Source of the DNA: Sulfuricurvum sp.
GTDB taxonomy: Bacteria; Campylobacterota; Campylobacteria; Campylobacterales; Sulfurimonadaceae
Length of the DNA: 64,000 bases
Assembly (NCBI RefSeq): GCF_028713855.1
Contig: NZ_JAQTNN010000001.1
Coordinates: 336,696 to 400,695 of the forward strand
Direction of reading: 5' to 3'
The notes beneath the pieces were generated by a model. That model worked only from the letters and a program-made list of their open reading frames with translations, did not search any database and was not told where the DNA came from. A program made the position numbers and the translations under genes. Positions 1 to 64,000 of this stretch are shown here, piece after piece (positions within the stretch are counted from its first letter, which is position 1; each line of letters starts with the position of its first letter).

Positions 1-124
1 GATTTAAACAAAGAATTCCCACTTTTTATAAATATGTTCATTAACATTATAACACAAAGTAAAAAGATGCCATCTGGAACACTCTATGCAGATGTTTTAC
101 CAATCAACTTAGAAGGATTATCAG

Positions 125-355
125 ATGGAACATCACGTCGTTATAGAAAAATTGTGCAGCTGTGCAAAAAAAGAGGGATTATCCCAAATCGCTACTTTTG
201 ATGCCAAAGATGCTGCATTTGAAGCGGCTGAAACACAACTTGCCCACATGAATGGAAACTTTTGCGGTAAACATACGTTTCAGCTGGTTGAAGTGAATGA
301 CAATTTTGTCATTGGTATGGTCGGTGGCGGCTGCGGCTGTAAATCCGATCACTAA
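125..355 (+). CDS. Small Cys-containing protein, paralogue 1
   Basis: This 76-residue protein is not recognised. It begins MEHHVV and has an early CSC pair, a central FCGKH element and a C-terminal GGGCGCK tail, a cysteine and histidine pattern that would suit metal or cofactor binding. That function is inference. It has no signal peptide and looks cytoplasmic. An AGAAGGA ribosome-binding sequence lies about 8 bases before the ATG. The next gene encodes a clear paralogue sharing EHHVV, EKLC-CA, FCG-H-F and VEV-DN-VI, so the pair arose by tandem duplication. The neighbouring molybdenum hydroxylase maturation genes are on the opposite strand and converge on this pair. Confidence 0.75.
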   Translation: MEHHVVIEKLCSCAKKEGLSQIATFDAKDAAFEAAETQLAHMNGNFCGKHTFQLVEVNDNFVIGMVGGGCGCKSDH

Positions 356-368
356 AGAAGGAGAAATT

Positions 369-581
369 ATGGAACATCATGTCGTTGTTGAGAAGTTGTG
401 CAAATGCGCAATTCGGAAAAAAATGCCTCAAATTAAAACATTGGATGATAAAGAAAATGCAATGCGAATAGCCCGTGCATGGGCACAGGAGATGAATGAA
501 AGCTTTTGCGGGCAGCATTCCTTCGGTGTGGTGGAAGTGGATGACAACTATGTCATAACCGTAGGGGAAGGGAGTTATTAA
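369..581 (+). CDS. Small Cys-containing protein, paralogue 2
   Basis: This 70-residue protein is the tandem paralogue of the gene just upstream. The start is the ATG at 369, which has a good AAGAAGGAG ribosome-binding site and reproduces the MEHHVV opening of its twin. The longer in-frame start at 297 would overlap the first gene and is rejected. It keeps LCKCA, FCGQHSF and VVEVDDNYVI but lacks the C-terminal Cys-rich tail of paralogue 1, so the two copies have diverged. No signal peptide is seen. The 13-bp gap to the first gene indicates co-transcription. Function is unknown. Confidence 0.75.
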   Translation: MEHHVVVEKLCKCAIRKKMPQIKTLDDKENAMRIARAWAQEMNESFCGQHSFGVVEVDDNYVITVGEGSY

Positions 582-590
582 CCCTTCGCC

Positions 591-1187
591 TCAGATATGA
601 GAGGAAAAGAGAGTTACTATGTTGTCCCAATCTTCTAGGGTATCGATATCTCTTGAGTCATCTTTGCTTAAAGGAATATATTGATAGATATTTGTTTCAA
701 GTAAGGCTTTGGCTCCTTTATCTCCTTTTAATTCGCGCAGGGCAGGGAGATACTGTTTTGGAAAGACAGCGGGGACACCTGATTTTTTATCATAGTGTGA
801 TGCAATGATCAACTCCGGAAATTCTTTAGACGTTTCTATCAATCTTTTATAATGCATTCGCGGGACTAAGGGTTGGTCACAGAGCATAATCAAAACGCAA
901 TCGCACGCATCCAATGTCGAAACTCCATAGGCGATTGAACTGCCAAGCCCCTCTTCATAGCGTGAATTAATGACTGTTTTTACAGGGAGATCTTTGATAG
1001 ATTCACTGCATTGTTCATGTTTATTCCCTAATACAACAGTGACGTTGGGTGTCAATTCCAATGCCTGAGCCGCTGCGTACCATAACAGTGTATGGTTGTT
1101 CAGTTCTAAAAGTTGCTTAGGCTGACCTAAGCGACTCGACATTCCTGCTGCCATAACAAGAACCTCAAGCTTATGGTTAGTTAGCAT
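591..1187 (-). CDS. MobA/MocA-like nucleotidyltransferase
   Basis: This 198-residue protein belongs to the NTP-transferase-like MobA/MocA family, which attaches CMP or GMP to the molybdenum cofactor. The N-terminal AAGMSSRLGQPKQLL matches the nucleotide-binding signature LAAGxSxRxGxxK, and LIMLCDQPLV matches the metal-binding CDQP motif of MocA-type cytidylyltransferases. It overlaps the end of the XdhC-like gene by 11 bases and is last in an operon with a molybdenum hydroxylase. The likely role is making the cytosine dinucleotide form of the cofactor for that enzyme. The nucleotide specificity (CTP versus GTP) is inferred from context. Confidence 0.85.
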   Translation of the reverse strand: MLTNHKLEVLVMAAGMSSRLGQPKQLLELNNHTLLWYAAAQALELTPNVTVVLGNKHEQCSESIKDLPVKTVINSRYEEGLGSSIAYGVSTLDACDCVLIMLCDQPLVPRMHYKRLIETSKEFPELIIASHYDKKSGVPAVFPKQYLPALRELKGDKGAKALLETNIYQYIPLSKDDSRDIDTLEDWDNIVTLFSSHI

Positions 1188-2193
1188 GGATTGCTACCCT
1201 TTTTTTTTCTCTTAGTGACATCGGAGTAGCTCGGTTTCGATGGGATTCGATTTCTGCACAAATAGATAAGGCGATTGATTCAGGGGACTCTCCTCCCAAA
1301 TCCAATCCGATAGGATTATGCAATCTCGGATCCATAAAAACTGTTTCACCCATTGTACTGAAAGAGTCGATGATAGTTCTCGTTCGCTTCTGCGGACCCA
1401 TAATACCGATGTAGGAAACCTCTGAATCAAGCAATGCTTTTAAATAAACGGCATCGCTGTTAAAATTGTGGCTCATAACGACAGCAGCATCGAAATCTCG
1501 TTCTAAAATCTTAGTAACCTCTTCACAGTCGTTTAACAAATGTGTTTCATCGGCGGAATGGATATGGGTAAGATTGGATGTTCTTGTATCACAGATTGAG
1601 GTTTGCCACCCAAGAGCATTTGCCATGGAGAGTAACGGTTCACTCCCCGGTCCTGCTCCTAAAATCAATAACCGATAAGGGGAATTGATCTTTTGATAAA
1701 TAAGGCGAAGGTGCGATTCTTCATCATAAAAGATCTCTTCTTTCCGCTCTTCGGATGAAAACCCATAAAAACCCTTTTGCTCCGTGGAACGGATCAGTGT
1801 TTTCTTGGTTCTCTTTAAAGCATACTCAAGCGCGATACCGATCGCACCGTAGTTTTGATTGTAATAAAACGGCTCCATCCAAAGTTTTATCAGTCCGTTG
1901 CATCCAACCCCTTTGCCCCAACTGTCCAATGTGTCATCTTTCATTCGCAAGTCATGGACAACATACTTTCCTTCGTGTTTTGAGAGGATATCTTGGGCGC
2001 AATGGACAATGTCCTCTTCAAAACACCCTCCGCTGACGACGCCGATAAATTTTCCGTCGGAATTCACCAGCATGGTCGCACCGCTTTTACGATAAACGGA
2101 ACCTTCCGTATCCAACACATTGATACAGACGATATCTTTTTTATCGCTTTTAGATTGTTGTAGAAAATTGATAAAATCTTTGTGAGCAAACAT
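1177..2193 (-). CDS. XdhC/CoxI family molybdenum hydroxylase maturation protein
   Basis: This 338-residue cytoplasmic protein has two parts. The N-terminal XdhC/CoxI domain (about residues 15-85) contains the TEGSVYRKSGATM and SGGCFEED motifs. A C-terminal Rossmann-type XdhC domain begins near LLILGAGPGSEPLL. XdhC proteins bind the sulfurated molybdenum cofactor and deliver it to xanthine-dehydrogenase-family apoenzymes. It lies 7 bases downstream of the molybdopterin subunit gene and overlaps the cytidylyltransferase-like gene, consistent with one operon for making and loading the enzyme. The length is typical of the two-domain form. Confidence 0.9.
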   Translation of the reverse strand: MFAHKDFINFLQQSKSDKKDIVCINVLDTEGSVYRKSGATMLVNSDGKFIGVVSGGCFEEDIVHCAQDILSKHEGKYVVHDLRMKDDTLDSWGKGVGCNGLIKLWMEPFYYNQNYGAIGIALEYALKRTKKTLIRSTEQKGFYGFSSEERKEEIFYDEESHLRLIYQKINSPYRLLILGAGPGSEPLLSMANALGWQTSICDTRTSNLTHIHSADETHLLNDCEEVTKILERDFDAAVVMSHNFNSDAVYLKALLDSEVSYIGIMGPQKRTRTIIDSFSTMGETVFMDPRLHNPIGLDLGGESPESIALSICAEIESHRNRATPMSLREKKRVAIHAN

Positions 2194-2200
2194 GATATGC

Positions 2201-4333
2201 CTAACTTATTTTAATTGGCAGTGAATGATATCGTTTCCCCGTCGCATCAAAGATTGCATTGGCGACTGCCGGGAAGATAGGAGGAACTGCCGTCTCGCCT
2301 ATACCGCCGATTTTTTCTCCTGAATTGACGATGCTTACTTGGATATCCGGAGCATCGGAAATTCGTGTGACTAGATAATCATAAAAATTATTCTGTTCCG
2401 CTTCACCGTTTTTGATCGTTATTTCACTGTATTTTGTTGCAGCAAGTCCGAAATTGATTCCGCTGATCATTTGGTTCTCAATATTAAGTGGATTGAGTGC
2501 AAAGCCGCAATCGACACTGCACCATACATTTTCCACTTTAAAATCATTTTTGGTGACTTTGACTTTTGCCACTTGTGCCACAATACTGCCGAATGATTTG
2601 ACGATAGCAACGCCATATCCCACATTTTTCTCTTTTTTACGATTTTTCCAATCGGATATTCTTTGAACGTCCAATAATAATTTGATGCATCGTAAATCAT
2701 CCAGCATACTGATTCTGTAGGCGATAGGATCGATTCCTGCTTTGTGCGCCGCTTCATCCACGATACCTTCCACAAGAGGTGCCGTTTGCGTATGTCCTAC
2801 CGAACGCCACCATAATACGGGAATAGGGGAACTTGGTGAATGTGCCTGCATATCATGATTCGCAATCGAATAAGGATGATCGGTCAGTCCATCCCATTGC
2901 GCCCAATCCACACCGTCTTTAAATAAAAATCCGAGTATGGTGTCTTTAACAACCGGCTGTCCGACGACTTTAGCTTCAAAGGCCGTGATATCGCCATATT
3001 GGTTCAGTGCAAGACGGGCTTTATTTTTATACATAGGACGGTAGTTCCCCATGCGAATATCATCTTCTCGGGTCCAGAGAGTCATAATCGGCCATGCTTC
3101 GTCTTTTGCGGTATAGATTGCATCTTTGATATAATCGGCATTTGCAGCAGCTCTACGACCAAATCCTCCGCCCAAGAAGGTATTGTTATACTCCACAGCT
3201 TCCGGTTTAAGACCCAATATTTCTGCACAGACATTTCGATAGACAGTTTGTACCTGTCCGCCGGTCCACATTTTTGCGCTATCACCTGTATGGTGAACCG
3301 TACAATTGAGCGGTTCCATCGGTGCATGTGCCAGAAATGGGAATTCATAATCTGCTGAGATGATGCTATGAGCTTCTTTGAAGGCTTTTGCCGTATTGCC
3401 ATCATGACGCATAGAAGCACCCGGCTTATCTAAAAGAGCATCGTATTCTTTTCGTATATCTTCGCTGCTGATTTTGGCAAACTCGCCTTTGTCCCATACA
3501 ACATTGATATGATTTAATGCTTCTTTTGCCTGAAACCAGTGTTCAGCGATAACCGCGATACCCGTCGGAATTTGTTTGATTTTTAAAATTCCGTCGCGTT
3601 TGAGAGCTTCAGACGGATCAAAACTCACGATGGTAGCACCGAAAACAGCCGGATGTAAAACCGCCGCATATTTGAGATTATCCATTCTCACATCGATTCC
3701 GTATTCTGTTTGTCCTGTCACTTTGGCCCATGCTTCGCTCGGGTGTCTTTTTGTAGGTTTACCGATGAGTGAACAATCTTTAAGTGCTTTTAGCTCAGGG
3801 TTTTCGGGAATGCTCATCGTTTTAATATCGGATACCAACTCACCATAGGTGAACTTATCCCCTGTTTTTATATGGATAACATGGGAATTTTCGGTTTTGA
3901 TATCTGAGAGAGCCGCATCCCATTTTTGTGCAGCGGCTTTTTTGAGCATTTCGTTTACGGCAGCACCGACTTTACGCATTTCGAGCTGTTTAGTACTGAT
4001 TGAAGTTGAACCTGCCGTCAACATCCATGGCCCGAAGACAGAATTATAGACAGGATCGATACCGGATGCTTGAAAATGAACCGCTTCCCAATCCGCATCC
4101 AACTCATCGGCGATACACATGGCTAAAGCGGTGTAGGTTCCCTGACCCATTTCTGCTTGTCCCATCAAAAAGGTAATAGTATTATCTGCATCAATTTTGA
4201 TAAATGCGTTAGGGTGCAATATCTCTTTTGCTCCTTCATCAGCACGTGCTTTTACAGGCAAATAAAATCCGACAATAAAAGCGCTGCTGACAAGCGCAGT
4301 GTTTTTAAGAAAAGTTCTTCGTGAGAGTCCCAT
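2201..4333 (-). CDS. Xanthine dehydrogenase-family molybdopterin subunit (IorB/aldehyde oxidase-like), Tat-exported
   Basis: This 710-residue large subunit of a molybdenum hydroxylase starts with a twin-arginine signal (LSRRTFLKN followed by a hydrophobic stretch), so the folded enzyme is exported to the periplasm. Cofactor-binding elements are visible: GQAEMGQGTY near residue 57, a GGGFGRR element, and GGIGETAVPP near residue 678, whose Glu (about 680) is the expected catalytic base. The protein resembles isoquinoline 1-oxidoreductase beta subunits and single-chain aldehyde oxidases. No cytochrome subunit gene is adjacent. Its promoter shares the box of the PQQ-alcohol dehydrogenase regulon, so an aldehyde made by that dehydrogenase is a plausible substrate; that is inference. 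Confidence 0.88.
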   Translation of the reverse strand: MGLSRRTFLKNTALVSSAFIVGFYLPVKARADEGAKEILHPNAFIKIDADNTITFLMGQAEMGQGTYTALAMCIADELDADWEAVHFQASGIDPVYNSVFGPWMLTAGSTSISTKQLEMRKVGAAVNEMLKKAAAQKWDAALSDIKTENSHVIHIKTGDKFTYGELVSDIKTMSIPENPELKALKDCSLIGKPTKRHPSEAWAKVTGQTEYGIDVRMDNLKYAAVLHPAVFGATIVSFDPSEALKRDGILKIKQIPTGIAVIAEHWFQAKEALNHINVVWDKGEFAKISSEDIRKEYDALLDKPGASMRHDGNTAKAFKEAHSIISADYEFPFLAHAPMEPLNCTVHHTGDSAKMWTGGQVQTVYRNVCAEILGLKPEAVEYNNTFLGGGFGRRAAANADYIKDAIYTAKDEAWPIMTLWTREDDIRMGNYRPMYKNKARLALNQYGDITAFEAKVVGQPVVKDTILGFLFKDGVDWAQWDGLTDHPYSIANHDMQAHSPSSPIPVLWWRSVGHTQTAPLVEGIVDEAAHKAGIDPIAYRISMLDDLRCIKLLLDVQRISDWKNRKKEKNVGYGVAIVKSFGSIVAQVAKVKVTKNDFKVENVWCSVDCGFALNPLNIENQMISGINFGLAATKYSEITIKNGEAEQNNFYDYLVTRISDAPDIQVSIVNSGEKIGGIGETAVPPIFPAVANAIFDATGKRYHSLPIKIS

Positions 4334-4335
4334 AG

Positions 4336-4791
4336 TTAAGCTCCTGCATTTATTTTTTTAATAGCGTTTTTGATACGGTTATAGGTACCGCATCGACAAA
4401 TATTGCCATTCATCTCAGCTAAAATCTCTTCTTCGGTAGGATTGCTATTTGCCTTTAGCAATCCCGTCGCATTCATGATTTGTCCTGATTGGCAATAGCC
4501 GCATTGAGGGACATCTTCTTCAACCCAAGCCTCTTGTATTTTTTTAAGAAGAGGATCGGTTGTATTGGCAATTGTCATGATCTCTTTATCGCCGATCTCT
4601 TTTAAAAAGGTTGCACAGCTTCTGATTGCTTTCCCGTCTAATAAAACCGTACAGGCACCGCATTGTGCAGCGCCGCATCCATATTTGGTTCCGGTTAAAT
4701 TTAAGTACTCTCTGAGTACCCACAATAAAGGTGTATCCTCATCAACAGTAACATCATAGGTGGTACCGTCAATTTTTAATTTAGTGGTCAT
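4336..4791 (-). CDS. 2Fe-2S subunit of molybdenum hydroxylase (IorA-like)
   Basis: This 151-residue protein carries two 2Fe-2S clusters. The plant-ferredoxin-type motif GCGAAQCGACTVLLDG binds the first. The CGYCQSGQ and CRCGTY motifs in the helical C-terminal domain bind the second. It passes electrons from the molybdenum site of the partner encoded 2 bases downstream. It has no signal peptide of its own and would be co-exported through the Tat signal of the large subunit, as is usual in this family. It is the first gene of the operon, and its promoter box lies about 30 bases upstream. Confidence 0.93.
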   Translation of the reverse strand: MTTKLKIDGTTYDVTVDEDTPLLWVLREYLNLTGTKYGCGAAQCGACTVLLDGKAIRSCATFLKEIGDKEIMTIANTTDPLLKKIQEAWVEEDVPQCGYCQSGQIMNATGLLKANSNPTEEEILAEMNGNICRCGTYNRIKNAIKKINAGA

Positions 4792-4821
4792 AGTTATCCT
4801 TTTTGGGCTTATCTTTGGGAA

Positions 4822-4853
4822 AGTATATAGAATGTAAATAGCGGTGAAATAGC
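4822..4853 (-). promoter_or_regulatory. GCTAT-box promoter driving the molybdenum hydroxylase operon
   Basis: Read on the minus strand, GCTAT half-sites start 11 bp apart (plus-strand ATAGC at 4849-4853 and 4838-4842). The -10 hexamer TATACT (4827-4822) starts exactly 15 bp after the proximal half-site starts. The proximal half-site sits where a -35 element would be, as in PhoB-type activated promoters. The same 32-bp layout occurs at seven other places in this window. Confidence 0.75.
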
Positions 4854-4985
4854 GAAGAATTTCAAGTTTTTATCATAAATTCTAATTTGTTAATAAACAT
4901 TTATATAATTTTTTTGTATCTGATAAAGAAATGCTTTCATTAATATATTTTATAAGCATATTGGCGATTAAATTTAGCATATATC

Positions 4986-5017
4986 GCTATTTCAACGCTA
5001 TTTACATTCTATATACT
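4986..5017 (+). promoter_or_regulatory. GCTAT-box promoter of porin 1
   Basis: GCTAT half-sites lie at 4986-4990 and 4997-5001, and TATACT lies at 5012-5017. Spacing is identical to the other boxes (11 bp, then 15 bp). The leader to the porin ATG is about 80 bases, longer than at the other sites. Confidence 0.75.
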
Positions 5018-5103
5018 TATCCCACGATTTTAAATTGTATTAATAATACCTATATATGTAAGGTGCTATTTATAATGAAAATCAATAGATTGAAGGAGAT
5101 GAT

Positions 5104-6321
5104 ATGAAAAAAACAGTAGTGATGAGTCTGGCAGCAGCAGTATTACTTGGAGCAAATGCATTTGCAATTGATAATGTAAAGGTAAGCGGTGACGCTAAAC
5201 TTTACTACTACACGGATGATAAAAATGCAGGTGATCTTTTTAGTAAAACAACAAGTGCCGCAGATACTGCTCTTCGTCTTGGGGTAACCGGGGATCTTGC
5301 AAAACATATTTCTTTCGGTGTAACCGGATATGCGGTTAGTACGCTCGGTCTTGAAAATAATCTTGTTAGCAATACATGGTCAAGCGCTCACACAGCAAGC
5401 GGTCAGGGTGTCGCTGACGCAGCATGGTTGGGTGAACTTTGGATTGCCGGAACGTATGGCAATACGACTCTTAAAGCAGGACGTATGTTGCTCGATTCAC
5501 CGCTTTCATTTAGTGAAACGTGGTCTGTTGCTCCAAACAGTTATGAAGCTGTTGTTCTTCTCAACCAAGATCTTCCGGATACCACTTTGGTTGCTGTATA
5601 TGCAGGACATAGTAATGAAGTTGATGGTGATATTTCAGCTGTTCCCGGTATTGATAAAATTGTAGGTCCAAATGGGAAATTCGGTACGCATGGCGTAAGC
5701 GGTGCAAATGTATTCGGTCTTATCAACAACTCGTACAAACCGCTCACCGCGCAAGCATGGTACTACGATGTTGTGAGTGCTGCGGATGCTTTCTGGATAC
5801 AAGGCGATCTTAATAGCGATATGGTAAAAGGGCTAAAATTGGGTGCTCAATATACCGAAATTAGTCCAAAAGGTGTATACCCGAATACGAATGATTCTAA
5901 AGGGTATGCATTGAAGGTTGGATATGAAGGTATCGAAAATCTTAACGTATCTGCTGCCTATTCTGCCGTAGACAAAGACAGTGTCTTTAAAGTTGCTAAT
6001 CTTGCAACTAACAATGCAGTTTCTCAATCGAAATTGTATACGGAAGCATTTTGGAACTACGGTTATGTAGGTGCTCCTGATGCACAATCATGGAAGTTGA
6101 ATGCTGAATATAACGTGCAAGATATTGCTAAATTCGGAGCTTACTATACCAATGTAAGTATTGATAAAACCAATGTCGATATGCAAGAGATTGCATTGAG
6201 TGCAACCAAATCTTTTGGACCATTGGACACGACTTTGGCCTACGTCTCTACGGATGCGGATGACCAAAATAACGGTTCACAGTCTAACTCTATCCAAGTA
6301 TATTTGACTCTTAACTTCTAA
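5104..6321 (+). CDS. OprD-family outer membrane porin 1
   Basis: This 405-residue outer membrane protein starts with a typical Sec signal peptide (MKKTVVMSLAAAVLLGANAFA). It ends with an aromatic-rich final strand (VYLTLNF), the usual C-terminal signal for beta-barrel insertion. Repeated alternating strands and the Campylobacterales OprD-like pattern indicate an 18-strand substrate-specific porin. An AAGGAG ribosome-binding site precedes the ATG. Its promoter carries the alcohol-oxidation regulon box and is the mirror image of the molybdenum hydroxylase promoter, so it may admit a substrate or cofactor precursor of that pathway. A terminator follows at 6337. Confidence 0.9.
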   Translation: MKKTVVMSLAAAVLLGANAFAIDNVKVSGDAKLYYYTDDKNAGDLFSKTTSAADTALRLGVTGDLAKHISFGVTGYAVSTLGLENNLVSNTWSSAHTASGQGVADAAWLGELWIAGTYGNTTLKAGRMLLDSPLSFSETWSVAPNSYEAVVLLNQDLPDTTLVAVYAGHSNEVDGDISAVPGIDKIVGPNGKFGTHGVSGANVFGLINNSYKPLTAQAWYYDVVSAADAFWIQGDLNSDMVKGLKLGAQYTEISPKGVYPNTNDSKGYALKVGYEGIENLNVSAAYSAVDKDSVFKVANLATNNAVSQSKLYTEAFWNYGYVGAPDAQSWKLNAEYNVQDIAKFGAYYTNVSIDKTNVDMQEIALSATKSFGPLDTTLAYVSTDADDQNNGSQSNSIQVYLTLNF

Positions 6322-6336
6322 GAATCGTTATACACC

Positions 6337-6369
6337 GTTCATCCTTTCGGGGATGAACCCTCCTTTTTA
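6337..6369 (+). terminator. Intrinsic terminator after porin 1
   Basis: A perfect 8-bp stem, GTTCATCC (6337-6344) with GGATGAAC (6351-6358), closes a TTTCGG loop and is followed by CCTCCTTTTT. It lies 16 bases after the porin stop codon. Confidence 0.85.
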
Positions 6370-6434
6370 TGTAAAGTTTTGAACCTATAGTGAAGTTTCG
6401 TCGACGTCAATAAGGTAATGATGAGAAGAAGGGG

Positions 6435-6470
6435 AGAAAGAGTGGGTGCTTTCGGGTACTCCCTCTTTCT
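6435..6470. other. Strong hairpin of unknown role between the porin genes
   Basis: The arms 6435-6447 and 6458-6470 pair over 13 positions with one mismatch and one G-U, closing a short GC-containing loop. No clear U-tract follows on either strand. It lies past the porin 1 terminator and upstream of the porin 2 promoter, so neither transcript obviously uses it. It might be a second terminator, a decay barrier or part of a small RNA. Confidence 0.5.
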
Positions 6471-6519
6471 TCAGTAGCTCTAGTCAAGAAAATAATACTG
6501 CACATCTCCCCTTTAAACG

Positions 6520-6551
6520 GCTATATTAAAGCTATTCTAATTCAATATACT
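6520..6551 (+). promoter_or_regulatory. GCTAT-box promoter of porin 2
   Basis: GCTAT half-sites lie at 6520-6524 and 6531-6535, and TATACT lies at 6546-6551. The 11-bp and 15-bp spacings equal those of the other boxes. The porin ATG is 38 bases downstream of the -10. Confidence 0.78.
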
Positions 6552-6588
6552 TATATTCCAAACAATAATAAAATGTGGAGTTTTTATA

Positions 6589-7782
6589 ATGAATAAAACA
6601 GTTGTACTGAGTTTGGCTGCGGCCGCGGTCTTAAGTGCTTCGAGTCTGAATGGAGCCTTTGCAGAAGGAAAAGCCAGCGGTCAAATACGGATGGCTTATG
6701 TCACTCAAAACAACGATGTTGACACCGATACATACGGAACGTCAATCGGAGGTATTTTAAAATACGAAACGGCTCCTTGGAATGACATAAAACTCGGTGT
6801 CGGAGCTTATGTATCTCAAAAACTTCATTTTGCAACCGGAAACACGGATGAGGGACGAGCAAATCCTGATTTGTTTGGAGACAACATTTCGTCCTATGCT
6901 TATGTAGGCGAGGGATACATCGATTATAGTGCAGACGATATTACCTTACGCATAGGTCGTCAAAGGATCGATACTCCGTTTGCCGATAGCGATGATATCC
7001 GAATGCATCCGAATACGTTTGAATCAGCGATAGCGACGTACAAAGGAATTGACGATACAACACTTATCGGAGGCTATATCACACGATGGGCAGGATACGA
7101 TTCAGAAAATGATATCTCCAAGTTTAAAAAAATTGTTCCTGAGAGTAACGGTGCTGCTGTTTTCGGTATCTTGAATGAGAGTGTTGAACATCTCGAATTG
7201 CAAGGATGGTATTACGGTATCGATAAACTCACGGATATTTTTTATACTGACGCAAGCTACACAATTCCATTCAACAAAACCACTGGATTAGAATTTGTAG
7301 GACAAGGGATTAAATTTAAAGAAGAGAATGGTTCGGGCGTGGATGGTAATGTTTATGGAATCGGTGCAAATCTGACTATCGGTATGTTCACTCTCGGTAC
7401 TGCTTATAACGAAGCTTCGAATGAAGCAGGTAAATTTGTCATCAGCGGTTTGGGAAATGGAGCCTATCTGGTTGATACGGAAGAGATGAATCTGGATAAT
7501 TTTGAAGATATCAAAGCGTATATGTTCAGCGCAGAGCTGGATATGGAAGAAGCAGGGCTGGAAGGTTTGACATTGACTGCTATCTATGCAGGTTTTAAAA
7601 GTGCACCGGCAGATATGAAAGAAAAAGAGATTGATTTAATCGCCACATACGAGATTACTAAATCCCTTAGTGCCGAAGTAAACTATGCAATACTCAATGA
7701 CCAAAATAACAATACATCCGAAGACGGACTTTATAGCGGTGGGTATGATCGTTTTCTCGTTCGTGTGAACTATAACTTCTAA
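6589..7782 (+). CDS. OprD-family outer membrane porin 2
   Basis: This 397-residue outer membrane beta-barrel is homologous in layout to porin 1. It has a Sec signal peptide (MNKTVVLSLAAAAVLSASSL, cleaved near AFA-EG), alternating amphipathic strands, and a final strand ending VRVNYNF that fits Bam-dependent insertion. A GGAG ribosome-binding site precedes the ATG. It has its own copy of the regulon promoter box and ends 5 bases from the convergent SoxYZ-like gene. Two differently diverged porins under the same control suggest uptake of related solutes such as alcohols or chelated metals. That role is inference. Confidence 0.9.
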   Translation: MNKTVVLSLAAAAVLSASSLNGAFAEGKASGQIRMAYVTQNNDVDTDTYGTSIGGILKYETAPWNDIKLGVGAYVSQKLHFATGNTDEGRANPDLFGDNISSYAYVGEGYIDYSADDITLRIGRQRIDTPFADSDDIRMHPNTFESAIATYKGIDDTTLIGGYITRWAGYDSENDISKFKKIVPESNGAAVFGILNESVEHLELQGWYYGIDKLTDIFYTDASYTIPFNKTTGLEFVGQGIKFKEENGSGVDGNVYGIGANLTIGMFTLGTAYNEASNEAGKFVISGLGNGAYLVDTEEMNLDNFEDIKAYMFSAELDMEEAGLEGLTLTAIYAGFKSAPADMKEKEIDLIATYEITKSLSAEVNYAILNDQNNNTSEDGLYSGGYDRFLVRVNYNF

Positions 7783-7787
7783 CGAGG

Positions 7788-8540
7788 TTAGTCCTCTACT
7801 TTAGTGGAAATATGGTACTTATTCGCATCAGTGTCTTCTAAGTCGATCGTGTAGGTACCATTGCCACCCATCGTTTCAAAAATCATCGTCGGATTTTGAC
7901 TGATCGCTGAGGTTAGCTCCATACTCGCCAGCAGTTCATTGCTGCTATGGAGTTCAAGATGTTTGATGTAAAAAGGATTGGTTCCAAACATTAACCCTGT
8001 TTCCATGGGATGAAAGATAGAAAATTTTATGAGATAGCCTTTCTCTTGACGGACGGTGTGGCTTTTGTGTTTGCCCAAAAGAGGGGCAAATTTTTTACTC
8101 TCCTCCGGTGTACTGGCTGAACATCCTCCACCAAAGCTTTTGATGTTTGCACTGCCGATATGCCATAACCCGTTTGCATCCTCAACGAGTACCCGAATCG
8201 GTGTTTCTTGGGCAACACGGATACTAAAAGAGAATATGGCTTTGAGATTTAAAAGTTTTATATCCATAATTTCCGGAATAAGGTTTAAATCGGCGAATAC
8301 AATCATTCTTTTTGCATCTTTAATTTTGGAAGCATCTATAGATATGGGCACGTGAGCCGGATTGTCTGCAAATTTCGGGACATTTACTGTGATGTTTATA
8401 TCATCAAATGTGTAGTTTGTACTATGAAGTGTTTTTTGGAGCAGATCGTCAAAGGTTGGAGAATAAATCGGATTTTTTGCTTGTATATTTGCACTGAACA
8501 GGAGAAAAATGAGGAGATATTTATAGGGGTTTGAGGACAT
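7788..8540 (-). CDS. Quinoprotein-dehydrogenase-associated fused SoxYZ-like carrier
   Basis: The start chosen is the ATG at 8540, which has an AGGA ribosome-binding site and opens a signal peptide ending near SANIQA. The longer frame to 8627 would overlap the upstream gene. The product is 250 residues and periplasmic. An N-terminal SoxY-like part ends in SFGGGCSA, recalling the GGCGG carrier-cysteine tail of SoxY, and a C-terminal SoxZ-like part follows. Fused SoxYZ-like proteins are a known companion family of PQQ alcohol dehydrogenase clusters, although their role there is unsettled. It is the third gene of the pedF operon. No soxXAB genes are nearby, so thiosulfate oxidation is unlikely. 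Confidence 0.83.
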   Translation of the reverse strand: MSSNPYKYLLIFLLFSANIQAKNPIYSPTFDDLLQKTLHSTNYTFDDINITVNVPKFADNPAHVPISIDASKIKDAKRMIVFADLNLIPEIMDIKLLNLKAIFSFSIRVAQETPIRVLVEDANGLWHIGSANIKSFGGGCSASTPEESKKFAPLLGKHKSHTVRQEKGYLIKFSIFHPMETGLMFGTNPFYIKHLELHSSNELLASMELTSAISQNPTMIFETMGGNGTYTIDLEDTDANKYHISTKVED

Positions 8541-8550
8541 GAATTTTCCT

Positions 8551-9417
8551 TTAAGGTCCGTAAGAAATGGGTTTGGAATAGGTAACATGATAGGAATCGA
8601 ATATTTTTTGAAGGGTATTGTTTTCATACAGTTTTGTAATGACGTCGTCGATGTGATAGCTTAATTCACGAGCATCTGTTCGAGTTGCCAACCCTATATC
8701 CCAAATCGATTTGATTCCCAAAACCTCATTGGTCATATAATATTTATCCTGATTATTGTTGTAGTCAAGCAAAAACTCTAATTGAGATTTCAATCCTGCT
8801 AGGGCATCGATTTTCCCGGCTTTAAAATCTTTGACAGCATCTTGGAAGTTAGCGTAGCGTTTAACATTTTTTCTGAGTAATCCTCCGGTATTCATGGAGA
8901 GATGTTTATCCGGAAGGGTATCTAGTTCCACCCCTATGGTGTTATAGGCAAATACGCCCAACGTGTTAACCGTCGGTAAGATATCTTTATGGGTAACGAT
9001 AACCCATTTTTCTGCATGATACGGTGATTTTATGACCACCATATCGGTTCGGAGTGCACCGGTGCTGACATCGGTCTCTCGCATATAATTATAATCATAT
9101 GGAATTCTGAGCATGACATCCGCACGGGTTTTATGGACAGGATTTCCTTTCCATACTACATTTCTAAGATCACCATCCATATCTTCACCCGAATCGGTAA
9201 AGTACCATTTTGGCTTAACATTGAGGGATTCAGCAATATGTTTGCCGATCTCAACATCAATTCCTTTGGCTTCACCGTCTTCTATATACGAGTATGGCGG
9301 AAAGTCATTGTAAAGAGCAATGACGATTTCCCCACTGGCTTGTATATCCTCAATACTCCGTGCATAAGAGCACAGAGATATAAGTAGTAGAGTAATGATG
9401 ATCGTTAGAAATTTCAT
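8551..9417 (-). CDS. XoxJ/MoxJ-like periplasmic binding protein
   Basis: This 288-residue protein has a Sec signal peptide (MKFLTIIITLLLISLCSYA) and a family-3 solute-binding fold. It opens with the GEIVIALYNDFPPYSY region typical of amino-acid-binding-like proteins. It matches the quinoprotein-dehydrogenase-associated putative substrate-binding family (MoxJ/XoxJ), members of which are thought to help activate or assemble methanol-type dehydrogenases rather than import solutes. It lies 3 bases after pedF and 10 bases before the SoxYZ-like gene, and no cognate permease is adjacent, which fits an assembly role. Confidence 0.85.
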   Translation of the reverse strand: MKFLTIIITLLLISLCSYARSIEDIQASGEIVIALYNDFPPYSYIEDGEAKGIDVEIGKHIAESLNVKPKWYFTDSGEDMDGDLRNVVWKGNPVHKTRADVMLRIPYDYNYMRETDVSTGALRTDMVVIKSPYHAEKWVIVTHKDILPTVNTLGVFAYNTIGVELDTLPDKHLSMNTGGLLRKNVKRYANFQDAVKDFKAGKIDALAGLKSQLEFLLDYNNNQDKYYMTNEVLGIKSIWDIGLATRTDARELSYHIDDVITKLYENNTLQKIFDSYHVTYSKPISYGP

Positions 9418-9420
9418 TAT

Positions 9421-9834
9421 TTAATGGTCGATTTTAACTGAAAACAAATAAGCGCGGATTGCCCACATCGCTTCTTGATTAATGATTCCTTCGAATTTAG
9501 GCATATAGACATTACCGTTACGTACTGCTCCGCCACGGATTCTCTCCATAAACCATGCGTCTCCCTCTACGCCCGGGTCAAGATAGCGAAGATCCGGCGC
9601 GACACCGCCTGATACAACGTCCAATCCATGACAACGGGCACAGTTTTCGGCATACGCATGTTTACCGATCTCAATCGCTGTTTCATTTCCGACATACGGA
9701 TTTTTCTCCAACCAATCTTTTCCTAGAGGTGCCAAACCTTTAGTATCTACCGGTTGAGGGGTTACGTTTCCGTGACTCAATAATAATGTTGCTGATAGCA
9801 ATGCTATCACTCCAAGCGTATGAGATGTTTTCAT
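9421..9834 (-). CDS. pedF: Cytochrome c of the quinoprotein alcohol dehydrogenase (PedF type)
   Basis: This 137-residue periplasmic monohaem cytochrome c has a signal peptide ending near LLLSHG. Haem attaches at CARCH (Cys65, Cys68, His69), and a likely distal Met lies at VYMPKF (Met111). PedF/c550-type cytochromes accept electrons from PQQ-dependent ethanol dehydrogenases and pass them to a terminal oxidase. It is the first gene of a three-gene operon whose regulon-type promoter is divergent from the NitT/TauT-like ABC operon. The electron-acceptor role is known for the family; pairing with the dehydrogenase at 17117 is inferred from shared promoter boxes. Confidence 0.88.
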   Translation of the reverse strand: MKTSHTLGVIALLSATLLLSHGNVTPQPVDTKGLAPLGKDWLEKNPYVGNETAIEIGKHAYAENCARCHGLDVVSGGVAPDLRYLDPGVEGDAWFMERIRGGAVRNGNVYMPKFEGIINQEAMWAIRAYLFSVKIDH

Positions 9835-9867
9835 ACTAACTCCTTTTCTGATGTTTGTGATTTGGAA

Positions 9868-9899
9868 ATTATAAAGTATGAAAATAGCCTGATAATAGC
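9868..9899 (-). promoter_or_regulatory. GCTAT-box promoter of the pedF operon
   Basis: On the minus strand, GCTAT half-sites start 11 bp apart (plus-strand ATAGC at 9895-9899 and 9884-9888). A perfect TATAAT (9873-9868) starts 15 bp after the proximal half-site starts. It is 21 bp from the divergent box at 9921. Confidence 0.78.
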
Positions 9900-9920
9900 G
9901 TTTAAAAGGAAATTTTTACC

Positions 9921-9952
9921 GCTATATTCAAGCTATAAATCTGTACTAAAAT
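9921..9952 (+). promoter_or_regulatory. GCTAT-box promoter of the NitT/TauT-like ABC operon
   Basis: GCTAT half-sites lie at 9921-9925 and 9932-9936, and TAAAAT lies at 9947-9952, again with 11-bp and 15-bp spacing. Confidence 0.73.
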
Positions 9953-9987
9953 GATTTGGAAATATTATAGATGTAGGAGAATTATTT

Positions 9988-10956
9988 ATGAAAATTTTTG
10001 CTTTGCTGTTGCTCTCTTTATCTCTATTATATGGAAGCAACAATCAACTGAATGTGGGAGTGTTGGCGTATGGAACCGTCAACTGGGAATTGATGACTAT
10101 AAAGTCACTAGGACTGGATAAGAAGTATGGATTTGATCTTGAGATAAAAGAACTGGCATCTAAAGATGGCGTTGCTGTCGCTTTTCAAGCTGATAGCGTC
10201 GATGTTATCGTTAACGACTGGGTTTGGGTCAACCGACAAAACTACCCTAATTTCTCACTCTATTTCTATCCTTATTCCACAGGAACCGGAGGGATTTATA
10301 CCAATAATCCCCGTTATCGTACTCTTGGTGATTTAAAAGGTAAAAAACTGGGTGTTGCCGGAGGGGCGATGGATAAAAGCTGGTTGCTCTACAGAGCGTA
10401 TGCGCAACAAAAACTTGGGATTGATTTGTCCGGCTATGCAGAGATCGTCTTTGCCGCACCTCCGATTTTGAACGCTAAATTATCGGATGGCAGTTTAGAT
10501 GCGGTACTTAATTTTTGGCACTACAATGTACTGTTGGATGAAAAAGGGATGACCCCCATATCCTCTGTTCGGGAGGTTTTAGGAAGCTTCGGTATTAACA
10601 ATCCAGATATCCCCTTTACCGGATGGGTATTTAAGCGTTCATTTGCGGCAGAGAATAAAAATGTGATCAATGGTTTTTTACAAGCATCACAAGAAGCGAA
10701 TAAAATACTTAAACACAATGATGCGGTATGGGATACGTTAAGACCACATATGCATGTCAAAGACGATGTGGCTTTTGAAGCGTTAAAAAAAGGGTATCGT
10801 GACGGAATTCCCGATAAGTTCACCCAAGATGAGATAAAAGGAATTGAGAAAATATATACCATTTTAGAAAAAACCGGCGGTAAAAGTCTCGTCGGTGAGT
10901 CCAAACAGTTTAATAAAACGATGTTTTGGCCTTATACACCTAATACTGCGCGGTAA
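9988..10956 (+). CDS. ABC transporter substrate-binding protein (NitT/TauT/SsuA-like)
   Basis: This 322-residue periplasmic binding protein has a short signal peptide (MKIFALLLLSLSLLYG). It shows the type-2 periplasmic-binding pattern of the nitrate/sulfonate/taurine family, including VAFQADSVDVIV and LGDLKGKKLGVAGG. The true ligand is unknown. It heads a four-gene operon with permease, ATPase and a DUF411 protein, under the same promoter box as the quinoprotein genes. This suggests it imports something the alcohol oxidation system needs, such as a metal complex, cofactor precursor or sulfonated substrate. Sulfonate or nitrate utilisation genes are absent nearby. Confidence 0.85.
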   Translation: MKIFALLLLSLSLLYGSNNQLNVGVLAYGTVNWELMTIKSLGLDKKYGFDLEIKELASKDGVAVAFQADSVDVIVNDWVWVNRQNYPNFSLYFYPYSTGTGGIYTNNPRYRTLGDLKGKKLGVAGGAMDKSWLLYRAYAQQKLGIDLSGYAEIVFAAPPILNAKLSDGSLDAVLNFWHYNVLLDEKGMTPISSVREVLGSFGINNPDIPFTGWVFKRSFAAENKNVINGFLQASQEANKILKHNDAVWDTLRPHMHVKDDVAFEALKKGYRDGIPDKFTQDEIKGIEKIYTILEKTGGKSLVGESKQFNKTMFWPYTPNTAR

Positions 10957-10961
10957 TAGTG

Positions 10962-11702
10962 ATGCTCAATCTTCTTTATCTGCGTATGGGGTCTGTTTTA
11001 GTCTTGATTACACTTTGGCATATAACAGCATTGCTTGCTGATTCTCCTATGTTTCCATTGCCGTTAAATGTGTTGAATAGCTTCATGGAGCACATTTCAA
11101 ACGGAGAGCTTCTGCATCATTTGGGTATTACGTTATATCGTGTCACTATGATTTTTCTCATTGCCATGCCTTTGGGGATCGCTTTTGGTCTGCTGATGGG
11201 TAACTTCAAAAAAATCGATGCAGCATTAGATACACTCTTAGTATTGGGGCTTAATATGCCCGCACTTGTGGTTATTATGCTGTGCTATATCTGGTTTGGA
11301 CTGAGCGACGTCGCAGCGATCTTAGCCGTCGTTATCAACAAAGTACCAACCGTTATCGTCAATATCAGAGAAGGGGTCAAAGCCATCGATAAAAAACTGA
11401 TCGAAGTAGCCTACATCTATAAAGTATCACGATACAAGATGCTATTTACCTTCTATATCCCGCAACTCTACCCTTATATTATTGCAAGTGCGAGAAACGG
11501 TCTTTCGTTGATCTGGAAAATTGTCCTTGTTGTAGAGTTGTTGGGAAGAAGCGATGGAATTGGATTCCAACTTTCCATGTTTTTCCAGTTTTTTGATATC
11601 ACTTCGATATTGGCCTATTCATTTTCTTTCATTGTTATCATAATTTTGATTGAAAACTTTATTTTCAGACCTATTGATACACAACTATCGAAGTGGAGAT
11701 AA
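10962..11702 (+). CDS. ABC transporter permease (NitT/TauT-like)
   Basis: This inner-membrane permease of 246 residues has about six hydrophobic segments and a BPD-type loop (near VIVNIREGVKAIDKKLIEVA) that docks the ATPase. The ATG at 10962 is preferred; a GTG directly before it at 10959 could add one residue. It follows the binding-protein gene by 5 bases, and its end is just before the ATPase start. It resembles SsuC/TauC permeases. Substrate unknown. Confidence 0.88.
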   Translation: MLNLLYLRMGSVLVLITLWHITALLADSPMFPLPLNVLNSFMEHISNGELLHHLGITLYRVTMIFLIAMPLGIAFGLLMGNFKKIDAALDTLLVLGLNMPALVVIMLCYIWFGLSDVAAILAVVINKVPTVIVNIREGVKAIDKKLIEVAYIYKVSRYKMLFTFYIPQLYPYIIASARNGLSLIWKIVLVVELLGRSDGIGFQLSMFFQFFDITSILAYSFSFIVIIILIENFIFRPIDTQLSKWR

Positions 11703-11703
11703 T

Positions 11704-12408
11704 ATGCTGCACATTGATATCAGAAGTAAAAAGTATGCTGATCAAAATATACTTAAAAACATTCATTTTAGTCTCAAAGAAGGGGTATTCCTCTCTATTA
11801 TCGGCCCCTCCGGATGCGGCAAAACGACGCTGCTACGGCTTATCTCCTCTCTGGATAGCGATTTTGAGGGGTCGATCGATATCGAGACAAATTCCATCGG
11901 GATGATGTTTCAAGAGCCCAGACTTTTACCGTGGCTTACTGTCAGGGAAAATATCGCCGTTGTGGATAAAATCGGCGATCCGGAGGCAGTAGTTAAACTT
12001 TTGCGTATGGTGGGACTGGAACACACGCTGGATACTTACCCTAAAAATCTCTCCGGCGGAATGGCACGAAGAGTATCGCTTGTGAGAGCTTTTATCAACC
12101 GTCCCAAACTTATTTTGCTGGATGAGCCGTTTGTCTCTCTGGATAAACCTACTGCACTTGCTCTTCAAAATGATTTGATGCTCTTTTGCAAAAGTTTCAA
12201 TCCTGCAGTGATATTGGTTACACACGATCTCGATGAGGCTATTGCCCTTTCTCAAAAAATACTCTTTTTAGGAGGAGAAGTAACTGGAGAAATCATAACG
12301 CATGTCAATGATCATTACGGCTTTGATTCTCTTGAGCCGACACAAGTACTAACGATAAAAGAGAAAATTTTATCTCTGTATCCCAATATTTTAGAAGGAA
12401 AATTATGA
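11704..12408 (+). CDS. ABC transporter ATP-binding protein (NitT/TauT-like)
   Basis: The start is the ATG at 11704, one base after the permease stop, with GGAG upstream; an in-frame ATG at 11650 lies inside the permease gene and is rejected. The 234-residue ATPase shows Walker A (GPSGCGKTT), the Q-loop (MMFQEPRLLPW), the signature LSGGM, Walker B (LILLDEPFVSLD) and the H-loop (VTHDLDEA), so it should be active. It energises import through the preceding permease. Its stop overlaps the DUF411 gene start by 4 bases. Confidence 0.92.
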   Translation: MLHIDIRSKKYADQNILKNIHFSLKEGVFLSIIGPSGCGKTTLLRLISSLDSDFEGSIDIETNSIGMMFQEPRLLPWLTVRENIAVVDKIGDPEAVVKLLRMVGLEHTLDTYPKNLSGGMARRVSLVRAFINRPKLILLDEPFVSLDKPTALALQNDLMLFCKSFNPAVILVTHDLDEAIALSQKILFLGGEVTGEIITHVNDHYGFDSLEPTQVLTIKEKILSLYPNILEGKL

Positions 12409-12803
12409 AAAAAACACTCCTACTCCTCTCAATGCTTTCATTAGCAGATGCGGAAGATCTCAAAATGCAAATTTATAAACCTGTCACAAGTTCGTGTCCG
12501 GCATCATGGGTGTCAGATGTAGAGCTGACAATCGCAAAGCCGGAGATTACGTCTCTCACCGATGTAAAAAGTCTCAAAAGCAGTATCGGTATTCCGCGAG
12601 AACTTTATTCGTGCAACACCTCTATTTTGGGTGATTATGTTTTTGAGGGCAATGTTCCTCCTGCGGCTATTAAAAAGTTTATGAATGAAAAACCCGCAGG
12701 CGCAATCGGACTCAGCCTCCCTGCCAGCCAAAATGATGAGGCGGTAAAAAAGGTCTATATTATGTATGGTGACAAGACGTATAAGCTGTATGGAACCTAT
12801 TGA
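12405..12803 (+). CDS. DUF411-like periplasmic protein
   Basis: This 132-residue secreted protein has a signal peptide (MKKTLLLLSMLSLADA). It resembles DUF411 proteins: a Cys-containing start (SSCPASWVSDVE), a central SSIGIPRELYSCNTSILGDYVFEGNVPPAAIKKFM block and the AIGLSLPA region. Classical DUF411 members have a CxxC-like pair at the start, and here only one Cys remains. DUF411 genes are often near copper or other metal functions, which hints that the ABC system handles a metal. It is the last gene of the ABC operon and overlaps the convergent DUF302 gene by 7 bases. Confidence 0.7.
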   Translation: MKKTLLLLSMLSLADAEDLKMQIYKPVTSSCPASWVSDVELTIAKPEITSLTDVKSLKSSIGIPRELYSCNTSILGDYVFEGNVPPAAIKKFMNEKPAGAIGLSLPASQNDEAVKKVYIMYGDKTYKLYGTY

Positions 12804-13267
12804 TCCAAACCGGATGAAATGATATGCTCGATCATTTCATCCACTTTTTTCGGATCCGCTTGATCACTTAGTTTCGGTGTTTTTAGAAAAGAGACTGTAA
12901 CCTCCGAGCTATCTTTCGACTGAAAAATAACCAGCTTCAATGGGCAGTAGAGCAAAGTATCAATACTTTTATCCACCATCTGATAACTTACAGAGGGTTT
13001 ACAAAAACCTATGCTGATTGCATTTTGCAGAAGCGGTTGTTTTTCTAAACTTTTGGATACTGCTTCTAAGGCTTTTGCTATATTTAACTCAAATACGATG
13101 TTAAATGCATTGACTTGCAACTCATTGCTAATGCGTAATTGCACCTCATCAAACGATCTGTCGCTAACTCTATAGGAGATATATTCAGCTGTCTCCATGC
13201 GAATAGTCTTGGCATGGAGGACTCCTGTAAAAAAGAGACAGAGCAAAAAGATTATTTTCGTTTGCAT
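12797..13267 (-). CDS. DUF302-domain periplasmic protein
   Basis: This 156-residue secreted protein has a signal peptide ending near GVLHA. Its body fits DUF302: a short helix-strand region including NIVFELNIAKALE, then GFCKPSVSYQMV and a CPLKLVIFQ strand. The biochemical role of DUF302 is unknown; members occur near redox and metal genes. Its start overlaps the end of the PedA1-like gene by 16 bases, so the two are co-transcribed from the box at 14446. Its 3' end is reused as a terminator for the opposite operon. Confidence 0.7.
   Translation of the reverse strand: MQTKIIFLLCLFFTGVLHAKTIRMETAEYISYRVSDRSFDEVQLRISNELQVNAFNIVFELNIAKALEAVSKSLEKQPLLQNAISIGFCKPSVSYQMVDKSIDTLLYCPLKLVIFQSKDSSEVTVSFLKTPKLSDQADPKKVDEMIEHIISSGLDQ
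12812..12850 (+). terminator. Terminator of the ABC operon, inside the convergent DUF302 coding sequence
   Basis: A perfect 12-bp stem, GGATGAAATGAT (12812-12823) with ATCATTTCATCC (12831-12842), has a 7-base loop and is followed by ACTTTTTT. It lies 8 bases after the DUF411 stop but inside the last codons of the opposing gene, so those codons also serve as a terminator. Confidence 0.85.
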
Positions 13268-14415
13268 TTCATCTCTGATGCTGCGATACCCAGCGTATCT
13301 AAATCGGTTACCGGATCTAAAAAACCTACTTGCGGTGAGGTGGAGATCAGTGCATTTGGCTGAACCAGTGAAATCGGCATTCTCAGCTGACCGTTGTAGC
13401 TTCGGTAAGAGAGTTGTCGTCCCATGTAGGCTGCCAATTCAAACTCGTTTGAGCGGATATAGGCAATATTTGTTTTGACGTCACTCGTATTGGTATGCAT
13501 GATAGAGGTTACAATCGTACGAACCGCAACCCAAGCCGCAAAGTCTTCCGATTCCATACCTCGTGATGCATATTTTTCAAAGCGATCCTGCATCTGCGCC
13601 GCACCCCACTGCTCGATACTTTTATGCCATTCTACGGGAGTAAGACCTTGGGTTCCGGCGACAGGACGCGGGAGCCATGAATTAAAATAGACAACCTCTC
13701 CAAAATCTCCGTAATAATCGGCCGTTACAATCACATCATAATCTTCGCCTTGTGTAAATGCCGGAAGTTCATCTTCTGCTTTTCTGCGAATATCACTGTT
13801 ATTGTCCCACACTTTTTCTTTTACGATTTTGGCACCGAATTTTTTGGCGGCTCTTTTAATTGCATAGACTATATTTTTGTCTTTAATTGTTTGTCCTTCG
13901 ATTATAAATATTTTTTTGAAATTACGTTTCACCAAAAACTGCATCAACCCGTCATAAAGCATCGTATCATCCGCCATAGTATGCAAAAGATTCGAATTGC
14001 AGTAGACCATTCTCAGTCGAGGATTGCTCAAACCGGCATTGATCAATAAAACATTTTTACTTTTAGGATTGTTGAGAAGTTTGACGAAAAGGGGATATTG
14101 AACATTTAAGATTGCATAACGCCCACCTTTGTCTACATAACGTTCAAAAGCTTTTAACAAGGCTGTTTCATTCTCTGAAACTTCCGTTTGCAAGGTGTAA
14201 TGCTGATTCATAAACTGAGCTGTTTTTTCACTGTCTTCTACCGCTATTTTTGCCCCTTGCAGACCCAGATCAGCGGGCCTTTCTATGACATTTGAGAGGA
14301 CAGGAGGATGCTTTACTTTTTGGTCTAAATAGAGGATTTTCACTGATATATCCGCAGCATTGAGTGAAAGGGTCCAAAGCAGTGTCGTTATCAATAATCG
14401 TAATACAGTATGCAT
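13252..14415 (-). CDS. pedA1: PQQ-dehydrogenase-system ABC binding protein (PedA1 type)
   Basis: This 387-residue periplasmic protein has a signal peptide (MHTVLRLLITTLLWTLSLNA) and a Leu/Ile/Val-type binding-protein fold. Characteristic segments include ADLGLQGAKIAVEDSE and VTADYYGDFGEVVYFNSWLPRPVAGTQ. It fits the ABC substrate-binding family tied to PQQ alcohol dehydrogenase clusters. In Pseudomonas putida the PedA1A2BC system has been linked to growth with lanthanides. Here it is transcribed divergently from pedA2-B-C, from a promoter whose box overlaps the opposing one. The lanthanide role in this organism is inference. Confidence 0.85.
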   Translation of the reverse strand: MHTVLRLLITTLLWTLSLNAADISVKILYLDQKVKHPPVLSNVIERPADLGLQGAKIAVEDSEKTAQFMNQHYTLQTEVSENETALLKAFERYVDKGGRYAILNVQYPLFVKLLNNPKSKNVLLINAGLSNPRLRMVYCNSNLLHTMADDTMLYDGLMQFLVKRNFKKIFIIEGQTIKDKNIVYAIKRAAKKFGAKIVKEKVWDNNSDIRRKAEDELPAFTQGEDYDVIVTADYYGDFGEVVYFNSWLPRPVAGTQGLTPVEWHKSIEQWGAAQMQDRFEKYASRGMESEDFAAWVAVRTIVTSIMHTNTSDVKTNIAYIRSNEFELAAYMGRQLSYRSYNGQLRMPISLVQPNALISTSPQVGFLDPVTDLDTLGIAASEMKCKRK

Positions 14416-14445
14416 GTCTTTTCCTGTTAAAAGGGGGTGAAGAGA

Positions 14446-14477
14446 ATTATAGGAAAAGTAAATAGCGTGTATATAGC
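14446..14477 (-). promoter_or_regulatory. GCTAT-box promoter of pedA1
   Basis: Minus-strand GCTAT half-sites (plus ATAGC at 14473-14477 and 14462-14466) are 11 bp apart, and a perfect TATAAT (14451-14446) starts 15 bp after the proximal half-site starts. Its distal half-site overlaps that of the divergent pedA2 promoter within the sequence ATAGCTAT. Confidence 0.8.
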
Positions 14478-14507
14478 TATTTTCGAGCTATATACTTTTT
14501 GTATAAT
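14476..14507 (+). promoter_or_regulatory. GCTAT-box promoter of pedA2-pedB-pedC
   Basis: GCTAT half-sites lie at 14476-14480 and 14487-14491, and a perfect TATAAT lies at 14502-14507. The overlap of the two distal half-sites means occupancy of one promoter may affect the other. Confidence 0.8.
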
Positions 14508-14535
14508 TTTTTCAATTCACGCATAAGGAATTTTT

Positions 14536-15498
14536 ATGAAAAGAACAGTACTCTCTGCAGCTTTATTAGTGAGTGCATTAGCTCAAGCGGATACGGTTTT
14601 TATATCCAATGAAAAAGATAATACTATCTCTGTTATTGATTCAAAAACTCAGAAAGTAACCGATACGATACGTGTCGGACAAAGACCGCGCGGAATAGTC
14701 CTCGATAAGTCCAAAACCCAGCTGTATGTGTGTGCAAGTGATGATGATACGGTACAAATTTTAGATTTAAAAAGTAAGAAGATAATCGCAAATCTCCCAT
14801 CAGGAGAAGATCCGGAACAGTTTGCACTGCATCCGGAGGGACGAGAGCTTTATATTGCTAACGAAAACAATGCGATGGTGACTGTAGTCGATACGCAAAA
14901 GAGAAGTGTATTGAAACAGATTCCTGTGGGGTTGGAACCTGAAGGTATGGCGGTAAGCCCTGATGGAAAACTTGCTATCGCTACAACGGAAACATCCAAT
15001 TTCCTCCACTGGATTGACACCAAAACCAAAAAAATCGTACATACGACACTTGTCGACCAAAGACCAAGACATATAGAATTTACTAAAAGCGGTGATAAAG
15101 TTTGGGCATCTTCTGAAATAGGAGGAACCGTCATGGTGGTTGATACCGCTACGAAAAAGGCTATTGCGAAAATAAACTTTAAAATACCGGGTATATTTAA
15201 AGACCAGATTCAACCTGTCGGAATCAAACTTACCAGTGATGGAAAATACGCTTTTGTCGCACTGGGACCTGCAAATCATGTTGCTGTCATTGATACTGCA
15301 ACCTACAAAGTTATTAAATACCTTTTGGTCGGTAAACGAGTATGGCAACTGGCGTTTGCCGAGAATGAACAACAGCTTTACACTACCAACGGCGTTAGCG
15401 GCGATGTCTCCATAATCGATGTTAATGAACTTAAAGTGCTCAAAAGTATCAAAGTCGGCCGTTATCCTTGGGGCGTAGCGGTTATTCCGACGAACTAA
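14536..15498 (+). CDS. pedA2: PQQ-system YVTN beta-propeller protein (PedA2 type)
   Basis: This 320-residue periplasmic protein starts with a signal peptide (MKRTVLSAALLVSALAQA). It is built of about seven repeats of the YVTN type, seen as recurring units such as DTVFISNEKDNTISVID, ELYIANENNAMVTVVD and QLYTTNGVSGDVSIID. It matches the beta-propeller component associated with PQQ-dependent alcohol catabolism ABC systems. The propeller might present a ligand or contact the dehydrogenase; no catalytic motif is visible. It lies one base upstream of pedB. Confidence 0.88.
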   Translation: MKRTVLSAALLVSALAQADTVFISNEKDNTISVIDSKTQKVTDTIRVGQRPRGIVLDKSKTQLYVCASDDDTVQILDLKSKKIIANLPSGEDPEQFALHPEGRELYIANENNAMVTVVDTQKRSVLKQIPVGLEPEGMAVSPDGKLAIATTETSNFLHWIDTKTKKIVHTTLVDQRPRHIEFTKSGDKVWASSEIGGTVMVVDTATKKAIAKINFKIPGIFKDQIQPVGIKLTSDGKYAFVALGPANHVAVIDTATYKVIKYLLVGKRVWQLAFAENEQQLYTTNGVSGDVSIIDVNELKVLKSIKVGRYPWGVAVIPTN

Positions 15499-15499
15499 G

Positions 15500-16237
15500 A
15501 TGAAAATAACTATTTTAGAGCTTGAAAACGTATCGCACTCCTACGATAAGGAGATGGTTCTTAAAAAAGTTTCATTTTCTATCGAAGAAGCCTCTTTCTT
15601 CGTCCTGCTCGGATTAAACGGAGCAGGTAAATCGACTATATTCTCTCTTCTGACCAGACTCCTGAACCTTCAATCCGGCTCGATAAAAATCAACGGTTAC
15701 ATGATACAAAACTACAGCAAAGCGCTGAAAGATATCGGTATTGTATTTCAGGAACCGACCTTGGATCTGGATCTGACCGTCCGACAAAATCTCTACTACT
15801 ACGGCGCGTTAAAAGGGTTGAGTTTTAAAGAGACGATTGCCTCTATCAAAGATGAGCTTACTAATCTTGACCTCGATGAAAAACTGGACACAAAGGTGCA
15901 AAAATTAAACGGCGGACACAGACGTCGAGTTGAAATCGTACGCTCCCTTATTAATAAACCGAAACTCCTTTTGTTGGACGAAGCAACGGTCGGACTGGAT
16001 TTAAAAAGCCGCTTTGATATTCTGGATTATTTACGCCGAAAAGTTCAAAAAGGGGAAATATCCGTTTTATGGATTACCCATCTGTTTGATGAGGTTCAAG
16101 AGAGCGACTCTCTTGCGATTATCCATAAAGGAGAAATCCTTGCGACAGGTACAGCTGAATCAATTATCGCCGAATACAAGCAAGCGGACTTAACCCAAAC
16201 ATTCCGATATGTAACAAGGGAGAATCCTGATGCGTAA
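15500..16237 (+). CDS. pedB: PQQ-system ABC ATP-binding protein (PedB type)
   Basis: This 245-residue ATPase has Walker A (GLNGAGKST), a Q-loop in VFQEPTLDLDLT, Walker B (LLLLDEATVGLD) and an H-loop (WITHLFDE). The signature is LNGGH rather than LSGGQ, a variant that should be functional. It pairs with the ABC-2 type permease whose start overlaps its stop by 8 bases. The family is tied to PQQ alcohol dehydrogenase clusters. ABC-2 type partners are more often exporters, so the transport direction is open. Confidence 0.9.
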   Translation: MKITILELENVSHSYDKEMVLKKVSFSIEEASFFVLLGLNGAGKSTIFSLLTRLLNLQSGSIKINGYMIQNYSKALKDIGIVFQEPTLDLDLTVRQNLYYYGALKGLSFKETIASIKDELTNLDLDEKLDTKVQKLNGGHRRRVEIVRSLINKPKLLLLDEATVGLDLKSRFDILDYLRRKVQKGEISVLWITHLFDEVQESDSLAIIHKGEILATGTAESIIAEYKQADLTQTFRYVTRENPDA

Positions 16238-17015
16238 CTATTTCTATTGTGCCAAAGGGATCATTTATAAAGAGCTGCTGCGCTTTTTAAAAGAAAAAAG
16301 CCGATTTTTTTCGGCACTTGTTCGGCCTCTTTTGTGGCTTTTTATCTTTTCAGCAGGTTTTACGTCAGCATTGGGGTTAGCAATCATCCCCCCTTATGAG
16401 TCTTATATAACCTATGAAACGTATATTGTTCCCGGACTTGTGGGGATGATTTTACTTTTCAACGGTATGCAAAGCTCTTTAACCATGATTATTGATAAAG
16501 AGATGGGAAGTATGAAAATATTACTTACTTCTTATATAAATAGGAATTTTTTGCTGTTTTGCAAAATGTTTGCTACGGCCATTGTCTCTACGATACAAGC
16601 AATAACTTTTTTGATTGTTGCCTATTTCTACGGAATCGAGCTGAGTATTACCGGTGTATTGCTTACGATACCGATCATTTTATTTACCTCGATTATCCTT
16701 AATGCGTTTGCCCTCTTTATCTCATCCGTTATCAAACAGCTGGAAAATTTTGCGGCTATTATGAACTTTGTTATTTTTCCGATGTTCTTTTTGAGCTCGG
16801 CACTTTATCCATTATGGAAGATAAAAGATTCATCGCTTTTCTTATACACCGTCTGTTCATTCAATCCATTTACCTATATTGTCGAATCTATCCGTTTTAC
16901 GCTCTATTTAAAGTACGATTTGTCCACCTTTTATATTATTTTTTTCTATTTTATAGTGGCGCTAAGTCTCGCATTTATGGGATATAAGTCAAAAAAGGTT
17001 TTGAAAAAAAGTTAA
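16230..17015 (+). CDS. pedC: PQQ-system ABC-2 type permease (PedC type)
   Basis: This 261-residue inner-membrane protein has about six hydrophobic segments and the ABC-2 pattern, including RPLLWLFIFSAGF and a C-terminal SFNPFTYIVESIRF motif near the last helices. It is the membrane part of the PedB ATPase system and overlaps the ATPase gene. The dehydrogenase promoter starts 12 bases after its stop codon, so the dehydrogenase can be expressed separately from the transporter. Confidence 0.9.
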   Translation: MRNYFYCAKGIIYKELLRFLKEKSRFFSALVRPLLWLFIFSAGFTSALGLAIIPPYESYITYETYIVPGLVGMILLFNGMQSSLTMIIDKEMGSMKILLTSYINRNFLLFCKMFATAIVSTIQAITFLIVAYFYGIELSITGVLLTIPIILFTSIILNAFALFISSVIKQLENFAAIMNFVIFPMFFLSSALYPLWKIKDSSLFLYTVCSFNPFTYIVESIRFTLYLKYDLSTFYIIFFYFIVALSLAFMGYKSKKVLKKS

Positions 17016-17026
17016 AATTTAGCATC

Positions 17027-17058
17027 GCTAATTTCAGGCTATTTTTCTTATGTATACT
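17027..17058 (+). promoter_or_regulatory. GCTAT-box promoter of the quinoprotein alcohol dehydrogenase
   Basis: The half-sites are GCTAA at 17027-17031 (one mismatch) and GCTAT at 17038-17042, with TATACT at 17053-17058. Spacing is identical to the other seven boxes. Confidence 0.78.
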
Positions 17059-17116
17059 TTTGGCAATGACAGATTTTCCTAAATTTGTTGCTAAATTAAA
17101 ATTGAAGGAGTAGAGA

Positions 17117-18901
17117 ATGACAAAGAGTAAAATGCTAACTACTAAGATAGCAGTAACGCTTGCTGCCTTTCTTATTGGTTGTGCCGCTCAGGGCACAGGT
17201 CTTACGAATAAAGGTGGGGTGAAAGCTTCATTTGCACCGGTAACATATGATGATATCCTTAACGATGATAAAACCGTAGGGGATGTTGTAACGTATGGTT
17301 TAGGACAAAAGGGACAACGTTTCTCGACGTTGAAACAAATCAATAAAAAGAGCATTAAAGATCTTGTTCCAGTATGGAATTTCAGCTTCGGCGGTGAAAA
17401 AATGCGCGGGCAAGAGTCACAACCGTTGGTTAAAGACGGTGTTATGTATGTAACAGCATCGTATTCACGTTTATACGCTCTGGATATTGCAACCGGACGT
17501 GAAATCTGGAATTATGAAGCAAAACTTCCGGATGCGATCTTACCTTGCTGTGACGTAATCAACCGAGGGGCAGCTCTTATTGATAACCTCGTAATCTTCG
17601 GAACATTGGACGCTAAAATTGTAGCACTTGATCGCGCTACCGGTAAAGTGGTATGGAAAAAAACCATTGCAGATTATAAAGACGGTTATTCATTTACGGC
17701 AGCACCATTGATCGTTAAAGGTCTTGTTGTAACCGGTGTATCGGGTGGGGAATTCGGTATTGTCGGTAGAGTTGAAGCCCGTGATCCAAAAACCGGTGAG
17801 ATTGTGTGGAGCAGACCAACGGTTGAGGGACACATGGGATACCTTAACGGTAAAGAAAATGGTATCAGCGGAACCTTAAACGCAACATGGGAAGGCGATC
17901 AGTGGCAACACGGCGGAGCCGCTCCGTGGAATGGTGTAACGTATGATCCGGAAACCGATCTCATTTATGTACCTACGGGGAACCCATCTCCATGGAACTC
18001 ACATGAACGAGCCGGAAACAACTTCTATTCAGCATCTCGTGTCGCGATCAATCCTGACACCGGTAAAATCGTTTGGCATTACCAAACAACACCGAATGAC
18101 GGATGGGATTTTGACGGTATGTCAGAACTCGTATTGTTTGATTATAAAGATGCTTCAGGAAAAACGGTAAAAGCCGGTGCAACTGCCGATAAAAACGGTT
18201 TCTTCTATGTCTTAAATCGTGAAAACGGTAAGTTCATCAGTGCATCGCCGTTTGTTGACAAAATTTCATGGGCTAAAGAGATTGATAAAGACGGTAAACC
18301 TGTTGTTATTGAAGAAAATCGTCCCGGTGTACCGGTCAATGGTGAAAAAGGTAAAACCGTGTTCACTGTTCCATCGTTCTTAGGTGGTAAAAACTGGAAT
18401 CCAATGGCGTATTCACAAAATACAGGTCTCTTCTATGTCCCGGCAAATGAGTGGGGTATGGACATGTGGAATCAGCCAGTAACGTATAAAAAAGGTGCCG
18501 CGTATATGGGCGCCGGTTTTACCATCAAACCTGTCTATGAAGATCATATCGGTGCGCTTAAAGCAATCGATCCTAAAACCGGCAAAATCAAATGGAAATA
18601 CGAGAATAAAGCTCCGTTATGGGGTGGAGTACTTGCAACAGCCGGCGGTATCGTATTTACAGGAACACCTGAAGGTGAACTTCTTGGTTTAGATGATGCG
18701 ACTGGTAAGGTTCTCTATAAATTCCAAGTGGGTTCAGGAATCGTCGGATCACCGATTACGTGGGAACAAGACGGCGAACAATATGTTTCTGTAGTATCAG
18801 GATGGGGCGGAGCTGTTCCATTGTGGGGCGGAGAAGTTGCGAAATCCATTAAACACATTTCACAAGGTGGAATGGTTCACGTATTTAAACTACACAAATA
18901 A
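17117..18901 (+). CDS. PQQ-dependent alcohol dehydrogenase with lanthanide-type active site (XoxF/PedH-like)
   Basis: This 594-residue quinoprotein oxidises primary alcohols to aldehydes in the periplasm. Visible features are the adjacent-cysteine ring CC at 144-145, metal ligands Glu212 (SGGEFG) and Asn289 (TGNPSPWN), catalytic Asp331 in NDGWDFDG, and Asp333 two residues later. Asp at that place marks lanthanide-dependent enzymes; Ca-dependent MxaF or ExaA types carry Ala or Ser. Several tryptophan-docking repeats (such as TGKIVW and TGKIKW) are present. The N-terminus has a lipobox-like LIGC at residues 19-22, unusual because family members are normally soluble. Methanol versus ethanol preference cannot be told. 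pqqA follows 16 bases after. Confidence 0.93.
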
Positions 18902-18917
18902 AAAAAAGGAGGATGCT

Positions 18918-18992
18918 ATGAAATGGGAAAAACCGTCATTTACGGATAACCGATTCGGATTTGAAGTAACTATGTACATCTGCCACGAATAA
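18918..18992 (+). CDS. pqqA: PQQ precursor peptide PqqA
   Basis: This 24-residue peptide (MKWEKPSF...EVTMYICHE) has Glu16 and Tyr20 in the E-V-T-M-Y motif; these two side chains are joined by PqqE and become the PQQ skeleton. It has a very strong AAGGAGG ribosome-binding site. It follows the dehydrogenase by 16 bases, so it is probably made from the same transcript, and a terminator comes right after it. That layout would give much PqqA and less of the enzymes, as seen in other pqq operons. Confidence 0.95.
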   Translation: MKWEKPSFTDNRFGFEVTMYICHE

Positions 18993-19013
18993 TCGTAGCT
19001 ACAATGATAAGAG

Positions 19014-19037
19014 CGGGCAATTTATTTTGCCCGTTTC
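19014..19037 (+). terminator. Terminator/attenuator between pqqA and pqqB
   Basis: CGGGCAA (19014-19020) pairs perfectly with TTGCCCG (19027-19033) around a TTTATT loop and is followed by TTTCTG. With no GCTAT-box promoter after it, the pqqB-E genes probably depend on read-through. Confidence 0.8.
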
Positions 19038-19094
19038 TGTTATGAATTGAGGCTATTTAATATAATTTTAATTAATAATAGAAAAGGATTGAAG

Positions 19095-20009
19095 GTGAAA
19101 ATAGAGGTATTAGGTTCCAGTGCCGGCGGCGGTCTTCCTCAGTTTAACTGCAATTGTGATAATTGTAAGGGGTACAGAGAAGGCAAGCCATCTATTAAAC
19201 GCCGAACTCAATCATCGATAACGATCAGCGAAGACGGTGAAAACTGGGTATTGTTTAATACCTCTCCCGATATTTTAGAACAAATTCATAATTCACCGTT
19301 TCTACACCCACAGCAGCGAAGAGAAACCAAGATCAAAGCAATCGTTTTCATTGATGCTCAGATCGATCACACGACGGGGCTTTTAATGCTCAGAGAAGGG
19401 TGCCCTCACGAAGTCTATTGTACCAAAGAGGTTCATGAGGAGTTAAATACCTCTTTTCCTCTTTTCACAATGCTGACCCATTGGGACGGGGGAGGAACCC
19501 ATTATCATGAAGTGGCGACGGATGGAACCAGTTTTGAGATCCCTGTTATGCCGAGTTATACCTTTAAAGCGGTTCCTTTGATTTCGAATGCACCCCCGTA
19601 TTCAAAATATCGTGACAAACCGAGAGCCGGCGATAATATCGGGATGGTGGTTATCAATAAGCAAACCGGGAAACGGCTTTTTTACCTTCCGGGACTTGGT
19701 GTTCTGCAACAATCAATCATCGATGAGATGCGTATAGCAGATATTCTTTTGGTAGATGGGACGCTTTGGACCGATGATGAAATGATACAAAACGGTTTCT
19801 CCACAAAACTCGGAACCGATATGGGCCATGTCCCTCTCAGCGGTAAAGGGGGGTTGATTGAAACGTTAGATACGCTCGACAAACCGAGAAAGATATTAAT
19901 TCATATTAACAATACCAATCCGATTCTGGATGAAACGACCGAAGAGTACCAAGAACTCATTCGACATAACATTGAGATATCTTACGATGGTATGCATATC
20001 GAGATTTAA
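19095..20009 (+). CDS. pqqB: PqqB, metallo-beta-lactamase-fold PQQ biosynthesis protein
   Basis: The start chosen is the GTG at 19095, which has AAAGGA 6-7 bases upstream and gives 304 residues, the usual PqqB length; an ATG frame from 19047 would add 16 residues not seen in the family. The conserved opening VKIEVLGSSAGGGLPQFNC is present, with the CNCDNC zinc-binding cysteines after it. PqqB hydroxylates the excised Glu-Tyr intermediate in the cytoplasm. It has no nearby box of its own. Confidence 0.93.
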   Translation: MKIEVLGSSAGGGLPQFNCNCDNCKGYREGKPSIKRRTQSSITISEDGENWVLFNTSPDILEQIHNSPFLHPQQRRETKIKAIVFIDAQIDHTTGLLMLREGCPHEVYCTKEVHEELNTSFPLFTMLTHWDGGGTHYHEVATDGTSFEIPVMPSYTFKAVPLISNAPPYSKYRDKPRAGDNIGMVVINKQTGKRLFYLPGLGVLQQSIIDEMRIADILLVDGTLWTDDEMIQNGFSTKLGTDMGHVPLSGKGGLIETLDTLDKPRKILIHINNTNPILDETTEEYQELIRHNIEISYDGMHIEI

Positions 20010-20036
20010 CACCAAAAACTAACTTAAAGGACAAAA

Positions 20037-20780
20037 ATGAAAACGCCCCTCAGTAAAAAAGAATTCGAAGAAGCATTACGAGGTATGGGCAGTATGTACC
20101 ATATCTATCATCCTTTCCATGTGCGGATGTATGAAGGTAAATGTACAAAAGAAGAGATTCAAGGATGGGTCGCCAACCGTTTTTATTATCAGACAATGAT
20201 ACCGATCAAAGATGCGGCGATTATGTCTAACAACCCTCCTATCGAAGATAGACGAAAATGGATCGATAGAATCAATGATCATGACAGTGTCGGAGGCGGA
20301 ATCGAAGCATGGCTCGATCTGGGTACCGCAGTGGGGCTGAATAAAGAAGATCTTATCAGTCATAAATACGTCTTGCCGGCAGTCAAATTTGCTGTAGATG
20401 CATACGTCAACTTTGCGAAACATTCACCATGGAAAGAGGGGGCAATGTCTTCATTAACCGAGATGTTTGCACCTGAAATACATCAACAGCGCCTTGATAC
20501 ATGGCCAAAAAACTATCCATGGATCGATCAGAACGGTCTGCGTTATTTCCAAAAACGACTTACGGAAGCGAGACGCGATGTACAGCACGGATTGGCACTG
20601 ACGTTGGAAGAATTTAATACGGTAGAACTTCAAGAAAAAGCTTTTTCGATACTTCAGTTCAAATTGGATATTTTGTGGACGATGGTAGACGCCCTCTATT
20701 TGGCGTATGAGCTTAAAAGACCGCCGTATTTTAATATAAAGGGTTGTGATGCAACGCGAAAAATTTCTTGTAGTGAATAG
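20037..20780 (+). CDS. pqqC: PqqC, pyrroloquinoline-quinone synthase
   Basis: This 247-residue cytoplasmic protein is the cofactor-free oxidase that closes the ring and performs the final eight-electron oxidation to PQQ. It has the all-helical TenA/haem-oxygenase-like layout and family blocks [24 protein letters not shown] and [15 protein letters not shown]. The length is standard. It lies 27 bases after pqqB with an AAAGGACAAA ribosome-binding site. Its end overlaps pqqD. Confidence 0.95.
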
Positions 20781-21024
20781 CCACTTTCAACTCCAATATG
20801 AGGAAAAACAGAGCTGTTATGTTCTGCTCTATCCGGAGGGGATGGTGCAACTCAGCTTCTCAGCAGGGGAGATTATGAGTCTGTGTGACGGTAAAAACTC
20901 GTGTGACTCTATCATCACCGCATTGGTAGAGAAATTTTCGAATCAAGCGATTGAATCCGATGTTATTGAATTTCTTGATGAAGCGATGTCTCGCAACTGG
21001 ATAATCTATCATGAAGCCCGATAA
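20749..21024 (+). CDS. pqqD: PqqD, PqqA-binding chaperone
   Basis: This 91-residue protein binds PqqA and presents it to PqqE. The ATG at 20749 is preceded directly by a GTG at 20746, which could be used instead. The winged-helix PqqD fold is suggested by [25 protein letters not shown] and a C-terminal helix. The gene overlaps pqqC by 32 bases and pqqE by 14, giving tight translational coupling. Separate PqqD is the common bacterial arrangement; here it is not fused to PqqC or PqqE. Confidence 0.92.
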
Positions 21025-22144
21025 TAAAACGATTAGCCCGCCGTTATGGATTTTGTTGGAGTTGACACATAAATGTCCTTTGGAGTGTACTTATTGCTAC
21101 AATCAGCTTGATTTTGCTAATACGAAAGATTCTATGACCAAAGATGACTGGTTTAGAGTCATGGAAGAGGCCCGGGCTATGGGAGCCGTTCAGTTGGGCA
21201 TCTCAGGCGGAGAACCGCTGCTTAATAAAGACCTTCTTGAGATCGTTAAAAAAGCCAATGAACTAAAATTTTATACCAATCTGATTACTTCAGGGGTCGG
21301 AGCCGATATCAGTATTGTGCCTAAACTAAAAGAAGCAGGTCTTAAGACGGTGCAGTTGGGTATTCAGTCCTCCGATGAGCATACGACTACGCTTATAACG
21401 AACAATCAAAACGCTTTTAAAGATAAAATGGCCTTTGCCAAAGCGTGTAAAGAGAACGGACTTCAGCTGATTATTAACACCTGCATTACCCGCCAAAATA
21501 TCCATCAGATCGGTGATATCATTGAAATGGCGGAACGTCTGGGGGCAAATTATCTTGAAATTGCCAACATCCAGTACTACGGCTGGGCGTTGGAAAATAT
21601 CAATGCGCTGCTACCGACCCGAGAACAGCTGGCTGAGGCAAAAGCGATCACGAATCACTACCGGGAAAACCGCAAAGACATGAAAGTCTTTTTTGTGGTA
21701 CCGGATTATTTTGCCACACGTCCGAAAGCGTGTATGAACGGATGGGGTTCGACTTTTTTGACCATCAATCCAAGCGGAGTGGCACTCCCGTGTAACACGG
21801 CTAATACCTTGCCGCTTAATTTTCCAAATGTTAAAGAGTATTCGGTCGAAGCGATATGGAACGATTCGGAAGCATTTAACTATTTTCGGGGAGATTCATG
21901 GATGAAGGAGCCATGCCGAACGTGTAATGAAAAAGAGAAAGATTTTGGCGGGTGTCGATGTCAAGCCTATGCACTGACCAAGGATATGCATGAAGCGGAT
22001 CCCGTTTGTGACAAATCCGGTTTTCATCATGTTGTAACATCCAAAGTAGAGGAGAGTATTACCTCAGATAAGCAGCCTCTGTACCGAAACAAAATCAATT
22101 CGATGAACATCATCGCAAACCGATTGGCTCGATCATGCAAATAG
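21011..22144 (+). CDS. pqqE: PqqE, radical SAM PqqA cross-linking enzyme
   Basis: This 377-residue radical SAM enzyme joins Glu and Tyr of PqqA by a C-C bond. The SAM cluster motif CPLECTYC (Cys18, 22, 25) is intact, followed by the GGEPLL element. The C-terminal SPASM region supplies auxiliary-cluster cysteines in CMNGWG, LPCNTA, CRTCNEKEKDFGGCRCQ and DPVCDKSG. Length and cysteine layout fit an active enzyme. Its last codons overlap the M17 peptidase gene by 10 bases. Confidence 0.96.
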   Translation: MKPDNKTISPPLWILLELTHKCPLECTYCYNQLDFANTKDSMTKDDWFRVMEEARAMGAVQLGISGGEPLLNKDLLEIVKKANELKFYTNLITSGVGADISIVPKLKEAGLKTVQLGIQSSDEHTTTLITNNQNAFKDKMAFAKACKENGLQLIINTCITRQNIHQIGDIIEMAERLGANYLEIANIQYYGWALENINALLPTREQLAEAKAITNHYRENRKDMKVFFVVPDYFATRPKACMNGWGSTFLTINPSGVALPCNTANTLPLNFPNVKEYSVEAIWNDSEAFNYFRGDSWMKEPCRTCNEKEKDFGGCRCQAYALTKDMHEADPVCDKSGFHHVVTSKVEESITSDKQPLYRNKINSMNIIANRLARSCK

Positions 22145-23577
22145 TACTCAGCAATAAACAGCCGAATGAATGTTTAACCCTTTTGTTCGTAACAACTCTG
22201 TCCCCAAAATCAGATCAGACTAAAATGCTCTCCAAAGCAGGTTTCAGTCTCAAAGAGGGGACGACGTATTTGGATATTCACCACAATATTTTGTATGTGG
22301 CAAGCCGTTCGCTCTGTTGCGAAGATCTTAAAATCAGTGCGGCAAAAGCGATTCAATCTATACAAAAGAGCAGTTTTACAACACTCTTTATCGCATTAGA
22401 ACATTATCAAGACAAACTGGATGTAAAAGCATTGGCGGAAGGGCTGATTTTGGGTGATTACTATTACACTCAATACAAACACGAGTCACAAAAGCATCAA
22501 GAGAGAAAAACAATTATTGCCTACAGCGGAAGTATGTATACCAAAAATCATCTCGAAGAACTTCTGCATGAAGTTGAAATTATATGCCGTAACGTCAATT
22601 TTGTCAGAGATATTGTCAATACGCCGCCACAAGACTATTACCCGCATATAATGGCACTGGACGCAAAATACCTTGCTAAAAGAGACGGTTTAGAGTGCAA
22701 GATATTGGGTGAACATGAAATGCATGAGATGGGAATGAATGCGATTTTGAGTGTCGGCAGGGCATCCGTACATGAATCACACCTCATTCATCTCACCTAC
22801 CGACCTAAAAATCCCAAGGTTAAAATTGTCCTCTTGGGCAAAGGGCTTACGTATGACAGTGGGGGGTTGAGTCTTAAGTCGGCGGATTCAATGGTCTCTA
22901 TGAAATGTGATAAAGCTGGGGCTAGTGCAGTAATGGGAGTTATGTATACTTTAAAGGCTCTGGGATTAGCGTGCGAAGTGCATGGGATTATCGGTGCGGT
23001 AGAGAACATGATAGGGGGCAATGCCTATAAACCCGATGATATTTTGCGGGCTAAAAACGGTATGACCATCGAAGTTAAAAATACGGATGCCGAAGGTCGA
23101 TTGGTGTTAGCAGACTGCCTCTGTTACGCTCAAGATGAGATCGAAGATTTTGATTATATTTTTGACTTTTCTACCCTTACAGGAGCCTCTATTGTTGCAT
23201 TAGGAAGTCATACTACGGCGGTGATGGGACACAATGACACGCTAAAGAACAAAATAAATACGGCAGCATTGCAATGCGGCGAGCTCGTCGGATTTTTGCC
23301 TTACAACCGATATTTTGAGAATGATCTCGACAGTGAAATCGCCGATATGGTTAATACCGCTTCCTCAAGAAACGGCGGGGCGATAACAGCCAGTCTCTTT
23401 TTAGACCGATTCGTCAAAGAAAAAAATAAGAAAAAATGGCTTCATTTCGATATGGCCGGAGCAGCTTATGCACACAAAGCATGGGGATATAACCCTTATG
23501 GTGCCAGCGGCGCCGGTGTCCGATTAATCGTGCAATTTTTGAAAAATATTACTAAAGAATCCCATTCAAAGTTATAA
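22135..23577 (+). CDS. M17 leucyl aminopeptidase-family protein, candidate PqqA-processing peptidase
   Basis: This 480-residue protein belongs to peptidase family M17. The metal-binding segments KGLTYDSGGLSLKSADSM and the signature NTDAEGRLVLADCL are intact, so it should be catalytic. It is cytoplasmic and overlaps pqqE by 10 bases. No M16 peptidase gene (pqqF or pqqG) lies in the window. Because the cross-linked PqqA must be cut to release the Glu-Tyr dipeptide, this gene is a good candidate for at least part of that job. That is inference; it could also be a housekeeping aminopeptidase captured by the operon. Confidence 0.88.
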   Translation: MQIVLSNKQPNECLTLLFVTTLSPKSDQTKMLSKAGFSLKEGTTYLDIHHNILYVASRSLCCEDLKISAAKAIQSIQKSSFTTLFIALEHYQDKLDVKALAEGLILGDYYYTQYKHESQKHQERKTIIAYSGSMYTKNHLEELLHEVEIICRNVNFVRDIVNTPPQDYYPHIMALDAKYLAKRDGLECKILGEHEMHEMGMNAILSVGRASVHESHLIHLTYRPKNPKVKIVLLGKGLTYDSGGLSLKSADSMVSMKCDKAGASAVMGVMYTLKALGLACEVHGIIGAVENMIGGNAYKPDDILRAKNGMTIEVKNTDAEGRLVLADCLCYAQDEIEDFDYIFDFSTLTGASIVALGSHTTAVMGHNDTLKNKINTAALQCGELVGFLPYNRYFENDLDSEIADMVNTASSRNGGAITASLFLDRFVKEKNKKKWLHFDMAGAAYAHKAWGYNPYGASGAGVRLIVQFLKNITKESHSKL

Positions 23578-23677
23578 AGAGTTCAAATAGCTTAATCTAA
23601 GCAAATTATATGAATAAATTATATTAAAATAGCTGGAAATGTCTTTATTTTATTTATATTTTTGATAGAATAGAGAG

Positions 23678-25582
23678 ATGAAAACATACACATTTGAGTA
23701 TACGGATTTATCGCAGCAAGATTGGTTGGATGAAATTAAAAATGAAGCGTATGTTTTAGTCCAAATTTTTTGCGGCGATGGTAAAGAGATACTCCAAGAA
23801 GCGTCAGCACATATCAAAAAAAGACTCCCTTTAAGTGTCATTATCGGTACGACCACAGATGGGGAAATCAACAATGGCGATATTTTAACGCACTCAACGA
23901 TCATCGCTGTTTCTACGTTTAACAAAACGGAAATTACCAGCGCATCGGTGGATGGAAAAGATTGTTTTCAAAACGGGGTTGATCTTGCAAAAAAACTGAT
24001 TAAACCCAACACAAAACTGCTGATACTTTTTACCGACGGTTCAACCAGCAACGGCGAAGCGTTTTTAAAAGGTATCGAATCGGTCGATAATCAAGTCATC
24101 GTCTGCGGCGGAATGGCCGGAGATAACGGTCAATTTATTCAAACGTACATCTGCGAAAATGAAACGGTACTCGAACATGGTGCCGTCGGTGTTGCTTTGA
24201 ACTCTGATAGATTGAGTGTGTACAAAAACTATAAATTTGACTGGTCTCCCATCGGTATCGAACATACGATCGATGAAATCAGAGATAATCGGGTTTATAA
24301 GATCTCAGGGATGCCGGCTGTCGATTTTTACAAAAAATACTTAGGGGAAGAGGTAGCAAAAGCGCTCCCGAAAACAGGGATTGAATTTCCATTGATTATG
24401 GATAAAAACGGTTTTAAAGTTGCGCGTGCCGTTATTGCCAAGCATGATGACGGAAGCATGAGTTTTGCCGGGAATCTTAATGTCGGAGATAAGGTGCGTT
24501 TGGGATTTGGAAATGCAGAGCTGATTATCCAACAATCGTTTGACAGCTCTTATCTGGCACCTTGTAAAAATATACAAAGTTTTTTTGTCTATTCGTGTAT
24601 GGCACGCAGAAGATATATGCCCAGTCTGATCAGCATAGAGATGTTACCCTTTGTGAAGAGTGCGCCAACGGCAGGATTCTTTAGCTATGCCGAGTTTTAT
24701 CATCATGAAGGGCATAATGAGCTGCTTAACCAAACCTTCACTGTTGTCGGTTTGTGCGAATCCGACTGTTTAGAGTGTGTTGCCATTGAAAATAAGCCCA
24801 AAGCAATTCCTCTGGAAAATGATGAATATGCGATAACCGTCGGTGCCCTTGCCCATCTCATATCACAATCAGCGGACGACTATGAACGGCAAAAAAAGAG
24901 ATTGGAAGAGGAACAACTCTATTCTCAAAGTTTGTTAAAATCCCAAGATCTATTTATCAAATACGCAGTACATGAAACCAATACACCGCTCAGTATTATC
25001 ATGTGCAATGTCGAACTTTACGAAGCGGAACTCGGTAAAAATCCATACCTTTGTAACATCGAAGCTGCGATGAAAAATGTCTGTACTATTTATGATGATT
25101 TGTCGTATTTACTCATTAACAAGACTATCGAATACACGAAGCATACGATTGATTTAGTGGATTATGTTCGGAGTCGGATTGAATTTTTCAATATCGTGGC
25201 CAAGAAATCGAATGTCAGTTTTATTTTTACGAGTCCCGAAAAAGAGTTCATAATTTATTTTAATGAATCCCAGCTGCAACGGATTATCGATAACAATCTG
25301 ACCAATGCGATCAAATATACGAAAGAGAATGAACCGATTTACGTTGTGATTGAAGACGATCAAAGTACGTGCAAAGTTACGTTTAAAAGTAAATCCTCGG
25401 AGATAGAAAATCCGCATAAAATATTTGAGCAATTTTACCGGGAAAGTTCTCAGCAAGAAGGGTTTGGATTGGGGCTAAATCTCGTAAAAGAGATTTGTAA
25501 TAATGAGAATATCGCTTTTGAATTACATTCAACGAAAGAAGAGACTTCGTTTACCTATGAATTTAAGGAGGCATACCTTTGA
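23678..25582 (+). CDS. FIST-domain histidine kinase
   Basis: This 634-residue protein has FIST N and FIST C sensory domains (about residues 25-385), a short coiled stretch (about 395-425) and a kinase core. No membrane segment is evident, so it senses something in the cytoplasm; FIST is thought to bind small ligands such as amino acids. The phosphoacceptor is probably His432 in VHETNTPLS. The ATPase N-box (NNLTNAIKYT) and G2 box (GFGLGLNLV) are present. The G1 box is not recognisable, with KSKSSEI where DxGxG is expected. It overlaps the response regulator gene and lies just after the pqq operon, making the pair a candidate controller of the GCTAT regulon. Confidence 0.87.
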   Translation: MKTYTFEYTDLSQQDWLDEIKNEAYVLVQIFCGDGKEILQEASAHIKKRLPLSVIIGTTTDGEINNGDILTHSTIIAVSTFNKTEITSASVDGKDCFQNGVDLAKKLIKPNTKLLILFTDGSTSNGEAFLKGIESVDNQVIVCGGMAGDNGQFIQTYICENETVLEHGAVGVALNSDRLSVYKNYKFDWSPIGIEHTIDEIRDNRVYKISGMPAVDFYKKYLGEEVAKALPKTGIEFPLIMDKNGFKVARAVIAKHDDGSMSFAGNLNVGDKVRLGFGNAELIIQQSFDSSYLAPCKNIQSFFVYSCMARRRYMPSLISIEMLPFVKSAPTAGFFSYAEFYHHEGHNELLNQTFTVVGLCESDCLECVAIENKPKAIPLENDEYAITVGALAHLISQSADDYERQKKRLEEEQLYSQSLLKSQDLFIKYAVHETNTPLSIIMCNVELYEAELGKNPYLCNIEAAMKNVCTIYDDLSYLLINKTIEYTKHTIDLVDYVRSRIEFFNIVAKKSNVSFIFTSPEKEFIIYFNESQLQRIIDNNLTNAIKYTKENEPIYVVIEDDQSTCKVTFKSKSSEIENPHKIFEQFYRESSQQEGFGLGLNLVKEICNNENIAFELHSTKEETSFTYEFKEAYL

Positions 25583-26238
25583 AAATTTTATTAGTCGAAG
25601 ACGATATCATGCTTGGCGAAGCCATCTCTAAATACATACAGGCCACGGGGCATGTTGTGGAATTGGTTAAAGACGGGACACAAGGATTGGAAAAGATTCA
25701 TAACAGCAATTTTGATCTGCTGCTGCTAGATATCAATGTTCCCGGCATGGATGGGTTAACACTCTTAGAGACTACCCATAATGAGAAAATACAGATTCCT
25801 ACGATTTTTATCTCAGCTCTAATCGATATAGAAGATATATCAAGAGCGTTCAATTTAGGGTGCTATGATTATTTAAAAAAACCGTTTCATCTAAAAGAGT
25901 TAAGTCTTAGAATAGACAAAATTCTACAATCGAGACAAGTTCCTCAATCGCATAAAAGGCTCTCTAAATCGTACAGTTTTGACAGTGAGACGATGACGCT
26001 CCTATTCAATAACGAGCCCCAGATTTTGCCGAAAAGACAACTTCAAATCATAGAACTTTTGTCTCAGCACAGAAGCAGAGTGGTTACGTATGACATGTTT
26101 AGAGATTATGTTTGGAATGATGACATGATCGATAATGCCACAATCAGGGCAGAGTTAAACCGAATCAAAAATGTTTTGAAAGAGGATATGATCATCAATA
26201 TCCGATCGATAGGCTACATGGTGGAACGACCTAAATAA
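25579..26238 (+). CDS. OmpR/PhoB-family response regulator
   Basis: This 219-residue regulator has a receiver domain with phosphoacceptor Asp51 in LLLLDINVPGMDG, a switch Lys near YLKKPF, and a C-terminal winged helix (ending in NIRSIGYMVERP). It starts at a TTG that overlaps the kinase stop codon (TTGA) and is supported by AAGGAGG seven bases upstream. OmpR/PhoB proteins bind tandem half-sites with 11-bp phasing, exactly the geometry at the GCTAT boxes and at the GTAAC boxes upstream of the next gene. Which of the two it binds, if either, cannot be told from sequence. Confidence 0.92.
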   Translation: MKILLVEDDIMLGEAISKYIQATGHVVELVKDGTQGLEKIHNSNFDLLLLDINVPGMDGLTLLETTHNEKIQIPTIFISALIDIEDISRAFNLGCYDYLKKPFHLKELSLRIDKILQSRQVPQSHKRLSKSYSFDSETMTLLFNNEPQILPKRQLQIIELLSQHRSRVVTYDMFRDYVWNDDMIDNATIRAELNRIKNVLKEDMIINIRSIGYMVERPK

Positions 26239-26307
26239 TACGAATCAGATACAGCCGCTTAGAAATTAATATTTATACACCGTACACATTTATGCTAATG
26301 TTAAATA

Positions 26308-26361
26308 GTTACAAATAGGTAACATTACAGTAATAAATTTGTAACCCGCACTCCCTACTAT
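26308..26361 (+). promoter_or_regulatory. Four 11-bp-phased GTAAC-type repeats upstream of phoX-like gene
   Basis: Half-sites GTTAC (26308), GTAAC (26319), GTAAT (26330) and GTAAC (26341) start exactly 11 bp apart. A -10-like TACTAT starts at 26356, 15 bp after the last half-site starts. This is the geometry of a double Pho-box-like operator replacing the -35 element. The outer pair also forms a perfect 9-bp inverted repeat (26308-26316 with 26337-26345). Confidence 0.7.
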
Positions 26362-26396
26362 TTTGGCGCTATGAAAACACTAAAAAAGGGATTCCA

Positions 26397-28706
26397 ATGT
26401 ATTTACGGACTTATTCTCTTGCTGCCGCAACGGCTATTTTAGGAACTTTATTTTTTGTCGGATGCGGCGGTTCATCTGCTTCAACCAGTGCAAGTGTTCA
26501 AAGTGGAACATTTGTAGACAGTGCCGTCAAAGGGCTCTATTACGTCAGTGGTTCTCAATCGGGTACGACCGATGTGAATGGAACTTTTAAATATGAATCA
26601 GGTAAAACGGTAAAGTTTTATCTGGGCGATGCTAATGGTGCTTTGATCGGTGAGACAAATGGTTCTACTCTGGTAACTCCGCTTGATCTTAGTGATGATG
26701 GGATCGATGGTACAAAAACAACCAATATGCTACTGCTTCTTCAATCTCTGGATAAAGACGCTAATGCAACGAATGGTATTGAGATCGATACTACTAAGGC
26801 CGCAAAAATCAAATCGCTTAACTTATCGGATGATGCGAATGTGACAGACTCTTTGACTGCTGCCGGAGCAACTCCAAAAACATCCGCTGAAGTTAAAGCA
26901 CATTTCCGCGAATCGTTAGCGGAACTTTCAACCAAAGGTACGGTTCCCTCAACTGCTACAGTAGTCAGTACAGAATTTATCGGAATGGATGCACCAACAA
27001 CCTTTGCAAAAATGGATCATGTCTATTCGGAAGCCTATGTAATCGTTCGCTACAGTGACGGAACACGTATTGTTCGTCCTATCGAATACACTACCCTTAT
27101 GAGTACAACCGACACAATCGGCGGAAAAACCGTAGGGGCTATTTTGGATATTAACGGCAATCCGATACTGGACACAAGTGCCGGCGGATCAGCTCCCTTC
27201 ATCTCCGACACACCTGATGGTCAAAGTGTTATGCAAATCGGAAATACGATCCAAATGGTGTCGCAATTTGAGTACGTTACTGCGGACGCCAGCGGAGCAA
27301 GCCGTTACGGTGTTTTACCTGCTATGATGAACCTCAGCACTCTCACGCAAGCAACAAACGGAGCATTAAGTGTAAGTAATATTGCGAATATCGATACCAA
27401 AGATGTCGGCGGTTTATGGATCACGTGTGCGGCGAGTATGACACCGTGGACAACCCATCTCGGAAGCGAAGAGTATGAACCGGATGCGAAACTCGTTGAA
27501 CTGGGAACCGGTGCGGGAACCGATACCCTTGGCGGCCCTAATGCCTATTTCGGTGATACAACGACAGCCAATGTCTATAATTACGGTTTCATCCATGAAA
27601 CAACAGTTACCGCTGCAGGGACAACATCCATCAAAAAGCACTATAGTATGGGGCGTTTTTCACATGAGTTAGCTGAAGTTATGCCGGATAATAAAACGGT
27701 TTATTTCGGAGATGACGGCTCTTATACTATGCTCTTTATGTACGTTGCCGATACAGCGGGTGATCTTAGTGCAGGTACGTTGTATGCGGCAAAATGGACA
27801 CAAACAAGTACATCGACTGATCGTGATGTTAAAGCAAATCTCACATGGATCAAACTAGGTCATGCAACCGATGCGCAGGTAAAAACGCTTATAACTGCTA
27901 AAACAAAATTCAGTGATATTTTTGAAACGGCAGCCACTGCAACGGCCGGATTTACGAAAGTAAAAACGTATAAAGGGACGGAATATCTTAAACTCAAAAC
28001 GGGTATGGAGTTTGCCGCAGCTTACCTCGAATCACGCCGTTACGGAGCATTGCTCGGCGCAACCAGCGAATTTAACAAAATGGAAGGGGTGAGTGTCAAT
28101 GTCAAAGACAAAAAAGTCTATGTGGCAATCTCTAACATGAGCGGCGGTATGACGGACAGTTCAAGCGATCCGGTAAACGATATTCATACTCCGGTTGAAA
28201 AAGCGGGTGCTGTATTTGAACTTGCACTCACTAGCGGAAAAAGTGATACTGCTGGAGCAGCCATCAACAGTGCTTATGTCGCTTCAACCATGAATGCTAT
28301 ACCTGCTTTGACCGGTTTAACCGTGTCTGTAAAAGATACGTTCGGTAACGCTGCCGATGTATCCAAAGTCGCCAATCCGGATAATCTGAAATTCTCTGAA
28401 AAAATGCGTACCCTTTTCATCGGTGAAGACAGCGGTATGCACATCAATAACTTCGTATGGACATATAACGTCGATACGAAAAAATTCTCACGCATCCTCT
28501 CTAATACGGCCGGTGCTGAAGCTACAGGGCTTCAAGCGATCGAAAACCTCGGCGGTCACGGATATGTCATGTCGAGTATCCAACATCCGGGTGATGGGCT
28601 TTTGGCCGATTGGAACGCTGCCAATCCGATCGTGCAACAGCTCAACAGCTCTATTAATAAGAAAAAATCCTCTATCGGATACATGAAACTTCCCGTAATC
28701 CGCTAA
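26397..28706 (+). CDS. PhoX-like (DUF839) lipoprotein
   Basis: This 769-residue exported protein has a lipoprotein signal (lipobox FVGC near residue 24). An N-terminal region of about 180 residues resembles low-complexity surface-anchoring modules (TDVNGTFKYESGKTV). The PhoX-type beta-propeller follows: GGLWITCAASMTPW, then GRFSHELAEVMPDNKTVYFGDDG and SAGTLYAAKW. PhoX enzymes are Ca/Fe alkaline phosphatases releasing phosphate outside the cell. A phosphate-box-like operator upstream supports phosphatase function, but the full set of metal ligands was not checked and the substrate is inferred. A terminator follows at 28714. Confidence 0.8.
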   Translation: MYLRTYSLAAATAILGTLFFVGCGGSSASTSASVQSGTFVDSAVKGLYYVSGSQSGTTDVNGTFKYESGKTVKFYLGDANGALIGETNGSTLVTPLDLSDDGIDGTKTTNMLLLLQSLDKDANATNGIEIDTTKAAKIKSLNLSDDANVTDSLTAAGATPKTSAEVKAHFRESLAELSTKGTVPSTATVVSTEFIGMDAPTTFAKMDHVYSEAYVIVRYSDGTRIVRPIEYTTLMSTTDTIGGKTVGAILDINGNPILDTSAGGSAPFISDTPDGQSVMQIGNTIQMVSQFEYVTADASGASRYGVLPAMMNLSTLTQATNGALSVSNIANIDTKDVGGLWITCAASMTPWTTHLGSEEYEPDAKLVELGTGAGTDTLGGPNAYFGDTTTANVYNYGFIHETTVTAAGTTSIKKHYSMGRFSHELAEVMPDNKTVYFGDDGSYTMLFMYVADTAGDLSAGTLYAAKWTQTSTSTDRDVKANLTWIKLGHATDAQVKTLITAKTKFSDIFETAATATAGFTKVKTYKGTEYLKLKTGMEFAAAYLESRRYGALLGATSEFNKMEGVSVNVKDKKVYVAISNMSGGMTDSSSDPVNDIHTPVEKAGAVFELALTSGKSDTAGAAINSAYVASTMNAIPALTGLTVSVKDTFGNAADVSKVANPDNLKFSEKMRTLFIGEDSGMHINNFVWTYNVDTKKFSRILSNTAGAEATGLQAIENLGGHGYVMSSIQHPGDGLLADWNAANPIVQQLNSSINKKKSSIGYMKLPVIR

Positions 28707-28713
28707 ATCAGAT

Positions 28714-28740
28714 GTCCCTTTTCGGAGGGACTCTTTTTTT
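28714..28740 (+). terminator. Intrinsic terminator after phoX-like gene
   Basis: GTCCCT (28714-28719) pairs with AGGGAC (28726-28731) around TTTCGG and is followed by TCTTTTTTT. This separates the phosphatase-like gene from the peroxidase gene. Confidence 0.85.
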
Positions 28741-28786
28741 ACCAATAATCACCTTTCGATTACTGGTCAAAGAAGAGGAATACAGG

Positions 28787-29956
28787 ATGAAACAACGGCT
28801 TATTATAGGAACATTGAGTGCAATTGTATTCTGTATTATTGCAGGATGTCAGAGTGATGCAACATCGGATTTGAATACCTCTGCGGCGACGCAAGAGGTA
28901 AAAATTACCGAAGCTGAAAAGATCGCATTGGGGAGAGCGATTTTTTTTGATACCAATCTCTCTGAACCCGCAGGTCAGTCATGCGCATCATGCCATTCGC
29001 CTGAAGCAGGGTTCGCCAATCCTAACCATTTAACTCCAACCTCCGAAGGGGCTGTTAAAGGTCTGTTTGCCGATCGCAATGCCCCTACCATTGCTTATTC
29101 GCAATATTCGCCCGAATTTTATTATGACGGTAACGGCTACATCGGAGGTCAGTTTCTCGATGGACGTGCGGGAACACTGGAGATTCAAGCCGGAGGGCCT
29201 CCTCTCAATCCAGTCGAAATGCACAATGCCTCCAAAGAGAGCTATATCAGCAAAGTTGCCGAAGCCGCCTATTCCGATGAGTTCAAACGAATCTACGGGC
29301 AAAATATTTTTGCCGATTCCAACAAAACCTATGCGGCGATCGGCGATGCACTTGCAACGTATGAGCGAACATCTCAGCTATCGGCGTTTACCTCAAAATT
29401 TGATGCTTTCCAAAAAGGAGATGCTTCTTTGAGTGCTCAAGAAAAATTAGGGTTGGACCTTTTTACCGGTAAAGCCAACTGCTTTGTGTGCCATCCTCTC
29501 TCCAATGAAGATTTGACAACCGTACCGGCGCTATTTACCGAATTTGATTATGAAAATATCGGCGTTCCGAAAACCCCGAATAATAAATTTTATACCCTTT
29601 CAAAAGAGTACAACCCTGAGGGTGTTGATTTTATCGATACGGGGTTAGCCCGTAATCCACGCGTGATCGCCGATGGAAGAGTGCCAGAGAACCGAGGTAA
29701 ATTTAAAACACCGACTCTTCGCAATGTTGAAATAACCGGACCGTATATGCACAACGGCGTTTTTACAACACTGAAACAAGTCGTAGCCTTTTACAACACA
29801 CGTGATTCCGATCCTTCACGATGGGGAGTGCCGGAAGTAGCTGAGAATGTCAACAAAGATACGATCGGAAACCTTCATCTAAGTGATGCGGAAGAAGATG
29901 CAATCGTCGCCTTTTTAATGACGCTTACGGATGGGTATCCTCTTAACAATAATTAA
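28787..29956 (+). CDS. Di-haem cytochrome c peroxidase/MauG-family lipoprotein
   Basis: The start is the ATG at 28787, preceded by ACAGG, which opens a lipoprotein signal with lipobox IAGC at Cys21; the longer frame from 28712 runs through the terminator and is rejected. The 389-residue product has two haem-binding motifs, CASCH (66-70) and CFVCH (232-236), and the peroxidase blocks FLDGRAGTLEIQA and KTPTLRNVEITGPYMHNG. It probably reduces peroxide in the periplasm or modifies a partner protein. Its pairing with a PhoX-like gene is unusual but may be chance. Confidence 0.88.
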   Translation: MKQRLIIGTLSAIVFCIIAGCQSDATSDLNTSAATQEVKITEAEKIALGRAIFFDTNLSEPAGQSCASCHSPEAGFANPNHLTPTSEGAVKGLFADRNAPTIAYSQYSPEFYYDGNGYIGGQFLDGRAGTLEIQAGGPPLNPVEMHNASKESYISKVAEAAYSDEFKRIYGQNIFADSNKTYAAIGDALATYERTSQLSAFTSKFDAFQKGDASLSAQEKLGLDLFTGKANCFVCHPLSNEDLTTVPALFTEFDYENIGVPKTPNNKFYTLSKEYNPEGVDFIDTGLARNPRVIADGRVPENRGKFKTPTLRNVEITGPYMHNGVFTTLKQVVAFYNTRDSDPSRWGVPEVAENVNKDTIGNLHLSDAEEDAIVAFLMTLTDGYPLNNN

Positions 29957-30035
29957 TTTAGATAGAAGGGCTGAAAGGATAGAATAAGTTTGAAAATGAA
30001 TAATAAAAGATAATAAAATATAAGGGATTAGGGGA

Positions 30036-30947
30036 ATGAAACGTCGCGGTGCCATATTATTGATGACACTTCTTCTCATTGCGATTATGAGCGGCGGTAT
30101 TGCTCTGATACTCTCCGAAAGTGATCATTTGCTCCGTCTGTCTGAACAGAGTCGAAGCGATGCCCAAATCAGTAAAATCGCAAGCGATCTCAAACGGCTT
30201 CTTCCTCGGATGCTTTCTAAAATCACTACCGCGCATGATTTGGAGTATGCGATGATGTTGCCGTTATCCAGCCGTTCCGCGGATGGACGCTTCATCCTGG
30301 ACGCATCGCTTCATTCTCCCCTCGGACGTTTCAATATTAACAACGTATGCGATGCGACAGGCAAGCCCAGAGAAGTCTCTTCCGTATTCCTGTCTGCACT
30401 GTTCACGCGCTATAGGGTTGCTGAACCGGAGACGTTTATTAACATTCTTTACGATACAATTGATACTGATTTAGCAGAGCGCCAAAGAGGGAGTGAAGTT
30501 GCTGCCGTTTTTCCTGATTTCCATAACGGGTCGGTTGAAAATTTTGCTCAATTCACTCAGGTTCTTGCACGTTATCTTGCATTGACAAAAGATCGCCAGA
30601 TTCTTGCCATTCCGTGGGAGCGGCTAATCGGATTTGAAGGGGACAAAATAGATATCAATTACGCTTCACCGGAACTTTTGTCCCTAATCGTACCGGAACT
30701 TGATACTGAAACGATTCATCGCATAACCGATCTCCGCGCCGCGCCGTTTGAGAGCAAAGAGCAGTTGCTCTCAAATACTCCGCAACTCTCATCCGTCTAT
30801 GATACGTGGTTCTTAGTCTATACCCCCGGTAGCTCCTATCCCCTGATCGCAGATGTTGCGATGCAAACAAACGGTACCGAAAGCACTTTTTCGTTTCATA
30901 CCGACACGCAAAACCGCACTTTTAACCGTTTGGAGATTACTCAATGA
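30036..30947 (+). CDS. gspK: Type II secretion minor pseudopilin GspK
   Basis: This 303-residue protein begins with a prepilin-like segment (MKRRG followed by AILLMTLLLIAIMSGGIALIL), to be cut after the Gly. It continues with the GspK body: the GRFNINNVCD segment, an acidic YDTIDTD motif and a helix-hairpin-helix-like INYASPELLSLI stretch. GspK caps the pseudopilus tip together with GspI and GspJ. It is the first gene of a long operon, which is not the usual order (C first), and its stop overlaps gspL by 4 bases. The 79-bp gap upstream shows no clear promoter. Confidence 0.85.
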   Translation: MKRRGAILLMTLLLIAIMSGGIALILSESDHLLRLSEQSRSDAQISKIASDLKRLLPRMLSKITTAHDLEYAMMLPLSSRSADGRFILDASLHSPLGRFNINNVCDATGKPREVSSVFLSALFTRYRVAEPETFINILYDTIDTDLAERQRGSEVAAVFPDFHNGSVENFAQFTQVLARYLALTKDRQILAIPWERLIGFEGDKIDINYASPELLSLIVPELDTETIHRITDLRAAPFESKEQLLSNTPQLSSVYDTWFLVYTPGSSYPLIADVAMQTNGTESTFSFHTDTQNRTFNRLEITQ

Positions 30948-32056
30948 ACGTTTTTTCATCGATGATAGAGCGTGTGAGCAGTACTTTTCGATGTTTTGGC
31001 AAACGGCGTTACGGATATGTGGATCGATCATCGTCTTATATCCCCGCCGGTCACGAAGCGCTGGTAATGATCCTTTCTCCCGATCTTTATCGTATCAGCA
31101 TCGCTTCGCTCCCGGTTGCCACCGCTAAAGAAGCGGTTCGCTATGCCGAGTCGTATTTTGATGTGAGTGATGAACGAACCCGTTACGGAGCCTATTTCAT
31201 AGGGGAAGGGCGTTATCTTTTGAGTGCTTTTGACCCTGAACCGACGCGGAAATGTTTGGAAGAAGCCGGAATCGATCCTTCATCCGTAGAGCGATTTGTA
31301 CTCGCTCAGGAGGCTTTCGGAAGCGATAACCTCCCTGTATCGTTAGCAGATGGGTCGGTGCTGGCACTGAGTGAAGGGATCGTCGTACGTCTGCCGTCTC
31401 ACTATATCAATGTACCGATACAACAGACGATAGAGGAAGCCCTCAAAACACTTGCACCGTGTTTACGCGGATTTACGGCGGATATGTATGTGGGAGGAGA
31501 AGCAACGAAAAAGACGCTTCTCTTCACTGTCGTTCTTTCCTCACTTGTTGTCCTGAATCTCCTGATTCAAGGGGTTTTATCCTACCGTGAAGCGCAACAG
31601 ATTACGGATGCACAAGAGCAGATGAACATCGAAAAACATCTTCCCGCAACCCAAATGGAGCTTGATTCCCTTGCAGCGTCATGGGAGAAAAAAGAAGCCG
31701 AGCAAATAAAACTGCGAAAAATAGTCGCTGCATTCGGGACACTGTCACTGGAGAGCAATAAGACTGTTTCTATCTCTACACTCCCTTCTTCGTCTACGAA
31801 CGGTATTGTCTTAGTCCCCGGTTCCAAACCCGGAGAGCGTAATCTTCTACTGGTTCCCGGTGATACAAACACAACAATCGGGACAGTTTCGGGAGAATAT
31901 GTTACATCTCTTGCCTATGAAAATGGGTTAGTCACTTTTAAAATCCTTACCCCTTCGCAAGAGCGGGCAGAAAAAATACAAGACAGTGTCTCTAAAACCC
32001 TTAAAACCGATACGGTTACGATTAAAGAGAATTCGGTCGAGGGGAGCATTCAATGA
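30944..32056 (+). CDS. gspL: Type II secretion GspL-like inner-membrane protein
   Basis: This 370-residue protein has a cytoplasmic N-terminal part, a single membrane helix near residues 188-208 (TLLFTVVLSSLVVLNLLIQG), and a periplasmic coiled region with a small C-terminal domain. That is the layout of GspL, which links the GspE ATPase to the inner-membrane platform. Sequence likeness is weak, so the call rests on topology and position between gspK and the GspM-like gene, with 4-base overlaps on both sides. Confidence 0.75.
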   Translation: MNVFSSMIERVSSTFRCFGKRRYGYVDRSSSYIPAGHEALVMILSPDLYRISIASLPVATAKEAVRYAESYFDVSDERTRYGAYFIGEGRYLLSAFDPEPTRKCLEEAGIDPSSVERFVLAQEAFGSDNLPVSLADGSVLALSEGIVVRLPSHYINVPIQQTIEEALKTLAPCLRGFTADMYVGGEATKKTLLFTVVLSSLVVLNLLIQGVLSYREAQQITDAQEQMNIEKHLPATQMELDSLAASWEKKEAEQIKLRKIVAAFGTLSLESNKTVSISTLPSSSTNGIVLVPGSKPGERNLLLVPGDTNTTIGTVSGEYVTSLAYENGLVTFKILTPSQERAEKIQDSVSKTLKTDTVTIKENSVEGSIQ

Positions 32057-32451
32057 AAACCCAGTTTGATCCTGCCACTCTCATTGTCGGATTATCGTTT
32101 GCTGCGATCAGTATCGCCGCAGGATGGTCATTGCATGAGGGGAGCGTTTTGAAAGAAGCGGCGGCTAAGCGTGATGAAAGTGTTCAAACCTTTGAGCGGT
32201 TGTCGTCGCTTAAAACACGCTGGGGACATTCGCCCGAGATTCAACGAAAAATCGATTTCTTACTTGCCCACCCTGCATTAACACGCCAGGAACACAGACA
32301 AAAGAGTCTATTTCTCGAATACGGCAATCTTTCGGGTAATGAGTTTGATAAACTGGTTTCTACCCTCATGAATGCCCCTTTTGTAATCAGCAAACTCGCT
32401 TTGTCTCGCAATGCTAATGCGGGAACGATCAGCGTGGAGATAGAAGAATGA
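32053..32451 (+). CDS. gspM: Type II secretion GspM-like protein
   Basis: This 132-residue protein has one N-terminal membrane helix (TLIVGLSFAAISIAAGW) and a periplasmic region with a coiled stretch followed by a small alpha-beta domain. This topology and its position directly after the GspL-like gene fit GspM, which dimerises with GspL. Sequence-level recognition is limited. Four-base overlaps with both neighbours indicate translational coupling. Confidence 0.7.
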   Translation: MKTQFDPATLIVGLSFAAISIAAGWSLHEGSVLKEAAAKRDESVQTFERLSSLKTRWGHSPEIQRKIDFLLAHPALTRQEHRQKSLFLEYGNLSGNEFDKLVSTLMNAPFVISKLALSRNANAGTISVEIEE

Positions 32452-32963
32452 AAAAAATTCTCTCTTTCAGCGTACTTTTGTTGATTTCTATCATCATCTT
32501 TTTACCCAAAACGAATATCTACTATGCAGCGGAAGAGTCCCTCGCGTCTACCCATTTGTATCTGAACGGCGAACAGGTCAATGACCGCTTTTTCTATATG
32601 GATGTCCGTGATGCAACATTGCTTTTGAATTCAATGCCGATCGGAACGGTTGAACAGATTCGTATTCTTCCTCTGATTGTTTATAACCGTGTAACGGTTA
32701 GTTCGGTCAATTTTAGCGGGGAGTTCGCTTCACTGTTTCCGGAGGGTATTGAGTACATAACGTTCACCTATACGCTGTTACACCCGTTTAGTATCATGAT
32801 TAATGGAGAGGGGGGCTTTGGCCCCGTACAGGGAGAGATCGATTTGAGTAACGAGCGGCTCACCCTCTTGTTTGAACCTTCTCAGATTATGCGCGCATAT
32901 CCGCTGTTACTGGCAAAATTACACAAATCGGACGAAGGGCTGGCCTATGAAACCTCTTTTTAA
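32448..32963 (+). CDS. gspN: Type II secretion GspN-like protein
   Basis: This 171-residue protein has an N-terminal membrane anchor (ILSFSVLLLISIIIFLP) and a beta-rich periplasmic domain with segments such as GTVEQIRILPLIVYNRVTV and GPVQGEIDLSNERLTLLF, resembling the GspN fold. It is shorter than typical GspN proteins of about 250 residues. GspN is dispensable in some systems and its role is unclear. It overlaps gspC by 17 bases. Confidence 0.65.
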   Translation: MKKILSFSVLLLISIIIFLPKTNIYYAAEESLASTHLYLNGEQVNDRFFYMDVRDATLLLNSMPIGTVEQIRILPLIVYNRVTVSSVNFSGEFASLFPEGIEYITFTYTLLHPFSIMINGEGGFGPVQGEIDLSNERLTLLFEPSQIMRAYPLLLAKLHKSDEGLAYETSF

Positions 32964-33759
32964 CGATCATACTCTCCGACTCATCAACCGTGTCGCTCTT
33001 CCCGTTGTCATTGCGATGAGTTTTTCGACGGCATTGATACCGTTTTTAAAAATGACATCACCGGCCCACCCTCAAAGCGAGGTTATCCCCTTTTATGATC
33101 TGTATCATCTCGGTTCACTTTTTGCCCTCCATTTTGATGAAAACGGGGCTTCGATGAAAAAGGTTATGCATGAGGTACTTACTCCTGTTCCTCATCGCTT
33201 AAATGCCGTTTATATGGATGGTGCACGTTCGTTTGTCGCCGTGAATGATAAAAGTACCACCACCTTCGTCGATCGGGGTACGATGTATAAGAATCTCTAT
33301 CGACTCGTCGGAATTTCGCCAACCAGCGCCATTTTTACAGCGTACGGCAAGCGGATGATACTTCGATTGGGCGAAGATGGCAATCTCAGTCTCAAAGAGA
33401 CGGTTACCGAATATGTCCCAGATGAAACTTCCGTCGCATCCAGTTATGCGATTCCCCGTTCTACGATTGATCGTTATATGGATAATATGGGTGAAACATG
33501 GAAAAATATTACGATCAATGAAGTGGCCGAACAAGGCAAAATTGTAGGATTCCGGGTAGACGAGATCGCCTTGGGCAGTCCGTTTGCCCTTCTGGGACTA
33601 CAAAAAGGGGATGTTATCACCGGTGTAGATAACAAGCCTATTGACTCTTATGCCGCTGTATTTGCCGCATATCAGAACGGATTACGCCGATCCGCTATTA
33701 AAATTACTGTTTTACGAAATAACCAGCCAAAGGATCTTGAATATGAAATCAGCCGTTAA
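32947..33759 (+). CDS. gspC: Type II secretion GspC-like protein with C-terminal PDZ domain
   Basis: The start is taken at the ATG at 32947, because the longer frame lies inside gspN. The 270-residue product has a membrane helix (about residues 12-32), a homology-region domain, and a C-terminal PDZ domain (about 195-270) with IALGSPFALLGLQKGDVITGVDNKPI. GspC connects the inner-membrane platform with the secretin and helps to choose substrates. Its position before gspD is the classic order. Confidence 0.85.
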   Translation: MKPLFNDHTLRLINRVALPVVIAMSFSTALIPFLKMTSPAHPQSEVIPFYDLYHLGSLFALHFDENGASMKKVMHEVLTPVPHRLNAVYMDGARSFVAVNDKSTTTFVDRGTMYKNLYRLVGISPTSAIFTAYGKRMILRLGEDGNLSLKETVTEYVPDETSVASSYAIPRSTIDRYMDNMGETWKNITINEVAEQGKIVGFRVDEIALGSPFALLGLQKGDVITGVDNKPIDSYAAVFAAYQNGLRRSAIKITVLRNNQPKDLEYEISR

Positions 33760-35341
33760 TCTTTTAATCGTCTTTCTCTTTGCGCTAACGTCATTGCCGG
33801 CCGCAGAAACGGTAAAAAATGATAAAGCCACCATTTCTATCGACGGGATGGAATTAAATGATTTCATCAAATTAGTGGCGAGAATAAGCAATAAAAATAT
33901 CTTTCTTACCGAAGAAGTAAGCGGAAAAATCAGTTATGCCGGAAGCCGTCCGATTCGACGTACAGAACTTTTTACCCTCTTGCAGACTACTCTCGAAGCA
34001 CGCGGTATGACGATGCTTGATTCCGGTGCCGGATATTATTCAATCGTTAAAAGTGCTGATGCCGCTACAATGAATGTTCCGTTTCTTACGAAAAGCGATA
34101 TCCCTCAGTTACAAACGGAAATTTTGAAACTCAACTATGCCATGGCTGAACCGATGGCACTTAAGGTCAAAAACTATTCGAGCAAGAACGGTAAAATCGT
34201 CCCTTCCAAAGAGTCCAATTCATTGATTGTCACCGATCTTCCGGCGAACATCAAAACAATGCGTCAACTGGTTAAAGCGTTGGATATTCGGGATGAGACA
34301 ACAGCCAACTACACCCATCTGATTCAGCTCAAAAATGCGGATGCCAAAAACCTTGTCACCACACTCAACACGGTTATCGCCAAAATGACCCTTTCTCCTG
34401 GACAACAGCCTCCCAGTATCGCCAGTGATGATTCGACAAACTCATTGATCATTATCAGCAGTGACGATCTTTTTACGACACTTTTACCGACAATACAGGG
34501 TCTTGACGGTGACCGTCAGCAGGTTTATGTCAAAGCCAAAATTATTGAAATCAGTGAAAACAAAGCACAGGAAGTGGGATTCAAGTACGGTTTGTCCGGG
34601 GGATCGTTCGGATCAGGTGGGATATTTTCGTTTAATTCGGCACTTGGCGATGGGAAAACCGGAGCAATTAATTTGGATTCGGTTCTTCTTTCTAATATCA
34701 CGATTCCTACTTTGAGTTCAGGGATTGCACTGGGTGCCAGTATTTCTTTGTTGAATAGTAACGGTGCAGCCGATATCCTCTCCGAACCGTCTATTTTGTG
34801 TATCGATAACCAAGAATCGTCGATCTACGTGGGTAAAACAGAATCTATCAGCAGTGGAACGACTTTAACCGGGACTGGATTGACACAATCGAGTTATACC
34901 CGTCAGGATATCGGTTTAACACTCAAAATCAAACCGCGCCTTTCGAACGATAATAAAGTTCTTTTAGCGGTTGAAACAAGGCTTGAAGATATCGATGCTA
35001 CGACAACCAATCTACAGCTTCCCAGTACGACCAAACGTGAAGTTAAAACTTCAGCTATCGTCAGTAACGGAGAGAGTGTTATTATTGGTGGTCTTATCAA
35101 GGATAAATACGATCAAAGTGCATCAAAAGTACCTTTTTTAGGAGATATTCCTATCTTAGGAAATCTTTTCAAGGACAAGGCTGCATCGCATGAAAAAATC
35201 AATCTTGTCATTGTCCTAACCCCTTATATTTTAGATAAAAGTTCTGATTTAGCGACCCTTCGAACACAGTTGGAGGAGTTGGATAAAATCCAACAGAAAT
35301 ATATCGACGATGTAGTTAGTCATGTGAAAGAACAGCACTAA
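33743..35341 (+). CDS. gspD: Type II secretion secretin GspD
   Basis: The start is the ATG at 33743, which opens a signal peptide (MKSAVNLLIVFLFALTSLPA); the longer frame at 33641 would lie inside gspC. The 532-residue secretin has an N0 domain, N1-N2 repeat domains (ILKLNYAMAEPMALKV and LIQLKNADAKNLVTTLN) and the pore-forming secretin domain, including VFLGDIPILGNLFK-like PFLGDIPILGNLFKDK near the end. It forms the outer-membrane channel. It overlaps gspC by 17 bases. Confidence 0.95.
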   Translation: MKSAVNLLIVFLFALTSLPAAETVKNDKATISIDGMELNDFIKLVARISNKNIFLTEEVSGKISYAGSRPIRRTELFTLLQTTLEARGMTMLDSGAGYYSIVKSADAATMNVPFLTKSDIPQLQTEILKLNYAMAEPMALKVKNYSSKNGKIVPSKESNSLIVTDLPANIKTMRQLVKALDIRDETTANYTHLIQLKNADAKNLVTTLNTVIAKMTLSPGQQPPSIASDDSTNSLIIISSDDLFTTLLPTIQGLDGDRQQVYVKAKIIEISENKAQEVGFKYGLSGGSFGSGGIFSFNSALGDGKTGAINLDSVLLSNITIPTLSSGIALGASISLLNSNGAADILSEPSILCIDNQESSIYVGKTESISSGTTLTGTGLTQSSYTRQDIGLTLKIKPRLSNDNKVLLAVETRLEDIDATTTNLQLPSTTKREVKTSAIVSNGESVIIGGLIKDKYDQSASKVPFLGDIPILGNLFKDKAASHEKINLVIVLTPYILDKSSDLATLRTQLEELDKIQQKYIDDVVSHVKEQH

Positions 35342-35342
35342 C

Positions 35343-36854
35343 ATGATTTATATTCCTCTTTTTTCCGAGGTAAACGCCTTTCCCTTTATTCCTGATGGGA
35401 TTGATCCGTTTGAGACCCTTCGCAGCGGGTTGTTATTTGCCGATATTAACGATCAAACGTACGCGATTCTCTCTTCTCGCGATACTGCTGCGGCACTTTC
35501 GGCTTACAATACCCTCTCTCTTAATCTGCCGCTTGCCCATTTGGACGAGCAAACGTATGAAACCCTTTATCTCAAATTTCTCGAACTCAAGACCGATCGC
35601 GAATTGGTACGAACCACATCGCAAGAAGAGCCGTACGAAGATGAACTTTCTCTGATCGATTTTTTGAAAAATTCATCGGATTTGCTCACCAGTGAGGAAT
35701 CTGCTCCGATCATAAAATTCGTAAATTCAATTTTTTATCAGGCGCTTAAGCGGCGAGCCAGTGATATCCATATTGAAACACATGAGAAAAAAGGGGAGGT
35801 CCGTTTTCGTATTGATGGCGTCCTCTCCAAACATATCGATCTGGACAAAGCGATTATTAGTCTGGTTATCAGCCGGATTAAAGTCATTTCCAACCTCGAT
35901 ATTGCAGAAAAACGCCTTCCCCAAGACGGTCGTACGCAGATAAAGATTGCCGGTAAATCACTCGATGTCCGGGTATCGGTTTTGCCGACCTATCACGGAG
36001 AGAGAGTCGTTATGCGTTTGTTGATGCATGCTGCATCGATTCCCGGACTGGAAGAACTCGGATTCAATGCCGCAACGACGGAGCGTTTTTACGAATTGCT
36101 TAAGTTTTCACACGGAATAATTCTTGTCACCGGTCCGACAGGAAGCGGAAAATCGACTACGCTTCACTCCTTTTTGCAACGACTTTCCGGCCCTGATAAA
36201 AACGTGATGTCAATTGAAGACCCGGTCGAGTATGATGCCGCACACGTGAGTCAGATCCCGGTCAATTCCAAAATAGGTTTGACGTTTGCCGAGGGTCTGC
36301 GCTCGATTTTACGCCAAGATCCCGATATTATCCTAGTCGGTGAGATTCGAGACGGAGAAACAGCTCAGATCGCAATCCAAGCAGCAATGACAGGGCATCT
36401 TGTATTCTCCACGCTCCATACGAATAATGCGACATCGGCAGTTACCCGTCTCGTTGATATGGGGGTGGATAAGTTTATGATCACCTCGACACTTTTAGGG
36501 GTATTGGCACAGCGTTTGGTCCGTAAAGTGTGTCCGGAGTGCCGAGAACTTCATACGATTGATCCGATTGATGCACATGATTTAAACCTCCCGTTGGATA
36601 TTCTGGTGGCCCACAGTGTGGGCTGTTCAGCGTGCGGAGGGACGGGATATCGCGGTCGTATTGCCGTCGGTGAATTGTTGATGATGGATAATAACGTTCA
36701 GACATTAATGAAACAGTGTGAAAATGACGTAGAACTTCGTGCGGCAATGAAAGGGAAAGGGATGGCATTCTTAGCTGATCAGCTCAAAGACCTTCTGCTC
36801 GTTCATGAGACGACAGTGGATGAAATAATCCGTGTCGGCGTTAAAGAGGTCTAA
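35343..36854 (+). CDS. gspE: Type II secretion ATPase GspE
   Basis: This 503-residue cytoplasmic ATPase powers pseudopilus assembly. Walker A is GPTGSGKST (residues 264-272), followed by the Asp box, Walker B (DPDIILVGEIRDGETA) and the His box (MTGHLVFSTLHTNNA). The zinc-binding cysteines are present as CPEC and CSAC. The family block KRRASDIHIE is seen in the middle. It starts one base after gspD ends and shares its final base with the gspF start. Confidence 0.96.
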   Translation: MIYIPLFSEVNAFPFIPDGIDPFETLRSGLLFADINDQTYAILSSRDTAAALSAYNTLSLNLPLAHLDEQTYETLYLKFLELKTDRELVRTTSQEEPYEDELSLIDFLKNSSDLLTSEESAPIIKFVNSIFYQALKRRASDIHIETHEKKGEVRFRIDGVLSKHIDLDKAIISLVISRIKVISNLDIAEKRLPQDGRTQIKIAGKSLDVRVSVLPTYHGERVVMRLLMHAASIPGLEELGFNAATTERFYELLKFSHGIILVTGPTGSGKSTTLHSFLQRLSGPDKNVMSIEDPVEYDAAHVSQIPVNSKIGLTFAEGLRSILRQDPDIILVGEIRDGETAQIAIQAAMTGHLVFSTLHTNNATSAVTRLVDMGVDKFMITSTLLGVLAQRLVRKVCPECRELHTIDPIDAHDLNLPLDILVAHSVGCSACGGTGYRGRIAVGELLMMDNNVQTLMKQCENDVELRAAMKGKGMAFLADQLKDLLLVHETTVDEIIRVGVKEV

Positions 36855-38071
36855 TGGAATTCGTCTATAAAGGGCTGAACCCTGAGGGAACGCAAATCAG
36901 CGGCACACTCGAAGCAGTTTCCTTGGATGAGGCTAAACGGCAACTTAGAGCTCAGGGAATTATTTACTCGGCTTTGAGCGTTCAGGGCGGCTCATTGAAT
37001 GATTTATTCGGAATGCTCGGGACACGAGCAATCCCCTCATCCCTTTTGACCCGTATCAGCCGTGATTTGGCGGTTTATCTGCGTGCCGGAGTACCGCTGA
37101 TGCGGGCACTTTCGCTTCAGGAGCGCCAATACAGAAACGAACCCAAAACAGAACGTTTTTTTGCCTCTTTGATTACCTTACTGGATGAGGGTAAAAGTTT
37201 GTCTGCTGCTCTTGAAGCCCAGAATATTTATACCATTCCGTCCTTTTATCTGGGAACCTTGCGTGCCAGTGAAGATCGCGGTGTGCTTGCCGCTGTATTG
37301 AGTGAGTTGGCATCTTATATCCAAGTCGGCGAACAAATCCGTGCACAGCTTACTAAAGCATTCATCTACCCCGGATTTATTGTGGCTGTTTCCATCCTGA
37401 CTGTTTCGTTTATGCTCAGTTCGGTCGTTCCGAAACTCTCCGCCATTTTTGAGACGATGGGGCAGGAACTACCGGCTTTGACACGCGGTGTTTTGGCCCT
37501 TTCCTCATTTTTTTCCGTTTCATGGCCGTGGATACTCCTTTCGTTTGGACTCATGATTATGATGGTTACTTCGGCATTAAAAAATCGTCCGGCATTTCGT
37601 TATCAGGTCGATCGTATGTTGCTCTCTCTCCCGGTTGTGGGAAAGATTATTCAAACCAGTGATTTGGCACGATTTAGCGCTGTCGCATCACTGCTGATCC
37701 GTTCCGGCATCCCGATCGTTAAGGCAATATCTCTTGCAGGAGGAACACTCTCATCAAGTGTGTTAAAAGCACAATTTGCGTATGGGGCTGAGCGGATTGT
37801 GGAGGGGGGAAGACTCTCTACGTCACTCTCATCGTCCGAACATGTCTCACTGGATGATGCGTTTATCGGTGCATTGGCTGTGGGCGAAGAGACGAGCGAA
37901 TTACCGAGCATGCTTGAAAGCCTTTCCGAACTGTATATGGAACGAAACCGTGAGATGATCGCTTTATTTCTCTCACTGTTGGAACCGACGCTGATTTTGG
38001 TGGTCGGAGGGATTATCGGGGTCATCGTTACGGCAATGCTGCTGCCGATTTTTTCCCTGAGTTTAGGGTAG
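36854..38071 (+). CDS. gspF: Type II secretion platform protein GspF
   Basis: This 405-residue inner-membrane protein has two T2SSF repeats and three hydrophobic segments (around 170, 215 and 380). Family features are LLTRISRDLAVYLRAGVPLMRAL and LEPTLILVVGGIIGVIVTAMLLPIF at the end. It is the hub around which GspE assembles the pseudopilus. Normally gspG follows directly, but here an unrelated gene intervenes. Confidence 0.95.
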   Translation: MEFVYKGLNPEGTQISGTLEAVSLDEAKRQLRAQGIIYSALSVQGGSLNDLFGMLGTRAIPSSLLTRISRDLAVYLRAGVPLMRALSLQERQYRNEPKTERFFASLITLLDEGKSLSAALEAQNIYTIPSFYLGTLRASEDRGVLAAVLSELASYIQVGEQIRAQLTKAFIYPGFIVAVSILTVSFMLSSVVPKLSAIFETMGQELPALTRGVLALSSFFSVSWPWILLSFGLMIMMVTSALKNRPAFRYQVDRMLLSLPVVGKIIQTSDLARFSAVASLLIRSGIPIVKAISLAGGTLSSSVLKAQFAYGAERIVEGGRLSTSLSSSEHVSLDDAFIGALAVGEETSELPSMLESLSELYMERNREMIALFLSLLEPTLILVVGGIIGVIVTAMLLPIFSLSLG

Positions 38072-38124
38072 TTTATTATTATTTGTTTCAGTATAATTAA
38101 GTCAACAAAAAAGGAAATTTCAAA

Positions 38125-38904
38125 GTGAAAAAATATACTTTACTTATTTTAGCATTTGCCATAAGTGCATTTGCAAATGATCAAGAGTTAAGGCTCAGTG
38201 TTAATACGATGTCAATGGATTATACGGAATTTAATTTTGATGGTTCATTTGCTGATTCTGAAAAAACAAACGCATTAGCTGGATTAAGTCTAAATTATTC
38301 TACACAAATAAGTGATGGTATTTTTAGTGATGGTGGCTATTTTGACGTGGACCTCTCACTGTATCAAGGAAATACTAGATATGATGGATTTTATCTTGAT
38401 TCAAATGGCAATATTACCGGTCCGGCAAATAATAAAACTACAAAAAATATAATTACTGATAGCAGTATAGGCTATAGTGAGGCTAAGAGATTGTCCAATG
38501 CACTTTGGGTTACTCGTCTTGGTATTGGCTATCGTTTTTGGGAGAGAGCACTGGAAGGTGGACATACAGAAGACTATGCATGGTCATATGGGTCTCTTTC
38601 TACTGGTATTAGTGGGAATTTATTTACTAATGACAACATTGGGATTTCTGTTGAGTACCACAGAGCATTTACACCGAAGATGGAATCTAATCAGTTTGGT
38701 GTGTTTGATTTAGGTCGTACAGACGGGTATAGTATCACTGTGCCATGGGTTCATACAATTTCCCCATCATGGGCATTTAAATTCACATATATGTATCAAA
38801 CATGGAATATTGAACATTCATCAATACATTCAGATAATAGGTATGAACCTCGTTCGGAATCGAACTTCAATATTTTTAATGCCGGATTAGTTTATTGTTA
38901 TTAG
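38125..38904 (+). CDS. AT-rich outer-membrane-type beta-barrel protein inserted in the T2SS operon
   Basis: This 259-residue protein is not recognised. It starts at a GTG with AAGGA upstream, has a signal peptide (MKKYTLLILAFAISAFA), and shows alternating strands ending in an aromatic-rich tail (FNAGLVYCY), as in small outer-membrane barrels. Its codons are clearly more AT-rich than those of the gsp genes on both sides, it has its own TATAAT (38092-38097), and 50-base gaps flank it where the other genes overlap. This suggests a later insertion. It could be a secretion substrate, a helper of the secretin or simply a passenger. Confidence 0.7.
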   Translation: MKKYTLLILAFAISAFANDQELRLSVNTMSMDYTEFNFDGSFADSEKTNALAGLSLNYSTQISDGIFSDGGYFDVDLSLYQGNTRYDGFYLDSNGNITGPANNKTTKNIITDSSIGYSEAKRLSNALWVTRLGIGYRFWERALEGGHTEDYAWSYGSLSTGISGNLFTNDNIGISVEYHRAFTPKMESNQFGVFDLGRTDGYSITVPWVHTISPSWAFKFTYMYQTWNIEHSSIHSDNRYEPRSESNFNIFNAGLVYCY

Positions 38905-38953
38905 TCTTTAGTATTGTATTATTTACTAAATTTAAACATTAGGATATATTGAT

Positions 38954-39385
38954 ATGAAAAATACTCAAAAGCGAAATGCGTTTACCTTGATTGAGATCAT
39001 GGTAGTTATTATAATCCTTGGGATGTTGGCGGCCTTCGTTATTCCTAATATCACCGGTAAAAGTGAAGAAGCAAAACAGAAACTGGTTTGTGTTCAAATG
39101 AAGAGTCTTTCCGAAGGTCTGAAAATGTTTAAAATCGATAACGGTTCCTATCCGACTGCGGAAGAGGGGATAGCTGCCCTCATAACCAATCCTTCATCTG
39201 ATACGTATCCTTCTTACAGCAAAAATGGTTACTTGGAAGGAAAAAATCTTCCGAAAGATCCTTGGAATCATCCCTATATCTATTTGAACGATGGAGAGAT
39301 GTTTGATCTCGTCTCTTTGGGTGCGGATGGTAAAGAGGGTGGAAGTGATGACGAAAAGGATCAAAAGCTTTCTGAATGTCGGTAA
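38954..39385 (+). CDS. gspG: Type II secretion major pseudopilin GspG
   Basis: This 143-residue pseudopilin has the prepilin motif KRNA-FTLIEIMVV with Glu at +5, and the C-terminal GspG block YPTAEEGIAAL, DPWNHPYIYLN and SLGADGKEGGSDDEKD, whose acidic residues bind calcium. It forms the body of the pseudopilus. The residue before the cut is Ala instead of the usual Gly. Its end overlaps gspH by 10 bases. Confidence 0.95.
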   Translation: MKNTQKRNAFTLIEIMVVIIILGMLAAFVIPNITGKSEEAKQKLVCVQMKSLSEGLKMFKIDNGSYPTAEEGIAALITNPSSDTYPSYSKNGYLEGKNLPKDPWNHPYIYLNDGEMFDLVSLGADGKEGGSDDEKDQKLSECR

Positions 39386-39921
39386 TATCAGATCGTAGAG
39401 CCTTTACTCTCATTGAACTCATCATCGTGATTATGGTGATGGGGTTGGTAGCAGGGCTCGTCAGTTCACGTCTTTCGCATATGGCCGATCACTCCTCTAC
39501 GTTAACCCCTAAAACGTTAAAAAACTATCTAAGTGCATTCAACTCCAATAAACGTCTCGATCTCTTTTGTTATGATCATTGCACTCACTGTGATCTATGG
39601 GAAGGGGATAAAAAAATTCGTAATGCTCTTCTTTTAGAAAACAACAGTTCTATCACTGTTCGCCGCTTTGATCGTTACGGTCGTTTAGTTAATGCCGATC
39701 CGGCAGTACGATCGGATACGGATGGGATGCGTGAGGGAGATTTTATATTTTCTCTTTATCCTGATGGGATTACGAGTTCTCTTATACTTGAATCAGAAGG
39801 TAAATTAATCGCTTATTCCCCTTTATCCGATCTCATTATAAGCAGTGATGAAGAACAACTGCGTACCGAGTTATATGATACGACCCTTATGAAGAGAGAG
39901 AGCTATTATGGCGGGCGCTAG
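39376..39921 (+). CDS. gspH: Type II secretion GspH-like pseudopilin
   Basis: This 181-residue protein has a prepilin N-terminus (RRA-FTLIELIIVIMVMGLVAGL), with Ala before the cleavage site as in gspG. The globular part has cysteines in FCYDHCTHCD and is not closely recognisable. Position after gspG and before the I-like gene supports a GspH role, a minor pseudopilin near the tip. It overlaps the next gene by 14 bases. Confidence 0.75.
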   Translation: MSVISDRRAFTLIELIIVIMVMGLVAGLVSSRLSHMADHSSTLTPKTLKNYLSAFNSNKRLDLFCYDHCTHCDLWEGDKKIRNALLLENNSSITVRRFDRYGRLVNADPAVRSDTDGMREGDFIFSLYPDGITSSLILESEGKLIAYSPLSDLIISSDEEQLRTELYDTTLMKRESYYGGR

Positions 39922-40348
39922 AGGGGGATTTTCCATCATCGAAGTGCTGGTTGCCGTCGTGATAGTTTCTATTGCCGGTATGGCTTTAATGGAGTCGGCG
40001 GCACAGGGAAGACGAGCCTATGATACAGCGTTAAAACATCAAAAAAACTCAGCATTGGTATCCTTGGTCGCTCTTTCATCGAATTCGATGGATGGAAGCG
40101 GGCAGAGCGATGGAGCAACCCTTTTGTCAACGCGCTATCCGCTTGATAATTCTCGAATTAACGACAACTTAAAAATGTACCATTTTACTGTAAGAACGGA
40201 AGCTTCTCATGCATGGCGTGTATCCGATGAAGAAAACTCAACACTAAAAGCCGTATCATCGATCTCTGAGCATGCGATTGAGCGGATAATGATCGAAACA
40301 GACGGTATTAAAATTCCTCTATATGGATTGAGCGGGGAGGGGTGGTGA
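39908..40348 (+). CDS. gspI: Type II secretion GspI-like pseudopilin
   Basis: This 146-residue protein has a prepilin motif (ARGG-FSIIEVLVAVVIVSIAGMAL), here with the canonical Gly before the cut. GspI nucleates the minor pseudopilin tip with GspJ and GspK. Assignment is by order and size, because the body is weakly conserved. Its stop codon overlaps the ATG of the gspJ-like gene by one base. Confidence 0.75.
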   Translation: MAGARGGFSIIEVLVAVVIVSIAGMALMESAAQGRRAYDTALKHQKNSALVSLVALSSNSMDGSGQSDGATLLSTRYPLDNSRINDNLKMYHFTVRTEASHAWRVSDEENSTLKAVSSISEHAIERIMIETDGIKIPLYGLSGEGW

Positions 40349-40842
40349 TGCGGCGCGGATTTACTTTAATTGAAGTATTGGTTTCCGTTGTTTTGTTCGG
40401 ACTGATTGCCGCATTTTTGTACGGAGGGATCGATCAGGTGCGGCTTATGCGTCTTTTTTATGCTGAAAAAGGGAAAGAATTTACCCATCATGAGAGAATA
40501 CGATCCCTTTTGTATCGTGATTTGGCACAAGCGGGTAAAATGAGTGTTATTGATGGAGATGTCGATCATAGTATAGTACTGTTGGAATCGAGTCGACATT
40601 CGCTTTATGGAATCAGCCTTCCGAATGTAGTATGGTTTATTAGAAAGAAGGATAATGCCCTTGTGCGTCTTGAATCATCCGAGGCGATCACGGTTCCTCT
40701 CGACCCGCTAAAATTTTATGCTATACACAGTGATACGGTAGCGAGGGGGTGTACGACATTTCGTGTTTATGGATCTGGTGTAGGACGGTTTGGCGTGGTA
40801 ATGTGCGGTAAGGATAAAATTATGGTTGAAACTCCGCTTTGA
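40348..40842 (+). CDS. gspJ: Type II secretion GspJ-like pseudopilin
   Basis: The start is the ATG at 40348, which has GGGGAGGGG upstream and overlaps the preceding stop; two GTG codons before it give a slightly longer frame. The 164-residue protein has prepilin motif MRRG-FTLIEVLVSVVLFGLIAAFL and ends with a beta-rich body. It is the last gene of the secretion operon in view. No prepilin peptidase gene (gspO) is in the window. Confidence 0.78.
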   Translation: MRRGFTLIEVLVSVVLFGLIAAFLYGGIDQVRLMRLFYAEKGKEFTHHERIRSLLYRDLAQAGKMSVIDGDVDHSIVLLESSRHSLYGISLPNVVWFIRKKDNALVRLESSEAITVPLDPLKFYAIHSDTVARGCTTFRVYGSGVGRFGVVMCGKDKIMVETPL

Positions 40843-40890
40843 TGTGTTATGCTAAACTGTATGTATAAATTTTAGACGTAAGGGGGATAA

Positions 40891-41553
40891 ATGTATATTT
40901 TAATTATTGATGATAATGAAGAGTTGCTCTATGCTCTTGAACAGCTTTTGAAAGATGCGGCTTATCATGTTGATGTAGCCAAAAATATTCGGGATGGAGA
41001 ATTCAGTATTTCTGAAAAAAAATACGATCTGATTTTATTGGACTGGATGTTGCCTGACGGCAATGGTGTTGATCTGCTTTCACGTTTACGTCAGGAGAAT
41101 ATCCGAACCCCTGTCTTGTTTTTTTCCTCTAAAAAAGAGATAGAGGATAAAGTAGAGGCATTGGACTGCGGAGCTGATGATTATCTGGAAAAACCATTTT
41201 CAAATATAGAATTATTAGCAAGAATCAGAGCATTATTACGTCGGGAGAGTGTTCAAAAACAGACGCTTTTACAGTTGGGAGAACTCACTATCGATTTTTC
41301 TTCCCGAAGCGTTCTTATCCTCAATGAACCGATAAAACTCTCCAGCAAAGAATTTGAATTATTGGAGTTGCTTGTACTGAATGCGAATACGGTTTTAACG
41401 CGTTATCAGATATCGGAACATCTGAGCCGGGATTTTGATCACCTCAGCTCCAGTAATATTGTCGATGCTCATATTAAGAACCTTCGTAAAAAACTGAACG
41501 CCGATGATTTAATACAAACCGTTCGCGGTGTTGGCTATATGATCGTAAAGTGA
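40891..41553 (+). CDS. OmpR-family response regulator
   Basis: This 220-residue regulator has a receiver domain with Asp51 in LILLDWMLPDGNG, a conserved Ser-Ser-Lys switch segment and the YLEKPF Lys. The C-terminal winged-helix domain ends TVRGVGYMIVK. A good AAGGGGG ribosome-binding site precedes the ATG. The gene ends one base from the convergent sensor kinase, and the two are probably partners. The output genes are unknown. Confidence 0.92.
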   Translation: MYILIIDDNEELLYALEQLLKDAAYHVDVAKNIRDGEFSISEKKYDLILLDWMLPDGNGVDLLSRLRQENIRTPVLFFSSKKEIEDKVEALDCGADDYLEKPFSNIELLARIRALLRRESVQKQTLLQLGELTIDFSSRSVLILNEPIKLSSKEFELLELLVLNANTVLTRYQISEHLSRDFDHLSSSNIVDAHIKNLRKKLNADDLIQTVRGVGYMIVK

Positions 41554-41554
41554 T

Positions 41555-43255
41555 CTAAAAGGTACGGAAATGAAAAGTTGCCGTGGACCCTTTTCCTTCC
41601 CCTTTACTCATAACAAACAAATCCCCTCGCAGCAACAAAGCAATCCGCTTACTGATTGCCAATCCAAGACCGCTTCCCTCTGAAGTAGTTGTATGTTGAG
41701 GACGCACTTGATAAAATTCATCAAATAGATTATTTAAAGCTTCATGCGCGATTCCACATCCGCTGTCTTTCACCTCTAGAACATAGAGGTCATCGATAGG
41801 GTGATAGTGTAGGATTATATTAATCGATCCCTGTTCCGTAAATTTAATTGCATTGGAGAGAAGATTAATAACGACTTGTCCGAAGAGGCGTGTATCACTC
41901 ATAAAATGTGCCGGGATTGGTTCGAAAATGGTTGTGATAGACAATCCTTTATCTTCGGCTAAAGGGGCTACTAGTTCCAATGCATTTTCAACGAGGCTGA
42001 TAGGATCGCATTGTGCGATATGAGGTTCCATTTTTCCTGATTCTACTTTTGCCAAATCCAAAATATTGTTAATGACACCCAGTAAATGATAGGCAGAGTT
42101 TTCGATTTTACCGAGTGTTTCACGCATCTGTTCCGGTGTTTCAGGTTGAATCATCATGTATTGTGTCAAACTCAGTACAGAGCCAAGCGGAGTTCTAAGT
42201 TCGTGCGACATAGCGGATAAAAAAGATGATTTTGCCCGCAAGGCAGCTTGCGTTTTGCCTAACAATTCGATCCTTTCCATACTAAGGCGTGTGGTAGACA
42301 TTAGCGCATTAAATGAATGTGCCATCATCCCGATTTCATCATTTCCTCTTTCTGTAACGGTTTTGGTATAGTCACCGGTCATAGCTATACTTTTGGCGGT
42401 ATTTGATAATTCTCGAAGGGGTGCAACAATTCGAAGAATGGTAATCCAGACCAAGAAAGTGATCAGTACCAGACCGATACCAAATGCACTTAAAAAAAGT
42501 GTTTGGTAATGGTACAGCGTAGCAAGGGTCTCTTGTTTGGGCATAGCATAATGCAGTGTCCATCCTTCTAATATTCCATCCAAAAGGACTGTGTCATGCA
42601 AATAGGCATTCTCATCGAGAACAGGAGACTCATTCCTATAAAGATTAGATAAATAATAGGGCGGGGTAATCCATCGATAAAAACTCTGATCACTTTTTAG
42701 CTGAAGTGCAAAATTTTCCAAAGGATAAGACATGACTAAATACCCTAAAAATTCTTGTGTATTAAATGACCCGTATACAGGAGTAAACAAGTAGAGATTA
42801 TCACCCATAAAAAAATACGATTTCCCATGCTTTAAAGCATTTTTTAGTGTACGCCCACCAGCAAAAAAAGTAGTAATCTGTGCCGTTTTAGATGAAGCAT
42901 GGACGGTAAAATTGGGTGATACCATAAACAATGACAAGGATTCCCCTAAATCATCTGCTTTTTGTTCTAATAAACTGGTGATACGTCTATCCATATCCTG
43001 AGCAACCATATCATCCATGATTTCGAGATGAGATAAGAAAAGAATCTCTTTTTCCAGTCGCTGTGTATGAGTATTTAACTCTTTTGCTGTTAATGCAGAT
43101 TGAGTATGGAGGATATCTTGTTCTTTATTGAGCATTAATTCGGATTCGTATCCCCATAGGTAAGAGAGTAATGCAACAATAATAATGGCTATACCGACAA
43201 CCAGTGCAAGAAACAGCTTGTAGACAATGGGTAAATTATTCCATAAACGTTTCAT
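41555..43255 (-). CDS. Membrane sensor histidine kinase
   Basis: This 566-residue kinase has an N-terminal membrane helix (about 13-33), a long periplasmic sensor region, a second helix (about 252-272) and a HAMP linker. It also has HisKA with His351 in AMSHELRTPL and an intact ATPase domain (NLLSNAIKF, DSGCGIA, GSGLGLAISKRI). It is the last gene of a minus-strand operon with a PstS-like protein and a porin-like protein, suggesting that it senses something those proteins bind or admit. Confidence 0.92.
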   Translation of the reverse strand: MKRLWNNLPIVYKLFLALVVGIAIIIVALLSYLWGYESELMLNKEQDILHTQSALTAKELNTHTQRLEKEILFLSHLEIMDDMVAQDMDRRITSLLEQKADDLGESLSLFMVSPNFTVHASSKTAQITTFFAGGRTLKNALKHGKSYFFMGDNLYLFTPVYGSFNTQEFLGYLVMSYPLENFALQLKSDQSFYRWITPPYYLSNLYRNESPVLDENAYLHDTVLLDGILEGWTLHYAMPKQETLATLYHYQTLFLSAFGIGLVLITFLVWITILRIVAPLRELSNTAKSIAMTGDYTKTVTERGNDEIGMMAHSFNALMSTTRLSMERIELLGKTQAALRAKSSFLSAMSHELRTPLGSVLSLTQYMMIQPETPEQMRETLGKIENSAYHLLGVINNILDLAKVESGKMEPHIAQCDPISLVENALELVAPLAEDKGLSITTIFEPIPAHFMSDTRLFGQVVINLLSNAIKFTEQGSINIILHYHPIDDLYVLEVKDSGCGIAHEALNNLFDEFYQVRPQHTTTSEGSGLGLAISKRIALLLRGDLFVMSKGEGKGSTATFHFRTF

Positions 43256-43259
43256 CCAT

Positions 43260-43679
43260 TTACTCTTTTAAACGAAATAATATTTTTAAATGGAATTTTT
43301 GGGCAGTTTCTTCATCTAAATACCCTATGGAATTGTCTACTTTTGACAAAAATTCAGCAACACTCTCCTGACTTTTAAATACTTTGGGTGTATGGTGCCC
43401 GAGATAATGAGCTTGGAGCCAATATTGTGCTAAGGTATCTTTGTCCTTATCCAGAACATACTGCTCAAATTTGTTGCGTAAGGGATTATCAATCCCTAAA
43501 TTCAAAGGTATGATCTTTTTATTATCCAGCCGAAACTGTTTGCCTGAATATATTCTCCGTATTTCATCAATATCCATTGAATTGATACTGAAACTTTCTC
43601 CTGAAACAATGACAAGGGCATTAGCCGTAAAGAAGAAAAATCCATTATAAATCAGTAAAGCAAAAAGTAAATTTTTCAT
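43260..43679 (-). CDS. Short PstS-like periplasmic protein
   Basis: This 139-residue secreted protein has a signal peptide (about the first 20 residues). It resembles a single lobe of phosphate-binding PstS-type proteins, with SINSMDIDEIRRIYSGKQFRL and a C-terminal NSIGYLDEETAQKF block. It is too short for a complete two-lobe binding protein. It lies 4 bases upstream of the sensor kinase gene, so it may present a ligand to the kinase; that is inference. Confidence 0.75.
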   Translation of the reverse strand: MKNLLFALLIYNGFFFFTANALVIVSGESFSINSMDIDEIRRIYSGKQFRLDNKKIIPLNLGIDNPLRNKFEQYVLDKDKDTLAQYWLQAHYLGHHTPKVFKSQESVAEFLSKVDNSIGYLDEETAQKFHLKILFRLKE

Positions 43680-43682
43680 GAT

Positions 43683-44666
43683 CTAAAAGAGAACCGAAAA
43701 AGAAAACAGCCAACGATTTAGGCTGCTTTCTTGATGAGCGTCATATTCCCCTTTCAGGGCAACATTATTAAGCGGTCGATACGTATATCCTACGACGATA
43801 TTGCCATCATGCAGCTGTGTAACAGGAGCTTTTTCGACTTCTGCGCGCACAATGGCATCGTGTTTCGCGACCAAATGCCAAACACCTTGGGCATAGATAT
43901 CGTAAGAGAGTTTAGTCTCACCCATATCGCGTCTCAGGATCGATTCGAGAAGAAAATCCCACTCTTTCTTTTCTACTTTAAGCGCACCGAGGAGATACAC
44001 GGCTTCCTGTGTCGGCTGGTAGCGAAAGTATCCTCCGCCAAAACGCCATAGAGTCTCTTGGTCAGCTATATCGCACGCAAGTGCATAATGGCGGTCTGCA
44101 TTGAGGTTATTGTAGCCGATATCAAGATCATTATTATTTTGAAGGGTTAGGGAAATACGATTTAGTGTACCAGGCATTTGATGCATTTCGTAATTGATAC
44201 CGGTCGTCAATTTCGGGAAAAAATCATTTACGAGATGAGGGCTTGATGTGGTATCACGGAGTACGTTGACCGGCATTTGATTCCAAAATCCGATATCCGA
44301 ATTAAATTTACCCAGTCGTAATCGTTCATTATCATTAATATAATAATCACCGAAGAACCGCTCAGTATGTATGGTAGTACTGGTACTTTCGTCGGGATGT
44401 TCTCCATGCTGTTTTTTATAGAGATGAGCCGTTTCAAATTCAGCTAAAAAATCAAAATGGTCATATTCACCATACGCTAACAATGCCACATCATCAATAT
44501 CCAGATAACGTGAATGTTTATTATGTTCATACATAGATGAGATATAGCCGCCTAAAATCATAGGAGAATCTCCGATTTGCAACCCATCACCGAACGTATA
44601 CTCTTCAGCATGCAAAAATGCACATGTCAGTGCAACTATTATTATTATTTTTTCAAATTTTATCAT
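43683..44666 (-). CDS. Porin-like outer membrane protein
   Basis: This 327-residue protein has a signal peptide (MIKFEKIIIIVALTCAFLHA) and beta-barrel strands ending in LFSFSVLF, fitting an outer membrane protein. It precedes the PstS-like and kinase genes with a 3-base gap. No ribosome-binding site is seen. A consensus TATAAT (plus-strand ATTATA at 44672-44677) ends only 5 bases before the ATG, so the transcript may be leaderless. The solute is unknown. Confidence 0.78.
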   Translation of the reverse strand: MIKFEKIIIIVALTCAFLHAEEYTFGDGLQIGDSPMILGGYISSMYEHNKHSRYLDIDDVALLAYGEYDHFDFLAEFETAHLYKKQHGEHPDESTSTTIHTERFFGDYYINDNERLRLGKFNSDIGFWNQMPVNVLRDTTSSPHLVNDFFPKLTTGINYEMHQMPGTLNRISLTLQNNNDLDIGYNNLNADRHYALACDIADQETLWRFGGGYFRYQPTQEAVYLLGALKVEKKEWDFLLESILRRDMGETKLSYDIYAQGVWHLVAKHDAIVRAEVEKAPVTQLHDGNIVVGYTYRPLNNVALKGEYDAHQESSLNRWLFSFSVLF

Positions 44667-44692
44667 GGGATATTATACACATAAGATGATTA

Positions 44693-45115
44693 TTATTTAA
44701 AGGATGCACTAAGACGGTTAAGCCATTTTTCTTTATGCACGGGTGTTGCTGAATGGTATCGTCCGACTGCTTGGAGATTGAATCCGTGCTCTTTGATATG
44801 TTCGGAGAGGAGCCAGCTTCCGGCATATATATTGATTTTTGGATTAAGTATATTGTGTTCGTTAATGCCCCACTGAGAAAGTTGTCGCAGATGGGAAGAA
44901 TTGATTTGCATGAGACCGTAATCGACGGTTCCGTTTGCATTTTTGTTGATGGCTTTTGGATTGATACCACTTTCGATCGTTGCAATTTTTTTGATAAGTA
45001 ATGGAGGTATATTGTATTGTTTACCCGCTTCATCAAAATAGCAGTCATATAAAGTATTGTCTGCATACGCATTGGTATAAATAATAAGAACCAAAACAGC
45101 AAAATATTTTTTCAT
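44693..45115 (-). CDS. Lytic transglycosylase (SLT domain)
   Basis: This 140-residue secreted protein has a signal peptide (MKKYFAVLVLIIYTNAYA) and a lysozyme-like SLT domain with catalytic Glu48 in KKIATIESG and the GLMQINSSHL block. Small SLT proteins of this kind cut peptidoglycan locally to fit trans-envelope machines or pili. It is on the same strand as the porin-kinase operon, 26 bases upstream of the porin gene. The frame 44653-45102 in another register is a shadow. Confidence 0.88.
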   Translation of the reverse strand: MKKYFAVLVLIIYTNAYADNTLYDCYFDEAGKQYNIPPLLIKKIATIESGINPKAINKNANGTVDYGLMQINSSHLRQLSQWGINEHNILNPKINIYAGSWLLSEHIKEHGFNLQAVGRYHSATPVHKEKWLNRLSASFK

Positions 45116-45163
45116 AATATTAAGTGTAGCAAAGTGGAAGTAAGTGATAGCTGAAAACGAGAG

Positions 45164-45195
45164 TGACCTCAGCCGCTATAGGGCTGCAAGTCACG
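45164..45195 (-). terminator. Probable terminator after the YjfB-like gene
   Basis: Nested arms GTGAC/GTCAC and CAGCC/GGCTG close a GCTATA-containing loop. The hairpin starts at the stop codon of the YjfB-like gene and is followed on the minus strand by TCTCGTTTTC, a weak U-tract. Confidence 0.45.
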
Positions 45196-45376
45196 CTTTG
45201 ATGTCGAGAGTCTGTCCCAGACCCGTTAGACCGGCACCGGAAACACCGCTTGGTTGTGAAGAGGAAGGTGAAATGCTTTCCAGCGCTTTCATCACTCCTT
45301 GCTCTTGTACTTCCATCGCTTTTTTCATTGCATAAATCTCAGGTAACGTACCTGTTCCTGCATTAATTGCATCCAT
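45191..45376 (-). CDS. YjfB-like putative motility protein
   Basis: This 61-residue protein matches the pattern of the YjfB motility family: a short N-terminal helix followed by EIYAMKKAMEVQEQGVMKALES and a flexible C-terminus. The role of YjfB is not established; its link to motility comes from where homologues occur. It has no signal peptide. An AAAAAGGAG ribosome-binding site lies upstream of the ATG. No flagellar genes are near. Confidence 0.6.
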   Translation of the reverse strand: MDAINAGTGTLPEIYAMKKAMEVQEQGVMKALESISPSSSQPSGVSGAGLTGLGQTLDIKA

Positions 45377-45440
45377 ATTTTTCTCCTTTTTGGAGTGATA
45401 CCTATATCGACAAAATGAGAAGAGTTCTAAAGCCGAACCA

Positions 45441-46706
45441 TTACAGTTCTCCGCCGCCTCTCACTATATCCATACCGTATTTTTCCCGCATTTTAGTAAG
45501 GGCATCGGTAAGGTTACGCATTTTAGTGTCATTGTGATATTCTAGAATATTAAAAGTTTTTGGGTCATGGTGAATGAACTTTGTTGCACTCATAGCAATG
45601 TAGCGTACAGGGATATGCGGATAGAGGTCAAGCTCCTTGAATTTTTCATGGGCAAAGTGTTGGATAAAGTGCTCATTAAAGAGTCTATAGGTCGTGTATT
45701 GTTTCTTTGAACTACCCCAGTTCTCATATCCTAGAGAGAATGAATAAGTTGTCGGATTGACTCCCAGTTTTATAATAGTATGACTCCAATGTCTTACCAT
45801 CACGCTGATACGTCGATACAGCTCAGAACGCTCTTTTACGGGGTGATCCATCGAACGGGATATTCCGATTCCTTTGCGGCTTTGGCGTGCTGAAACGGAT
45901 TCATTATCACTCCCGGTGAATCTGGCATAGAGATCTTGTCCCGCTCTTCCCCATGAGGTGATAAGAATTTTTGATTCCCATGCATCTCCAATGGTTTTAA
46001 TGCCGTAATTAGCCATTTTTGCTGAGTATGCTTTACCGACTCCGGGGAAGTCATCAATCGGAATATCGTTTACAAATTCTTTGATGTTATCTTTTTTAAT
46101 GACACGTATTCCATAGGGTTTGGCGGCAGAAGTGGCGAGTTTGGCGATCCATTTTGAGGTCGAAGCACCGATAGAGACAGGGAGATTAAAACGCTCAGTA
46201 ATCTGTTTTTGGAGATGGATGACAAAACGCTCCGTTTCCTCTTCCGCGATCCACCCTCCTAAATCACCAAACATCTCATCAATACTGTATTGCTCCATAA
46301 CCGGAACGAGGGTTGCGAGATATTCCATCAGTTTATGACTCATTGTGTGATAGAGCAGATGATTCGGAGGGACAAGTATCAGATCGGGGCAGAGGCGAAG
46401 CGCTTCATGCAGGCTCATCCCTGTTTTGACACCGAAAGCTCTAGCCTCATAACTGGCAGTAAGAACGATGCCGCGTATTGTATTTTCATCATTGAAATAA
46501 TGGTTCGAATTATGTGAGGCGTGAAAGAGGGCGGGGACAAATGCACCGGAGTTAAGAGTAATCAGCTTTTTAGCCTGCGCAGGGTTCTTATCAAAGATGA
46601 ACGGGTCACCTCGCCCTCCGACAACCAAACGTTTGCCGATGAGAGAGGGGTCACGGAGTCGTTCACAGGAGGCGAAAAAGCAGTCTAAATCTAAATGAAT
46701 TATCAT
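45441..46706 (-). CDS. Y-family DNA polymerase (DinB-like, polymerase IV)
   Basis: This 421-residue protein has the Y-family catalytic core. IHLDLDCFFASCE opens the palm with the first acidic pair, YSIDEMF carries the second, and GIGISRSMDHPVK lies in the little finger. It copies damaged DNA. It is larger than E. coli DinB (351) but has no separate UmuC-type extension. No ribosome-binding site is visible, and a TATAAT (plus-strand ATTATA at 46716-46721) ends 9 bases before the ATG, suggesting a leaderless or very short-leader mRNA. umuD or lexA genes are not adjacent. Confidence 0.9.
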   Translation of the reverse strand: MIIHLDLDCFFASCERLRDPSLIGKRLVVGGRGDPFIFDKNPAQAKKLITLNSGAFVPALFHASHNSNHYFNDENTIRGIVLTASYEARAFGVKTGMSLHEALRLCPDLILVPPNHLLYHTMSHKLMEYLATLVPVMEQYSIDEMFGDLGGWIAEEETERFVIHLQKQITERFNLPVSIGASTSKWIAKLATSAAKPYGIRVIKKDNIKEFVNDIPIDDFPGVGKAYSAKMANYGIKTIGDAWESKILITSWGRAGQDLYARFTGSDNESVSARQSRKGIGISRSMDHPVKERSELYRRISVMVRHWSHTIIKLGVNPTTYSFSLGYENWGSSKKQYTTYRLFNEHFIQHFAHEKFKELDLYPHIPVRYIAMSATKFIHHDPKTFNILEYHNDTKMRNLTDALTKMREKYGMDIVRGGGEL

Positions 46707-46747
46707 AATAATGGGATTATAGGACGTTTTGCAAAGTAATTTGAAAT

Positions 46748-46799
46748 TTATGTCGTGTTGACATTATAAGGTTTTATAATCTCATTTATGACACATAAA
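46748..46799. promoter_or_regulatory. Two dyads in the T6SS upstream region
   Basis: The 255-bp gap 46707-46961 is very AT-rich and holds no gene. It contains an imperfect dyad TTATGTC/GACATTA (46748-46766) and a perfect 6-bp dyad TTTATG-ACA-CATAAA (46785-46799). They could bind a dimeric regulator of the secretion operon. A TATAAT at 46775 lies between them. Confidence 0.35.
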
Positions 46800-46961
46800 G
46801 TATCTAAAAATAATATTAACAATATTAATAACATTTAAAAATAACACTAAATAGTTCAAATAAATTCTAAAAAATATTTTTTAAAAGATTTTGTAAAGAA
46901 AAAAACGGTAACATATCGATCAAAAATAACATTAAATCATAATTTTACGTAAGGATCACTA

Positions 46962-48452
46962 TTGTTTGAATTGATGATTAATCCGCTTTCCGATCAATCC
47001 CTTTGCGGTGTCGATGCAAAATATGATGATGTTTATTTATTGATGGAATCGGAGATCGATAAAATTAACAGTGTTGCGGAGGGGGCACAACCGAACTGGC
47101 AATATGTCAGTAACGAGTGCAAATCGCTTCTAGAACTGCGTACAAAAGATATCAAACTACTTTGCTGGTGGGCATATGCACAGTATAAGCTGAACGGTTT
47201 AAGCGGATTTACTCACGCCATACAAACGATCAATCAGTTACTTGAAAATTTTGGTAAAGAACTTTTCCCAAAATCAAATAGAGCCAAATGGGGGGCATTA
47301 TCTTGGTTTGAAACGGTTATGAACCTTCAGCTGGTTCAAGACCGTCAAGTAATTGTTCCTATTGATGAGGCAGAAGATTTTTTGACATTACTACACAGCT
47401 TTCAAACGCTTGCCAAAGAGGTGTGTGAAACAGAAGATCGTCTTTTTTCAGAAGCATGCCGATTGCTGGAAGCAAAAGTATCTGAAAAACAACAACGTGA
47501 TGCGGCTGAAAAACCAAAAACACCTTCTATTGCCGTTCATACTGCTGATAATCCTTCAAGCGGCGAGATAACCAATGATGCCGATGCCATCAAAATATTA
47601 AATCAACTGAAAAAAAATGCGGAACAGCTAACCCATTATTGGCGGGAACGTCAAATAGATGACGGCCGTGCGTTACGTATGACACGTATGATCAGCTGGC
47701 TGGAAATTGACGCTCTTCCGCTTGTTCAAAACGGAAATACGATGTTAAACGCTCCCGGAATAGAACGTATTGAGCAAATTGATTCCCTCATTTCGGAGGG
47801 AAAAAATGATGCAGCATTGCAGATGATTGAAAATGTGATCTTTCGCTCACCGTTTTGGCTATCGGGACATCATAAAGCATTCGAAATATACGAGTCAATC
47901 CAAAAAAATAAAGCCGCTGCCGAAGTCAAAAATATGCTGATTAGTTTTATTACTTCTAACGAAGGGATAACAGAGCTCAAATTTAGAGACGGGACACCAT
48001 TCGTTCCGTCTCAAATGAAAGAGTGGCTTAATGAACACACAAGAGGGGGTATGGTTACAAAAGAGGGTGATACAGCGGTCGATGCGTTAGCGATTATCGG
48101 CGAGCAATGTTATGAACTTGTCAATAAAAAGAATTCAAAAGAGGCAATGGAGATACTCCAACGCTCATTTAGAGATGCCGGTTCGCAAGAGGAAAAATTC
48201 CAATGGAGACTTCTTCATGCGCAAGTAGCACTTGCCGCAGGCAAACCGCTGATGGCATTAGCTCTCATTGAAGAGCTAGAGCGAGAGATTGAACACTTTT
48301 CTCTTGAAGAATGGCAACCCGAATTGGTGGCGAAGGTTTACCGTTTTTATCTTAATTCGTTTAACCGAACTCAAATTGAACGTGAAAAATACGATGTCGC
48401 GTTCCAACGATTGTGCCGAGTGGATATGGCTTCGGCAATCGACATTAAATAA
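46962..48452 (+). CDS. tssA: Type VI secretion protein TssA
   Basis: This 496-residue protein has the ImpA-type N-terminal domain (NPLSDQSLCGVDAKYDD then WWAYAQYKLNGLSGF). It caps and nucleates the T6SS baseplate and sheath. The start is a TTG at 46962, chosen because AAGGA lies 6 bases upstream; the nearest ATG at 46974 would put the ribosome-binding site 18 bases away. It is the first gene of the operon. A central low-complexity linker joins the N-domain to a C-terminal helical domain. Confidence 0.9.
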   Translation: MFELMINPLSDQSLCGVDAKYDDVYLLMESEIDKINSVAEGAQPNWQYVSNECKSLLELRTKDIKLLCWWAYAQYKLNGLSGFTHAIQTINQLLENFGKELFPKSNRAKWGALSWFETVMNLQLVQDRQVIVPIDEAEDFLTLLHSFQTLAKEVCETEDRLFSEACRLLEAKVSEKQQRDAAEKPKTPSIAVHTADNPSSGEITNDADAIKILNQLKKNAEQLTHYWRERQIDDGRALRMTRMISWLEIDALPLVQNGNTMLNAPGIERIEQIDSLISEGKNDAALQMIENVIFRSPFWLSGHHKAFEIYESIQKNKAAAEVKNMLISFITSNEGITELKFRDGTPFVPSQMKEWLNEHTRGGMVTKEGDTAVDALAIIGEQCYELVNKKNSKEAMEILQRSFRDAGSQEEKFQWRLLHAQVALAAGKPLMALALIEELEREIEHFSLEEWQPELVAKVYRFYLNSFNRTQIEREKYDVAFQRLCRVDMASAIDIK

Positions 48453-48463
48453 AAGGAGTCACA

Positions 48464-48943
48464 ATGACTAAACAGTCCGAATCACCGAAAGAAAGAATCA
48501 ATGTCACCTATAAACCGGCGACGGGAGATCAAAACGAAGAGATTGAAATCCCTTACAAAATAACTGTTCTGGGCGAATTCAACCCTAATGAAGAGAAAAA
48601 ACCGGTCGAAGATAAAAAAGTTATCAATATCAATAAAAATAACTTTAATGACGTATTGAAAACTCAAGGACTATCTTTGGACTTTGCAGTGCCAAACCGT
48701 TTGACTAATGAGGGTAGTGATATGAGCGTATCACTTAAAATCCAGAGCATGAAAGATTTCTCACCTGAAAACATCGTTGAAAATGTGGATGAGATGAAAA
48801 AACTGATGGAACTTCGTCAGTCGTTAATCGCACTAAAAGGGCCATTAGGAAATATTCCGGCATTTAGAAAAGCGATTGAGAATGCGATTTCAGATAAAGA
48901 TGAACGCGAAAAACTGTTAAACGAACTTACATCAGCCGAATAA
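48464..48943 (+). CDS. tssB: Type VI secretion sheath protein TssB
   Basis: This 159-residue small sheath subunit pairs with TssC to build the contractile sheath. Typical features are IPYKITVLGEFNP near the N-terminus, the LSLDFAVPNRL segment, the SMKDFSPENI motif and the C-terminal ALKGPLGNIPAFRK block. Length matches the family. It has a strong AAGGAG ribosome-binding site and lies 11 bases after tssA and 12 before tssC. Confidence 0.95.
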   Translation: MTKQSESPKERINVTYKPATGDQNEEIEIPYKITVLGEFNPNEEKKPVEDKKVININKNNFNDVLKTQGLSLDFAVPNRLTNEGSDMSVSLKIQSMKDFSPENIVENVDEMKKLMELRQSLIALKGPLGNIPAFRKAIENAISDKDEREKLLNELTSAE

Positions 48944-48955
48944 TAAAGGAAAGAG

Positions 48956-50434
48956 ATGACAACTGAAGCAAGACAACAAACGCAAGGTGTTGAACTAAAC
49001 GGGTTTCTTTTAGACAATATTATTGCCGAAACCAACCTCACACGTGAGGACGAAACCTATGGTGTCGTTAAAAGCGGCGTTGGCGCATTGATCCGTGAAC
49101 TATTGAAATCCGAGAATTCGGAAGAAAAAGTGAACAAATCAATCGTTGATCGAATGATTGCACAGATCGATGCAAAAATCAGTGCTCAAATGGATGAGAT
49201 TTTACATCAGGCTCAATTTCAAGCCTTAGAATCCAAATGGCGCGGTTTGTATATGTTGGTAGAGCGTACCGATTTCCGTCAAAACATTATGATGGAAATC
49301 ATTAATGTCTCCAAAGAGGAGCTTTTAGAAGATTTTGAAGAGTGTCTCGATATCACTCAATCGGGTCTATACAAACATATTTACAGTTCAGGATACGGAC
49401 AATTCGGCGGTCAGCCGGTTGGAACCATTATTGCCGATTATCAGCTATCTCCTTCAAACGTGGATATCAAATTTTTGAACAAAGTGGCATCGATTGCCGC
49501 CATGAGTCATGCCCCGTTTATTGCAGCGGCTGGTCCGAAATTTTTTGGCATGGAGAGTTTTGAAGGGCTGCCGGATCTAAAAGATTTGCAAGATGTTATG
49601 AGTTCTCCGCAGTTCGCAGGATGGAGAGGATTTCGCGAGACGAATGAAGATGCCCGTTATGTCGGTTTGACCTTACCGCGTTTCTTGCTTCGAGCACCGT
49701 ACGATCCTGAAAACAATCCGGTCGCAAAATTTGTCTATAAAGAAAATGTCTCCGATAATCACGAATCCTATCTGTGGGGCAATACCGTTTATGCTTTTGC
49801 CAGTGCACTGACTAAAAGTTTTTCCAACTATCGCTGGTGTACCAACATTATCGGTCCAAGCAGCGGCGGAGCGATTACCGATCTTCCGGTACATACTTTT
49901 GAGAGTATGGGTGATGTTGAGATGAAAATCCCGACCGAAGTACTGGTCTCGGATCGTCGTGAGTATGAACTTTCCGAACAAGGATTTATCCCCTTGACGA
50001 TGCGTAAAGGGAGTAATAATGCGGCATTTTTCGCTGCGAACTCCGCACAAGCACCGAAAATTTTTGCCAATACCCCTGAGGGCAAAGAGGCTGAGTTGAA
50101 TTACAAACTTGGAACACAGTTACCGTATTTGTTTGCGATTACTCGTATGTCTCATTACATCAAAATTTTGCAACGTGAATACATTGGTTCATGGCGTGAA
50201 CGATCCGATTTGGAACGTGAACTGAACAAATGGGTTAAACAGTACATTGCTGATCAGGAAAATCCAAGTGCGGAAATCCGTAGCAAACGTCCGTTTAAAA
50301 AAGCACAAATCTTAGTAGAGGATGTTGAGGGCGATCCGGGCTGGTATCGTGTAAAAATGTCTTTACGTCCACATTTTAAATACATGGGTGCGAGTTTCGA
50401 ACTCTCCCTTGTCGGAAAATTGGACAAGGAGTAA
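48956..50434 (+). CDS. tssC: Type VI secretion sheath protein TssC
   Basis: This 492-residue large sheath subunit has the conserved blocks LESKWRGLYMLVERT, VGTIIADYQLSPSNVD, LPRFLLRAPYDPENNP and WCTNIIGPSSGG, and the C-terminal KPFKKAQILVEDVEGDPGWYRVKMSLRPHFKYMGASFELSLVGKLDKE-type ending summarised here by its start and end. With TssB it forms the contractile tube around Hcp, and its N-terminal helix is where ClpV acts for recycling in systems that have ClpV. It is followed by tssE after 3 bases. Confidence 0.95.
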   Translation: MTTEARQQTQGVELNGFLLDNIIAETNLTREDETYGVVKSGVGALIRELLKSENSEEKVNKSIVDRMIAQIDAKISAQMDEILHQAQFQALESKWRGLYMLVERTDFRQNIMMEIINVSKEELLEDFEECLDITQSGLYKHIYSSGYGQFGGQPVGTIIADYQLSPSNVDIKFLNKVASIAAMSHAPFIAAAGPKFFGMESFEGLPDLKDLQDVMSSPQFAGWRGFRETNEDARYVGLTLPRFLLRAPYDPENNPVAKFVYKENVSDNHESYLWGNTVYAFASALTKSFSNYRWCTNIIGPSSGGAITDLPVHTFESMGDVEMKIPTEVLVSDRREYELSEQGFIPLTMRKGSNNAAFFAANSAQAPKIFANTPEGKEAELNYKLGTQLPYLFAITRMSHYIKILQREYIGSWRERSDLERELNKWVKQYIADQENPSAEIRSKRPFKKAQILVEDVEGDPGWYRVKMSLRPHFKYMGASFELSLVGKLDKE

Positions 50435-50437
50435 TCG

Positions 50438-50857
50438 GTGGCCTATAAAGGGAGTCTCTTTGAACGGTTATCCCCATCATCCAAGTCTGTCCATGCGGCT
50501 AATGATGAGGAAGCGATGTACCAATCGATAGCCAATAATCTTTCTCGGATATTTTCAACGAATGCCGGAAGTGCGGAAACCGTTCAAGATTATGGGCGAC
50601 CGGATCTAAATAATATTCATATGAGTCAAAAAGACTCCATTGAGATGATTGAAAAAAGTGCGGAAGTCTGTATCCGAAAATACGAACCTCGCCTTTTTAA
50701 CGCGCGCGTCGGAATATCGCGCGAGCAGCTGTATGTGAATGAGATGAACGTCCATATCGAAGGTTTTTTAAACCTCAATCGCGTCAACAAAAAAGTGACA
50801 TTTAAAGCAAATTTATTAGGCAACGGTGCCGTTAAGGTTTTGAGAGATGACAATTAA
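50438..50857 (+). CDS. tssE: Type VI secretion baseplate protein TssE
   Basis: This 139-residue gp25-like baseplate wedge protein starts at a GTG with AAGGAG six bases upstream. The family motif region LFERL near the N-terminus and YEPRLFNARV (the EPRL-like element) are visible. It joins the sheath to the baseplate. It overlaps tssF by 11 bases. Confidence 0.92.
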   Translation: MAYKGSLFERLSPSSKSVHAANDEEAMYQSIANNLSRIFSTNAGSAETVQDYGRPDLNNIHMSQKDSIEMIEKSAEVCIRKYEPRLFNARVGISREQLYVNEMNVHIEGFLNLNRVNKKVTFKANLLGNGAVKVLRDDN

Positions 50858-52619
50858 TAACTACTATCTTCAAGAGCTTGGCTCACTTCGTAAGCTTGGA
50901 GAAGAGTTTGCTTTAAAAAATCCGGGACTTTCACCCTATCTTTCGAAAGAGGGACAAGATCCGGATGTTGAGCGGATGATTGAAGGTTTTTCGTTTCTAA
51001 CCGGTCGTTTACGTCAACAGTTGGATGAAGAGCTACCCGAAGTTTCCCATAATCTGGCGCAATTATTGTGGCCGAATTATGTTCGCCCAGTCCCCTCATA
51101 TTCGGTTGTGGCGTATGAGCCTTTACGTGATCAACGTGCTCCTGAAGTAGTACAGCGTGGAAGCGAAGTGTTAAGTGAGATGACTAAGGAGGGGGAACAG
51201 TATAAGTTTCGTACTTGCTATGACACCACTATCCATCCGATCGAACTTTCTCAAAGCCGATATTACGTACATGGAAATAAAGGTCAGTTGGAACTTGATT
51301 TTGTAATGAGTTGCAAAGGTTCATTAGACTTATGCTTATTCGATAGCTTACGCGTCTACCTAAACGGATCACGTTTCGTCTCCAATGAACTTTATCTCTA
51401 TCTTTTAGAATATGTTGAAAAGATAGAGATAGAGATTCTCGATTACAAAGAAGAGCCGTTACAAACACTCCAAATTCCAAATCGTTCCATTTCTCCGGTT
51501 GGTTTTCATGTGAATGAGAGGATGGTTCCTTATCCTCAGAATATTTTTGACGGTTACGTTGTTTTACAAGAGTACTTTTCGTTTGAACAAAAATACCTCT
51601 TTATCGACATTAACCGTCTTGATGCAATTTTTGGTGTTGAAAAAGATATTTTAGAACAAAGTCGACAGTTTAGAATGCGGTTTCATTTTTCCAAACGTCT
51701 TATATGCGCACAAACATTAAGCAAAGAAAACTTTGCCCTTTATTGCACGCCAATCGTCAACTTGTTTGAGGTAGATGCTATCCCGATCCGTAAAACATCT
51801 ATGGAAGAAGAGTATCTTTTAAGCGCTTCCGAGTATGAACGTGATGCAAGCGAAGTTTTTTTGGTAGAAGGGGTCCGCGGATGGATACCGACTAAAAATG
51901 TCTATGAAGACTTTTTGCCGTTTGAATCCTTCGGTTATGGCGATCATGATGAGTATTATTCACTGCGTATCAGACTCTCCGATGATGGTGAACGTACCCA
52001 TAGTTATATCCGATTTGCTTCTGCAGAGGGGATGTATGAAAAAAACGATTATGCGAATGCAACCGTCTCGGTAAAACTGTTGTGTACAAACCGATCATTG
52101 CCATCTGCATTGCAGCTGGGTCAGATCAATGTATCCAATCCCCATTCAAACGTATCGCATCTAAAATTTAAAAATATCACCATACCTACCGAAAGCTATC
52201 CGCCGCCGATCGGCAAGGATTTTTTATGGCGGGTTATTTCGAATATGTCGTTAAATTACCTCTCATTGACGGATGTTAAAACATTGGGCTCGATCTTAAG
52301 TACCTATGATTTTCCGGGTGCGCATGATCACAAATTAAAAAATAAAAATGCATTAATGCTTAAAGGTCTGGTCTCTATATCGCATGATAAAACAGAGATG
52401 ATCTATGAAGGGTTCCCTATCCGAGGTATTCACACCCGTTTGGAGATTGATGTTACTAAATTCACGGGTATCGGTGAAGCATATCTTCTGTGTTGTGTTT
52501 TGAATGAGTTTTTTGCGCTGTATTGCAATATCAACTCGTTCCATCGTCTAGAAGTCAAAATGATTGATCATGATACCTTTAAATGGCAGCCTAAAATGGG
52601 CTATCAGCCTTTGATGTGA
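50847..52619 (+). CDS. tssF: Type VI secretion baseplate protein TssF
   Basis: This 590-residue baseplate component has the N-terminal block YYLQELGSLRKLGEEFALKNP and the family segments DPDVERMIEGFSFLTGRLRQQLDEELPE and LLWPNYVRPVPS. It forms the wedge with TssG, TssE and TssK. The length is typical. It overlaps the tssE end, and tssG follows after 8 bases. Confidence 0.95.
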   Translation: MTINNYYLQELGSLRKLGEEFALKNPGLSPYLSKEGQDPDVERMIEGFSFLTGRLRQQLDEELPEVSHNLAQLLWPNYVRPVPSYSVVAYEPLRDQRAPEVVQRGSEVLSEMTKEGEQYKFRTCYDTTIHPIELSQSRYYVHGNKGQLELDFVMSCKGSLDLCLFDSLRVYLNGSRFVSNELYLYLLEYVEKIEIEILDYKEEPLQTLQIPNRSISPVGFHVNERMVPYPQNIFDGYVVLQEYFSFEQKYLFIDINRLDAIFGVEKDILEQSRQFRMRFHFSKRLICAQTLSKENFALYCTPIVNLFEVDAIPIRKTSMEEEYLLSASEYERDASEVFLVEGVRGWIPTKNVYEDFLPFESFGYGDHDEYYSLRIRLSDDGERTHSYIRFASAEGMYEKNDYANATVSVKLLCTNRSLPSALQLGQINVSNPHSNVSHLKFKNITIPTESYPPPIGKDFLWRVISNMSLNYLSLTDVKTLGSILSTYDFPGAHDHKLKNKNALMLKGLVSISHDKTEMIYEGFPIRGIHTRLEIDVTKFTGIGEAYLLCCVLNEFFALYCNINSFHRLEVKMIDHDTFKWQPKMGYQPLM

Positions 52620-52627
52620 GCTGAATT

Positions 52628-53611
52628 ATGACGACTCAAGAGATAAGCAAAGAATTAAAAGATGTGGTAGCCAAAGCGTCGCTGCCTCAGGCAATACGTC
52701 TTTGTATTCAGCATTTACGCCATTTTTATCCAAAATTAGATGTTGATGATTTGTATAAAAAAATTCATTTTCGAGCCAATCCCAGTTTGGCTTTCCAAAA
52801 GTCAGAACTCTCTTCCGCCACATTGCAGCATAACAATGATGGTGTTTATATTGAGTTGACACTCAACTTTTTGGCTATTTTCGGGAGTGGCTCTCCTTTG
52901 CCATCGCATTATTGTGAAATGGTATTAGAGAGTGCCGATACAGACCATATATTACGCGATTTTTTGGATGTATTTAATCATAATATTCAAAAATTCGTCT
53001 ATCCGATATGGGTTAAACATCGCTATTACATCCAGTACCAGAACAATCTTAAAGACCCTTTTTCGAAATATATTCTTTCTTTATTAGGGTTGTACAGCGA
53101 GCATGAATCTAAAACATCGACGCTGGATTTACAAAAGTTAATGCCGTATCTCGGAATATTAACCATGCGTCAAAAATCATCGGGGATGCTTTTGGCAATT
53201 TTGCGTCATTACCTCTCTCATAATGACATAGAGATATGCCAATGTATAACCGATACGGTAGCAATCCCACAGTGGCAATACAGTCGGTTGGGGGATGAAA
53301 ATTGTTCATTGGGAAAAGATTTTCTCGCAGGAGAATCGATTAAAACCAACAGCACCAAATTCCGAATCGTATTGAATGAAGCGCTGTGGGAAGAATTGGT
53401 GGCATACGGTATTGAGGGAAGCAAAAGGAAAGAGTTAAACGATTTAATAGCGTTCATGCTTGATGAACCTTTGAAATACGACGTTGCTCTCAAAATACCG
53501 AGAAAAGATATACAAAAATGTATCCTCTCTGACACCCAGAGCGGATATCTCGGTGTCAACAGTGTTATCGGTATCCCTCAGGGAAATTTAGAAGTTATAT
53601 TTGCGAGTTAA
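52628..53611 (+). CDS. tssG: Type VI secretion baseplate protein TssG
   Basis: This 327-residue wedge protein pairs with TssF. Conserved features are LPQAIRLCIQHLRHFYP, the RANPSLAFQKSEL stretch and NFLAIFGSGSPLPSHYCEMVL. The body carries the acid-rich FLDVFNHNIQKFVYPIWVKHRYY block. It ends 8 bases before clpV. Its length is normal. Confidence 0.94.
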   Translation: MTTQEISKELKDVVAKASLPQAIRLCIQHLRHFYPKLDVDDLYKKIHFRANPSLAFQKSELSSATLQHNNDGVYIELTLNFLAIFGSGSPLPSHYCEMVLESADTDHILRDFLDVFNHNIQKFVYPIWVKHRYYIQYQNNLKDPFSKYILSLLGLYSEHESKTSTLDLQKLMPYLGILTMRQKSSGMLLAILRHYLSHNDIEICQCITDTVAIPQWQYSRLGDENCSLGKDFLAGESIKTNSTKFRIVLNEALWEELVAYGIEGSKRKELNDLIAFMLDEPLKYDVALKIPRKDIQKCILSDTQSGYLGVNSVIGIPQGNLEVIFAS

Positions 53612-53619
53612 GGATAAAA

Positions 53620-56184
53620 ATGAAAATAGAGTTAAAAAAGCTGATTGAAACATTAGACGCAATTGCGAAACAAAATCTTCAAAATGCCGCACAGCGGTGT
53701 ATCATACGCGGCGGCGGTGAAATACTGATCGAAGATTTGCTTTTTGTAATGCTTGAAAATGAGTACAGTCTCCTAAACGGGTTACTCAAGCATTATGAGA
53801 TAGCTCCGGAAAAAATGTTAAAAGCTCTCCAAAATGGAGTGAAATCACACAACAGCGAGAGCAGCAGCCCCGTTTTTTCATCCGCATTAATTCAATGGCT
53901 TGAAGATGCGTATATGCTTGCCAAATTGGAAATGGAGCTTAATGAGATAAATGAATCGGTACTAATGATGAGTTTGTTGCAAAACGGTGCCAAATATTCA
54001 AATACAGCTTATTTTAAAATCCTTGAAACAGTTGATGTTGCTCAAGCGTATACGCTCATCGAGGGATTAACGACAGAAGCAGCACAATCCGCACGATCTA
54101 AACCCTCAGCAAAATCTTCGATGAGTACATCGGGGGAAGATCTCGAAAAATATACGACCGATATGACCGAGTTGGCTGCTGAGGGGAAAATCGATCCGGT
54201 CTTGTGCCGTGATGACGAGATTCGCCAAGCGATAGACATTCTTTTGCGTCGTCGAAAAAACAATCCGATCCTTGTCGGAGAAGCGGGTGTAGGAAAAACG
54301 GCGGTGGTTGAGGGACTGGCACTTAAAATAATCAATCAGGACGTTCCGATTCAGCTTTACGGCGCAAAAGTTCTTTCGTTGGATTTAGGTGCAATGCAAG
54401 CCGGAGCAAGTGTTAAAGGGGAGTTCGAGCGACGTTTGCAATCTGTCATCAACGCCATTCAATCCAGTACGCAGTTTATTATTTTATTTATCGATGAATC
54501 GCATACCCTTATCGGAGCGGGTGGAAATGAGGGAGGAAGTGACGCGGCGAATCTTCTGAAACCTGCTCTTGCACGAGGTGAGTTACGTACTATTGCGGCT
54601 ACGACATGGCTCGAATACCGAAAATATTTTGAAAAAGATCCGGCACTTTCCCGTCGGTTCCAAAAAATCAATCTTTTAGAACCGAGTGTTGAGTATGCCG
54701 TAACTATTTTACGCGGAATTGCTCATAAATATGAGCAAGAACACGATGTATATATCGAAGATGCTGCTATACAAGCCGCCGCCGCTTTATCTGCACGATA
54801 CATTACCGGACGTCAATTACCGGATAAAGCGATCGATGTGTTGGATACCGCGTGTGCTAACGTCAAAATCAGTAAAACAAACAGACCCTATGCAATTTCG
54901 CGTCTTGAAAATGAAAAACTCAAAATAACGCAAGAAATTGATCTTTTAAGCCGTGATGAAGGGAATGGTCTAAAAGATTATTCTAAACGTATTAAGCATT
55001 TAAATGCAGAGATAAGACAATTAGATAAAGAACTTAAAAAAAGCGAAATCGAATATGAAAAGCAAAAGAAACTCGTAGAAGAAATTGCCACACTCCGTAT
55101 CTTAGGTAAAAAAGAAGGGGCAGCAAAAGAACATCAAAAACTCCTCGCTATGCAAGAACAGTGCCGTTATGTCTATGATAATGTCACAGCAGAGCAAGTA
55201 GCTGAAGTGATCTCTTCATGGACCGGAATACCGCTGGGAAATATGGTGCGTGAACAAGCTAAAAATCTGATGACACTTCAGGAACAAATGACGCAACGGG
55301 TTATAGGTCAAGACCAAGCGATCAAATATCTCAATACTTTTTTACAAATCTCTGCTGCAGGGCTAAAAAATGAAAATGCTCCTACGGGAGTCTTTTTGCT
55401 CGTCGGTCCCAGCGGTGTCGGTAAAACCGAAACGGCTCGTGCCATAGCCGATCTTTTATATGGCGGAGAGCAGTTTTTAACGACTATCAATATGACTGAA
55501 TTTCAAGAAAAACATACGGTATCGCGCCTAATCGGTTCTCCTCCCGGGTATGTGGGTTATGGAGACGGAGGACAGCTTACCGATCCGGTACGGATTAAAC
55601 CGTACTCAGTTGTGTTGTTCGATGAAATCGAGAAAGCCCATCCGGATATTCTGAATCTTTTTTATCAGATCTTTGACAAAGGGACGGTCAATGACGGAGA
55701 AGGGCGAGCAATCGATTTTAAAAACACGATTATTTTAATGACATCCAACCTTGCTACCGATGCGATAACACAAATTTGCGGCGAATATGACAATGTTGAG
55801 TTGGAGCCGCTTACGAACGCAATCCTCCCGATTTTGAGTGATTATCTCAAACCGGCTCTTTTGGGACGGATGAATGTGATCCCTTACATGAATTTGAGTA
55901 GAGAAGCGTTAAAAGAGATTATTACGTTAAAACTAAAGCGGATTGAAAAACAGCTCGCGGTACGTGAGATAGGATTTAAATACGATGATGCACTTTTGGA
56001 CCATATCGTCGCATTAAGCAATGCCAGAGATACCGGTGCGCGTAATATAGAGTTGATCATCAATACCAATCTGATGCCGAAACTGGCTCAGGAAGTTTTG
56101 AAATGCAGTGTTGAAAATATTCCATTGCATTCGATTCGGGTAAGTATGGATAAAAACAAAGAAATCAGTATCAAAGGAGCATAA
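53620..56184 (+). CDS. clpV: Type VI secretion ATPase ClpV (TssH)
   Basis: This 854-residue AAA+ protein has a Clp N-domain, a first ATPase domain with Walker A GEAGVGKT (from residue 220), a middle coiled region (about 440-510) and a second ATPase domain with GPSGVGKT (from 596) and the Walker B VVLFDEIEKAHPD. It unfolds contracted TssBC sheath for reuse. ClpV is lacking in the known Campylobacter jejuni system, so its presence here is a point of difference. A small lipoprotein gene follows. Confidence 0.94.
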   Translation: MKIELKKLIETLDAIAKQNLQNAAQRCIIRGGGEILIEDLLFVMLENEYSLLNGLLKHYEIAPEKMLKALQNGVKSHNSESSSPVFSSALIQWLEDAYMLAKLEMELNEINESVLMMSLLQNGAKYSNTAYFKILETVDVAQAYTLIEGLTTEAAQSARSKPSAKSSMSTSGEDLEKYTTDMTELAAEGKIDPVLCRDDEIRQAIDILLRRRKNNPILVGEAGVGKTAVVEGLALKIINQDVPIQLYGAKVLSLDLGAMQAGASVKGEFERRLQSVINAIQSSTQFIILFIDESHTLIGAGGNEGGSDAANLLKPALARGELRTIAATTWLEYRKYFEKDPALSRRFQKINLLEPSVEYAVTILRGIAHKYEQEHDVYIEDAAIQAAAALSARYITGRQLPDKAIDVLDTACANVKISKTNRPYAISRLENEKLKITQEIDLLSRDEGNGLKDYSKRIKHLNAEIRQLDKELKKSEIEYEKQKKLVEEIATLRILGKKEGAAKEHQKLLAMQEQCRYVYDNVTAEQVAEVISSWTGIPLGNMVREQAKNLMTLQEQMTQRVIGQDQAIKYLNTFLQISAAGLKNENAPTGVFLLVGPSGVGKTETARAIADLLYGGEQFLTTINMTEFQEKHTVSRLIGSPPGYVGYGDGGQLTDPVRIKPYSVVLFDEIEKAHPDILNLFYQIFDKGTVNDGEGRAIDFKNTIILMTSNLATDAITQICGEYDNVELEPLTNAILPILSDYLKPALLGRMNVIPYMNLSREALKEIITLKLKRIEKQLAVREIGFKYDDALLDHIVALSNARDTGARNIELIINTNLMPKLAQEVLKCSVENIPLHSIRVSMDKNKEISIKGA

Positions 56185-56185
56185 A

Positions 56186-56320
56186 ATGAAGATAGTAATG
56201 ACGTTAGTGATGGCACTGTTTATCGGGTCTGTATTTACCGGATGTTTTGGCAGTATGGAAGAGTACAAACCCATGACTCAAGTAAAACCGGATAAAAAAC
56301 CGATTAAAGACGGTGAATGA
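56186..56320 (+). CDS. 44-residue T6SS-associated lipoprotein
   Basis: This very short gene encodes a lipoprotein precursor: a hydrophobic signal (MKIVMTLVMALFIGSVFTGC) with lipobox FTGC and Cys20, then only 24 residues rich in Lys, Pro and Asp. AAAGGAG lies upstream of the ATG. It starts one base after clpV stops and overlaps nothing essential downstream. It is not TssJ, which is separate at 57594. It might be a small accessory of the membrane complex or an outer-membrane tether; the function is unknown. Confidence 0.75.
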   Translation: MKIVMTLVMALFIGSVFTGCFGSMEEYKPMTQVKPDKKPIKDGE

Positions 56321-56321
56321 T

Positions 56322-57581
56322 ATGCAGCTGATTTTTGATATTGCAAAAAGCGGAAAAAGCAGACCGACGTATAAAAATATGAAATTTGATCAATGTGACG
56401 GTGTTATCGGGCGCAGTGGCGAGGCTGATTACCAATTAAACGATTTCGATAATTATATTTCAGGAAAACACGTTTTCATTGAATACAAATATGAACAATA
56501 TTATCTTCGAGATGAGAGTACAAACGGAACATTTTTAAAACATCCCTATAAAAAACTTCCAAAAGGGATTCCGCATCTTATTAGTTCGTCAGATGTCTAT
56601 ATTGTTGGAGATCATGAGCTGCAGGCTCGCTTTAGCGACAATGAGTACACGGATGATTTTATTGTCGGTAGTTTTTCAAATGAGCCTGAACCGTTAGAAG
56701 CGATCCGTGAGCTGATACCGGATGATGATTTTTTATACGAAGATGTGCGGGATACTCTTGGCGTAACATCTGAAGAAGAGTCGGAGACGAAAGAAGATGT
56801 TTTGGATCTACTGGATGATACGAAAAAAGCTTCAGCCATTTTAGATATGAGTGATGATGAGTTTCATGAGGCTCCCGAAATACGACGAGAGTTGTATGAC
56901 CAACACATAACTGTTCCGACTTTTGCATCATCAGAAGGAAAGAAAAAATCGTATTCTCCCTCATACGATCAGCAATTGGCTGATTCTATCCGAATTTTGG
57001 AAGAAAAACTGGGATTGGAAATTATCGCACTGGAGAAAAAAGAGCGTGATTTATTAATGAGTGAAATCGCTGATGTCCTCATCAACAGTTTGGACGGGTT
57101 GAAAAATTCACTCTACATCAAAGAGAGAACCAAACAAGATTTACGTGTTCAAACTAAGTCGATAGATACGAATGAAAATAATCCGATCAAATTGGGTAAC
57201 TCGGCGCTGCAACTGCTTCAAGATGAACGGATGGAAGGACGCTCAGGGGTTATAAATCTTTCTACGGCAGTCATTCGATCATTCGCACAAATTGATGCCC
57301 ATACGATTGCACTGCATGGCGCTTCTAAAAATCTTATGGGCACGGCATTGATGCAGTTTGCTCCCAAAAGTTTGGAACACAAGTTTGATACTATCGGTGC
57401 ATTACGCGGACCAATGCCTCGCAGCTGTTTGATGTGGAAAGCGTATACGCAGATGTTTGAAAACCTGAATGATGATCCTGACTCCGGTGTTGAAATGTTA
57501 TCGCCCCATTTCACAAAAGAGTATGAAAAATTAGCTTTTTCAGTGGGGCTTGTCTCTTCTGATACGCACCATAAACGTTAA
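56322..57581 (+). CDS. tagH: Type VI secretion FHA-domain protein TagH
   Basis: This 419-residue protein has an N-terminal FHA domain (about residues 20-100: GVIGRSGEADYQL, ISGKHVFIEY, LRDESTNGTFL), which binds phosphothreonine. An acidic middle region and a C-terminal T6SS FHA-associated domain (GNSALQLLQDERMEG) follow. FHA proteins are targets of the PpkA kinase and PppA phosphatase that switch secretion on and off; a PP2C phosphatase gene ends this window. The ATG at 56322 is used; a GTG at 56313 is possible. Confidence 0.88.
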   Translation: MQLIFDIAKSGKSRPTYKNMKFDQCDGVIGRSGEADYQLNDFDNYISGKHVFIEYKYEQYYLRDESTNGTFLKHPYKKLPKGIPHLISSSDVYIVGDHELQARFSDNEYTDDFIVGSFSNEPEPLEAIRELIPDDDFLYEDVRDTLGVTSEEESETKEDVLDLLDDTKKASAILDMSDDEFHEAPEIRRELYDQHITVPTFASSEGKKKSYSPSYDQQLADSIRILEEKLGLEIIALEKKERDLLMSEIADVLINSLDGLKNSLYIKERTKQDLRVQTKSIDTNENNPIKLGNSALQLLQDERMEGRSGVINLSTAVIRSFAQIDAHTIALHGASKNLMGTALMQFAPKSLEHKFDTIGALRGPMPRSCLMWKAYTQMFENLNDDPDSGVEMLSPHFTKEYEKLAFSVGLVSSDTHHKR

Positions 57582-57593
57582 AAAGGAAATACG

Positions 57594-58052
57594 ATGAAAA
57601 CATTTTTGCAAATAGTATTGTTCATCTCCATTGCTCTTATGATTAGCAACTGTGCAGATAAACCGAGCCATTTAGAACTGGTTGTTAAATCCGGAAAAAA
57701 TCTAAATCCGAATAAAAACAATGTCGCTGCACCTCTGGTACTTTATTTCTATGAATTGAAAGATGTAGAGCAATTTTCAAAAGTTGATTTTTGGGGATTG
57801 AGCGATGAAGCGAAAAAACGGTTGGAAAATTCGTTGATTTCCCAATCAAAACAGGTGATTATTCCGAATGAGGAACAAAATTACAAAATTCTTTTTGATG
57901 AGAATACTAAATATTTCGGAGTTGTAGGAAGTTTTAGAAATATCGACGGGACTACCTCATGGCGCTATGTAAAACCTATTGAAAAAGGGTACAACAAAGC
58001 GGAACTTTTGATCGACAACTCTTCAATCAAGGAAATGAACAATGATAAATAA
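57594..58052 (+). CDS. tssJ: Type VI secretion lipoprotein TssJ
   Basis: This 152-residue outer-membrane lipoprotein has lipobox SNC (Cys20) after a hydrophobic signal. The mature part is the TssJ beta-sandwich, with VVKSGKNLNPNKNNVAAPLVLYFYELKD and FSKVDFWGLSDE. TssJ holds TssM at the outer membrane. It overlaps tssK by 11 bases, and the classic J-K-L-M order follows. Confidence 0.92.
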   Translation: MKTFLQIVLFISIALMISNCADKPSHLELVVKSGKNLNPNKNNVAAPLVLYFYELKDVEQFSKVDFWGLSDEAKKRLENSLISQSKQVIIPNEEQNYKILFDENTKYFGVVGSFRNIDGTTSWRYVKPIEKGYNKAELLIDNSSIKEMNNDK

Positions 58053-59376
58053 CGTAGTATGGAGAGAAGGCCTTTTTATCCGTCCTCAGCATTTTCAACA
58101 AAATGATCGTCATTATGATTATGAATTACGGACGCGAACCATTGAATCAGGTTCAAATCGATGGGGTTTGTTTGATCTGGATATTGACACCCAGTTTTTA
58201 AATTCCGGAAAGCTTGTGTTAAATCGGGCGTATGGCATTATGCCCGATGGTACGTTATTCGATATAAGTATAAAAGCACATGAGCTAATTCTGGATATCG
58301 GGTCAAAAGACTCAGGGAAAACGATTTACCTCTCATTGCCTTTATGTATGCAGTATGCGGATGATCTCTCTTTTGAGGAAGATGAGGTAAAAGCAACGCG
58401 TATGGTTGCTCGCCGAGAGCGTGAAGTCCCTAATACCAATGTCGGAGAGAGCTCTACTGCTGAATTACTTTTGGCTCAACCTAATTTTCGTCTTTTACGT
58501 GATGAAGAGCTTAATGAGGGGTATGGGGTAATAGCCATTACCCGCATCGGTTCAGTCTCAGCAAGCGGTGCGGTATCTTTGGATGAAAATTTCATCCCTA
58601 CCTATTTGCATCTAAATCGATGCCATTATTTATTGGCACAGCTTAAAGAACTGATGAGTGTATTAAATTTCCGTATGGTCAAACTGGCAGAAAAGTTGAG
58701 TGATGTGACGATTCAGGTAGCCGAATTGGGTGATTACCTTTTGCTTCAACTCTTAAATCGGTTTCACAGCCGTTTTTATTTTTACCTTTCACAAGAAAAA
58801 ATTCATCCGGATATCCTTTTTTTAGAACTTCACTCTTTAGCAGCAGAGTTGGCAGTTTTTATGAAAAAAGAGAGACGCCTGGAAAAAGAGTATTTATACG
58901 ATCATAAAAAACAAAAAGAAAGTTTCATTATCTTGTTAAACGAGCTTAAAACTATGCTCAGTATGGTGCTGGAACAAAACAGCTTTAAATTGATTATTGA
59001 ACAGCGTAAATACGGCATTTATGTAGCCAAACTGGAAGATAAAACACTCATAGATACAGGTTCTTTTGTGTTGGCTGTGACTGCAGATATGGCAACGGAA
59101 AAATTAAAAAAATTGCTTCTTGATAATCTTAAAATGGGAACGATCGAGACCATTCGAGATTTGGTCAACTATCATCTGGCCGGCTTCAAAATCAAACCGC
59201 TTCCTGCGGCTCCGCGTCAGATCCCGTATCGGGTGAATCATATCTATTTTAAAATTGAACTCTCGAGTGAAGATAAGCGCACATTACAAAGTTCGGGCGG
59301 AATGGCATTCTATTTAGCTGGTGAAGTTGAAGGTATTGAGTATGATTTATGGGCAATACGAAGCAATAAAGACTAA
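58042..59376 (+). CDS. tssK: Type VI secretion baseplate-membrane linker TssK
   Basis: This 444-residue protein has the family opening VVWREGLFIRPQHFQQNDRHYDY and the blocks YLHLNRCHYLLAQLKELMSVL and RQIPYRVNHIYFKIELSS. TssK trimers connect the baseplate wedges to the TssJLM complex through TssL and TssM. It starts within the end of tssJ. The length is normal. Confidence 0.95.
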   Translation: MINNVVWREGLFIRPQHFQQNDRHYDYELRTRTIESGSNRWGLFDLDIDTQFLNSGKLVLNRAYGIMPDGTLFDISIKAHELILDIGSKDSGKTIYLSLPLCMQYADDLSFEEDEVKATRMVARREREVPNTNVGESSTAELLLAQPNFRLLRDEELNEGYGVIAITRIGSVSASGAVSLDENFIPTYLHLNRCHYLLAQLKELMSVLNFRMVKLAEKLSDVTIQVAELGDYLLLQLLNRFHSRFYFYLSQEKIHPDILFLELHSLAAELAVFMKKERRLEKEYLYDHKKQKESFIILLNELKTMLSMVLEQNSFKLIIEQRKYGIYVAKLEDKTLIDTGSFVLAVTADMATEKLKKLLLDNLKMGTIETIRDLVNYHLAGFKIKPLPAAPRQIPYRVNHIYFKIELSSEDKRTLQSSGGMAFYLAGEVEGIEYDLWAIRSNKD

Positions 59377-59382
59377 GAGGGT

Positions 59383-60252
59383 ATGACTATAATGAGTGAT
59401 AATAAAACCGTATTACTGCCTTCATCCGAAGCACAGGAAACATTGACAGGTTTTTCATCGAGTAATCGAGATATTAGCGGTATTGCAAAGGTAAAACCCA
59501 CAATAGCGCAGCAGCAGTATAAAGCATTTTTCCAAGAACATGAGCCGAGTATGATTGAGGGGATGAACCCTTTTATCTCTTTGGCAAAGCCTATTTTTGT
59601 CCATATCGATAAGTTATTACATACTTATGATCTAGGGGATGTCGGGAATGTTCATGCGCTGCTCATCGAAGAGATTGATGCATTCACCCAAAATGCCGCA
59701 AAACAAAATGTTGAGAATTCACAAGTATTGGTTGCACGCTATTTGTTATGTACATTTTTGGATGAGTTGATTTGTACTACTCATTGGGGAAAAAACAACG
59801 ATTGGGCAAGAGACAGTTTGTTGGGACATTTTTATCGTGAAACCTACGGCGGAGAGAAATTTTTCCAACTGTTGACCAAATTACTTGCATCACCTGCCAA
59901 TAATATTCATCTTCTTGAATTTATGTATGTCTGTATATCACTGGGATTTGAAGGAAAATATCGTATTCAAACACGCGGTAAAATGGAATTGGATGCGATA
60001 CGGGATAATTTGTACAAACAAATCAAAACCGTTCAGGGACGACAAGCACAAACGTTTTATGCGGAATCAAGAGTGTCATCACAAAAACACCATTATGTCT
60101 ATAAGGCTCCCTATTTAGTATTGATTATAGGTGTTATAGCGATCGTGACTATTGTTTATGTAAGCCTGAGCCTCTCATTAAACGCACAAGAGAAGGTATT
60201 GTTCCCTTACATGGAACACGGCTTTACAAAGGATTTCAATGTTAAAAATTAA
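59383..60252 (+). CDS. tssL: Type VI secretion inner-membrane protein TssL
   Basis: This 289-residue DotU/IcmH-type protein has a helical cytoplasmic domain (NPFISLAKPIFVHIDKLL, RYLLCTFLDELICTTHWG, GGEKFFQLL) and one C-terminal membrane helix near residue 250. It lacks the C-terminal OmpA-like peptidoglycan-binding domain found in some TssL proteins, so cell-wall anchoring must come from another protein. Either the ATG at 59383 or that at 59392 could be used. It overlaps tssM by 14 bases. Confidence 0.93.
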   Translation: MTIMSDNKTVLLPSSEAQETLTGFSSSNRDISGIAKVKPTIAQQQYKAFFQEHEPSMIEGMNPFISLAKPIFVHIDKLLHTYDLGDVGNVHALLIEEIDAFTQNAAKQNVENSQVLVARYLLCTFLDELICTTHWGKNNDWARDSLLGHFYRETYGGEKFFQLLTKLLASPANNIHLLEFMYVCISLGFEGKYRIQTRGKMELDAIRDNLYKQIKTVQGRQAQTFYAESRVSSQKHHYVYKAPYLVLIIGVIAIVTIVYVSLSLSLNAQEKVLFPYMEHGFTKDFNVKN

Positions 60253-63200
60253 TAAAAGAGAGCTGTTTCAAAGCACACTGTTTTGGAACATCATGATTGC
60301 TCTTATTTTAGCAATAGTTATTATTGCATTCGGCGATAATATGTTTGATTCTTTAGGATCCTTGAGTGTACGATTATTGATCGGATTTTCAATCTTTTTT
60401 GGTACATTAATGGCCATTTTAGTGTTTAAGCTCTATGCGAAAGAAGATACGCAAGCCAAGTTAAAAGCGACAAAAGCACAGCGCGCTAAAGAGAACACGA
60501 ATACGGATTTGGTTACCGCAAAAGTAAAAGAGTTAAAATCCCGTTTTATCGAAGCGACCAAGATCATCAAAAATTCCAGTGTTTACAAAGGGCAACGTGA
60601 TGCAAAATACGAGCTCCCTTGGTATTTGATAATCGGTCAGGAGAAAGAAGGAAAAACAACGCTTCTTGAATCCTCAGGACTTGATTTTCCGCTCAATATT
60701 AACTACCAAAACCAGCCAGATTCTTCCATCGCAGCTGAGCCGTCATTTCAATGGTACTTTGCCGAACATGCTATTTTTGTTGATATCCCAGGGAAATTTA
60801 TTAAACAAGAAGAGGGTTCTATCGATGCGGGTATATGGCATGGTTTCTTAGAACTGTTTAAAAAGAAACGTTGGAAACGTCCTATTAACGGGGTGGTATT
60901 AACGATCAGTGTCGAGACGTTGATGGAAAAAACCGACACAGAATTGGAACTTTATGCAAAAGGTCTGCGTGATCGTTTTGATGAGTTATCTGCTGCATTT
61001 ACCTCAACGATTCCTATTTATTTGTTGGTAACTAAAACCGATAAAATTCCCGGATTTGCCGAATATTTCAGCACCCTTGCCGAGAATGAAAAAGATGAAG
61101 TTTTAGGGATGACGTTTGATGATTCTAAAAACATTGACAGCAAAAGTGCCCAAAGTGAGTTTGATGCCTTAATTAGACGCTTGGATGCTTCGATATTGGA
61201 TCGAATGCACCATGAATGGGATAACAGTGCACGGTCAAAAATTTTACTTTTCGGCGACGAATTCACCCTGTTATTTGATAAGCTCAAAACATTTATCGAT
61301 ATAGGATTCGCACAAACACGCTACCGTGCTCCGCTTATGCTTCGGGGTATCTATTTTACCAGTGTTCCGAGTCATAGCGGATTAATGAATAACACGGCAA
61401 CACCTTCCAAAGAACATCTTCTTGGAAATTCAATGGCCGGTAAAGGTCTCTTTATCCGTAAAGTGTTACAGGAGATTATTTTTGCTGAAGCGTATGTGAT
61501 CAAAATGGATACGGGATATCGGATAAAAGAAAAAATTCGAGAACGGATTGGTATTGCTGTGGCTGCACTGATTGTTGTTATGGTGTCATTTCTGTGGCTT
61601 TGGGATTACAGCACGCATATTGATACGATTAAAGAGCTCAATAAAGAGCTCAAAGAGTATAAATATGCACAAGTGCAGAGTATCAATCGTAATGATTTCG
61701 AACATGATCTAAATTTGCTTAATAAAGTATATGCGATTAAATTATTGGATGATGCAAAAGGTTCGCACCGTTTTTGGAGATTGTCTTTCTACACCGTGGA
61801 AGAACGTCAAGAAAAACTTAATGCTCTCTATTACCGCTTGCTTGAAAAATTATTGCTCCCGCAGGTGGCTAAAACACTTGATTCTCAAACGCTGAGAAAT
61901 CTAAATAATTATGATGATACGTGGGAAAATACTAAAGCGTATCTGATGCTCAACAATCAAGAAAAACGGGACAACCGATTTATGTTGCAATGGATGAGTA
62001 AAACATGGGCAGATCAGTATCCGGGAAATCCTACGCTTCAAAAAAATCTCGAAGGTCACTGGCAACGTCTTTTAGCACATAGCTTTAAACCGTATAATCT
62101 AAATCAAAATACAGTACAAGCTGCCAGAACTAAATTAGCGGGCTATGGTCAAGAAGCATTGCTGTACAAACAGCTAAAAGACAAAGTTCAAGAGATGAAT
62201 CTCAAAGATTTCCAATTTTCTACCGTTATGGGAGCCAATACGTCACTTTTTAGAGGCAATGATTATATTATCCCCGGCTTTTATACGAAAAACGGGTATG
62301 ACAAAGTCTTTACGCTCGATGCTAAAACGCTCCTAAAAGAGATCATACGCTCAAACTGGGTACTGGGATATTCAACCGAACTTAAAGACAGTGAGTTGGA
62401 AATTGTATATGCCAAAATTCAAAACTACTATTTTGCCGATTATAAAAAGATTTGGACAGAGGGCTTAAATACGTTATATCTCAGTTCAGATTTAACGCCA
62501 GAGCAGATTAACGTATTGGCATCACAAGATTCACCGATTATAGCCGTCCTAAAAGCGCTCAAGCGTAACACGGATATTTATTCGATAACCGAATTAATTG
62601 AGAAAAAAGCCTCTGCAAAAATCTCGGCTGCATCAGGAAAAGATATTGCCGGAAATGTACAGGGGGTTTTATCTGATAGCACTCCCAAAATGCTCAGAGA
62701 TTACTTTAAACCTTATAACCAGTTGTTGAGCGATGAAGGCGTTGCAGGATCAACGTTACAAGCGGAAATGACCCGATTTGATAACGCATCCGCTCAGAAT
62801 TCAGCTCCCGCCGGATCGGGATCACCCTCGGAAGCTTTTGGCGCACTTGTCGCTCGGGCAAAACAAGGGGGAACGACGGTTGAAGTAAGTCCTCTACCTT
62901 CTCCGGTTAGCCGTTGGTTACCTCGATCAGCCGGAAACGGTACCGGAAAAATGATTTCTCAGGGAAAACAACATATCAGTGAACAATATTCATCGCAGGT
63001 ATACCCTTTTTATCGTGACAGATTGGTCAATAAATACCCTTTCAATCCTAATGCTGCTACCGATGTAGCACTGAGTGATTTTGAGGAGTTTTTCAGAGCA
63101 GGAGGGATATTGGATCAATTCCAAAGTGAGTATATTGCTCCGTTTGTAACGACAAATCCATCCGGACGAGGATATCAATTAAAACGGATTGACGGTGCTA

Positions 63201-63676
63201 CCGTTTCAATTTCACCTGAATTGATGGAATCGCTTTATCAAGCGCGTGAAATTCGCAAACGTTTGTTTAACAGCAGAGGTGATACATTGAACAGTGCACT
63301 TTTTATCCGTCCGAACTTATTGGGTAAAAATCTTGAAAGCATGTCGCTTCAATACGATGAAAACAACATTGTCTATGAGCACGGACCGATTAAATCTCGT
63401 AAAATTGTTTGGCCTTCTGAGAGTGGTAATGCCGATAGCAAATTCCAGTTGATCGATTTGGATAACAACACCGTAGTTTCACTCGCTGCGCAGGGACAAT
63501 GGGCTCTCTTTAAACTTTTCGGGCGAATGCGATCTATACCAAGCGGTTTGGATGAGGTTATTGTTGAATACAGCAATAAAGAGAACAAAGGATCATTTAT
63601 TCTAAGTGGAACGTCAGCTAAAGCGTTTGATTCCGATAGTCCGATTAAAAAATTCAAGTTAAACGGGCATATCTAG
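60239..63676 (+). CDS. tssM: Type VI secretion inner-membrane protein TssM
   Basis: This 1145-residue IcmF-family protein has two N-terminal membrane helices (about 12-62), a cytoplasmic GTPase-like domain with an intact Walker A GQEKEGKT (from residue 133), a third helix near residue 442, and a large periplasmic region. The C-terminal domain contacts TssJ. Intact Walker A suggests that nucleotide binding is retained; some TssM proteins have lost it. The PppA gene starts one base after it. Confidence 0.95.
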   Translation: MLKINKRELFQSTLFWNIMIALILAIVIIAFGDNMFDSLGSLSVRLLIGFSIFFGTLMAILVFKLYAKEDTQAKLKATKAQRAKENTNTDLVTAKVKELKSRFIEATKIIKNSSVYKGQRDAKYELPWYLIIGQEKEGKTTLLESSGLDFPLNINYQNQPDSSIAAEPSFQWYFAEHAIFVDIPGKFIKQEEGSIDAGIWHGFLELFKKKRWKRPINGVVLTISVETLMEKTDTELELYAKGLRDRFDELSAAFTSTIPIYLLVTKTDKIPGFAEYFSTLAENEKDEVLGMTFDDSKNIDSKSAQSEFDALIRRLDASILDRMHHEWDNSARSKILLFGDEFTLLFDKLKTFIDIGFAQTRYRAPLMLRGIYFTSVPSHSGLMNNTATPSKEHLLGNSMAGKGLFIRKVLQEIIFAEAYVIKMDTGYRIKEKIRERIGIAVAALIVVMVSFLWLWDYSTHIDTIKELNKELKEYKYAQVQSINRNDFEHDLNLLNKVYAIKLLDDAKGSHRFWRLSFYTVEERQEKLNALYYRLLEKLLLPQVAKTLDSQTLRNLNNYDDTWENTKAYLMLNNQEKRDNRFMLQWMSKTWADQYPGNPTLQKNLEGHWQRLLAHSFKPYNLNQNTVQAARTKLAGYGQEALLYKQLKDKVQEMNLKDFQFSTVMGANTSLFRGNDYIIPGFYTKNGYDKVFTLDAKTLLKEIIRSNWVLGYSTELKDSELEIVYAKIQNYYFADYKKIWTEGLNTLYLSSDLTPEQINVLASQDSPIIAVLKALKRNTDIYSITELIEKKASAKISAASGKDIAGNVQGVLSDSTPKMLRDYFKPYNQLLSDEGVAGSTLQAEMTRFDNASAQNSAPAGSGSPSEAFGALVARAKQGGTTVEVSPLPSPVSRWLPRSAGNGTGKMISQGKQHISEQYSSQVYPFYRDRLVNKYPFNPNAATDVALSDFEEFFRAGGILDQFQSEYIAPFVTTNPSGRGYQLKRIDGATVSISPELMESLYQAREIRKRLFNSRGDTLNSALFIRPNLLGKNLESMSLQYDENNIVYEHGPIKSRKIVWPSESGNADSKFQLIDLDNNTVVSLAAQGQWALFKLFGRMRSIPSGLDEVIVEYSNKENKGSFILSGTSAKAFDSDSPIKKFKLNGHI

Positions 63677-63677
63677 C

Positions 63678-64000
63678 TTGGGCACAAGTTATTCTGTAAC
63701 CCATCCGGGACACATTCGAACCAATAATGAAGATTCCTATTATGTTAGCGATAAACGAGGATTGTGGATTGTATGTGATGGAATGGGTGGGCATCAAGAG
63801 GGAAATTTTGCTAGTCATCTTGTGACGGATATTTTTGAAAAAATGCATATGAGTGGCAGTTTTGATGAAAAAGTGGAAGCCATCATATCTCAAATATACA
63901 ATATTCATCTAATACTTAAAAAGAAAGCACAGATGACAGGGGTCAATGCCGTCGTAGGGACAACGATTGTTTTATTGTATATTGAAGGCGAAAAGGGGGT
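63678..64000 (+). CDS. pppA: PP2C-type protein phosphatase (PppA-like), truncated by window end
   Basis: The frame opens with a TTG at 63678 (about 107 codons visible to the window edge) and shows the PP2C motifs RTNNEDSYYV and VCDGMGGHQEGNFAS, then TTIVLL, so it is a metal-dependent Ser/Thr phosphatase. In T6SS clusters PppA removes phosphate from FHA proteins and so counteracts the PpkA kinase, in line with tagH upstream. No better start is seen nearby; the ribosome-binding site is weak. Confidence 0.85.
   Translation, partial: MGTSYSVTHPGHIRTNNEDSYYVSDKRGLWIVCDGMGGHQEGNFASHLVTDIFEKMHMSGSFDEKVEAIISQIYNIHLILKKKAQMTGVNAVVGTTIVLLYIEGEKG

Follow-up and report, generated by a model that had tools for sequence, protein, structure and literature searches.

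Why should eight putative promoters, spread over both strands of one island for alcohol oxidation, be built to a single plan, and what would read it? The window, by which is meant the whole 64,000-nucleotide stretch of a Sulfuricurvum contig that was analysed, contains a PQQ-dependent alcohol dehydrogenase (ADH) gene of the methanol/ethanol family (17117..18901, plus strand; TIGR03075, 776 bits) and, in the same island, genes for PQQ-associated beta-propeller and ABC proteins (TIGR03866, TIGR03863, TIGR03864, TIGR03861), a cytochrome c, an NMT1-like ABC operon, two porins and a Fer2/MoCo aldehyde-oxidoreductase-like operon. Right behind the ADH gene, at about 18918-18992, is a PqqA-like peptide, MKWEKPSFTDNRFGFEVTMYICHE. 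The island also holds pqqB, C, D and E, with pqqC called by homology and position; the pqq genes are followed by a peptidase-like gene and then by the genes for a FIST-domain sensor histidine kinase (23678..25582, plus strand; PF08495, PF10442, PF02518), the proposed sensor, and an OmpR/PhoB-type response regulator (25579..26238, plus strand; PF00072 with PF00486), the proposed activator. Elsewhere in the window, 30036-40842 is occupied by a run of type II secretion or pseudopilin-like genes, judged from translations only.

The double GCTAT site

The preliminary description of this DNA had claimed eight copies of an invariant layout, two GCTAT half-sites followed at a constant distance by a -10 hexamer. 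All eight are present, though ‘invariant’ goes a little too far, as seven match GCTATN6GCTATN10TANNNT exactly and the eighth does not. Box 1 (4822..4853, minus strand) is 5′ of the Fer2/MoCo operon (4791..591), and its orthologue is kept in G035, G011 and G002, where that operon sits elsewhere in the island, adjoining the regulator genes and not the island's left end, with the box still directly 5′. Boxes 2 (4986..5017, plus) and 3 (6520..6551, plus) precede a porin gene (5104-6321) and an OprD-type porin gene (6589-7782), and both are kept in all five ADH-positive genomes of the genus, the former at 86-87 bp. Box 4 (9868..9899, minus), kept in 13 genomes of two families, is 5′ of a cytochrome c gene (9834..9421) and SBP3/SoxYZ-like genes, and its divergent neighbour, box 5 (9921..9952, plus), kept in 11 genomes, is 5′ of the NMT1-like operon (9988-12803). 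A second divergent pair comprises box 6 (14446..14477, minus), before a PQQ-associated ABC substrate-binding gene (14415..13252) and kept in 11 genomes with a twelfth at one mismatch, and box 7 (14476..14507, plus), before the beta-propeller/ABC operon (14536-17015) and likewise conserved in orthologous islands. The exception is box 8 (17027..17058, plus), 5′ of the ADH gene and pqqA, whose first half-site is GCTAA, giving one mismatch to the strict pattern and none to the relaxed one; it is found, with 0 or 1 mismatch, in every ADH-positive genome with a readable ADH promoter. Because of its position just after the ADH gene, the PqqA-like peptide is probably within the box 8 transcript. The fixed core across the boxes is thus GCTA-N7-GCTAT-N10-TANNNT, with T or A at position 5.

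How rigid is the geometry? Over 580 kb of sequence from the island and its related loci, a GCTA-GCTA spacing of 11 dominates (n=127, other spacings reaching about 2-31), with a local excess at 22 and 33, and TANNNT begins exactly 10 bp after the repeat in 92 of 110 distinct repeats. A TTGACA-like -35 is absent at any usual spacer (mean match 2.55 of 6 or less). Counted from a -10 at -12 to -7, the two half-sites would begin near -38 and -27. In PhoB class-II promoters the activator replaces the -35 element, and the boxes share this feature, being in its place at a fixed distance from the -10. Pho-box promoters also have two direct repeats 11 bp apart, but differ in half-site (GCTAT in the island) and in physiological system. 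Two half-sites one turn apart and fixed to the -10 match what an OmpR/PhoB-type dimer substituting for the -35 contact would need.

Some relatives carry longer arrays. Four GCTAT-like repeats with an 11-bp period precede exaC in several Arcobacteraceae, and at L173:8621-8696 and L219:15299-15374 a porin gene has six tandem half-sites, strictly in 11-bp register, the last ending 10 bp short of its -10; except in G392, the extended arrays are in register. A third upstream half-site was sought in the window boxes and is absent, such repeats being confined to some Arcobacteraceae promoters. Between the cytochrome and NMT1 boxes (window 9868-9952) the gap is 21 bp in 10 genomes and 22 in one, constant over 11 genomes of two families despite changed intervening sequence. 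In the genus of the window the SBP and beta-propeller boxes (14446-14507) have a 2-bp overlap; in Arcobacteraceae 9-13 bp separate them.

Distribution in the genome and among relatives

Pattern searches of the whole 2.81 Mb genome (G000) gave nine exact matches, seven of them inside the island, and with the relaxed pattern 10 against 1 for a reversed-pattern control. The eighth exact match (C5:25563) is directly 5′ of an off-island gene for an ExaC-type acetaldehyde dehydrogenase (NF050026, 8e-249, slightly below the curated cut-off; a DUF779 gene is behind it), the next pathway enzyme after alcohol dehydrogenase. The ninth (C8:83030; L137:5031-5429) precedes a small gene of an unannotated family and is shared by many congeners, whether or not they have the island, and this box looks like the acetate-type box dealt with below. 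Frequent matches unrelated to these genes had been named as grounds for rejecting the idea; with eight of the nine exact ones at alcohol- or aldehyde-oxidation genes, this is not what was seen.

ADH is present in few congeners only. Those that have it carry 8-12 relaxed matches per genome; for the rest the count is mostly 0-2, close to what the reversed control gives. The Arcobacteraceae enzymes found in a phylum-wide search are 58-78% identical, and in four congeners and nine Arcobacteraceae genomes a box of the form GCTA(T)-N6-GCTAT-N10-TANNNT stands 5′ of the operon heads of the orthologous island, counts which, as the genomes are related, are not independent events. When boxes were tabulated gene by genome, 75 of the 76 were at the operon heads Fer2, porin1, porin2, cytochrome, NMT1, SBP, beta-propeller, ADH and ExaC. 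Internal and downstream genes (MoCo, SoxYZ, SBP3, ABC, pqqB/C/E, the kinase and regulator genes and others) had one in total, 5′ of DUF302 in the rearranged island of G464. Where an operon head lacks an exact box, it mostly has one with a single mismatch, and several gaps in the table are cut loci or such one-mismatch boxes. In that table neither the kinase and regulator genes nor pqqB-E have a box, and as the kinase and regulator genes lack one of their own, there is no sign of autoregulation.

A separate arrangement, found in one of the 387 genomes of the phylum sample, is that at L174:1624-7374 of Arcobacter caeni, where a divergent box pair (6547-/6577+) precedes both another pqqC-like gene (above cut-off for TIGR02111) and an operon. 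The operon comprises another radical SAM gene of pqqE type (above cut-off for TIGR02109), a class IV aminotransferase gene and three genes of the U32 family, which have a weak, below cut-off resemblance to oxygen-independent hydroxylases of the UbiU/UbiV type. Possibly these genes constitute an oxygen-independent PQQ route.

A candidate switch

What might bind the boxes? The layout had suggested a single activator with the geometry of PhoB/OmpR, seated over the -35 region, and the 11-bp repeats, the lack of a -35 motif and an OmpR-type regulator in the island itself, whose orthologues travel with the boxes, support this. The regulator has a receiver domain (PF00072, 2.7e-25) and a C-terminal winged-helix Trans_reg_C domain (PF00486, 3.6e-09); the closest solved chains are of the OmpR family, 1kgs, BasR and PhoP among them, and the phospho-acceptor Asp (LLLLDINVPG) and conserved Lys (YLKKPF) of the receiver are present in translation and alignment. 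Orthologues of the FIST kinase and regulator adjoin the island in 13 genomes, which are all the PQQ-positive ones with a readable stretch. In G029 the regulator stretch is masked; that genome is outside the count of 13 and, for the same reason, was dropped as a counter-example lacking the regulator. In G033, whose genome is 89% complete and fragmented, the Fer2 box pair is present and a regulator match is absent at E 1e-40.

The pair also occurs without the island, beside ExaC-type (G015, G097, G130) or Mo-type (G109, G139) aldehyde enzymes, and in four of these five genomes a box with 0 or 1 mismatch precedes the aldehyde enzyme. Upstream of exaC in G130 there is no good box (the best has two mismatches), although the FIST pair is present. 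The FIST kinase and its OmpR/PhoB-type partner (23678-26238) are very probably the switch, and the boxes its class-II-like activator sites.

The eight boxes would then be the operator-promoters of a single regulon serving the oxidation of alcohols and aldehydes in the periplasm. The cytoplasmic FIST-domain kinase would sense a signal linked to alcohol or aldehyde turnover and phosphorylate the partner regulator, which, as a head-to-tail dimer, would occupy the two GCTAT sequences at their spacing of one helical turn (11 bp). So placed, the regulator would stand in for the -35 element and recruit RNA polymerase to the fixed -10, TATAAT or TATACT, the start sites being predicted from that hexamer. 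The same regulator would activate the off-island exaC as well, so that ethanol to acetaldehyde to acetate would be controlled as one unit.

Alternative readings

Could the shared layout have come about by chance, or follow from the AT-richness of core promoters? TANNNT by itself is common in a genome of 41% G+C, yet the exact full pattern occurs seven times in the window against 0.00 expected from 100 dinucleotide shuffles. Without the -10, GCTATN6GCTAT is likewise found seven times (0.12 expected from shuffles), at the same seven sites, so that no such repeat in the window departs from the one -10 distance. With a PWM trained on the eight window boxes and eight Arcobacter caeni sites, the former score 32.7-39.0, high by construction, and the next best position in the 64 kb scores 11.6. 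Together with the retention of boxes at orthologous genes across two families, these counts and scores rule out an artefact of that kind for practical purposes. Might the sites nevertheless be real but negative in effect, the regulator covering the -35 region and blocking RNA polymerase until alcohol is present? The boxes overlap that region, where repressors bind too, but no -35 motif is left for sigma to use unaided, the fixed spacing to the -10 is that expected of an activator in contact with RNA polymerase, and an OmpR-type regulator of Sulfurospirillum at CTATW sites overlapping the -35 has been argued to activate (PMC7755780), all of which makes repression very improbable.

A less easily dismissed alternative is that the boxes are read mainly by another regulator, or by two, with the island part of a general acetate or C2 regulon. 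A paralogous pair, regulator and transmembrane kinase, lies immediately ahead of porin-DUF485-ActP genes (acetate uptake), and is near acs in one genome. The window's own genome has such a cluster in C8 (L138:574-5914; transmembrane kinase, regulator, OprD porin, DUF485 and ActP), with a degenerate box, GCTACGTTTTTGCTACGTTTCGTTTTCATAAT; such clusters are found widely across the family, and this one is probably a switch for acetate uptake. Its regulator (G000:C8:126038) and that of the island are 61% identical with nearly equal recognition helices (DNATIRAEVSRLK vs DNATIRAELNRIK), and the boxes before porin-DUF485-ActP, of the form GCTAYRTTCWTGCTAT, are also GCTA-N7-GCTAT-N10. Set against this, the paralogue is found in most congeners that have no island boxes, the pair adjoining both island and exaC is the FIST pair, and boxes of the island type have T at position 11 in 3 of 76 cases, those of the acetate type in 10 of 13 (Fisher p 1.4e-8, an optimistic value as the sequences are related). 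Position 11 was rejected as a strict discriminator between FIST and transmembrane types, as the boxes of G097, G109 and G139 have T despite a FIST-type regulator. Control chiefly from the acetate pair is thus unlikely, with the FIST pair the preferred reader, though cross-talk or shared control is possible since the paralogous regulator adjoins an almost identical box. In the tree the regulators linked to FIST kinases group as a single clade (support 96/90) beside those paired with transmembrane kinases, and between the two types the kinase domains share about 50% identity; we infer that the FIST pair arose by duplication, with a FIST domain replacing the membrane sensor.

Known systems compared

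The closest precedent is PceP (RR2 of TCS2) of Sulfurospirillum multivorans, an OmpR-family regulator of the PCE-respiration regulon which binds CTATW repeats overlapping the -35 (PMC7755780). It is from the same bacterial order and controls several operons of one island. Its sites have three CTATW copies with 6-nt gaps, an 11-bp period like that of the island boxes, overlapping the -35 box. The PceP consensus, CTATW-N17-CTATW, is for organohalide respiration, whereas in the island GCTAT-N6-GCTAT stands at a single fixed distance from the -10; with two repeats, and generally without a third upstream, the island boxes do not conform to the N17 form. Both response regulators near the reductive dehalogenase genes of G109, one of them putatively PceP, fall far outside the clade of the window regulator. 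The statement in the preliminary description that no such box was known for the pathway stands as regards alcohol oxidation in Campylobacterota, for which none was found described in the open-access papers searched, but is to be qualified by these direct repeats of Sulfurospirillum. Direct repeats 11 bp apart (a 7-bp motif with a 4-bp spacer) are also bound by PhoP of M. tuberculosis (PMC4832192).

The Pseudomonas ped/exa cluster is of like content (PQQ-ADH, cytochrome, ABC and pqq genes) and is controlled by LuxR-type AgmR/ErbR and PedR2/ExaE (PMC12997753), in contrast to the OmpR-type regulator neighbouring the island. It encodes a NosP-type nitric-oxide-sensing protein resembling the FIST half of the window kinase (a weak NCBIfam match). 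None of 78 non-campylobacterote ADH loci has a box or a FIST-kinase homologue, though their 61% G+C alone makes the box rarer. For the paralogous pair the parallel is the CrbS/CrbR acetate switch with its ACTU motif, also two-component control of acs/actP (PMC5715377); CrbR, however, is LuxR-type and depends on an imperfect inverted repeat, while the acetate-type pair in these genomes is OmpR-type with direct repeats.

Wider meaning

How did the island come under such uniform control? A tentative scenario, which to our mind is slightly more apt to fail than to hold, is that a mobile PQQ island in Campylobacterota was taken over wholesale by a home-grown OmpR-type system, a duplicate of the acetate pair that gained a FIST sensor, with identical direct-repeat promoters on every operon, the number of half-sites (two, four or six) tuning output and the phasing of divergent pairs fixed. 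The acetate paralogue has a box of its own and provides a tidy example of two-component systems that were duplicated and may differ in a single position of the sites they use. One metabolic island would have a different class of regulator in another phylum. For ethanol and aldehyde oxidation in Campylobacterota a predicted sensor, regulator, operator and gene list can now be named, and the signal of the FIST sensor is now open to direct testing.
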